IMG/VR virus record: IMGVR_UViG_3300025118_000055
Location: 1 to 38,053 of that record
Direction: 5' to 3' (one strand)
DNA from: a virus
DNA length: 38,053 nucleotides
Positions 1 through 38,053 of this stretch are shown one piece after another; the stretch's first letter is position 1, and each line of letters begins with the position of its first letter. Made by a program: the position numbers and the translations under genes. Under the pieces are notes generated by a model. The model saw only the letters and a list, made by a program, of their open reading frames with translations. It made no database searches and was not told where the DNA came from.

Positions 1-97
1 TGCGGAGGTCGATGTGGTTGCAGGCAACAATATTGCCCTCATAATCTAATACTGTATAGCCAGTAATGCTGGTTGAGATGTCTAAGCCTAAAATCAT
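1..97 (-). CDS. RuvC-like Holliday junction resolvase, N-terminal fragment (partial)
   Basis: Only the first 32 codons lie in the window; the gene runs off the left edge. The translation begins MILGLDISTSITGYTVLDYE, which matches the first beta-hairpin of RuvC/RNase H-fold resolvases: a hydrophobic strand, the catalytic Asp (residue 6), then the S-x-x-x-TGY turn into the second strand. In that family the first Asp binds a catalytic metal, and phage members cut branched DNA before packaging. The start codon overlaps the stop of the upstream DUF2061 gene as ATGA, which supports the start and suggests translational coupling. The call rests on one motif only; other RNase H-fold nucleases or actin-like ATPases can start similarly, but the DxSxxxTGY form favours RuvC. 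Confidence 0.72.
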   Translation of the reverse strand, partial: MILGLDISTSITGYTVLDYEGNIVACNHIDLR

Positions 98-312
98 TTT
101 CGTGTTACCCCGAAATCTATCCTGTACCAGATTCTTTCGTGAAGATAGTATAACACTATTTTCGTTATTAATTCAAAGGATCCTATTGTGAGGCCCACTT
201 TAGGATCCCCGGAGACAAGCCAACCCAATAAGATCGTATCAAAAGTGCCTACTGCTCTCCAGGTGAGCGTCTTAAGTATGTGGCGGGTTTTGCTAATAGA
301 TGGCTTGTCCAT
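94..312 (-). CDS. DUF2061-family small membrane protein
   Basis: This 72-residue protein has the hallmarks of DUF2061: an N-terminal basic segment with TRHILKTLTWRAVGTFDT, a hydrophobic segment at about residues 20-34, a short SGDPKVG turn, a second hydrophobic segment at about 38-56, and the ending LHERIWYRIDFG. Two short membrane helices in a hairpin are predicted. DUF2061 proteins occur in bacteria and phages and have no established function. The gene starts 4 bp after the preceding coiled-coil gene and ends with an ATGA overlap into the resolvase gene, so it sits at the junction between virion genes and DNA-processing genes. The upstream sequence gives only a weak purine-rich ribosome site. 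The family call is fairly secure; the role is unknown. Confidence 0.82.
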   Translation of the reverse strand: MDKPSISKTRHILKTLTWRAVGTFDTILLGWLVSGDPKVGLTIGSFELITKIVLYYLHERIWYRIDFGVTRK

Positions 313-316
313 GCCA

Positions 317-505
317 TTAGATCTTTTCTTTCATAGCCCATTTGGCAGACTGTGCAAATACATAATCATATTCGTCGGTGTCCTTGAGAGCGACCTCGGC
401 TCGTCGAAGACATGTCTGCAGAGTATCGACGAGAGCCCTAAGGTCTCCGATCTTCTTTTCTTGTTCCATCAAACGGCGACGTGTTTCTTTGTCGGGAGGG
501 GTCAT
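317..505 (-). CDS. Small coiled-coil protein of unknown function
   Basis: This is a 62-residue, highly charged protein. Residues about 5-45 (KETRRRLMEQEKKIGDLRAL and onward) show heptad-like spacing of hydrophobic residues and should form a helix or short coiled coil; the rest, DEYDYVFAQSAKWAMKEKI, is mixed. There is no signal peptide or membrane segment. The start codon overlaps the stop of the upstream 442-residue virion gene as TAATG, so it is probably translated by re-initiation. I do not recognise the family. Its position in the operon and intact reading frame suggest a real gene, perhaps a small chaperone or assembly factor, but that is only inference. Confidence 0.6.
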   Translation of the reverse strand: MTPPDKETRRRLMEQEKKIGDLRALVDTLQTCLRRAEVALKDTDEYDYVFAQSAKWAMKEKI

Positions 506-1833
506 TAAATATCTGTCTTTATCTTGATGGTGAAATCACGTGAAACTGTCTTTCTTACCGGGGTGGCCAATTTGGCAATTCCAATAAGATTCCTTTCATC
601 ATCATATATTCCTACCTTCGAAATATAGGTTGTCTTTTCAAATGAACCTGTTGGGTCATTATAAGAAGAGCTTACAACATTTTTAATAAGAACCTGCCGG
701 CTTTCCATATAAGTTTTCGCTCCCACTGTGGATGAAGATATACTTGTATAACTTCTAAAAGTGGGGTTACTGGACTGGTTTAACTCGGCCTTGGGGGCTG
801 TTGCAAACATGGTGAGAGTCTGTGTGGTGTTGGTACCACTCATCTCCATAGTGAATGCGCTGTTGGGCGCCCAGACAATTGTGCGGTCGATTCCAGCCAT
901 CCAATCGGCGCCATGGCCAGACACTGGTTGAGCGAAGTAAGTCCACTTAGCATTATCGGTTACCAATTTGTCGGCCGAGTCTCTATAATAGGCATCCTGA
1001 TTGGAGGCGTATCCCAGATTATAAGAGGCCGTCAGTATTAAGAAGCCCTGGCCATATAAAGCCAGACCGATGGGAGCGGAGCGTGTATGACTTGTCAGCG
1101 CCGGGCCCGTACGATAAGTTTCATAAAGAACTCCGTCGCGGTTGGTGTCCTGGGCGCGCGCGATGAGCGAGCCGGTATAATAGTACTTTAAATCTATCGA
1201 TCCCGGCTTAATCTGGGATCCATAAAAGATTGTCGGGATTCCAACGAGGCCGACTTCGACATTATCTAAATCTCTCGTCCACTGGCCGCGGACGCTCGAT
1301 GAGCCGGCATAAGTGAAGTTAGGATCAATATAAGATTTATTGTCAATCGTGTTTTTAAGAGCCCGCAGATGAGATACATAACCTTTCCCCGGAACTGGGG
1401 CTGCATTGACGCGCTTTGTTGATGAAAAATATAATTCTTTGGAGATCGATGAGGTAAGAGGATAGTTGCTGAACATTACATCCCCATAATTCATCTTATT
1501 GAATGCTGCTTTGGTTGTGCTGCGGAATCCTATCCTAGAACCGTTCTTTGTGACAAAGCCATAAATGAGGCCTTTGTCGGGTGTCGTGGTTCCATCGGGT
1601 CCGGATGGACCAATTAGGCGTTGGGATCCAGGAACATAATCTCTATCGACATTCAATTCATAGAGCGAAATATTGCCGGCATCCGTCAGACGGACAGGAT
1701 CAGTGAAGGCGCCTGACATGTTTGATGCATTGTTATAATATGCCGAACCACTGTAGATCAGAAATTTAACAGCGGGATAAGTTTTTAATGTATTGACGTA
1801 AACATCATTATGTTTAAACTTGTAATACGGCAT
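505..1833 (-). CDS. Virion structural protein, paralog of the neighbouring 386-residue protein
   Basis: This 442-residue protein is rich in Ser, Thr, Tyr, Gly and Asn, with many alternating beta-type stretches, as expected for a phage appendage or baseplate surface protein. It begins MPYYKFKHNDVYVNTLKTYP, with no signal peptide. Its last 100 residues resemble the end of the 386-residue protein encoded just upstream: both carry an N-x-S-x-NPT motif (LNQSSNPTF here) about 75 residues from the end, then a V-G-[IL]-Y-x-x-[DE]-x-x-L-[IL]-[GA]-IAKL core (VGIYDDERNLIGIAKLATP) and a final charged beta strand. This suggests duplication of a shared C-terminal domain. The gene follows the 386-residue gene after 9 bp, and its stop overlaps the next start. 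No enzymatic motif is visible. A baseplate-periphery or fibre-attachment role is inference. Confidence 0.7.
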   Translation of the reverse strand: MPYYKFKHNDVYVNTLKTYPAVKFLIYSGSAYYNNASNMSGAFTDPVRLTDAGNISLYELNVDRDYVPGSQRLIGPSGPDGTTTPDKGLIYGFVTKNGSRIGFRSTTKAAFNKMNYGDVMFSNYPLTSSISKELYFSSTKRVNAAPVPGKGYVSHLRALKNTIDNKSYIDPNFTYAGSSSVRGQWTRDLDNVEVGLVGIPTIFYGSQIKPGSIDLKYYYTGSLIARAQDTNRDGVLYETYRTGPALTSHTRSAPIGLALYGQGFLILTASYNLGYASNQDAYYRDSADKLVTDNAKWTYFAQPVSGHGADWMAGIDRTIVWAPNSAFTMEMSGTNTTQTLTMFATAPKAELNQSSNPTFRSYTSISSSTVGAKTYMESRQVLIKNVVSSSYNDPTGSFEKTTYISKVGIYDDERNLIGIAKLATPVRKTVSRDFTIKIKTDI

Positions 1834-1842
1834 AGCATACCA

Positions 1843-3003
1843 TTAGTAGTCGAGGCGCACGCGCAGAGTAAACTCTGTAGTTGGATCTTTCTTTAACGGT
1901 TCCGACAGTTTGGCGATCGCCAGTAGTTCGTTGTCTGCTGAATATAGACCAACTGTTGTTACGTATGTGACTGGCAAATCCTGTGCGTTGGTCTTAACAA
2001 CCAGTTTACTGTCCTTCAAGTACGTGGGATTGGCTGAATAATTAAAGTCAGTGTTGTTAACTCGGCAGAAGTACACAGCTGAGTTTAGCTCTGTGCTGTT
2101 ATTGAATGACACATTTTTGATTCTGTGTCGCAGAGCGTCGCAGTTGACATCAATTGTCGAGCCTGTAAGGACCGCTGGCGCTAGGTGTGGGCCAGCTGCG
2201 CCGGGAGGACCAGTTAATTGAACTTTGTTCCGCATACGGGTTGTTCTGCCCGCAATTGCTGTGTAGGGGCTGCGGCCGTCTAGTCCACCACTCACAAAAA
2301 CAGAAGCGGTAATGACAGCGATGCCGGCCTGATAATAGACGAGGCCGCACTTGGGGGTACTTCCACTTAAGGGATCCGCGCGGCCGGCAGACCAGACGCC
2401 GCTACTTCCGGATGCTCGAAGAATTCCATATTCGCCGGCCGGGGAATTTACTTTATAACTAGTTGAACCACTGCCGTCAGTAATATTGATCATCTGCCTA
2501 AAGCTTCCGGTTTCATAAGAGCTGTTGACGCCCAACGTTAAACTAAAGCTGCCCTTTTTGATCTCATCCTTTGAGAGGAGGCGCGCGAAGTTAAAGAAAT
2601 AGCACTCCCTTATCTTTCTGCCGCCAGTTAGATCACCGTCTTCGTCGAACTGACGCACGGCGCCGTTCTCATCAAATCCAACAAGGACCTGTGCCATCTG
2701 GTTGTAGAGATTGATCTTTTTGGGCTGCATTGAATAGTCTGCTGCCAAGGATTGGGAGAGGGAAGAGGACGGAGAATATCCCATTGTGAGATCGAAGATA
2801 TGGTTTGCGGAAGAACTTAAGTACGGATAGTCATAAACGGACTGAAACATTCCGTGACTATAGTCCTTAATGTTGTACTCGGTACCTGCCTTATTAGTGT
2901 AAGTACCGGAGACAATCGTACCCGTTATCGGAATTGCTTCGTGCAACAGGTTTCTTGTTACGACAGAGTCTCTGTTATCAAATGTTTTAAATGAAGTTGC
3001 CAT
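1843..3003 (-). CDS. Virion structural protein (LLHEAIPITGTI family)
   Basis: This 386-residue protein has a conserved-looking N-terminal third with motifs such as TRNLLHEAIPITGTIVSGTY, HGMFQSVYDYPYLSSSANHI and DLTMGYSPSSSL. I recognise these as typical of structural proteins from large T4-like phage genomes, but I cannot attach a function. The middle is Gly/Ser-rich and beta-type. The C-terminus (NYSANPTYLKDS, then VGLYSADNELLAIAKL) matches the end of the 442-residue protein encoded next, so the two share a C-terminal domain. It lies 14 bp after the 325-residue virion gene, with a modest GGGA-type ribosome site. No transmembrane segment or catalytic motif is seen. It is probably a baseplate or appendage component. 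Confidence 0.72.
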   Translation of the reverse strand: MATSFKTFDNRDSVVTRNLLHEAIPITGTIVSGTYTNKAGTEYNIKDYSHGMFQSVYDYPYLSSSANHIFDLTMGYSPSSSLSQSLAADYSMQPKKINLYNQMAQVLVGFDENGAVRQFDEDGDLTGGRKIRECYFFNFARLLSKDEIKKGSFSLTLGVNSSYETGSFRQMINITDGSGSTSYKVNSPAGEYGILRASGSSGVWSAGRADPLSGSTPKCGLVYYQAGIAVITASVFVSGGLDGRSPYTAIAGRTTRMRNKVQLTGPPGAAGPHLAPAVLTGSTIDVNCDALRHRIKNVSFNNSTELNSAVYFCRVNNTDFNYSANPTYLKDSKLVVKTNAQDLPVTYVTTVGLYSADNELLAIAKLSEPLKKDPTTEFTLRVRLDY

Positions 3004-3017
3004 TTCTTGTCCCTATC

Positions 3018-3995
3018 CTAAGTCTGCTTCACGAATCTGACCGGGAGGTCAACCGTGTAGCCCGTTGTCATTCCGGAGATTCGAACTGTCGAATCGATAA
3101 ATTTATAAGCTGTCGCTGTGGGCGCGTCGGGCCCAAGGAGATCAGTTCCTCCCGCTCCTTGAAGTGTTTGCGCGGCTGTCGCGACAGTACCCAATCGATT
3201 AAAGAGATAGGCGCTGGTCTTTAAATCGAGACTTGCGGCGATCTTAAATTTCACCGATGTGCCTTGGGGCCCATCAATCACCGAGAACGTGTTACCAGTG
3301 AGGAGATTGTTCACCACCTCAGATTGATCCGAGAGGGTGAAAATGTAAGTGGCAATATTGTCATCATCAATTGATGTGGGTTTAAACCCCAGTGTTTCGC
3401 CGGCGTTTGTGTTAGTGGCCGGGGTCGCTATGCTTCCCAAACGATTGTCAATTTGGATCATATATTGGGTTTCTACCAAGTCCGCGGCTAACACACTATT
3501 GGCACTAAGTTCTGACGTGTCGAGGCCCTGGTCGAGCTGAATGAAATTGGCGCCCTGAGCAGCAACATCACCATTAAGCTGACCCGCGGCCAAAGATGCC
3601 TCTCCGGAGGGCCCTTGCATTGTGTTAACGGTTGTCTGGTCTGCCAGGACTACATAAGTAGACAGTGTTGCGTCAACTGTGTGATTGCCACTTTTGTTAG
3701 GCTTTATGACGGGCAAGTAAAGCAAATCATTGCGTGCTATTGACATTAGTCTGGAGTTCATACTAGACATGTTGTTAGTAAACGCCTCCAAAACTGGTGT
3801 CTGGAGAATGTTGATATCGTAATATGCAGAGCCGCTGGTGTTGTTTTTGTCGTACAGCCCGTAATCAATCTCGTCGTCGCCCAAAGCGAATTTTGCTATT
3901 TTAAAGCTTCCGTTCCCTTCGGCCAATCTTTTGCGACCCAGGTCGGTCAGTACTGCATCTAAAATGATGTCACCAGAATTATCTAAAAATCCCAT
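3018..3995 (-). CDS. Virion structural protein with LT-x-x-G N-terminal motif
   Basis: This 325-residue protein starts MGFLDNSGDIILDAVLTDLG, then RKRLAEGNGSFKIAKFALGD and DEIDYGLYD. The arrangement (aromatic start, ILDAxLTxxGRxxLAxG, then a short strand and an acidic DDEIDY turn) recurs in the 318-residue protein at 9629-10585, so the pair probably share an attachment domain. The rest is beta-rich and Ala/Thr/Ser/Asn-rich without enzymatic motifs; a central segment (roughly residues 180-280) carries alternating hydrophobic strands. The start is well supported by a GAGGAG ribosome site 6 bp upstream. It is preceded by one of the longer gaps in the window (37 bp). A role as a baseplate or appendage adaptor is inferred. 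Confidence 0.72.
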   Translation of the reverse strand: MGFLDNSGDIILDAVLTDLGRKRLAEGNGSFKIAKFALGDDEIDYGLYDKNNTSGSAYYDINILQTPVLEAFTNNMSSMNSRLMSIARNDLLYLPVIKPNKSGNHTVDATLSTYVVLADQTTVNTMQGPSGEASLAAGQLNGDVAAQGANFIQLDQGLDTSELSANSVLAADLVETQYMIQIDNRLGSIATPATNTNAGETLGFKPTSIDDDNIATYIFTLSDQSEVVNNLLTGNTFSVIDGPQGTSVKFKIAASLDLKTSAYLFNRLGTVATAAQTLQGAGGTDLLGPDAPTATAYKFIDSTVRISGMTTGYTVDLPVRFVKQT

Positions 3996-4001
3996 GTTAC
4001 T

Positions 4002-4007
4002 CTCCTC
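4002..4007 (-). promoter_or_regulatory. Ribosome binding site for the 325-residue virion gene
   Basis: The minus strand reads GAGGAG here, 6 bases before the ATG at 3995, one of the strongest Shine-Dalgarno matches in the window. It lies in a 37-bp intergenic gap and fixes the start of the downstream gene. Confidence 0.75.
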
Positions 4008-4032
4008 TTCATATAAATAGTCCTAAATATCA

Positions 4033-6753
4033 TTATTCGCTTCCTTTTACTATACCGGAATTGTTAAAATTAATATTCAAATCCATTTTCCTGCCGGTTT
4101 GTTTGCTCGTCAAACGTATCTTGAACTCTTTCCCCCACACACTATCCAGTAGGCCCGCTGCCCCAAGACGCTCCGTGGGCGTTGAATTAACGCTTATATC
4201 CGGTTGTGGGTTTTCTTGGTTATAACTGGTCTGTTGAGATGTTGGTTCTATAAGTATAAATCTTCTGCCTGGTTTTATTAAGCGTTGTTTTACTGTTTTA
4301 AATGTATATGGCTTCTGTTTTAAATAGATCTTTCCGTCGTCGTCGACCACTTCAATCTCAATAATCGTTGTTGGATTAGAAATATTGGCGTGGATATCAA
4401 TGGACCGAGCGCAGTAATAATATTTGGTATTTGGGACAATAGTGTCGACATATGAAGCACCGGTGCCATAGACCGGATTAAGCGACGGTGAGTTCACCAT
4501 TGCCTCAGTGAAGCTTCCGTATCCCTCCGGGGGCTTCTGGAGTCTAAATAGCTGATATGCGTCAACCGGATCATCGCTGTTGAAAGAAATCTTCTTCTTC
4601 TGATTTTTTATTTCTTCGAAAGATAGGGCTTCTTCCTGCTGGGCCAGATATTCTTTCTCGAAGAATGCCGGATCGGTGGGCAAGATACTAATTGGGGCCA
4701 GATCATACTTGCCCGTATTGGAGTTAAGAAGAATCTGAATTTTGTTGCTTATGCCCTTGTGAAGATAGAAGGACATCTCAGGAGGAACGGGGGGCTTATC
4801 GACGACAAGGCAATCTAAGCCTTCCGCAAGATAGGGGACCATTACAATTTTTATATTTGGTGTGTTGTGGACCTTCAACTTTTTGTATGTTGTTGGGCCC
4901 AGATAATCCCACCACATGGTTTCATCTGTATACTTATACTCATTCCCAACAATCAAAACCATTTTATGGAAAACATAGCGATACTTCTTCTCATACTTAA
5001 CTTGTGAATCGTAAAAAGTGATTGGGATGCTTTCGTTATATCCCAAGTTTTCGTATCCCAGTTTGTTTGAGATGTAAAAAGTCTGGACCGGTAGAGCGGG
5101 GGCTGACTGTGTTCCATCATCGTTAAGAAGATATTTGCTTACCACATACATTAGTGTCTCTGTGTGACACTGGGCGCCGGCTAGAATCTCTGTGTATGTA
5201 CGGCTCCAACTCTGGAGCGACGCTGATAGGTCTACCTGCGCATTTTCAATGTGCTCCATCGAATCCTGGATCGGGTTGGTCGGATTGAATCCGGATCTAG
5301 CGTAGTCTTTTAAAAACCTGTACGGTAACGAACTATTGTCATAGTTTGTATAATAGTCGTTAATGGTATTTAGTGCTCGGCCAAAAGTTGTATCATCTAC
5401 CATAGATATCTCTGGACTATCTACGGCGTCCATATATTGTGCCAGGGAAGCGCCGACATCACATAGGATAGGAATTGCTGTTGTTTCTGTTGTGAATCGA
5501 TATCTACTGGCATCTTCGGCGTCGAGGGGAAATTTTGTTGTAGATGTAAATCTCTCGAACGTGCTGTCCGGGGCTGGCCAATTTAAATGATTATTGATTG
5601 CGGCGACCTGTAGAATATCGATGAAGCTTTTCGTATCTTTATCGTTCGCCATATTTCGCAGAAATGAAGCACCAGATTTTAATCCAGTAAACTGGTCGTC
5701 GTCCGGCGGAATAACCAATTCCACACAGTAAGGAATCATTTCATTTCTAATATATTCAGAATTGGTAATAGCTTCATCAGAATGCAGAATAACAAAATTA
5801 GTATTATTAGTTGCCATTGTATCAAGGTTATCTTCAACGTCAGCACGCGATAGACCTGTGGCCCAAAGCTGATAGGCGCCAACGGTGTTTCTTTCGGTAA
5901 CGCCACCTTGTGTTTGCCTTGAGTCCATAAAGTAGCCCGGACCTTCGCCCGGTATGGACAGCGCTCTCTGATGATAGTTGGCCAGCAAGAGTGATCCAGT
6001 GTTCTGCAACTCGGAATACATTATGTAGGCGTTTGGAAGCATCCCTTCTCTTACGTTAGAGAAGGCTGTCGCTGTTTCATAACTTGGAGTAGTATTGGCA
6101 TAGTAATTATACTCTCCTTTGACGGTTAGCATCATTCCGCTGGCTGCCCTGATTGCTTTGTCTCGTACCAGGGGATAGAAAACAGCTGTATAATCTTTGT
6201 GGGTTACGGCCGCTGAGGATGATAGAGAATTAATATATGAGACGAAGTTTTCGCGAGTGGTGGTACCAGCGCCGCCGATGTAGGTCTCATATGCATCGTC
6301 TTTATCCTGATATCCGTTCCACGCCCAGGAGCGCGCAGCTTGAACCTGAAACGTTGGTGAATATAGTTGGTCCCGAGTTAAGTTGGGGTCATTGAGATTC
6401 GTGGTCAACACAATGTTAGCAGGGCCGTTGGGACTTTCAAGTTGAAGGCGCAGCTGCGGAGGATTGAGGCGGTCCGGCGCGCCGGGCGCCTCATGGTGGC
6501 CAGGTGTATTTCCGGCATTTATTCGATCTATGATTGTAGAATAGTTTACTAATGTAGTACCTCTCGAACTCTTATATGTTGTGTGATACTGGCCCAGTAT
6601 GCCGCGGAGCTTATCGGTAGATCCGAGGGCGCTGGCGGGGGTGATGCGCATCATGGGGTGACCAGCGCTTCCCCTCTTCAGTCTTTCTTTATCGCCGGTG
6701 ATCGAGACGTTCACCATCAATAATCTTTTTTTATAAGCCTTGTTTTGTAACAT
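4033..6753 (-). CDS. Large virion structural protein with C-terminal fibronectin-III-like segment
   Basis: This 906-residue protein starts at an ATG preceded by AGGA about 10 bases upstream; an internal Met at codon 13 (MVNVSITGDKERLKRGSAGH) is an alternative start with a poorer ribosome site. The N-terminal and central parts have no recognised domain but include tyrosine-rich beta segments. Residues about 730-805 look like a fibronectin type III module: YQLFRLQKPP strand, an intervening loop, ASYVDTIVPNTKYYYCARSI strands (the typical Y-x-Y in the F strand) and TIIEIEVVDDDG. Residues after 810 form further beta strands, ending NNSGIVKGSE. It follows the 957-residue gene with a 2-bp gap. A baseplate or tail-appendage scaffold role is inference; the Fn3 call is by pattern only. 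Confidence 0.72.
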   Translation of the reverse strand: MLQNKAYKKRLLMVNVSITGDKERLKRGSAGHPMMRITPASALGSTDKLRGILGQYHTTYKSSRGTTLVNYSTIIDRINAGNTPGHHEAPGAPDRLNPPQLRLQLESPNGPANIVLTTNLNDPNLTRDQLYSPTFQVQAARSWAWNGYQDKDDAYETYIGGAGTTTRENFVSYINSLSSSAAVTHKDYTAVFYPLVRDKAIRAASGMMLTVKGEYNYYANTTPSYETATAFSNVREGMLPNAYIMYSELQNTGSLLLANYHQRALSIPGEGPGYFMDSRQTQGGVTERNTVGAYQLWATGLSRADVEDNLDTMATNNTNFVILHSDEAITNSEYIRNEMIPYCVELVIPPDDDQFTGLKSGASFLRNMANDKDTKSFIDILQVAAINNHLNWPAPDSTFERFTSTTKFPLDAEDASRYRFTTETTAIPILCDVGASLAQYMDAVDSPEISMVDDTTFGRALNTINDYYTNYDNSSLPYRFLKDYARSGFNPTNPIQDSMEHIENAQVDLSASLQSWSRTYTEILAGAQCHTETLMYVVSKYLLNDDGTQSAPALPVQTFYISNKLGYENLGYNESIPITFYDSQVKYEKKYRYVFHKMVLIVGNEYKYTDETMWWDYLGPTTYKKLKVHNTPNIKIVMVPYLAEGLDCLVVDKPPVPPEMSFYLHKGISNKIQILLNSNTGKYDLAPISILPTDPAFFEKEYLAQQEEALSFEEIKNQKKKISFNSDDPVDAYQLFRLQKPPEGYGSFTEAMVNSPSLNPVYGTGASYVDTIVPNTKYYYCARSIDIHANISNPTTIIEIEVVDDDGKIYLKQKPYTFKTVKQRLIKPGRRFILIEPTSQQTSYNQENPQPDISVNSTPTERLGAAGLLDSVWGKEFKIRLTSKQTGRKMDLNINFNNSGIVKGSE

Positions 6754-6755
6754 TT

Positions 6756-9629
6756 TTAGTCTTCCTGGTATTCCGCGGGCATATAAACTGGAATATTGCT
6801 AGCATATTCGCCTGCTTGGGCGTAGGGGTTGCTGCTGAGTGTAGAAATATATGTTTGTATTTCCCCAATTATGGCCCCGTATCTAATTGCTGATGTTTGG
6901 AACTGCGGACTCCCCAGAATAAAAAGTGTGTTCATCGCGCTGAGGCCCAGATCAACATCCACATCAATAACCCCAGATATTGAAACTAGCCGACACAATA
7001 GGGAATTTCCCTGATCAAGGGCGGTCCCGAACGCACTTAAATTTAATGTTTCCCAAATTGCTTGGGGGGCGCCCTGTGATGTATTATATGATTTCAAATA
7101 CTCCACTTTTACTAGTGATTCAAAGTTAATCATATTAGACAGAGAATTAGAGTTATCGATGATTGATGGCTCTTGAGTATATTTGGCTAAGGCTAAGGAT
7201 CCGGCGATGGCATCAGGATTACGGATTATAGTGGGCAGATTATCTGCCACAATCACACCGTTAAGCAACCACTGTGCCGCGGGGGAGGCGGCGGGTATAT
7301 TCCCCGGGAGTGTTGCCTCTATGAATATTGCCTCACTTGAGCCCGAAAGCCCTGTTCCTTCTGACTCGTCATCTATATTGAAGAGGTTTTCGGTGCCCAT
7401 ATAATCCGATGGGTCGATGAGTGTTGTAACCCGGTCGGCAGTTGGGAATAGTATCTGGCGAAGATCGGTGTCCAGATGTTTGATATATGCTCCCGCGGCG
7501 CTGAGGATTTCTAGGATATCGCCTTCTACAGTCTGGGCCGCGTTCGGATTATACTGGTATGTATGGAGAGCATTATTGATGAACAGCAGGGTGAATCGTG
7601 CTGGGTCAAGAACAAATGATTCTGTCCGTCGCAGATTTTCTTGTCCATTTATAATACCGAGAAGGAGAGCCCACGGGGATAAATAACCATAGGTATTAAT
7701 TTCGCCGGACGCGTTGTCGAAGCCATATTTGGCTTGCTCATTCTTCGTGCGGTCAGAGAAGGTCTCGAAGCCGATATTGGGCGTCGTCGAGGATACGCTG
7801 TTGACCATTCCGTAAGTGTATTCCACACCGACCCCGGCTGGTCGATCTATTGTATAACGATCGCGGAACTCATGCTCTACCGTCAGAACTGAGGGGGGCT
7901 TCGGATGTGCGATGCTTGAAAAGACCTGAAAAGTTGTGTCAGAGGCTGCCTGACCTGTCGTCAACTGTTGGGATATTTGGGCCGCAAAGTCGCGAACCAA
8001 ATCGACAATCATAACCTGCTCCTGGGAAATTCCGGGGGGCTTCGGTACCGCTAGCGCGAGAAGATTCTTGCTCCATAAATCCATACCGAATCTTTTGAAT
8101 GGATCAGTACCGAACAAAAAGTTAACTGCTATAAGATACTGAGAGATAATATTAGAGAGGTCGAGTTTGACGGGATTCTCGGCTTCGACCGGAAGACGGT
8201 CCTTGCCGGAGAAGTCGCGACTTATGGCCGTCTGAAGAATTCCTTGTATGGCTTTAAGTGCGTCTGCGGTCTTGTCCAGGACAGTTACTTCGACCTTATA
8301 CTCTACAGTGCTGGAGATATAAGAGGCCGCGGCTAGGTCGACAAATATAATATTCTTTACGTCGGTTAGTTGATTTGAAGAGAGATTTAGAATTCTTATA
8401 GGCTGAGCGCCGTCGACAGAATCGGCCGAAATTGGTGTCCACCCTGATTCTCCAGGAATTGTTAGGTTGCCGGCCGGAGCAGGCGTAAGTTCGTTCCCGT
8501 CATCGTCTCTTTTTATAACTCGGCGCGATATTTGAATATCTTCTATTTTTACACAACTCAACAGTGCAGGATCATTTTTTATAAGTGATCCATATTTGGT
8601 ATTATTCTTCGCATATTGTTTAAGATCAAAACCAAAGGTGCCGTGAATTCGCCCTAGACCATCGCGTGAGAGCGTGAGGCGGGAGAAACTGGATGCGTCA
8701 GATTGCGATGGCTCCGCATATTCAAATTTTAATGTTCTTGCGGTCGTTAAAAAACGAAGATCCTTTACTTTAGAATTTGGTACCAGATCGGACACTATTT
8801 TCGGATGCGATGTGGGCGAGTGTACGGTGCCCGCCATGGCATGCGGCGACGGTCCGGTGAGCAAGTAATGAATATCCCCGGGCCAGACAGATCCTATCGG
8901 ACCGTAGGAGGGTTTAATTTCGTCGATCTTCCATAGTTCTGCGGCCGCGGGGCTCACACCATTGACCAGAAGAGTTTCTTTTATTACATTGCCGATGAAG
9001 CAATTGTTCTTATAAGTGCGATATGATACAGCAAACAGATAAAGATCTTTGATCTGTGTGTTTCGCCGACGGTCGGCGAAGTCGGCCACATCAATGCCTA
9101 GGGTTTGCACGGGCGGAAGTGGTGCCAAGTTCACTGGGCCCGCGGTGGCTTCGACCATCACTCGATCGATATGTGCGTCGGCGATGAGGCCCGTCATTAT
9201 ATTTCCGCCGGCGACGCGATTTAAAACAAAGGTTTTCTGTGTAATATGATTATAAATTTTTGAGTTAGTGAGGGTAATTGCAGGCGTGCTTATGCCGGGC
9301 GGTCGGTCCGCCATGCGGCCCTTCCACTTCATATCTTTCTTGGTTAGAGATAAGCGATATTTCTTCATCTCGGCTGTGTCAGGTTGGGCGCCCATTATTA
9401 ATGCTTTTTGCTTGTTAGCATCTACGGCCAAATTCATTATGGCATTTTTATCTGTCGACAAGTATATAAAGTTTCCAAATTCACGAGCTTCATCTCCAAT
9501 TATCTCTTTAGTTTCATTGGAGATTTGAACCTGGACTGTCAATTCATTATCCACGTTGTCGCTAATTTGAACTGATTCAAGCCGAATAAACGGAATTTGT
9601 GATTGGTATGGCAGGGGAGACATCAACAT
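6756..9629 (-). CDS. Large virion structural protein (957 aa)
   Basis: This protein begins MLMSPLPYQSQIPFIRLESV. The start at 9629 overlaps the previous stop as TAATG and has AGGAGG 10 bases upstream, better spaced for the first ATG than for the second two codons later. No signal peptide or enzyme motif is visible. A notable segment near residue 260 has W-x-G-D-I-H-Y followed by HAMAGTVHSPTSHPKI and an NSKVKDLR end; a His-rich pattern of this sort is familiar to me from other large T4-like phage virion proteins, without a known role. The C-terminal half mixes helical stretches (for example DILEILSAAGAYIKHLDTDL) with beta segments. Its length and position among wedge-type genes argue for a baseplate or tail-surface component. 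I do not recognise a specific T4 counterpart. Confidence 0.7.
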   Translation of the reverse strand: MLMSPLPYQSQIPFIRLESVQISDNVDNELTVQVQISNETKEIIGDEAREFGNFIYLSTDKNAIMNLAVDANKQKALIMGAQPDTAEMKKYRLSLTKKDMKWKGRMADRPPGISTPAITLTNSKIYNHITQKTFVLNRVAGGNIMTGLIADAHIDRVMVEATAGPVNLAPLPPVQTLGIDVADFADRRRNTQIKDLYLFAVSYRTYKNNCFIGNVIKETLLVNGVSPAAAELWKIDEIKPSYGPIGSVWPGDIHYLLTGPSPHAMAGTVHSPTSHPKIVSDLVPNSKVKDLRFLTTARTLKFEYAEPSQSDASSFSRLTLSRDGLGRIHGTFGFDLKQYAKNNTKYGSLIKNDPALLSCVKIEDIQISRRVIKRDDDGNELTPAPAGNLTIPGESGWTPISADSVDGAQPIRILNLSSNQLTDVKNIIFVDLAAASYISSTVEYKVEVTVLDKTADALKAIQGILQTAISRDFSGKDRLPVEAENPVKLDLSNIISQYLIAVNFLFGTDPFKRFGMDLWSKNLLALAVPKPPGISQEQVMIVDLVRDFAAQISQQLTTGQAASDTTFQVFSSIAHPKPPSVLTVEHEFRDRYTIDRPAGVGVEYTYGMVNSVSSTTPNIGFETFSDRTKNEQAKYGFDNASGEINTYGYLSPWALLLGIINGQENLRRTESFVLDPARFTLLFINNALHTYQYNPNAAQTVEGDILEILSAAGAYIKHLDTDLRQILFPTADRVTTLIDPSDYMGTENLFNIDDESEGTGLSGSSEAIFIEATLPGNIPAASPAAQWLLNGVIVADNLPTIIRNPDAIAGSLALAKYTQEPSIIDNSNSLSNMINFESLVKVEYLKSYNTSQGAPQAIWETLNLSAFGTALDQGNSLLCRLVSISGVIDVDVDLGLSAMNTLFILGSPQFQTSAIRYGAIIGEIQTYISTLSSNPYAQAGEYASNIPVYMPAEYQED

Positions 9630-10585
9630 TAGTAAGGCTCCTCCTGATCAGAAGTGTAAATATCCCGGCTAACACGAATTCTAGATGTGCTTGACCTGAG
9701 CGTTTTCTCATTAATTCCGGCTGCATCAAGGACACTATCAGGAATCTCTTCATCTACCATGATATTGAAATAATATCCTATATTGCCCGCAATATTCAGA
9801 GCATTCTCTATCGGCATTGGTGCCATGAAAGATCCAGGATCATTTGGTGTATAGGACAACTGGGTATATTTGCCCGGAGAAAGGGGGTCCGCGGCCGTGG
9901 GGCGTGTACCCGAGCCAGAATGAAATACTTCAATTTCAAAATTTTCTTTTTCAAAATCTGTATTTTCTTCTCTCACTTCCAATATGAGATAGTTGTTTTC
10001 TACCGATAAGTATAGGCTGGAGTTATCCAGACTAATATTTTGTACGCCTGGAGATGTGCCGTCACTGAAATTCATTCTGTAATCCATATCAATATTAATC
10101 TGCGGAATGTTCTCAATGTAATCGTTATCGTTTAAATATTCTTTTGCTGATGTAATCCTCGGTTCCGATAGTATCTCAAGATTCCAGGCTGGGTTTTTCT
10201 GGCTTGTTAGAGAAGATCGGCCTAGCGGATAAGCGTTGACCTTTCCCTTCTCTTCGAATACTTCTATCTTACTGAATATTTCTACTTTGTCGGCGGGGTC
10301 TGAGTCGGGCCCCAGCATTTCAGTTACCTGTTGTACAAAAGAGTTGACTCGGCCTTCGGCGCCCGTACGGGTTGGTATTACTTTAAGACTTGGGGTGGTG
10401 CTCTGGATCCGTGATTCGGCCATACTGGGGCTCTCAGACATCCCTTGGCCCGTGACATCATACATTATACCATCATCGAAAAAAGCATAGTAAGATGGCT
10501 TTAGGCGCCCAATGGCTAGCAAGTACTTCCCGTACTCAGTGAGTTTGAAGTCTAACACATCTTCTTTCTTGTTAAAGAATTCCAT
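9629..10585 (-). CDS. Virion structural protein with LT-x-x-G N-terminal motif
   Basis: This 318-residue protein begins MEFFNKKEDVLDFKLTEYGK, then YLLAIGRLKPSYYAFFDDGI and MYDV. The DVLDFxLTEYGKxLLAxG stretch plus a downstream acidic turn matches the N-terminus of the 325-residue protein at 3018-3995, pointing to a shared domain. The remainder is acidic, with beta-type segments (ENNYLILEVREENTDFEKEN) and an acidic end, SDQEEPY. It is flanked by TAATG overlaps on both sides: its start overlaps the stop of the 3900-residue gene and its stop overlaps the 957-residue gene. Tight coupling to the giant wedge gene suggests it may bind that protein or its neighbours, as an attachment or adaptor subunit; this is inference. 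Confidence 0.72.
   Translation of the reverse strand: MEFFNKKEDVLDFKLTEYGKYLLAIGRLKPSYYAFFDDGIMYDVTGQGMSESPSMAESRIQSTTPSLKVIPTRTGAEGRVNSFVQQVTEMLGPDSDPADKVEIFSKIEVFEEKGKVNAYPLGRSSLTSQKNPAWNLEILSEPRITSAKEYLNDNDYIENIPQINIDMDYRMNFSDGTSPGVQNISLDNSSLYLSVENNYLILEVREENTDFEKENFEIEVFHSGSGTRPTAADPLSPGKYTQLSYTPNDPGSFMAPMPIENALNIAGNIGYYFNIMVDEEIPDSVLDAAGINEKTLRSSTSRIRVSRDIYTSDQEEPY
9640..9645 (-). promoter_or_regulatory. Ribosome binding site for the 957-residue virion gene
   Basis: The minus strand reads AGGAGG, 10 bases before the ATG at 9629. It lies inside the last codons of the upstream 318-residue gene, so translation of the two is likely coupled through the TAATG overlap. It favours the first of two closely spaced Met codons. 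Confidence 0.75.
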
Positions 10586-13500
10586 TAGTAATTACCGCCA
10601 CTGTTTCCGCCACTGTTTCCGCCACTATTGTTTCCACCACGATTGTTGCGACCTCGACGGCGGCGCGTTCTTCGGCGTCTACGGGGAAGGCGGGGATCCT
10701 GGGGATCTGCTGTATAAGTGCCCGACTCCAGCGGAGGTGGAGCGTTGGGATCTATATAAGTGCCGCTGGAGCCGGCCGATCTTGCTCGCAGGTTGTCCAT
10801 TGCTGACCCCGGTATTATGGGGGCGCCGTCGGTTCCGCGCAAGGGCGGCCTTCCGTCAAGAGTAATCATGTCATCGTCTTCGATTTCGTATTGCATATCA
10901 CCAGAAGTCCACTGCACTGTCGCATCAATGCTGGCCAATTCGACTAGTGAGAAGTAGTCATACGGCCAGTTATAAGTATACGGCCCTTTCAATTTAGGCG
11001 CAAGTGCTGATGTATCCGCGGTAACCAAGGATCTCTTGTAAACATCGAAGTCTCTCTTAGCCCGCTTCTTAACCTTGAATACCATCCACCGGATAGGTTG
11101 TATGTTGTCAGCCATCACGCGCAGGAGATCTCTATCTTCAACCTCTATCTCTTTTGCCGATTGAGTCTTCTCTGCGATGCTGGGCGGCAGGTTCTGCCAC
11201 ATATCCGCGATGTCTTGTTCATCGATTTGTACCGAGAATTCGAAAACGTACATCAGTACTGGCTGAACCAAAGCAGCTGCATCCGCAGCTTTGGTGGCGG
11301 CATTTTGAAGTGCAATGCGTCGCTTATCAGCTATGGTGCCGGCCAGAATCGGGCCTGCAGTTATTAAGTCCTCTAGGGCCTCAGCAGCCTCTTGTGCCTC
11401 GTCGCGAACTCTCACAAAGTCGAATTTGGGAGGGAATATATATTTGTGCATTGCAGTTTCGACGTTGGCATAGTTGCTTGTGTTTCGCGAGGTTCCGGTA
11501 TACGCAAAGAATTCTCGGCGGCCGTTGAGGGTTATGAAGGGTATTGCCACAATGGCTTCCTCTAGGACTGCATTCTTCTTAACATCCCCAACACGTGTTG
11601 TAACACCCTTTTGGAAACCCACTATGTTTGCGAGGGAGCCGCCGCCACCGCCGTCAACGATTTCAGCGAAGACGCCGGCCGTTGACGAAGTTATGACACT
11701 GCCGTATTGGTGCCACATTCCGCGCGTGACCAGATTAGCCGATGAGGTTTGGACGATATCCCCCGGATAAGACGGATTGGCGGCACTGCTGCTCCATCTA
11801 GACGTAATCAAGCCTGTGCCTCCGGGCGTTACTGATTGTGTAACGTTGGCAAAGTTAAGAATTGGTGTTTCAAATTTAGACTGGATTAGCCAATAGTTTT
11901 GCTGTGTTGCTGTTCGCGCGGGGACTTCTTGAATCTTCTCAGTGAGATTGAAGCTGCTATCAATTTGCATTCTTGGATCGTTAAGTCTTCCGCCAGTTTT
12001 ATCTGAGGCCGGAATAAGGGAGTCGATCCCAGGAGCGGGAACTGCGATTGATGCGCTGTAGTTTGCTATAATAGACTGACGATTATAGCGAATCTTGAGT
12101 TGACTAAATATCTCGTCGACGGTTGGTTTTCCAGTATAAGAGGCAGTATAGATAAGGTCTGCCGTGGCTTCTCCCCCATAATAGGGCGGCAACAAGTGAG
12201 AGAAGGTTGGCGCGCGGCGGGGGGCGCCCGCGTCGTCGGGGAGCTGAGTGCATAGTGGAAACCCAAAGGCGCTGGCCCGGCTATACATATCCCATCGTGA
12301 GTCATTGTCGGAGTCCCGATCAGAGCGAAAGAGTCTCATAGTAGCAGTATAGACCGACCCAGATCGGACAGTCTGAAATTGCTCTTCACGATTTGAGCGA
12401 AGACTTGTTATTCCATTCATAAAGAAGTTTGTTGTCTCACAAAGGAAATTATCAATAGCATACCTGTACGCACCCTCTGGGTCTGCAAGCTTTACAGCCA
12501 CTTGGGGGTCTGATTTTTTCCACGGTAAGAACGCAGTGTCGAAGCGTCCTGCGACCGAGAGGTCCTTTTTCGGTAACGTGAAGTTGATGATTGGCAAATA
12601 TCCTCCTGTCGATGGAGCCGAAGGAAACGAAGCGTGCGAACCGGAAAGTGAATCGTTCATACCAGGGATAGCAGTATCATAAAGAATAGCTTGCGCGGTC
12701 AGACGAGTGCCGCCGGGGACAACGACGGCGCCGCCGATATCTCCTATAACAGCCCTTGTGCGGCCAAGAGCCAAAATATTTTGAGCATTAAAGAATTGAC
12801 CCGGGTCTTGAATGGTCTCAAACGGGACCTTGGCAATGTGGTATCCCATAGATCCCTTCGAGCCGGTGCCTAATTGTAAAAGACGTTTGTAGTACAAAGT
12901 TCCTTCTGGATATGTATTTTTAGTTGCTTCAACATCTTTCCCGAGCATTGGAAGCGAATGGGGTTGCATCATTGCGTAAGATGCAGTGTTGACCAAAACA
13001 CAGTGGCCAACGGCAAGGCCAGACTTAATTGTGTTATACATAATTCCCGGTGCAAACAAAGGCTCAAGAGCAATGCGGAAACATTGATTGGTATTAAATT
13101 CTGACGTCGGTCGTACAGGGCCCATAGTCACAATAGAGCCCTTTAATAAAGAACTTCCATAAGACTGCGAGAACATCGTTGCGATCTGCAGAGTTCTTTC
13201 TGCAGGATAGAAGCCCTTGTACGGTAAGAATTTAATCAGGCCGTCAGCTTTAAGAATGATCCGGTCTCTTTCAATCTTCAAATCTCCGGAGCGCTGATCA
13301 TTAAGAGAATTATCGACAGACCTAAAATACTTCATAAAATCTGAGTTACTATATGTTTTGTAGAACCCCTGTTTCGAACTATTGGGAATAGAGGCTCCGG
13401 AGATCTCATAAATTCCTGTCATCTTATTTGTCAGAAAGTTGCCGGCATACTTGTCATAGTAAGTACGCAAGTGCTGGCTTATTCTAAACTCTGGTATCAG

Positions 13501-16500
13501 AGATTGGTCTTGTCCTGCCAGTTTAATGCGGGCTGCCCAGGTCGAATAATTTTCGTATGGATCTTTTCCTGCTTCGGTGGCTGCAGTCCATTTAGTGTCG
13601 CCGGCAAGAATAGGGAAGCTTTCCCCATGCGTGGCAGTTACACCGATGGGAATGCGGGTAGCGTATGTTGGGGCTGCTGACTGTGAACCAAGATCTCCTC
13701 TTGAACCGCTGATGCCGGTTGAGTGTACGGAGCCCGAATATCTAGAGTACGAGTTCATCAGCTCACCAGCGCCATCCCACGGTCTAACGGAAGATGTGGT
13801 TGTGAAGTTCATATGCCCATCAAGCGGCCAGACACTGGAGTTACTGCCGGTCATTGTAGTGTACTTCTTGCCCTCTGTCTGCCCCATAGAGCCCGTGAGG
13901 CCGCCGTCACTGCTTCGGACCGAGCGGACGGAGTTCCAGATACCGCTGATGTCATAAGACGTCCGGCCGCGGATCTTGGCCCGGTATATGTTATCCTGAG
14001 ATGGGTACATCTTCTCCGTGTATTTAACCACGGTGCTGAGCTTACTCGTTACCAGGAAGTTTCGGACTGTATCGAATATCATGGGCTTATTTAGATTGAT
14101 GGATAGATTTAATCTGTTGTTGAGACCGTTGCTATTGAAGTACTCCAGGTTGTTACCATATGGAACGGCCACATAGTTATTGTTGTTCTTATCAATGTTC
14201 TCTGTCCTGTCCTCGAAGTAAAACTCAGCCATTCCCATTTTGTCGTTGATGGGAGGCTCGTAGTATAAGGTTGCTGTGTTGGGGCGCTTGCCTAGGACGG
14301 TACCGTTTTGGAACATGCTTCCGTTGGTGGGATCTCTCATGAGCAAGGGGACCCGCGGCGGTGGAACCACTTGGCCGATATAGTTGTTCTTCGACAGTGC
14401 GCGAGCAACGGGGGTTTCGCCAACACGAATTTGTTTCCAGGTGGGCCACCCATAGGGGCCGTTCTGGTTGTTGAGGTAGTTGTTCAGCTGGTCAATCTGG
14501 AAGGGGCTGAATCTTGTAGACTTGATATTGTAGGGTGTGCCGGATGTGCCGGCCGTTGCCACTTCGTTGCGCACAAAGCCTTGGGAGGCTGCCAGTGTAC
14601 CGGGTTCTTCCAGCCTAGGCGCAATGGAGGTACCTTTCCACGGATTAAAACGATACCAAGCCACTAGGTCAGTGGGAAGCTTTTCTTTAATGTCTATGAG
14701 ATTACCACCATTATAAAGTTTATTAATTTGGTCTGCATTTAAAAACCCTCCTGAACCAGAGACGGAGCCCCAAATTGCAGGGTTATTAATATAGCCCCCA
14801 AAGCCATAGAACCGGGCGGTGGCGTTTGATGTTGAGCCGATCAAGATGGCGCCGTTGCCGGTCGGATCGGACAAGGCAATAGGATTGTTGATGGAGGAAT
14901 TGACGGTTATATCCATAAGTTCGCCATCTAACCAGATATTCATGGCGCCAGTCGCGCCTCCACCGTACTGACAGACAACATGGTACCATTTATTAAGATC
15001 TATCGACGCGTTTGATGTAACTACTCCGCCGGAGGTGGAACCATCGACCCAGAAGGTAATCTGGCCTGCCGAGTTGATGAACAGGGCCCGTATGCCTTCT
15101 GGTTCGTCAGAGCCGTCTTTAATATAACCCGGGGAAAAAATCGCAGATAGGGTATAGGCCTCGGCATATGCCGATAACCTAATCCACGCTGAATATGTAA
15201 AGGCCCTGGCAGAGCCGGCGGCTAGGCCGATCAGGGCATCCCAGGTAGCAAAAGAACCCAAATCCAAAGCGCTCCACACGGGGCCAGCCGAAGCGTATCC
15301 CCCCCGGAACTCCCCCGAATATGTCCCAAGATGCGCTTGCGACGTTCTCGACTGAATGTCAACTGACGGCGGCTGCAAGATCGGGCCGCCAAACTTCGCA
15401 AAGTTGTTTCGGAAGCCGTCGCCATAATACGGAAAGTCAGACCCCGTCACCAACTGGTTCAACGTCGACGCACTCAGGACGTTAGGGGGAGCAAACGCCA
15501 TTGGGGCATTCCCGATGCCGGCAACTACAGACGCCGTTATCCAGGCGTATTGCTGGGGCGACTGTGGGATGGTATGCTGGACGAAGCGGTTATCGTAGAC
15601 CGAGGCGGTGTAGTACTCGCCCCTTGTGGCGGGGCTGTACATCCTTCTCTTGCGGTTTCGGTTGGTCTTGTGGTAAGAGGGAACCGTTACATAGGTAAGC
15701 TCCGGGACAGAGCCGAAGGCGGCGTCTGAGCCGAAGGGGCCGCAGTGCAGACTGAAGCGTTGATCTAAGCCGCGATTCTTGTCGATTTGGTCAACAACTG
15801 TGATTGTCTTAGCAGCTAGTGGGTCGGCTGCAACGTTGCCCGACAAGCCGTGATCGATGATCGCCAGGTTGTGATATGGGTTGGCGTTGTAGACCGACAG
15901 TTCTTCGTGTGCTGGATCCATATAACCCAGCGACATTACCTCATAGCCGCTGCCGGCGTAGCGGTTGACGATGACTGTTTGGTTTGAGGCAGAGCCTGTG
16001 CGGGCAGGGAGAGCGTAATTAAGGTTGCCGCCAGGGTTTGCAGTTGGCTTTTGTAATGGACCAAAGAGGGCCGGCCAGTCGGTCGCCAGCACGATCGTGC
16101 TGGGGGATTGTCCCTTGATTCCGTTGGTAGCGGTGTTCGTAAAGTTGGCCGGTGTTGCGTTGGGAATGTCTATATCCACCCCTGAATTATAGATATCCCC
16201 CGTGGTTGAATCAGCATTCCCCTGTACGCTCTTATTGCCTAGGCGATAGTATGCCACAAGATTAGCGCCGAATCCGTCTAGAGCAATATTTGTTCTCTCT
16301 CCGCCATTATAGAGCAGTGCTCGCTCGCCGGAAGTTATGGTTTTGCTAATAATAGCTACATCACATAAATAGCCATTGTAAGGATCATCCTTAGTGGGGT
16401 GATCACCAAGGCTGATGCCCGTATCGAGGGCGTTGAGAGTCGACCAGTCGGCGCGCCCTTGAGAACTAGCTAAAGCTTCGAGTGAGTTATTAAGATAGAT

Positions 16501-19500
16501 CGCCGGTATCGCCGAATCGGAACCGTCGAGGGCTCCCGCGGGGAACTCTATAATAGCATGATACCAGGTGTCCGCAGCAAGACCTGTGGTGCCTTGCGCG
16601 GCGGAGGTCGAGGGAGAGGTATCAAGGACTTCGCCAACAAGAACCCATTCAACGGTATTGTAGTATAGCCGTATGGAGAGTCCATCCTTCTTCCACGGGT
16701 GCGCATATATGGCCCCCAGATTAACCAGTCGCGGGGTGGATAAAGGGGAACCCGTATAATTGAACCAGAAGGAAACAGTAAGGCCGTCGGTGGACACATT
16801 ACTTAGCGCATTCTCCCAGGCGGAGTAGTCGGTGTCGTAGATGCGAGTCTCCAAACTATCGTCGAATAATATCGACTTGGCGACGACAGGTTCGGGCTCA
16901 TAAAGTGGGAACCTTCCTCTCGTTGCAAGAGTTTCGGGATAGCGCGCAAAGTCAAAGGACTGATCATTAAAGAATGGATCGTTCTTCATCCGCGAGTTTG
17001 TATTGACAACCTGATAGTTCTTCTCGTAGTTGCCGATGATCGTGGAGCCCGTGCGCATCTGGATGTTCTTGATGTTGACGGGGCGCTTGGCTGCGACTTC
17101 ACGGAAACGGTAAGCTGTTGGCCAGTGGGCTGGGCCGCTTAAGCGAGCATCAGGATCGGTGGAGCCCGTACGGGAGTTGGGCGGCAGGATAACCAATGAC
17201 TTCTTAGAAACCCCCAGAACATCGTCAGAGCCTCCATTGTCGAATTCTATGCGGAAGCCTTCGCCGCGGGTTTGATTGGTATCTGTGCCTTCATTCAATG
17301 CTGTGTGGCGATAGAAGCGGCCGCCAACATACTTCTCGGTGAAGGGGCCCTGCATCGGGACGTCTGCATTCATCACAAAGTCGTTGTGGAGATTTGTGAT
17401 CATGACGCCGGATGCATAATTCGCAACGACTTCGGCATTGAATCCTGTTGTTACAGACGAACTATAGAGGCTGAACGGTGCATGGCGAGGTCCAGAGACT
17501 GAGTCTCCGTTGCTGGCCGACAGGCCAAACCCTAATCGCTGCTTGAATGTGGGATAGAAAACATCCGGAGATGAAATTAGTTCTTCAACACTGCTTCCCG
17601 AGGAAACGAGCTTGTTCATTACGGGCCGGCCGCGGCCAATAACCTTAGATCCCAAGTTGCCCCATGCCCGGGCAGCCTGGAACACGTAATTAACTACTGA
17701 GTTGTGATGGCGAGATACTCCGCCGACGACGGTGGTACCTTCTACGCTAAATTTAACTGGCGAGTATGTCCTTCTATTGAAAGATTGAGAGATGGCTGTT
17801 ATGATCTTGGTGCGGTCAGAAGTGTCCGCCTCTTCCATGAAGCGGTGCCAGTATATGTTTTTGTTGGCGCCGTCGTTCGATATTAGATATGGATCGACGA
17901 AAGAAGGAGACACCGTCGCAAGGTCTGCGGTCTCAAGGTTTTGTCCGGTAGCGTTGCCAACGGCGTTGGACACCTGATTGTATATAGTATCCTTGTCGTC
18001 CCGGGGATCGCTCCCCATTCTATACCATGTAATCAAATTAGCAGCGCAACTTAGGCCGCTCAAATAAGTTCTCTTGCCTCCACCATAAATCTTTGTAACC
18101 TCATCACTCGATAATGCTTTATCCCATACTGCAAAATCGCACATACGCACATTTGCATAGTTACCAGGGGTGCCGGCGGTGGTGGCGGCCGCGATAGTTA
18201 ATCCCGTGGTAGCAAGAGCAGCTGGGGAGTCACTGGTGTTCGTCGTCTGAGTTGGTGCTGCGCCGTCGACATAAATAATGGGTGCTGCCGCATCGCCGCC
18301 GGCAAAAGTTACAACCACGTGGGCCCACGTGCCGGCCGACAACACATTTCCATCAGTTCGCCCCCAGGTCAGGGACGAGCAAGAGGCCGCGAGTCTTCCG
18401 GCGGAGGCATAGAAGAGCAGGTCGCGCCAGCCGCCGGGGGAGCTGTCGCCGAAGCGGAAAAGCCTTGTCTGGTTGGTGAGTGCCTGCGGATTAACCCACA
18501 TAGAAACACTAAAGGCTTTGGCAAGACCGGCCGCTCCACCAATTAAACCGTCCCACTCAGTGTGTGTTGAAGACTGTAAGTATTCATCGACTCCGTCAAA
18601 AAGAATGGACTTAGCTATGCCGCCATTATCAATATCCTGGAGAGGTGCGTGGAAGTGCTTCCAGGGTCGCGTCTGCGAAGTATTCGAGGAGCCAATCTGT
18701 CGCCGTGTGAAGGCTGTGTTCGCGAAGAACGATGTTCCCTGCGGGAATTCGTCCGGGGAGGCTTGAGCGCTCTTGTCGGCGCCCATATTGCCATCTATGC
18801 GAGCTGTTGGATCGGTCGTATCTGATTTCTCAAGGAACGGGAACTTTCGCTGGTACTTAGGTCGTTCCAGGACGTGGTTCTCAATAACCGTGCGCACGTT
18901 CTCGGCGATGTCGGCCGAAGCAGGCGCAAGTTGTGCAAGCATTGAGGAGAGAGCAGAGTCAAACCATTTATAGAATTCATAGAACTTATCGAAGTCTAGT
19001 TCGTCGTTTTCTACATTCTCAAAGAATTTCTGCTTCAGGAAGTTAATCGACTTATACTCTGGGCGCCACTGGTTGACGGGGTCGCCTATAAGGTTGTGGA
19101 AATCTTTCAAGGTAGCGAAGTAGTTGATCATTTCTTCAGAAATGGTCTGGTACATGCTCTTTTCGAATGCGAAGAAGTAATTGGTTGGCCGCGAATCTGA
19201 GGTGAACACATCCTGATCTGTCGCCGACAATACCTTAACCATTTCTTGGCTCTGGAGATTCTCAGGAAGATTCAGTTTGGAGGATATTACGAAATCCTTA
19301 TCTATAACTGTTGTAGAAGACGTTGCGAAGAGGGAGCCCCGAGCGGTGTAATTCCTATTTATAATTTGTCCCAGTGCGCCGAATGAGGCAGTTAGAGGGT
19401 TGGTGCTGGAGGCAAGAGACCCAGAGGTCAGATCAGCGACGGTGAATTGGCCGGCGGCGTTTGAGCCCGTATTGGTCAGGAACTCCCAGTTAAATACTAA

Positions 19501-22287
19501 GGTGTCTGCCTTCTGGATGTCTCCGTAAGAAGAACTTGTGCTGAATGGGTAGGCAAATCTGTGCGCGTGCAATGTGCCGTGGTTCTCGGTATCCAAGATA
19601 TGGCCATTGAGCGCTTCGTCTTCAACATAATCCAGCCAATATCTGGTTGCATTAATCCTTACATCCGAGAAAGACAGCATACTTCCTGTGAAGTTAGTTC
19701 TATGTGCTCCGATATAAGCTCTACGGCTGCTGGTAATGAAGGTTGCTGGCGCCTCCACAGTCTTCGCAACCGTGAATTCTTGTAAGATCTCGCCGCTGTC
19801 GCCCTGAGCGCCTCGCAACTCAATTGTATAGTTGCCGGGTACGGCGAGATCGACCAAAGACGAGAGGGGATATTTCTCTGGCTTAATCCGGACTGCTAGA
19901 TTCCAGTGTGTATTGTTGTAAACGTCTTCAAATAGTTCGGACGTAAGGTACGGGACTTTGCCGTGGGGGCCAGAACTCGTAAGCACAAAACGCACATTAT
20001 CAGAGTTTATTTCATCTCTTACAGCGTACACCTGGAAGTTTACTATGTCATCGGATGCCCAGGTGGTTAGAGAATCACTATGGCCGGCGTGGGCGCCTTG
20101 AACACCATGCATTCCAAACAAAGATGAGCTGATTGTGTTGGTGCTCATATAGACATCATTCGACTCTAGCGGCTTAAGGGGGAATAGTATCTCGGATTCT
20201 AAAGTTAAAGCGTGACCATTTAGCAACGCTGCGCTACCGGATATATAACCGGTTGATTGTGGGTTTGTCGGGTCTTTGTAATTATAAACTGTGCCGTACT
20301 TGTTATCGCCAGTGTTGAAGTTGACAAATCGATCAGTGACCGTAATATTACGACGATTATTTCGTAGATCGAATTCTATATCGTTGGCGTACATGTTGAG
20401 CTTAACAAGCTCGTCGTCAATACCGAAGCACCTAATAAGATTTCGGAATGCTTTTTCGGTACCCTTAGATTTATAAATATAAACTAGGTTGTTATAGATA
20501 TTTTTGTAGATGATATTCTTGACTTCTTCAAGGGGCTTCTCAAATACTTTATCTTCGCTGCGGTTAGCTAGGGTATTAAGAATATCTGCATCTACAAATA
20601 TCTCTGGTGCCACAAAGCCATATGATGATAGAAGTTTTTCAGCAAACGGCAGCGGCTTATTGCTTCCTGACACATACTTAACATCTTTGAGAGAGTTGAG
20701 ATCTCTGATCTGAAGATGTAACGTGTCAAAATAACTAGCAATTATCTGTGTGAGCTTCCGAAGTTCTCCATCGCCGTCATTATCTTCTTCAATAATCCAG
20801 GTCGGCATAGAGTTATAAATGGAGGCATTGTTATTAACATCGTAGCTAGATCCAGAGGTCTCCAGCTCAGTTAATAGAGCGCTCACATTTGGGTTCGATG
20901 CATAGATAATCGGATCTTTGTATTCACTAGTTGCTGCGTTAGAGAGAACAATAGCTGATTCTGTGCTCCTTGCCAGTGTCACATCTCCCGCTGTGATAGC
21001 CGGGCACGTCCAGGATCCATTTGAGAACCTTCCAGAGTAATCCAGTACAGTGCTATCAGTGGAGGGAATGCCTGTGATTCCTTCGTTAAACTTGAAGTAC
21101 ACCCCGAGATTGAGGTTGGCACTTACTTCGGTCTCAATGAACGGCTCGGGGTCTGTGTTGACACCGCCCCCGACCTGTGTGAACCAGAACCTGCCAATTT
21201 CTTGTGAGGTTCTTTGTGCTTTCCAGAAGCGGAACTCATCGAGTGAGGCTGAGAGCTTACCGGCATACTGTGGAGTTACACTGGCGCGGGGGGACGCAAC
21301 CAGGGAGCCGAGTTGCGCCCGGAGGTTAAGACCTTCGATGTCTTCAAGGGACCCCATTCCACTAGCAGACAGGTGCTGCTCGCGATTGAGGCGGCCGTCG
21401 ACATAGAATCTTGTCGTAACGTTGGTGTCTTGTTTGAGTGTGACAGCATAGTGGTGCCAGTTTCCGTCAGCCACCGAGCCAGTAGTGGTGATAGCTGAGG
21501 ATGCAATCGTCTGCTGGAAGAACCCGGTGGAGCCAGAGTACAACGTGAGCAAGAAGGGCTGGGCTCCGTATGGCAACCCATCGCGCCGTTCAGAAGCTGT
21601 GAGTTCCAATCGCATTCTCGCGTAATTCGTGGCGGAGGATGTGACGCCATTCCAGAGATCGAAGATTACCTCTTTCTCGGTGTTTGCCTTGTCAAACGCA
21701 TCTTTCTTCAGCCAGAACTCTACCGATGCGCCGCGCGAAGCGACATTCAGCGCTAAGTTAGATCCACGGTTCTTGGAGGGCTCATAGTAGTTGGAGCCTG
21801 TAAATTGTGCTTTCCGGGATGTGCCGGCATCCGGGTTTGCGTTTGGGCCACCCTTGAAAAAGATGTATTCATAATCAGTTGACGCGTTGGGGATACCGTA
21901 TCCATCAGCGTACAGTGCCGAGGGAGTACCCCAGCCGGCTGCGGCAAAGTTGATGTATCCGTTGGTTCGGGGATACCTATCGTTATAAATGTACAGATCC
22001 ACATACGTGGATTCATTCTCCCACTGGAGTCTCTCTTTTAGAGACCCGTCATATGGGAAGGTGTTATAGATTCTCTTTGTTGCTTGAACATAATAATCTG
22101 TGGCGCGACCATAACGAGCAAAGTTCCGCGGTACCGAATAATCAGTTTGAGGAATATACCTCTCTTCTTTAATAATTGCCTGTTCGTGATAACCAACAGA
22201 CTCTACCTGAGAGGCTACTTTATGGGCTGTCGTGCCGTCGAGAACCTTAGTCTCCCGCGCGACATCAAAGTATTTTTTAATGCTCAT
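10585..22287 (-). CDS. Giant baseplate wedge-like protein with gpI/gp7-type segment and multiple LamG domains
   Basis: This is a 3900-residue single frame. Domains in order: an N-terminal segment (1-170) unlike anything I recognise; LamG-like fold 1 at about 180-400 (GASVEFWLKKD, DGNWHHYAVTLKQD, FYVDGRLN); a helical segment at about 488-635 with YIYKSKGTEKAFRNLIRCFG, the KGT/FG signature of P2 gpI-type tail proteins and T4 gp7-like wedges; a degenerate LamG-like region at about 690-895; a helical region near 1040-1170 (PEYKSINFLKQKFFENVEND, ENHVLERPKYQRKFP); LamG-like 2 at about 1222-1450, 3 at about 1802-2035 and 4 at about 2325-2550, each closing with a LYNGG-type turn and an [AT]WYR or AYYR strand; long beta-rich regions; and a basic tail (RRRRRTRRRRGRNNR, then NSGG repeats). 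LamG modules usually bind glycans or protein partners. T4 gp7 is about 1032 residues, so this is nearly four times longer. It follows gp25- and gp6-like genes, which fits a gp7 role. Alternatively it could be a fused wedge and fibre protein. Confidence 0.8.
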   Translation of the reverse strand: MSIKKYFDVARETKVLDGTTAHKVASQVESVGYHEQAIIKEERYIPQTDYSVPRNFARYGRATDYYVQATKRIYNTFPYDGSLKERLQWENESTYVDLYIYNDRYPRTNGYINFAAAGWGTPSALYADGYGIPNASTDYEYIFFKGGPNANPDAGTSRKAQFTGSNYYEPSKNRGSNLALNVASRGASVEFWLKKDAFDKANTEKEVIFDLWNGVTSSATNYARMRLELTASERRDGLPYGAQPFLLTLYSGSTGFFQQTIASSAITTTGSVADGNWHHYAVTLKQDTNVTTRFYVDGRLNREQHLSASGMGSLEDIEGLNLRAQLGSLVASPRASVTPQYAGKLSASLDEFRFWKAQRTSQEIGRFWFTQVGGGVNTDPEPFIETEVSANLNLGVYFKFNEGITGIPSTDSTVLDYSGRFSNGSWTCPAITAGDVTLARSTESAIVLSNAATSEYKDPIIYASNPNVSALLTELETSGSSYDVNNNASIYNSMPTWIIEEDNDGDGELRKLTQIIASYFDTLHLQIRDLNSLKDVKYVSGSNKPLPFAEKLLSSYGFVAPEIFVDADILNTLANRSEDKVFEKPLEEVKNIIYKNIYNNLVYIYKSKGTEKAFRNLIRCFGIDDELVKLNMYANDIEFDLRNNRRNITVTDRFVNFNTGDNKYGTVYNYKDPTNPQSTGYISGSAALLNGHALTLESEILFPLKPLESNDVYMSTNTISSSLFGMHGVQGAHAGHSDSLTTWASDDIVNFQVYAVRDEINSDNVRFVLTSSGPHGKVPYLTSELFEDVYNNTHWNLAVRIKPEKYPLSSLVDLAVPGNYTIELRGAQGDSGEILQEFTVAKTVEAPATFITSSRRAYIGAHRTNFTGSMLSFSDVRINATRYWLDYVEDEALNGHILDTENHGTLHAHRFAYPFSTSSSYGDIQKADTLVFNWEFLTNTGSNAAGQFTVADLTSGSLASSTNPLTASFGALGQIINRNYTARGSLFATSSTTVIDKDFVISSKLNLPENLQSQEMVKVLSATDQDVFTSDSRPTNYFFAFEKSMYQTISEEMINYFATLKDFHNLIGDPVNQWRPEYKSINFLKQKFFENVENDELDFDKFYEFYKWFDSALSSMLAQLAPASADIAENVRTVIENHVLERPKYQRKFPFLEKSDTTDPTARIDGNMGADKSAQASPDEFPQGTSFFANTAFTRRQIGSSNTSQTRPWKHFHAPLQDIDNGGIAKSILFDGVDEYLQSSTHTEWDGLIGGAAGLAKAFSVSMWVNPQALTNQTRLFRFGDSSPGGWRDLLFYASAGRLAASCSSLTWGRTDGNVLSAGTWAHVVVTFAGGDAAAPIIYVDGAAPTQTTNTSDSPAALATTGLTIAAATTAGTPGNYANVRMCDFAVWDKALSSDEVTKIYGGGKRTYLSGLSCAANLITWYRMGSDPRDDKDTIYNQVSNAVGNATGQNLETADLATVSPSFVDPYLISNDGANKNIYWHRFMEEADTSDRTKIITAISQSFNRRTYSPVKFSVEGTTVVGGVSRHHNSVVNYVFQAARAWGNLGSKVIGRGRPVMNKLVSSGSSVEELISSPDVFYPTFKQRLGFGLSASNGDSVSGPRHAPFSLYSSSVTTGFNAEVVANYASGVMITNLHNDFVMNADVPMQGPFTEKYVGGRFYRHTALNEGTDTNQTRGEGFRIEFDNGGSDDVLGVSKKSLVILPPNSRTGSTDPDARLSGPAHWPTAYRFREVAAKRPVNIKNIQMRTGSTIIGNYEKNYQVVNTNSRMKNDPFFNDQSFDFARYPETLATRGRFPLYEPEPVVAKSILFDDSLETRIYDTDYSAWENALSNVSTDGLTVSFWFNYTGSPLSTPRLVNLGAIYAHPWKKDGLSIRLYYNTVEWVLVGEVLDTSPSTSAAQGTTGLAADTWYHAIIEFPAGALDGSDSAIPAIYLNNSLEALASSQGRADWSTLNALDTGISLGDHPTKDDPYNGYLCDVAIISKTITSGERALLYNGGERTNIALDGFGANLVAYYRLGNKSVQGNADSTTGDIYNSGVDIDIPNATPANFTNTATNGIKGQSPSTIVLATDWPALFGPLQKPTANPGGNLNYALPARTGSASNQTVIVNRYAGSGYEVMSLGYMDPAHEELSVYNANPYHNLAIIDHGLSGNVAADPLAAKTITVVDQIDKNRGLDQRFSLHCGPFGSDAAFGSVPELTYVTVPSYHKTNRNRKRRMYSPATRGEYYTASVYDNRFVQHTIPQSPQQYAWITASVVAGIGNAPMAFAPPNVLSASTLNQLVTGSDFPYYGDGFRNNFAKFGGPILQPPSVDIQSRTSQAHLGTYSGEFRGGYASAGPVWSALDLGSFATWDALIGLAAGSARAFTYSAWIRLSAYAEAYTLSAIFSPGYIKDGSDEPEGIRALFINSAGQITFWVDGSTSGGVVTSNASIDLNKWYHVVCQYGGGATGAMNIWLDGELMDITVNSSINNPIALSDPTGNGAILIGSTSNATARFYGFGGYINNPAIWGSVSGSGGFLNADQINKLYNGGNLIDIKEKLPTDLVAWYRFNPWKGTSIAPRLEEPGTLAASQGFVRNEVATAGTSGTPYNIKSTRFSPFQIDQLNNYLNNQNGPYGWPTWKQIRVGETPVARALSKNNYIGQVVPPPRVPLLMRDPTNGSMFQNGTVLGKRPNTATLYYEPPINDKMGMAEFYFEDRTENIDKNNNNYVAVPYGNNLEYFNSNGLNNRLNLSINLNKPMIFDTVRNFLVTSKLSTVVKYTEKMYPSQDNIYRAKIRGRTSYDISGIWNSVRSVRSSDGGLTGSMGQTEGKKYTTMTGSNSSVWPLDGHMNFTTTSSVRPWDGAGELMNSYSRYSGSVHSTGISGSRGDLGSQSAAPTYATRIPIGVTATHGESFPILAGDTKWTAATEAGKDPYENYSTWAARIKLAGQDQSLIPEFRISQHLRTYYDKYAGNFLTNKMTGIYEISGASIPNSSKQGFYKTYSNSDFMKYFRSVDNSLNDQRSGDLKIERDRIILKADGLIKFLPYKGFYPAERTLQIATMFSQSYGSSLLKGSIVTMGPVRPTSEFNTNQCFRIALEPLFAPGIMYNTIKSGLAVGHCVLVNTASYAMMQPHSLPMLGKDVEATKNTYPEGTLYYKRLLQLGTGSKGSMGYHIAKVPFETIQDPGQFFNAQNILALGRTRAVIGDIGGAVVVPGGTRLTAQAILYDTAIPGMNDSLSGSHASFPSAPSTGGYLPIINFTLPKKDLSVAGRFDTAFLPWKKSDPQVAVKLADPEGAYRYAIDNFLCETTNFFMNGITSLRSNREEQFQTVRSGSVYTATMRLFRSDRDSDNDSRWDMYSRASAFGFPLCTQLPDDAGAPRRAPTFSHLLPPYYGGEATADLIYTASYTGKPTVDEIFSQLKIRYNRQSIIANYSASIAVPAPGIDSLIPASDKTGGRLNDPRMQIDSSFNLTEKIQEVPARTATQQNYWLIQSKFETPILNFANVTQSVTPGGTGLITSRWSSSAANPSYPGDIVQTSSANLVTRGMWHQYGSVITSSTAGVFAEIVDGGGGGSLANIVGFQKGVTTRVGDVKKNAVLEEAIVAIPFITLNGRREFFAYTGTSRNTSNYANVETAMHKYIFPPKFDFVRVRDEAQEAAEALEDLITAGPILAGTIADKRRIALQNAATKAADAAALVQPVLMYVFEFSVQIDEQDIADMWQNLPPSIAEKTQSAKEIEVEDRDLLRVMADNIQPIRWMVFKVKKRAKRDFDVYKRSLVTADTSALAPKLKGPYTYNWPYDYFSLVELASIDATVQWTSGDMQYEIEDDDMITLDGRPPLRGTDGAPIIPGSAMDNLRARSAGSSGTYIDPNAPPPLESGTYTADPQDPRLPRRRRRTRRRRGRNNRGGNNSGGNSGGNSGGNY
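10597..10635 (-). repeat. 12-bp tandem repeats encoding Gly-Gly-Asn-Ser units
   Basis: On the plus strand the unit gccactgtttcc occurs at 10597-10608 and 10609-10620, followed by a third copy with a 3-base insertion at 10621-10635. In the coding (minus) direction these encode the NSGG repeats that end the 3900-residue protein. The unit is a multiple of three, so copy-number changes would keep the frame. Confidence 0.85.
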
Positions 22288-22297
22288 ATTACTCTAA

Positions 22298-23827
22298 TTA
22301 TTCGTTAACTCTAAATTTGAACGTTTGTGGTTGCTCTTGCCATGCTCCTATACTATCATTATAATAGGCTAATTTAATCTGATACATGTATCCCGAGTCC
22401 AACAGACTCATATTTAGATCGAAGTAATTACCTCCTTTATCATATGATAGGAATGTGCTCCTGTTGGAGCCGGTACCGTACGGGACTGCATTCAAATTAT
22501 CAATAACACGGCGAATGCTGTATGAAGCACTTGGAATAATTTCAGTTGGATTGTTTGGCGTTGCAACTGTGTAAATGGTTGGGCTCCAGTCTTTGCTGCG
22601 AACAAAGAATCTAAAGCGCGCTGTTTCTTTACGCGAGTAAGACTTATTAAGATTCTTACAACTCGTTACACGATTGAATGTGGGCGCCGAATCATATGTA
22701 GGCATAAGTTCAGGATACAGAGATCCGGTGTAGTATTCTACGCCGTCGCTGTGCCATACTTCATAAACCTTCTGAAGGGGTGTGGCTGCGGCGGTTAGTG
22801 CCACATCGACATTATACAGACCTGTGCTGGAATAACTACCTGTCGCATTAAGATCGTTTGTGGCCGCGACGTCACCACCGATCGGAAGTTTAATCTTTGC
22901 TCCGGTGGGGGCTGTGGCGGAGCCCGAATAAAAGGATACCAAGATATTGCCGGCGCCAACCTTGGGAATATTTACAAGACGACCGCGTACGTAGTTATAC
23001 AAGTAGAGGCGATTTAGGTTGTCAGCTGCAGGAGCAAGAGAACTGGAATATAAAAAGTTTTCTCTATCATCAGTAACACGGTCGTCCCAACGAGCTTCGA
23101 CCACCGGCCGGCGGAAAAAGAACTCTGTCGAGCGCGAAAAGAACCTCTTGGTATAATAAGATTGTGTGGCACCTTGTGTGTTTTGCAATACGCTGCCGCT
23201 CTGGCCGGAACCGAGGCCGCCTGCGGAACTAGAAAAATAGGCTTCTTGGCTGCCAGTAAGCTTGATCCCCAGACCATAGTCAGTCTGAGTACCATTAATC
23301 CACCGCTCAACCAGATTGCTGATGTCAACTTCAAGGTTCTCAAAGCCTAGTGGGAAACGCACATTGTGATTATTAACACTTCTATAGTCGCCGCCTACCT
23401 GAGTCCAAGAGGATGATGCGTTGGGCTTCATCCAGTTGCCAGTTCCCAGATCTTGGTAGTTGTCCATGTCGAGGCCGGCGCCCTCTCGCCAAGGCCGGGA
23501 GACAGGAGCAACCACTAGGTTGAAGTCTTGCGGGAGCGTCCATGGGGTGCGCGCGTTGTATAATTTTAATACAAATGAAACGGAGCCGCTAGCGCCAAGA
23601 CGGCCTGCAGCACGGTCGGCCGACATTTGGGATGTTGGGAAGGACATCAGAATTCGAGAAAGCTCCGGAGATTGTCCATTAGAACCTGACTCTTGTCCAT
23701 AAATTGAGAAGACCTCTAGTGCATCAGCATAACCCATATTGGAACCAGTGCCTCTAGTAATCATATCTGATTCATAGGCGTTGGTGATTGTCGTGTCTGC
23801 ACTAGCAGTGTAACGAAGTATAGACAT
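22298..23827 (-). CDS. Virion structural protein with DNRLRE-like beta-sandwich
   Basis: This 509-residue protein starts MSILRYTASADTTITNAYES. Residues about 1-215 follow the pattern of DNRLRE-type beta sandwiches: ADTTIT start, NMGYADALEVFSIYG, an SRILMSFPTSQM strand, VAPVSRPWREGAGLDMDNYQ, SSWTQVGGDY and VERWINGTQTDYGLGIKLTG. In bacterial surface proteins this fold acts as an adhesive or carbohydrate-associated module. The C-terminal half has repeated beta strands and ends PQTFKFRVNE, perhaps Ig-like domains. Its start overlaps the stop of the gp6-like gene as TAATG, and it ends 10 bp before the giant gp7/LamG gene. That placement suggests a wedge-surface subunit made alongside gp6 and the giant protein. 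The fold call is from pattern memory only. Confidence 0.68.
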   Translation of the reverse strand: MSILRYTASADTTITNAYESDMITRGTGSNMGYADALEVFSIYGQESGSNGQSPELSRILMSFPTSQMSADRAAGRLGASGSVSFVLKLYNARTPWTLPQDFNLVVAPVSRPWREGAGLDMDNYQDLGTGNWMKPNASSSWTQVGGDYRSVNNHNVRFPLGFENLEVDISNLVERWINGTQTDYGLGIKLTGSQEAYFSSSAGGLGSGQSGSVLQNTQGATQSYYTKRFFSRSTEFFFRRPVVEARWDDRVTDDRENFLYSSSLAPAADNLNRLYLYNYVRGRLVNIPKVGAGNILVSFYSGSATAPTGAKIKLPIGGDVAATNDLNATGSYSSTGLYNVDVALTAAATPLQKVYEVWHSDGVEYYTGSLYPELMPTYDSAPTFNRVTSCKNLNKSYSRKETARFRFFVRSKDWSPTIYTVATPNNPTEIIPSASYSIRRVIDNLNAVPYGTGSNRSTFLSYDKGGNYFDLNMSLLDSGYMYQIKLAYYNDSIGAWQEQPQTFKFRVNE

Positions 23828-25629
23828 TATCGGATTGACCCTTCAATATCAATGTTGGGGAATTTAAGTTCAAAAATCACATTCGGCTCTGCCAAGATAT
23901 AGCGACCATCGGCGCTCAGGTTCTTATTAAAGTCATAACTCACTCTAGCATACATCGCGCCCGTTCGACCGGTGATGCCAACATCATAAACGTCAACCAC
24001 GCCGTCGACGCGGCTCAAGACCTTATAAAATTCAGCTACTGTGATAGACTCTCCTACGTCGTATTGATTCCGGAACAAAAATTCTCTCAATGCAGCTGTT
24101 GCTTTATTTAAGACGGTATACCTGTTAGCACTTAAATCAATCGCCAAAGAAAATACTATCCCAAAGTTAACGATCGCGGCGTCAAGAATGTCAACCGTAT
24201 CGTTTATCATTTTATATTGTAGGATCCAGTTTCTTAAGTTATTTTTTATTGTTACGTTCGCCGCAGTTAATTTGCCACTAGCATTCTGTGAAACCACATA
24301 AATGTTGAGATTTCTTTTAAGCTCATCGAAATCGCGGAGGACCGCGGCACGTTTGATAGCACCGAACTTGTCGGGCATCGCATAACAAATAGTTTGATAA
24401 TCCTGCGCAGTCACAGCACGGTTCTGTGTGGCGAAGTAGCCCTGGACACGTTGCTTGATTTCATCAGAGGTTGGCAGCGAAATATCTCCTACGAAAGGTT
24501 CATCGTTTGAAACTTCCAACGACCCAATCACAGCATTCCTTTTAGATTGTAATAGGGCGCCCTGATTGGTGAACCGGAAGATCGGGCGGTTAACTGTAAT
24601 AATTGTGCCGACTGCTGCGTTAACATCTTGAGTGGTGTTGGATCGATAACCAATACGTAGCGTGGTGTTTGCGGGCGCAATACCGAATTTATCGGTGCTT
24701 ATAAGTTTTGTGGGGTCGAAATTCATATCATTAATATAATTTCTGCCTGGCAGTTGTAGAACCAAGTTAGATGGATCGACGACCGACTCTGAGAGTAATT
24801 CTGAATCTGAGCCGTATCCGAACTGAATGAACGCTTTGCCGGCGACACGCTCAAGAATAAACCTTCTTGCGACGGGGACCGCTTTCAGCAGATTCTTTAC
24901 TGTGTTGCTAGTGCTACTGTTTGAGTTGGGAATAGCTTTATAGATGATATTTTGAGATAAGTTGTCAACCTCATAATACACGTGACCTTCACTATCGGTA
25001 ACCGAGAGTACTTCAGCGACGTTGGATGTTTCCAAATTCACCTTTAGGAAGCGCTGGAAGTTGCCGACCGTTACTTCTTGGAAACTAGTGCGGCCCGAGA
25101 CTGCTCTCCCCTGCGAACGAATAATATAGCTTGTTGGCGCACCGGTTGAGGAATTAACCTTTCCCGGGACGACTTGATTTGAAGTTTCAGCGAAGTTGAT
25201 GTCTTCTACTAGGGTATACTGGCCGCCGCCGATAGAAGAGAATGTAGATCCCATTGTGAGGCGAGGTGCGTAATCAAGATCCGGGCCCAGATTAACTGCA
25301 TCAGAAGGAACTTCTAAGTAAAAGGTGAGCACCCCATGGGAGCTAGGTGCTGTATTGAGTTTGAATCCCATTTGGCGAGCGAGGCGAACAACATTATTGT
25401 ATTCGATAGCCGTATCTAGGAAGCTCTCATTTGCCTGATAGTCTAGGTAGAACGACAGTATATCTCCGACGTATGCTACTGTGTCTAGCATTAAGGAGCC
25501 AAATGAGGCCTCGTTAAAATCTTTGTATGTATCAGGGTAGTAACGCTTAGCGTAGTTCTCCAGGTCGCGACGAATTGATTCAAAATCGCGGCTAGTATAA
25601 TCAATTGGTTGTAGTTTTTTATTACTCAT
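23827..25629 (-). CDS. 6: Baseplate wedge protein gp6-like (baseplate J family)
   Basis: This 600-residue protein is close in size to T4 gp6 (about 660). The N-terminus has the conserved pattern IDYTSRDFESIRRDLENYAK, then FNEASFGSLMLDTVAYVGDI and LSFYLDYQANESFLDTA (residues about 9-74), typical of gp6/baseplate-J proteins. A second signature at about residues 390-430, RVQGYFATQNRAVTAQDYQT followed by AIKRAAVLRD, matches the central J-family region. T4 gp6 dimers form the inner ring that holds the wedges together around the hub. The start has GAGG 8 bases upstream and lies 17 bp after the gp25-like stop; the gp25-gp6 order is the same as in many myophages. The stop overlaps the next gene as TAATG. 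The frame is intact with no signs of decay. Confidence 0.9.
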   Translation of the reverse strand: MSNKKLQPIDYTSRDFESIRRDLENYAKRYYPDTYKDFNEASFGSLMLDTVAYVGDILSFYLDYQANESFLDTAIEYNNVVRLARQMGFKLNTAPSSHGVLTFYLEVPSDAVNLGPDLDYAPRLTMGSTFSSIGGGQYTLVEDINFAETSNQVVPGKVNSSTGAPTSYIIRSQGRAVSGRTSFQEVTVGNFQRFLKVNLETSNVAEVLSVTDSEGHVYYEVDNLSQNIIYKAIPNSNSSTSNTVKNLLKAVPVARRFILERVAGKAFIQFGYGSDSELLSESVVDPSNLVLQLPGRNYINDMNFDPTKLISTDKFGIAPANTTLRIGYRSNTTQDVNAAVGTIITVNRPIFRFTNQGALLQSKRNAVIGSLEVSNDEPFVGDISLPTSDEIKQRVQGYFATQNRAVTAQDYQTICYAMPDKFGAIKRAAVLRDFDELKRNLNIYVVSQNASGKLTAANVTIKNNLRNWILQYKMINDTVDILDAAIVNFGIVFSLAIDLSANRYTVLNKATAALREFLFRNQYDVGESITVAEFYKVLSRVDGVVDVYDVGITGRTGAMYARVSYDFNKNLSADGRYILAEPNVIFELKFPNIDIEGSIR

Positions 25630-25646
25630 GGGGGCGCCTCATTATA

Positions 25647-26042
25647 CTAATTAGACTCCACATTGATCTGTAGGTTAGATAAAAGTTGTAAAGGTGTAAT
25701 TGTAAAGATGATATTCACAGACAAGTTATGAGGATATAGATCCGGATTGTCTTCCGGGATGGCATATTGGATATCATTTATCTCAATATATGGCAGATAT
25801 AGCCCGGTTTGCTCTAGTATCCTTTCTGTAATCTTATCATAGGTATCAGAGGTATTCTGTTCAAAAAGATATCTCCTTAGGCCGATGCCGAAGTCGGGAT
25901 CCATTATCCTCTCGCCCGGGATCGTGAGTACCAGCATCTTCAAATTTTGCTTTGCTAGTTCAAAGAAGTTCGTGTTAAGGTTATATGCCCCGAAAATCTC
26001 GCTTGTGACAAGAGGCAGTGCAACTGATAGTCCAGAACTCAT
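25647..26042 (-). CDS. 25: Baseplate wedge protein gp25-like
   Basis: This 131-residue protein is essentially the same length as T4 gp25 (132). The family signature is clear: LTIPGERIMDPDFGIGLRRY followed by LFEQ at residues about 39-63, then a helix with DKITERILEQT and the strand pair YIEINDIQYAI and LSVNIIFTITPL. In contractile tails gp25-type proteins sit in the wedge core with gp6 and gp7 and link it to the sheath. A GGGGAG ribosome site lies 9 bases before the ATG. It is flanked by the 605-residue gene (20-bp gap) and the gp6-like gene (17-bp gap), a classic arrangement that supports the call. Confidence 0.93.
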   Translation of the reverse strand: MSSGLSVALPLVTSEIFGAYNLNTNFFELAKQNLKMLVLTIPGERIMDPDFGIGLRRYLFEQNTSDTYDKITERILEQTGLYLPYIEINDIQYAIPEDNPDLYPHNLSVNIIFTITPLQLLSNLQINVESN

Positions 26043-26051
26043 TTTTTATTT

Positions 26052-26057
26052 CTCCCC
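26052..26057 (-). promoter_or_regulatory. Ribosome binding site for the gp25-like gene
   Basis: The minus strand reads GGGGAG 9 bases before the ATG at 26042, inside the 20-bp gap after the 605-residue gene. It is a strong match and fixes the gp25 start. Confidence 0.7.
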
Positions 26058-26062
26058 AATCC

Positions 26063-27880
26063 TTACGGTACTTCACCCGGTTCACAGAGGTCCTCAGTAG
26101 CCTCCACAGTGACAGATGCCTCTTCCGGGTCGAGACATACTTCTGGGTCCGGAGGCTGTAGAGCGTCCACTACTTCGTCCTCGCCAAACTTAATTAGTCC
26201 TAATAGTAAATAAATTAGTCCTAAAGGCGTTGGGGGCATCATTAATAAGCCGGAAATCTTTCCAGTGAAATTGATGCCGTCTCTTTCGATGTCTGGAAAG
26301 AAGTTTGGGGGGAGAGTTGGCATCAGCGGATTGCCATCGTCGTCTAGTGGTCGAGGTACATCGGCGAGGCTCTCCATAAGAACCTGAAGTATGCACAAAA
26401 TAAATTTAAGGAGATCGTCGCCGTTAATTCCCTGGAGTTCAACTTCTTCGACGTCGATCTGTTGTATTGCAGCTTGGGCCTCTTTGCGCGCCACATTGAT
26501 GCCTTCCGCTGGAACATTCAGTACTTCCGCCAATTCATCGAAAGCGTAGCCTGTGACATTCTTGATGATTTTCGTAAGCCCAACGTGTGGATCGATAAGC
26601 TCACAGAGACCCTTGAGGATATTAATGGGCGTCATGATAAGCATCTTTAATATGAAGTCTCTGGCTGAGGCGCTGTGTTTATCAAGCTGATCGTCGACGG
26701 TACCTGCGAGCGACGGAGGCAGACGGCGTAGATCTGGTTTGTTCTTATAATTATCGTCGTTTCTAATGGTCGAGATCAGTATTTCTAAAGCAAGAGCGTT
26801 CGAGGCATAAAAAGATTCATTAATATTCTGGAAGTATTTCCCGGTTAGGAAGAAGTTCTGCATAATCGGAACAAATGTAATAATTTCTTTACTGAATGTT
26901 GTTGAGAAGTACTTCTGGTATTCTGGCTTGTCTGTGAGGACGTCTAATTCTTCGGGGCTGAGGGGTTCCCGAACAAACCCCGCCGAGTCGGCGCCTTCCA
27001 TTGCCGCTTCGAGTGCCAAGCGGTGCAGTTCCCGCTGGATAGCCAGCTCTTCTTGGATTAGAATTTCTTCTCTCAGAAGCTCAAGGCCCAGACGGACGTT
27101 CCGCATCAGTGATCTAGCGAGGGGTCGGTCGATGGCGAGAATGTTCTTGTGGGAACGTGTTACTACTATTTTGTGGCCGCTCTTCCGATCCCAAAAGAGC
27201 GCGTTGTGAAGCGCTACAAACCGTAGCATTATTATATAAGGCGTGAACGTTATATGCCGAGTGAGTGCATCCTTCTTAAATATGAATAAATCTGGTGTGT
27301 TTTGTCCATTATACTTGTACTTAGGCAGCTCGGGGCTGGCGGGTCGTTTCCCGGTCATGAAGACATCTTTGGCAGCGTCATCGGAGCCAAGGACAGTCTC
27401 TGGTCGAATTCTTGAGTCGGCGCCTTCGAAAATATCGTGGCCCATATTTTTCGCGAGTTGGAGGAGTCCATTCATCTCTTGGAGTATGTACCACCAGTCC
27501 GCGCGCTGGGCGCCGGTGGCGACGATGCTAGGCCGTGGGCCCAGGTCGCCGGCGATATCGGCCTGTGAGTCGGGCCCGTCGGGGTCGTGCATCCCCTGTG
27601 CAGGAAAGCCGCCGGCGTAGAGGTCAGAGTAAAAGGTGCCGACCTCATTGTCGTCCACGTATTCGACGTCGGCTGAGGGGTAGAAGTCGAGCCGGATGCT
27701 CTGGAGCTTAGCAATATACAGGTTAAATGCTTTGGCCGACCCGGTATCCCGGTCTGTTCCCCAGGTCTCATCGAAACTGAGGGCCTGTTCGTCACCCGCG
27801 TCGCGTGCAGCTTGCTCCCATCGAGGAAGGTTCCACAAGGGCAAAAAGCTATAGTTAAATTCTTCTGTGTCGTGAGGCAT
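26063..27880 (-). CDS. Virion protein, likely baseplate hub-associated (605 aa)
   Basis: I do not recognise the family. The N-terminal half is mixed and aromatic (EEFNYSFLPLWNLPRWEQAA). The centre has long helices with charged faces (LGLELLREEILIQEELAIQR and following; VIATAFV-type strands are absent) and a KMLIMTPINILKGLCELIDP stretch. Near the C-terminus a hydrophobic segment, LLMMPPTPLGLIYLLLGLIK, could be a membrane-interacting or buried helix; the acidic tail carries two cysteines (PEVCLDPEEA and EDLCEPGE). It is encoded between the 1710-residue virion gene and the gp25-like gene, with 19- and 20-bp gaps. The context suggests a hub or wedge-core protein. The hydrophobic, proline-flanked C-terminal segment is unusual for a soluble virion protein. 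Functional confidence is low; gene reality is high. Confidence 0.68.
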   Translation of the reverse strand: MPHDTEEFNYSFLPLWNLPRWEQAARDAGDEQALSFDETWGTDRDTGSAKAFNLYIAKLQSIRLDFYPSADVEYVDDNEVGTFYSDLYAGGFPAQGMHDPDGPDSQADIAGDLGPRPSIVATGAQRADWWYILQEMNGLLQLAKNMGHDIFEGADSRIRPETVLGSDDAAKDVFMTGKRPASPELPKYKYNGQNTPDLFIFKKDALTRHITFTPYIIMLRFVALHNALFWDRKSGHKIVVTRSHKNILAIDRPLARSLMRNVRLGLELLREEILIQEELAIQRELHRLALEAAMEGADSAGFVREPLSPEELDVLTDKPEYQKYFSTTFSKEIITFVPIMQNFFLTGKYFQNINESFYASNALALEILISTIRNDDNYKNKPDLRRLPPSLAGTVDDQLDKHSASARDFILKMLIMTPINILKGLCELIDPHVGLTKIIKNVTGYAFDELAEVLNVPAEGINVARKEAQAAIQQIDVEEVELQGINGDDLLKFILCILQVLMESLADVPRPLDDDGNPLMPTLPPNFFPDIERDGINFTGKISGLLMMPPTPLGLIYLLLGLIKFGEDEVVDALQPPDPEVCLDPEEASVTVEATEDLCEPGEVP

Positions 27881-27899
27881 ATTCTATCTCTCTGTTCTC

Positions 27900-30800
27900 T
27901 TATAGCCCACCGAATGGGGCTTCTTGCGTATCTGTCGGGATTATGCCGGCCCGTACTTTTTCCAGCATAGTCTGTTCTGTTCCTCCGGAGCCAAATGATG
28001 GCAGCATACCACTAAATTCAAAGATGTTAACGACATCCGGGTCAACTCCGTCTCCGCCGCCATAATAATACCACATTTTGATCGTGGCTCTTTTCACTTT
28101 TTTGGTCAATTGATAATATTTACGAGTTAAGAATACTCTTGGAGTATCATCTGTTCCATAATACTCTTGTATCTTCTGCACTAGCACACCGGGATATTCA
28201 TTGGTAACCGTGAATGTTGGGATGCTGGCCAGAAATGCTTGATCTAAAGAAACCGGATTATTACCGGGGACCGACATCCGGATCGCTTTAGCAACCGACT
28301 CGCGACCCAAATATAAACGTTCAGAGATCAAATAGTCAATTATTTCATCAAATCCCACAAAGGCGCCAGAGTCTGTTACAGAAAAAGTTACTCCCGTCGG
28401 AAAAGCTATCGTACCATTAGAATATTTGATACCCCCTTGTGCCACGTTACTCTCTCGATTAATTTTTATATTAAAATAACTAACCAAGTCGCGGCGGACT
28501 GTCGACTCATCCATATTTTCACTATTTCTTAGGAATGTAAGGAGTGATGTCGTTATCTGCTTGCGTAAGAACTTGAATATAAATCCACTTTGATTCATGG
28601 CGTCGGCTTCGCCGTCGGTCAGAAGACTATCAAGCTTAAAGGCAGTCATCACAAAAATATTCTTGATAAAAATTTGTGCGATCTGCATCTGAATCAGTTC
28701 AAGGTGCATGCCATACTTGATAACATTACGAATAATAGTCCGGCTGGGGATCTCGGGCCTATCGTTACACATCGCCTCTACATACTCGTCCTTCAGTTGT
28801 TTCATAATACCTTGGACATCCAGCAGATCGGCGACCTCAGATGGTGGACAATTTTCATTAAGATGGAAAAGTGTCAATGATTGCAAAGTGGCGGCATCAA
28901 AGACACCATTTGTAATCACATAGTTAAACATGTTGTCAACTAAAATTCCATATACAGTGGGGAAGTGTTTTGATTCTATGAGTGCTTTTGTTTCAGGTGT
29001 GAGGGCACCGTCAACGGATAAAGTCGACGACGAAAATGAATCTACAAACGGTTGAATATAGGTGTTTTGAATATTGTTCGCGGCTGTTTCAAATTCCTGT
29101 TCGAGCATGCTCTCGGTTATCTCTTCCATCAGTTGTTGTTGAGGGATATAGTCGCCGCTCGATTCGAATTCGACAAAAATGTTGGGATTGTTTGGAGACT
29201 CGCGCGGGTATTGTATTTTTAGGTAACTGCCGTGTGACTGTAGGTTTGCCGTTGTTGCTTTTAGAATGGCGTCAGGGATAAGGATCCGCGCGGTGAGGAG
29301 ATCATTATAGGCGTCGTCGAAGCTGAGAGAGAGGAGCGAGTCGAGCTGTTCTTGCTCGGTGGCCACTAGTCTAACATTTTTCTCTGCCTCATAATAATCA
29401 ATCAAAGCCGCAAAGTGATCGGTCATATCCCTGTTCATATAGCTTTGAATAGCCGAGAGCATGGTTGGGGTTAATTCGCTAAGGGGGACCAACTTAAGGA
29501 CACTGGCAGAATATCTAATCTGATTGTATATAATAGGATACTCTTCTTGGAATGTCGGCGGGTAGTCCGGAGTCGGCGAAGACGTTGGGTCCGCTTGCCA
29601 CGCGGCTCGGGCTTCTGCTCCTATTAGTGGCCACGGAGTTGATAAGTCTGCCATAGACTCAGGATCAGAGGGGGGAGCTATGCTTAATGTTAGATAATAG
29701 AGTATTCTTCCTATTACCCGATCATCACTCCAGTGGATCTCTGGGATGTTGATAGGACCTCCGACTTCCGACATCGCGAGGGCCGGGGTACCGGCTGCCC
29801 AGTCGGTCGTGTTGTCGGTACTCGGTTCTGCGGCTGCGACGGGAATGGAAGTTTCCAGCAACGGCGAATTAGGATGAACGTGATCGCCGGGGTATGATGT
29901 ATCGCCATAAGCATTGTGTTCGTCAACATAGCCCGGGTCGCCGGGGGTAAGCCCATTGTCGGGGTTAGCATTTGGATGAACCGTCTCCTCGGTGGAGGAG
30001 CCGACAGGATGAGCGTGGGTGGTGCTAGGGGCGTTCGGTATCGATGGGGCCGTCGGGAAGTCGGGTGCCTCGGTCGCTCCGGGGGCGCTAAAAAGGAATG
30101 GAGTCGCAGTCGGAAAGTTAAAGTTGATCTCAATCGGCTTATAGCTTCCGTCTGTAATCGGTATCTGTGTAAGCGTGGAAGGGGGGATTATGCCCGAGAA
30201 CTCCTGAGCATCATTTATTACTGTCGATGAGAAGTTCCACGGGATTGTGAGGCTTCCGGGAACATATCCTAGGCGATCTAATTCAATATAATTGATGAAC
30301 TCGCGATAAAACTGCAGATTAAAGCGATAGGACGGGAACACGGGCATTCCGGGATTGGCGGGGTCACCGGATGGTGTGCTGAGGCCCATCAATTGAGCTT
30401 TTATATTATCGATAGCTGATATAAAACCTGGGTCTTGCATCGTGTCAGACACCATCGAGGTGATATCCCCGCCTATTCCGGCGATCTCAGCAGGGTCGAA
30501 CCCAAGGATCTGTGATACATCAACATCACAGCTTTCAAGATCAAAGCTGGCAACAGCATCGAGCGCCTCGATGATTTTAGCCACGAAAGCTGGATCGAGT
30601 TTCGGTGGCCAACCGTTATCTTCGTAATTGTTGCCTAGGGCTCTTAAGGCATCCAAGATGGAACCATCACTATCTGTCGTAAATTTCTGCTCCAACATTA
30701 ATGTTTTAACAGCTTCGGCAGAATTTACAAATTGTGTCTCTATCAGTTGTGTCAATGTGTTGAATAGCTCTGGGACTGTGATTGTAATCGTGGGATCATT

Positions 30801-33032
30801 GATGAAATTTTCTTTATCCGGACAATCAAAGTTAAGGACAGGCATCTTAAGTTCAATCCCGTTCTCCATGAGATCCAACAACTCTTCCATCTCGACAGTC
30901 GGAGCGTTACCCGGAGTAAGACATATCTCAATATTGTCTTGGTTGGCAAAATATACTTCATTCGCGATCGCGTTGCACAGGTCTGTCACATCGACCATCA
31001 TCGACATTTCATTAAAGAACGCCAGAATCGTTGAGTAGGTGATAACCTTATTCTGAAAGTGTTGGTTTGGATATTCCTTGTTGAACTCCATTATCTTATC
31101 GAGAGTGTCTGGGCCGATGGCGGCTCGATTAGTGAAGAGCTGACATATCTCCATAGAACTTAGGATTCCGGAGACGGCCGTGAGATAGGCCTGAAGCTCT
31201 TCAGCAGTGAGTGCCCGTTGGCCTGCGAGCTGATCTAATGCTGAGCCGGCTCCAAGAAGGTCCGGTGTCTGCAGATCCGGCGCAATAAGGTCGGCAATAT
31301 CAGTCGCCCCATAATCGGTAGCCCTTGGGTTATTAAGGGGACAATTATATTTGAGGAGATCTGCTAGCTTCTTAATAATATCTAAAACGGATTGCTGGAG
31401 GGAGTCGATTACCGTATCCAGAACTTGTTTCCAGATATCTCCACTGATTGTAAACATCTTAAAGTCGTCTGGGTTAATGTATGGTTTTCGGATGTCGCCG
31501 CCCGGGCGTGTAAGCGGCGGAGGCAGATACAAAGAGGCCTGGGCTTTTGTTAGGCTAGCCTGCACGGCCTTTCCTATGCGGCCCAACTCAACGTTCAGCC
31601 CCATTGTCAAACAGATTACAGCTTCTTTCGCGATCTCCTTGATCCCGAACATTTTGAAGATGTTGCTAACAATGGGATTTTTCTCTATGAATCCCATGGG
31701 GCCAGTTTCCAGAACGTTGTTTATTATTTTTACCGTGTCGATCGCATTCCCTAGATTCTTTTTGGCCTCGTCAACCGATACTTTTTTAAATACCTCGGGG
31801 TTGTCTGCTATTTTAAGTTTGAGAGCTTGGAGTTGTTTGGACGAAAATGCTGTTTTAAACCCCTTCTCTAGGTCATCGGTATTTTCAATGTCAATGTTCA
31901 TCATCTGCTTTGCAGCATTAATGAATGCATTGCCAGGTTCACCGGGAGGAGAGAGGGCACTGCTTGGATCGAATACAGTGCCGGCAACGCCGAAATTAGT
32001 GGCCGGGAGGCCGAGGACACCCTGAACCTCTGGGTTTCTCATAAATTCCATAAAACCTGAGGTGGCGGAGCCGGCTGACTGCTGACCTGGGGCTGAGATG
32101 GCATCTAAAATAGTCTGATAGTTTTTTAGAGTTATGAGGGTGAGAGGATCTCTGACTGTATTATTAAACTTAATGTTTGACATATACCCAATTCTCATTG
32201 GGCGCGATGCTATAGATTCTTCAACAAGAAGATAATCAATACGAGATATGGCGATTTGTTTGCCACCGGGGACTCCGGGTGCCTCCATCGAGCCAAAGTA
32301 TACTGTCATTGTGTCAGCTTGGCTAAACTTATAGGTTGGTGTGGTGGCCTTCAGTTGTTTTGTCAATAGAGTCACAGCCAGACTGATTGCTGATTGCGTT
32401 GTGGCGGCCAGCATGGACATGTCTGGTGTTAATGATAGTTGCCCTTCCATCCCTCGCATCTGTGTATTGAAGGCCTTCAGGCCGTCGTTGAGAGTACTGT
32501 TGGTTTTGCCGATTGTCCCGATCGCAAATGTAGAGGATGCATCCGTACCCGAGATCTTTTGATGAGTATTAAAGAAAGCAAGACTCTCCTCATAAGAAGG
32601 AAGACAGTGAGCGCTCTTGATCCCTTCTCTCTTTTTGTCGACATCATAGACTAGGGCCACCACAATTGACAGCTTAGCTGGATTTGGTAGCGGATCGACT
32701 CGGCCAATGACAATCTTGCCTTTAATATCACTCTTAAGGTCGCCAGCGACTTCAGCATTAGAATTTATAATAAGAGAAAAGGCGGTCGAGTCATATAAGA
32801 ACGCATAAAACTCAGGGAAATAGTGAGTAATAAAGCGATTGGTCGCAACATTTTTAATATAGCTCTTGTCGGTTGTTGTGAAATCGCCTGGTCGTGTGAC
32901 TCCCGCTGCCCGGCTGTCGAATCTCTCTTTTTTGATTTTAAGCTTAATAAAGTGCTCACCCCGCTGCGCATCATAGAAGGGAATATTGTACTGTTTGCCA
33001 GGATATTTTTTTGTTGTGGATTCGTCGACCAT
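27900..33032 (-). CDS. Very large virion structural protein with His-x-His motifs (1710 aa)
   Basis: This 1710-residue protein has no signal peptide. The N-terminal 130 residues mix charged and beta segments (GEHFIKLKIKKERFDSRAAG, GKIVIGRVDPLPNPAKLSIV). Residues about 370-620 are helical and include a GGDIRKPYINPDDFKMFTIS stretch and an amphipathic helix, QQSVLDIIKKLADLLK. Residues about 970-1085 are Pro/Thr/Ser-rich with two HxHP motifs, HAHP (His1006, His1008) and HVHP (His1051, His1053), and other histidines between. The last 600 residues are mainly helical, ending TQEAPFGGL. The gene lies between the 330- and 605-residue genes. HxH pairs bind iron in the T4 gp37 fibre tip and in some phage spikes, so metal binding is plausible but unproven. 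A hub or central tail role is inferred from its neighbours; it is not obviously a tape measure, being too mixed in structure. Confidence 0.72.
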   Translation of the reverse strand: MVDESTTKKYPGKQYNIPFYDAQRGEHFIKLKIKKERFDSRAAGVTRPGDFTTTDKSYIKNVATNRFITHYFPEFYAFLYDSTAFSLIINSNAEVAGDLKSDIKGKIVIGRVDPLPNPAKLSIVVALVYDVDKKREGIKSAHCLPSYEESLAFFNTHQKISGTDASSTFAIGTIGKTNSTLNDGLKAFNTQMRGMEGQLSLTPDMSMLAATTQSAISLAVTLLTKQLKATTPTYKFSQADTMTVYFGSMEAPGVPGGKQIAISRIDYLLVEESIASRPMRIGYMSNIKFNNTVRDPLTLITLKNYQTILDAISAPGQQSAGSATSGFMEFMRNPEVQGVLGLPATNFGVAGTVFDPSSALSPPGEPGNAFINAAKQMMNIDIENTDDLEKGFKTAFSSKQLQALKLKIADNPEVFKKVSVDEAKKNLGNAIDTVKIINNVLETGPMGFIEKNPIVSNIFKMFGIKEIAKEAVICLTMGLNVELGRIGKAVQASLTKAQASLYLPPPLTRPGGDIRKPYINPDDFKMFTISGDIWKQVLDTVIDSLQQSVLDIIKKLADLLKYNCPLNNPRATDYGATDIADLIAPDLQTPDLLGAGSALDQLAGQRALTAEELQAYLTAVSGILSSMEICQLFTNRAAIGPDTLDKIMEFNKEYPNQHFQNKVITYSTILAFFNEMSMMVDVTDLCNAIANEVYFANQDNIEICLTPGNAPTVEMEELLDLMENGIELKMPVLNFDCPDKENFINDPTITITVPELFNTLTQLIETQFVNSAEAVKTLMLEQKFTTDSDGSILDALRALGNNYEDNGWPPKLDPAFVAKIIEALDAVASFDLESCDVDVSQILGFDPAEIAGIGGDITSMVSDTMQDPGFISAIDNIKAQLMGLSTPSGDPANPGMPVFPSYRFNLQFYREFINYIELDRLGYVPGSLTIPWNFSSTVINDAQEFSGIIPPSTLTQIPITDGSYKPIEINFNFPTATPFLFSAPGATEAPDFPTAPSIPNAPSTTHAHPVGSSTEETVHPNANPDNGLTPGDPGYVDEHNAYGDTSYPGDHVHPNSPLLETSIPVAAAEPSTDNTTDWAAGTPALAMSEVGGPINIPEIHWSDDRVIGRILYYLTLSIAPPSDPESMADLSTPWPLIGAEARAAWQADPTSSPTPDYPPTFQEEYPIIYNQIRYSASVLKLVPLSELTPTMLSAIQSYMNRDMTDHFAALIDYYEAEKNVRLVATEQEQLDSLLSLSFDDAYNDLLTARILIPDAILKATTANLQSHGSYLKIQYPRESPNNPNIFVEFESSGDYIPQQQLMEEITESMLEQEFETAANNIQNTYIQPFVDSFSSSTLSVDGALTPETKALIESKHFPTVYGILVDNMFNYVITNGVFDAATLQSLTLFHLNENCPPSEVADLLDVQGIMKQLKDEYVEAMCNDRPEIPSRTIIRNVIKYGMHLELIQMQIAQIFIKNIFVMTAFKLDSLLTDGEADAMNQSGFIFKFLRKQITTSLLTFLRNSENMDESTVRRDLVSYFNIKINRESNVAQGGIKYSNGTIAFPTGVTFSVTDSGAFVGFDEIIDYLISERLYLGRESVAKAIRMSVPGNNPVSLDQAFLASIPTFTVTNEYPGVLVQKIQEYYGTDDTPRVFLTRKYYQLTKKVKRATIKMWYYYGGGDGVDPDVVNIFEFSGMLPSFGSGGTEQTMLEKVRAGIIPTDTQEAPFGGL

Positions 33033-33043
33033 AATAGATTTGC

Positions 33044-34036
33044 CTAATTTGTGTGGTTATACTTACTTAAGATGTCCTGATCGACGGCATTATCGCCGCT
33101 TCCCTTGACGCTAACTGCGCCTCCTGGGGCTTCGAGAAAATTCTGCTGTGTCGCAAGAAGCTTTTGCATGTGAAGTTTAAGCTGTGTTTCGACGTTTGTA
33201 ATTTTGTTGATCAATGATTCTACTCCGCGTGGGACCATGTCTATAGCTGGAGCAGTAAGGATCCCGAAAAACGGTGAGTAGTGCTGATGTTTTAATATCT
33301 CTGTTGTTAAGTCGCGGTCATATTGAACAAAGTTAGAAAATAGTCCACTTAGTTCGTGAATTGAGGCCGCTATCTCTTTCAGGCACTGCTTTAGATTATC
33401 ACCCTTAACAAGTGGCTGCATATCTCTGTCATCATTCATAGCAATCAAATTGATTCCAAATGCTTGCTGGCACGTGTTGTTCAGTTCTCCGCCTTGAGAG
33501 TTCTTCCAGTCTGTCTTAGTAATAAGCTTAATGTTTTCTCTTGCAATAAGCCTTACTGTGTCTGCTTTCAGCGCCACTGTACTACGTGGAGCTAATTGTG
33601 AAGTGTTGCCGACTGTTCCTTCTGCGAGACCAAAGAAATGGTCAACGTTTGATTGCTGTGATAGGTACACGCGGGCGGCGTCCAGTTTGAAGTTGGGGTC
33701 GACATAGTTAATGTTCCCCTCGCTATCTTTCTTGCGAGCCTGGAATCCTAGCCGGCCGGCAACGATGTCGATAGATGCGCAGTGCATGTTCCTCGTGCCT
33801 CCGAAGCCAGACAGGATGTTGTTTGGGCGGTCAAGACCCAAGACAATAAAAGAGTTGCCCTGACTCATTACCTTCTCTACGTTGGTCGTGATATACTCGG
33901 GGACTTCCCAGTCGTCTCTGGCGCCTTGGCCGAAGCCGAAGAAGCGCGCTTTACCTTCATCGTCTAGAGAGTCATAATACGCTCGGACGATTGGTGGTAG
34001 TTTGTCTATGTCGATTGCTTTTGATGATTTTGCCAT
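33044..34036 (-). CDS. Virion protein, possible gp5-type spike or needle component
   Basis: This 330-residue protein starts 1 bp after the amidase stop, with AAGG about 6 bases upstream of the ATG. The N-terminus is charged and helical (SKAIDIDKLPPIVRAYYDSL). The middle has short strands of the form STVALKADTVRLIARENIKL then ITKTD, an alternating Val/Leu pattern with charged turns that resembles the C-terminal beta-prism/helix of gp5 and VgrG spikes. GxGG and IDIVAGRLGF segments precede it. The C-terminal third is helical (HELSGLFSNFVQYDRDLTTE, then ITNVETQLKLHMQKLLATQQ), so it may also trimerise through a coiled coil. It directly follows two lysins whose N-termini may be gp5-like, so it may be the non-enzymatic needle part of the same complex. 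This is inference; no family is confidently recognised. Confidence 0.66.
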   Translation of the reverse strand: MAKSSKAIDIDKLPPIVRAYYDSLDDEGKARFFGFGQGARDDWEVPEYITTNVEKVMSQGNSFIVLGLDRPNNILSGFGGTRNMHCASIDIVAGRLGFQARKKDSEGNINYVDPNFKLDAARVYLSQQSNVDHFFGLAEGTVGNTSQLAPRSTVALKADTVRLIARENIKLITKTDWKNSQGGELNNTCQQAFGINLIAMNDDRDMQPLVKGDNLKQCLKEIAASIHELSGLFSNFVQYDRDLTTEILKHQHYSPFFGILTAPAIDMVPRGVESLINKITNVETQLKLHMQKLLATQQNFLEAPGGAVSVKGSGDNAVDQDILSKYNHTN

Positions 34037-34037
34037 A

Positions 34038-35450
34038 TTAACCTTCTGGGTCTGGGAGTGCCTTTACCATATCTATCACTTTCTGGAACGGGTAATAAAC
34101 GCCCGGGTCATATTTATGATTTACTTCCGGTGGATCGGGCACTCTCGCCTTGTGGTGAGATATCAGGCCACCGTCGCCCACATCCTGACTCACGGCCATC
34201 GGGGTGCCATCAGGGTTCTTGGCGCCGGCGGCCTTTCCCAGAGACTCGGCCGTCGGATAGTCCACCCTCGAGGCGCCGGAGCCATCGAGGCTAGGGTGGC
34301 CCTTGGAGTTAGATGTATAGCTTCCGGGCGACAAGCCCTCATACACTAAGGGAATGTTGAATTTGTCGCTCAAGTATTTAATCAATCCGGCTGATGCTCT
34401 GAGCATAGGATCACCCCAATTGTTGGGGTCGGCGGCGTGACCTTCGTGCTCAATATTAATAGAATTATAGTTTGTAACGCGGCCTTGAGTTGGTCCGATA
34501 GCAAATGGCGCCTGGTTATCGGGCATTAGTGCATACACATTGCCTGATTTAGCCACAAAATATTGAGTGCTAGCTTTTCGTGTGAACATTTTGCCTTTGT
34601 TTGGTCCCCCTTTTCGATACCCAGCTAGCACATCCAAATTCCCCTGCTCCCCGGGACTAATTTCTGTAGTATGGATAACGATCCACTTAATTTTTGACGC
34701 GTCGGCGTTCTTATTTGGTGTTTGGGATGGTTTGTGGCCATCCCAATTATAAGAACCATAAAACGTGGCGTCCTTGTAGAATTCTCCCATGTCCGCGGTG
34801 GTTATGCGGCGATTGGTGGTGTCTATATGACCTGTATACTTCTCGTCAGAGCCGTGCACATTCGCGCTGAGGGCGCCCAGGTTTGTGGGAGTGGTGCCAC
34901 TGAAGCCCTCTACGAGTCTCTGGCCAGAAGAATCGACACTTAGGTTTTCAATTTGAAGGTCTCTTGCGAGTACTTTAACAATTTTAGGATTCGAAAGGGT
35001 CGCAGGATTTTCATATCTTACTAGGACCATGCTGCCCAAGGGGATTACTTGAGCACCTGGCATCTCGGTATATACATCCGGGTATGTCCTTAGAATAGGA
35101 TCTTTGTTTCCTTTTGGTGCTGGTCGCGGTTCTAGTTCTGGAATATATACTTTGTACGCCACATGAGCTTGTTGTACAGAATTATCCTCGGTGCTGCCTT
35201 GCGTATACTCCAAAAGCATTGATGCCTTATTCTGGTACACCGGAAATGTAACACTACGATATGATACGATAAACCCATTGAACTCCGAGCGGTCTTCTAA
35301 CGTGTCTGGCTCGTAGGCCTGCTTCGCTCCTCGCTGTAGGCTTGTTGACGTAGAAGTCCGGCGCGGGTCCCCAGTAAGCTGAGATTGTTTTAGATCAGCT
35401 ATTTCGTTCAGAGCGCCATAGCTAAGATCTTTTAACTTGATGCCAGTCAT
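34038..35450 (-). CDS. Tail-associated lysin: shared N-terminal domain plus N-acetylmuramoyl-L-alanine amidase
   Basis: This 470-residue protein has two parts. Residues 1-160 are nearly the same as those of the M23 protein encoded just upstream; they include a beta-rich region (AYKVYIPELEPRPAPKGNKD, VIPLGSMVLVRYENPATLSN, PKIVKVL) that resembles an OB-fold of gp5/VgrG type. Residues about 253-460 are an amidase_2/PGRP-like domain: KWIVIHTTE with zinc ligand His260, STQYFVAKSGNVYALMPDNQ, NSINIEHEG with Glu335, and the closing SHHKA (His432/433) with KYDPG (Asp448). Enzymes of this type cut the bond between N-acetylmuramic acid and L-Ala. A Gly/Ser/Pro-rich insertion (about residues 372-428) separates the core from the last ligands and is unusual. 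The start overlaps the M23 stop as TAATG. It is probably carried on the tail and acts at cell entry; a free endolysin is less likely given the shared structural domain. Confidence 0.86.
   Translation of the reverse strand: MTGIKLKDLSYGALNEIADLKQSQLTGDPRRTSTSTSLQRGAKQAYEPDTLEDRSEFNGFIVSYRSVTFPVYQNKASMLLEYTQGSTEDNSVQQAHVAYKVYIPELEPRPAPKGNKDPILRTYPDVYTEMPGAQVIPLGSMVLVRYENPATLSNPKIVKVLARDLQIENLSVDSSGQRLVEGFSGTTPTNLGALSANVHGSDEKYTGHIDTTNRRITTADMGEFYKDATFYGSYNWDGHKPSQTPNKNADASKIKWIVIHTTEISPGEQGNLDVLAGYRKGGPNKGKMFTRKASTQYFVAKSGNVYALMPDNQAPFAIGPTQGRVTNYNSINIEHEGHAADPNNWGDPMLRASAGLIKYLSDKFNIPLVYEGLSPGSYTSNSKGHPSLDGSGASRVDYPTAESLGKAAGAKNPDGTPMAVSQDVGDGGLISHHKARVPDPPEVNHKYDPGVYYPFQKVIDMVKALPDPEG
34971..35450 (-). 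repeat. Duplicated 480-bp segment, copy in the amidase gene
   Basis: The first 160 codons are duplicated relative to 36299-36778. DNA identity is patchy but high, with long identical runs such as the one around actttaacaattttaggatt at the domain end, and the first 41 codons differ at only one residue. This points to a fairly recent duplication or later gene conversion. Confidence 0.85.
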
Positions 35451-36778
35451 TATGCGGTTGCCTTATTTTCGCCCCACGGGGGGTGTACCTTGGGGATGGA
35501 GGCGCGATGAGTCTCGGCCGGATGAGAGCCGTCGTAATAAGCAAGCCACTCTGTGGGATAAAAGTCCGCTGGATGGAGCCTTGGGTGTCCTTGGTATTCT
35601 ATAAAATGATCTGATACATCGAAGTGGAGATGTGCAGCTTCGGACATTCCCGTATCTCCTACATATCCTATAAGTTGGCCCTTCTTAACGGTGGCGCCCT
35701 TCCTAAGGGTAGATGGCATGTCCAGATGCACGTAACGAACATAATATCCTGAGGTGGTTTTTATCTGTATTGTGTTTCCGGCTCCATTTGGTTTGCCGTC
35801 GCGTTTGCAAATACTCGCGGGACTGTGTATCACTTCTCCGTCCTCCACAGCATATAATGGAGTACCGGTTTTGGCACTGATATCTAATCCGCCGTGCAGT
35901 TTACCGGTGGAAGTCCTGTTATATCCACTAGAAACGCGGAGGGCTGGGACACCCTCTCTACTATTTTTGCCTTCTCCCGGTCGTACGGGAAGTATGAAAT
36001 CGCTTTTGGTATTCTTGAATTCCGGCGCGTTGTAGTCGCGTTTGCGCCAATCGTTTTGATGTAGTTGTGTACCGAGCTGATAGTCGCTACCTTTCACAAG
36101 AGTGACGCCTGTTGATCCGGCCTTTTTCTTTGGCTTGCTATAACTTAAGCACGAATGGTCTGTGCCCGGGCCGGGGATACTGCCATAATTTCCGCCGGGG
36201 CCGGTGTTTTCCAGAGATCGTGGTGGACCACCAGAGGAAAATCCGCCAGCGAGGCCACCGTTGTCGCCTAAGCCCTCGACGCCACCAACTTTCGACAGTA
36301 CTTTAACAATTTTAGGATTCGAAAGTGTCGCAGGATTTTCATATCTTACGAGGACCAAACTGTTCAAAGGAATTACTTCCGAAGTAGATAGTTCAGAATA
36401 CACATCTGGGTATGTCCTTAGGATGGGATCTGTGATACCCTTTGGCGCCGGGCGCGGCTCCAACTCTGGAATATACACTTTATAAGCTGTGTGTCCTTGC
36501 TGTGCGGATTCGTTGTCCGATCCACCGAACAAGTATTCTCTAAACATTGAGGCTTTGTTTTGGTATACCGGATGTGTTACTGCCCGGGATGCCACAACGA
36601 AACCATTAAATTCCGAACGGTTCTTGAGAGTGTTTGGTTCATACGCTTGTGCGGTGCCGCGCTGAAGACTTGTTGACGTAGATGTGCGGCGAGGGTCGCC
36701 AGTAAGTTGAGACTGCTTAAGGTCTGCTATTTCGTTCAGGGCGCCATAACTAAGATCTTCTAATTTGATACCAGTCAT
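35450..36778 (-). CDS. Tail-associated lysin: shared N-terminal domain plus M23 zinc endopeptidase
   Basis: This 442-residue protein starts MTGIKLEDLSYGALNEIADL, 40 of its first 41 residues matching the next gene. Residues 1-160 are the shared, probably OB-fold, domain. Residues 166-250 are a Gly/Pro/Lys-rich linker. Residues about 258-412 are a LytM/M23 metallopeptidase: RVSSGYNRTSTGKLHGGLDI with His295 and Asp299, YYVRYVHLD with His351, and AAHLHFDVS with His383/His385. The zinc ligands expected for M23 (H-x3-D and the second His of H-x-H) are all present, so the enzyme should be active on peptidoglycan cross-bridges. It starts by TAATG overlap from the 103-residue gene and ends by TAATG overlap into the amidase gene. 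Being fused to a structural domain beside baseplate genes, it is most likely a virion-borne lysin analogous in role to T4 gp5 lysozyme. Confidence 0.88.
   Translation of the reverse strand: MTGIKLEDLSYGALNEIADLKQSQLTGDPRRTSTSTSLQRGTAQAYEPNTLKNRSEFNGFVVASRAVTHPVYQNKASMFREYLFGGSDNESAQQGHTAYKVYIPELEPRPAPKGITDPILRTYPDVYSELSTSEVIPLNSLVLVRYENPATLSNPKIVKVLSKVGGVEGLGDNGGLAGGFSSGGPPRSLENTGPGGNYGSIPGPGTDHSCLSYSKPKKKAGSTGVTLVKGSDYQLGTQLHQNDWRKRDYNAPEFKNTKSDFILPVRPGEGKNSREGVPALRVSSGYNRTSTGKLHGGLDISAKTGTPLYAVEDGEVIHSPASICKRDGKPNGAGNTIQIKTTSGYYVRYVHLDMPSTLRKGATVKKGQLIGYVGDTGMSEAAHLHFDVSDHFIEYQGHPRLHPADFYPTEWLAYYDGSHPAETHRASIPKVHPPWGENKATA
36299..36778 (-). repeat. Duplicated 480-bp segment, copy in the M23 gene
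   Basis: This is the partner of 34971-35450. The two copies are in direct orientation, about 1.3 kb apart start to start, so they are a potential site for recombination that would delete one lysin or swap catalytic domains. Confidence 0.85.
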
Positions 36779-37089
36779 TATTCTTCCTCTTCGAGATTCT
36801 CGTTTAGTAGATCGAATAATTGCTCTTTGTCGTCAGCAGACAGCCCCGTGCTAACAGATGTCTGGCGCTGGAGCAGACTGGCGAGCTTAACCATCTGTTC
36901 GTTTGACCTCTGAAGGTTTTCGATATATTTGGCCGCCATTGAGCCCATCTCTCGACGGGCGTTCTCGGAAGCCTTCATATCTTGTAGAGCATCCATAAGA
37001 AGCGACTTGGCCATGGCCCGGTCTTCTCGGATGTTGGTGGTAGTTTCTATTATGTAATCATCTAGATTTAGATTTCGCCGTTTTCCCAT
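36778..37089 (-). CDS. Small helical protein next to the late sigma factor
   Basis: This 103-residue protein is almost wholly helical by composition: MGKRRNLNLDDYIIETTTNI, then MAKSLLMDALQDMKASENAR, AAKYIENLQRSNEQMVKLAS and a C-terminal acidic stretch containing KEQLFDLLNENLEEEE. It overlaps the end of the sigma gene by 22 bp, with AAGG just upstream of the ATG, and its stop overlaps the M23 lysin start. I believe similar small proteins occur beside gp55 in other T4-like phages, but I do not know a function. The QLFDLL stretch is loosely like a sliding-clamp-binding peptide, and T4 late transcription uses a small clamp-binding co-activator, gp33 (112 residues); this is a weak analogy. It could equally be a small structural chaperone. 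Confidence 0.68.
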   Translation of the reverse strand: MGKRRNLNLDDYIIETTTNIREDRAMAKSLLMDALQDMKASENARREMGSMAAKYIENLQRSNEQMVKLASLLQRQTSVSTGLSADDKEQLFDLLNENLEEEE

Positions 37090-37769
37090 TTGCCTTTAAA
37101 TGTCCTATACCGTTTTCTGAGTTTGTTTAAGTTGTTCACGACTTGTTTGGTGTTCAGGCCAGTGATCTCTCTCAGGTATAAATAAATAGCTTTTTTATTG
37201 AAAATTTCGATTGTGTCGGCCGATTCCATTAAGATTCGTACTGCCATCAAGACCTTTTTCTCATTTTCTTTGAGCATAAAGGAGTCCCAGGTATCTATTT
37301 CGTGGTCCAGAGAACCCCAAAACTCAATCTCTGTACGCTTTGAAAGATATGTAGGTTCGCGAGAAACTAGATTCTCTTCCATCTGATTAAGAAGATCCTC
37401 CATGAAGACTTCTGTCTGGTTTCTCTTCTTTGTCTTCTTGACTTTGTGAATAAACCAGTTCTTGGTTACAACAGAAAAATAGGAGAAGGCCTTCGACCCT
37501 TTGCTTGGATCATACTTGTTTAATATTGTGGTTAGCCAAACCTTGCAGTCATCCTTCAGATAATCTATGTTTGGCAATGTAGTAAAACGATAAGTATAAA
37601 TTATCTTATCAACCATCTGATCAAGGGCTGGCTGTATATATTCAACATATAATTTCCCCCTAAGTTCTCTGTCGTCTGTGGATGCATATTTTATTATGGC
37701 ATTTTCGTGAACAGAAGTAAAATAATGGTTCTTTGTTGACTTTTTACGCGTCTTCTTCTTCGGCGGCAT
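37068..37769 (-). CDS. 55: Late-transcription RNA polymerase sigma factor, T4 gp55-like
   Basis: I place the start at 37769, giving 233 residues beginning MPPKKKTRKKSTKNHYFTSV. A GGAGG ribosome site lies 9 bases before this ATG, whereas the upstream in-frame ATG at 37796 would put that site inside the gene. The signature is at about residues 85-115: KYDPSKGSKAFSYFSVVTKN followed by WFIHKVKKTKKR, the sigma region 2-like element that contacts RNA polymerase and opens the promoter. The C-terminal part (NKKAIYLYLREITGLNTKQV then VNNLNKLRKRYRTFKGKW) looks like a helix-turn-helix. T4 gp55 (185 residues) directs the host polymerase to late promoters. This one is longer, with the possible HTH as extra. 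It overlaps both neighbours, so it is part of the same operon as the tail genes. Confidence 0.85.
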   Translation of the reverse strand: MPPKKKTRKKSTKNHYFTSVHENAIIKYASTDDRELRGKLYVEYIQPALDQMVDKIIYTYRFTTLPNIDYLKDDCKVWLTTILNKYDPSKGSKAFSYFSVVTKNWFIHKVKKTKKRNQTEVFMEDLLNQMEENLVSREPTYLSKRTEIEFWGSLDHEIDTWDSFMLKENEKKVLMAVRILMESADTIEIFNKKAIYLYLREITGLNTKQVVNNLNKLRKRYRTFKGKWENGEI

Positions 37770-38040
37770 CGAGTTCTTCCTCCACCATCTCGGCATCTAG
37801 AGAATATTCAAATATACCCCTAAATCGTTCCATTTCAGTACCGACATCTCTGGTTCTTTCCATCAGTTCTCGTATTATTGGTTCGCCATGATAGCTTTCC
37901 ATACTATACATCGATTTCACAAAAACTTGAAAGGCTTTTGTGGTCAAGAACAGGTCAGCTAAATTTTCAGAAATAAAATAAAATTTCTTTAATAACTTAG
38001 CAACGTACCAAACTAATAGCAGGTTCACCGTGGCAGACAT
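37744..38040 (-). CDS. Small membrane-anchored protein with acidic tail (start may lie beyond the window)
   Basis: From the ATG at 38040 the protein has 98 residues: a hydrophobic N-terminal segment (VNLLLVWYVAKLL), then helical charged sequence (KFYFISENLADLFLTTKAFQ, YHGEPIIRELMERTRDVG) and a very acidic end (EEELDAAEEEDA). The frame stays open up to the window edge, adding Ile-Trp-Leu-Ile before this Met, which would lengthen the membrane segment; the true start is therefore probably just outside the window. A single N-terminal membrane anchor with a cytoplasmic helical domain is predicted. The last 26 bp overlap the sigma gene. I do not recognise a named family; the gene's position suggests it is co-transcribed with the late sigma factor. 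Confidence 0.65.
   Translation of the reverse strand: MSATVNLLLVWYVAKLLKKFYFISENLADLFLTTKAFQVFVKSMYSMESYHGEPIIRELMERTRDVGTEMERFRGIFEYSLDAEMVEEELDAAEEEDA
37779..37783 (-). promoter_or_regulatory. Ribosome binding site that decides the sigma gene start
   Basis: The minus strand reads GGAGG 9 bases before the ATG at 37769. It lies within the coding sequence of the preceding small protein and downstream of an alternative ATG at 37796, so it argues for the shorter sigma product. Confidence 0.7.
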
Positions 38041-38053
38041 AATAAGCCATATG

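Follow-up and report, generated by a model that had tools for sequence, protein, structure and literature searches.

Why would a contractile phage carry, side by side, two genes for cell-wall enzymes that begin with almost the same protein domain, and what would this domain do? The question arises in the window, the whole stretch of 38,053 nucleotides analyzed here (IMG/VR record IMGVR_UViG_3300025118_000055), which belongs to a contractile phage known solely from metagenomes. The two genes and their parts are as follows.

35450..36778, minus strand: tail lysin 1, 442 aa, docking domain and M23 peptidase (ORF; Pfam M23, E = 5.5e-22)
34038..35450, minus strand: tail lysin 2, 470 aa, docking domain and Amidase_2 (ORF; Pfam Amidase_2, E = 8.4e-14)
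35448..35452, minus strand: TAATG stop/start overlap of the lysin genes (sequence)
36284..36778, minus strand: docking domain of lysin 1, residues 1-165 (79% identity to the lysin 2 copy; OB fold of the homologous copy)
34956..35450, minus strand: docking domain of lysin 2, residues 1-165 (AlphaFold2 model mc236120e2b62; VIA-align and Foldseek matches)
36290-36625, minus strand: predicted OB core of lysin 1, about residues 52-163 (OB fold of the homologous copy)
34962-35297, minus strand: predicted OB core of lysin 2, about residues 52-163 (AlphaFold2 model, structural matches)
35612..35899, minus strand: M23 peptidase domain, lysin 1 residues 294-389 (Pfam; H295/D299, H383/H385)
34086..34718, minus strand: N-acetylmuramoyl-L-alanine amidase domain, lysin 2 residues 245-455 (Pfam; H260, E334, H432, D448)

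The genes are adjacent and joined by TAATG, base 35450 being common to both ORFs (one-base overlap), and translation of the two is likely to be coupled through this junction. Their products share 40 of the 41 N-terminal residues and are 79% identical over residues 1-163 (blastp); the N-terminal domain of one lysin retrieves the other at E = 2.8e-85, which excludes chance, while past approximately residue 165 no meaningful similarity is found. Judged by this resemblance, lysins 1 and 2 are paralogues; the docking-domain tree described below places their duplication as recent. A second contig, IMGVR_UViG_3300025066_002035 (45,214 bp), contains an identical pair (100%).

The C-terminal parts are different wall enzymes. 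Lysin 1 matches the Pfam family Peptidase_M23 at residues 294-389 (78.2 bits against a cut-off of 28.7), and its motifs H295-x3-D299 and H383-x-H385 are intact. Lysin 2 matches Amidase_2 at residues 252-371 (52.5 bits against a cut-off of 26), and residues H260, H432, D448, and E334 are likewise intact in the alignment with its relatives. From what is known of the two families, we take these residues to be the zinc ligands of the M23 enzyme and the ligand and catalytic residues of the amidase. The initial annotation had described two TAATG-joined genes with a common N-terminus that diverge completely into two different enzymes with intact ligands, and this description was borne out in every part.

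The shared domain was modeled by AlphaFold2 on an alignment of 11 docking domains, using the lysin 2 copy (mc236120e2b62). The model contains a five-strand OB-like domain at about residues 52-163, with pLDDT of about 75-87 over most of it; the mean pLDDT is 62 overall, residues 1-50 and those beyond 165 being poorly modeled. When the model was compared with known structures, including the gp5- and VgrG-type OB folds suggested in the initial annotation, spike OB domains ranked first in VIA-align 2 (P1 baseplate, Z 8.9; cyanophage A-1(L), 8.2; VgrG proteins, 8.0). Further matches were extracellular contractile systems (Z 7.3-7.8), Mu (7.2), and the R2 pyocin (6.9); OB folds are common, and unrelated OB proteins (IF1, DNA ligase, proteasome) occur in the same list at Z 7-7.7. 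Foldseek against BFVD returned three close relatives first (27-28% identity) and, below them, many gp5 “baseplate hub + tail lysozyme” proteins and gp5 OB-fold domains. Ribosomal proteins, which led the Foldseek list against the PDB but with an E-value of only about 2e-3, were rejected as relatives. A sequence profile of the docking domain yielded nothing significant in the PDB, no sequence relatives of the lysins or of the docking domain were found among 50,697 named phage genomes beyond matches to the M23 domain, and cellular genomes gave pattern matches but no relative. The model supports the OB fold of the shared domain well, and the contractile-tail spike class is the best reading of this fold, given the VIA-align and BFVD matches and with help from the gene context; the N-terminal domain fits that class at the level of fold and with moderate confidence, unrelated OB folds being close behind. 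It is very probable, from these matches and the fixed baseplate context described below, that the shared domain is the virion-docking part of the lysins, as had been proposed. The viral proteins A0A1B1IUR3, A0A1B1IUR4, and A0A1B1IUT8 in BFVD (440-472 aa) match the docking model with E of about 1e-10, and their near-consecutive accessions suggest another array.

The gene context comprises the following neighbors.

37068..37796, minus strand: late sigma factor, gp55-like (phrog_234, 1.6e-5; position conserved)
36778..37089, minus strand: small conserved gene, 103 aa, always preceding the lysin slot (gene order in relatives)
33044..34036, minus strand: putative central spike, 330 aa, a separate gene with H250-x-H252 near its end (always next downstream in relatives)
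25647..26042, minus strand: gp25-like baseplate wedge protein (Pfam GPW_gp25, 9.8e-10; phrog_261)
23827..25629, minus strand: gp6-like baseplate wedge protein (phrog_219, phrog_10646; tblastn to Mel-JY01 and Immutovirus)

Wherever a contig reaches far enough, the order of the sigma factor gene, the 103-aa gene, one to three docking-enzyme genes, and the 330-aa gene is constant. Because it adjoins the lysin genes, the 330-aa protein is the putative spike, encoded apart from the docks. Its H-x-H motif is invariant (alignment A4); at the tips of known phage spikes, H-x-H forms a metal site. A comparison of its model with the PDB gave generic coiled coils only and no informative fold match. Relatives of this protein were found in at least 578 stretches of IMG/VR by a scan of viral contigs with alignment A4, so the group is large. 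Two long reading frames of the window also belong to this context: a 1710-aa protein (27900-33032), whose gene is flanked by the putative spike gene and the gp25 region and which has no Pfam or PHROG match, is a possible hub component, and a 3900-aa ORF (10585-22287) that contains several Laminin_G_3 (concanavalin-like) domains probably encodes a tail or fiber protein.

The duplicated dock reported in the initial annotation is a real pair but not a one-off, as it proved to be one state of a variable slot. Scans of viral contigs, in line with the search for similar gene pairs proposed there, revealed about 80 further viral loci with the same slot, and in related phages the arrangement recurs with further combinations of two or three enzymes. 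In most relatives the docking-enzyme gene is single; two are present in the window and in L178, L179, L189, L196, L214, and L283, and three in L185, L197, L201, L268, and L288, while arrays of more than three were not seen among the relatives' loci. Tandem arrays occur in at least seven separate lineages, and in L192 and L202 two or three enzymes are fused behind a single dock (muramidase, GDSL, and M15 in L192). In L195 (468-2983) and L239 (468-2967) the fused muramidase-GDSL-M15 gene is split into two overlapping ORFs, which is a frameshift or an assembly error.

More than ten enzyme families were recognized in the slot by Pfam or local profiles: M23, Amidase_2, SLT, phage lysozyme GH24, tail lysozyme PF18013, muramidase PF11860, a second muramidase-like group (phrog_37890/phrog_90), VanY/M15 types, SGNH/GDSL esterase, DUF2272, GH19-like, and, once, a dual-specificity-phosphatase-like domain. 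The latter was found in the third docking gene of L201 (6290-7612), which encodes a dual-specificity/tyrosine-phosphatase-like domain (HCKAGTDRTG) and no wall enzyme; a cut-off relative of this gene is present in L282 (2-649), and a virion-borne phosphatase would, if so, be unusual. In L161, the same slot contains a 204-aa hub ORF of OB length without an enzyme (1341-1955, plus strand as reverse complement). A distant relative, L158 (4172-6981), has two slot genes, the second with a GDSL esterase, and their N-termini are not alignable in sequence to those of the window. The distant loci L154-L163 were excluded from the main counts, because for most of them docking homology lacks sequence support.

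In the first sample, GDSL esterases were present in 8 of 11 multi-enzyme sets and in none of 27 single-enzyme loci (p = 3e-6; p = 2e-4 when collapsed to lineages). After an upstream GDSL fragment (L275) was taken into account, L212 was moved from the single-enzyme to the multi-enzyme group, and the counts become 9 of 12 against 0 of 26. Held-out new loci gave 3 of 4 sets against none of 19 singles (p = 0.002). The pooled counts are 12 of 16 against 0 of about 45, with pooled p-values that are too small because the loci are related; the single-locus counts in this comparison were made by hand. In typed arrays, a GDSL esterase is almost always paired with an enzyme that cuts glycans (muramidase-like, PF11860, or lysozyme-like). 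Lysozymes are blocked by O-acetylation of the peptidoglycan, which SGNH/GDSL esterases reverse (PMC6174289), so such pairing is sensible, the substrate of the slot GDSL enzymes being putative. Since GDSL esterases occur only beside a second enzyme, the gene content suggests that the enzyme sets are functional. Non-redundancy of the arrays, counted as those without a repeated enzyme class, was not significant (p about 0.09-0.13), and the idea that arrays never repeat a class was abandoned, L268 holding two tail-lysozyme-type domains. No recognized glycan-cutting enzyme is part of the sets of the window (M23 and amidase), L189 (M23 and M15), or L197 (amidase, DUF2272, and M15).

In the tree of docking domains, the window pair are sisters (support 0.93) that split after the single-copy L165, the nearest relative, whose one gene encodes a third enzyme type (SLT). 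The L189 pair are also sisters (0.99), and the triples of L185 and L268 each group together (about 0.86); the copies in L178/L179 and in L197/L201 go back to older, shared duplications. The enzymes do not track this tree: the docks of L166 and L169 are 92% identical and their enzymes unrelated, and the M23 domains of the window and L189 are 53% identical, compared with 32% for the docks. Synonymous identity of the window's two docking copies is clustered at codons 141-160, on the domain border (17 identical codons of 19; clustering p = 0.011), a pattern that recombination or gene conversion close to the joint would produce. On the evidence of the tree and these identities, docks stay alike within a genome while enzymes are exchanged, and tandem copies arose in several lineages.

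The precursor of T4 gp5 is cleaved into gp5* (OB domain and lysozyme) and gp5C, the spike (PMC3004832). As in gp5, a peptidoglycan hydrolase (M23 or Amidase_2) comes after an N-terminal OB domain in both lysins, and they would stand beside a spike at the hub, trimeric in T4 and putative here. Unlike gp5, neither lysin continues into a triple-stranded beta-helix spike in the same precursor, both ending with the enzyme, and in the window phage separate genes encode the gp5*-like part and the putative spike; moreover, the enzyme is not fixed in its group, where the gp5*-like genes number one to three and bear different enzymes. The locus is of the gp5 tail-lysozyme type, with a separate putative spike gene and a varying number of docks that bear exchangeable enzymes, and not of a new kind. 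Evolved VgrG proteins of type VI secretion systems (T6SS), for which heterotrimers have been proposed (PMC8668125), are similar in being OB-fold spike proteins with C-terminal enzymes and several paralogues per system. They differ in forming a chain of gp27-like, OB, and beta-helix parts within a T6SS cluster, whereas the lysins lie in a phage baseplate context, have the enzyme directly after the OB domain with no beta-helix or other further domain, and would target wall bonds at entry.

Two virion lysins were known, according to a 2017 review, only in PRD1 (P7, P15) and Staphylococcus phage phi11, later cases being possible (PMC5380687). The window phage would resemble these in having two different wall enzymes in one virion; there, however, the enzymes as described are not paralogues on one dock, whereas here a duplicated dock carries both. 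In phage phi29, gp13 delivers lysozyme and M23 domains at one tail tip; it is a single polypeptide, from a short-tailed phage, and its better counterparts are the fused forms of L192 and L202. The Microcystis phage Mel-JY01 and the Flavobacterium Immutovirus have the same order of a sigma-like gene, a small gene, and a hub gene, then gp25 and gp6, but their hub slot encodes one polypeptide of 378-503 aa that lacks an enzyme. That such fused hubs (Mel-JY01, Immutovirus, LR756508) were split into dock and spike is in keeping with position and an HTH motif; as the profile comparison of the dock/spike pair with these hubs gave no significant homology, the idea is kept as a suggestion.

We consider it probable that the paralogous lysins 1 and 2 are virion tail lysins that occupy equivalent hub positions and degrade the wall when the tail contracts. 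Each would dock through its gp5-type OB domain on the baseplate hub, around the separately encoded spike, and the M23 endopeptidase and the N-acetylmuramoyl-L-alanine amidase would open the wall in the course of contraction. The locus serves as a slot for exchangeable enzymes, in which the dock is retained and tracks the genome while recombination close to the border between the domains replaces the enzyme, and tandem duplication, or else fusion, would provide two or three activities per virion. For the window phage we infer that both enzymes are in the virion and are used in one particle, docked to the hub in the place of gp5, perhaps as a mixed trimer.

The mixed trimer, a stronger form of this reading in which paralogous OB docks co-assemble and each tip bears both enzymes (one of each in three-copy phages), is a real possibility, though it falls short of being probable. 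VgrG heterotrimers have been described in T6SS, but in Aeromonas the apparent requirement for one proved to be a need for several effectors (PMC8668125). Docks are closer within a genome (70% in the window) than to L165 (47-52%), as expected if they must fit each other and the same partners, but a recent duplication or gene conversion could by itself account for this likeness; similarly, the copy number never exceeds three among relatives, but this maximum is based on few lineages. The dependence of GDSL esterases on a partner also speaks for co-assembly, being useful only if both enzymes act at the same entry site. The same dependence, together with the fusions that put two or three enzymes on one dock, favors joint action over alternative homotrimers, i.e., one enzyme type per virion in a mixed virion stock as a bet against differing host walls. 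This arrangement seems rather unlikely, even though the window docking copies differ most in residues 43-100, which could bias self-assembly, and some T6SS reportedly use multiple VgrG proteins as alternatives.

Tandem pairs could also be passing stages of enzyme replacement by dock recombination, with little benefit from two enzymes. The synonymous identity concentrated at the border codons is what recombination would leave, and the nearest relative, L165, has a single gene with a third enzyme, but the pairs of L178/L179 and the triples of L197/L201 persist across divergence, the ligands are intact in both window enzymes, and the GDSL association would be unexpected under neutrality, making such turnover distinctly improbable. 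Finally, the catalytic domains resemble endolysin families, and one or both lysins might act in the lysis phase, outside the virion; we regard this as very improbable in view of the common OB dock, the position in the baseplate block, the fixed spike-gene neighbor, and the enzyme-less OB-length version in the same place in L161. The GDSL dependence and the fused forms favor joint delivery of the enzymes. Within the preferred reading of both proteins as virion tail lysins, we tentatively suggest that tips might be hetero-oligomeric, with two or three paralogous OB docks per hub that would deliver a matched enzyme set at each puncture, re-composed by swaps; such sets might consist of an esterase and a glycosidase, or of peptide-side cutters as in the window.

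The slot offers a natural series of one, two, and three docks, with more than ten enzyme families in tandem and fused forms, in which one can ask whether contractile tips can be hetero-oligomeric and whether wall entry requires enzyme combinations. The docking domain would be a portable handle for mounting unlike enzymes on a tail. Hints of the wall chemistry in the uncultured hosts come from the recurrent pairs (esterase with muramidase; M23 with amidase or M15), and it seems that this group of phages equips its injection tip with enzymes that are exchangeable and sometimes mixed.
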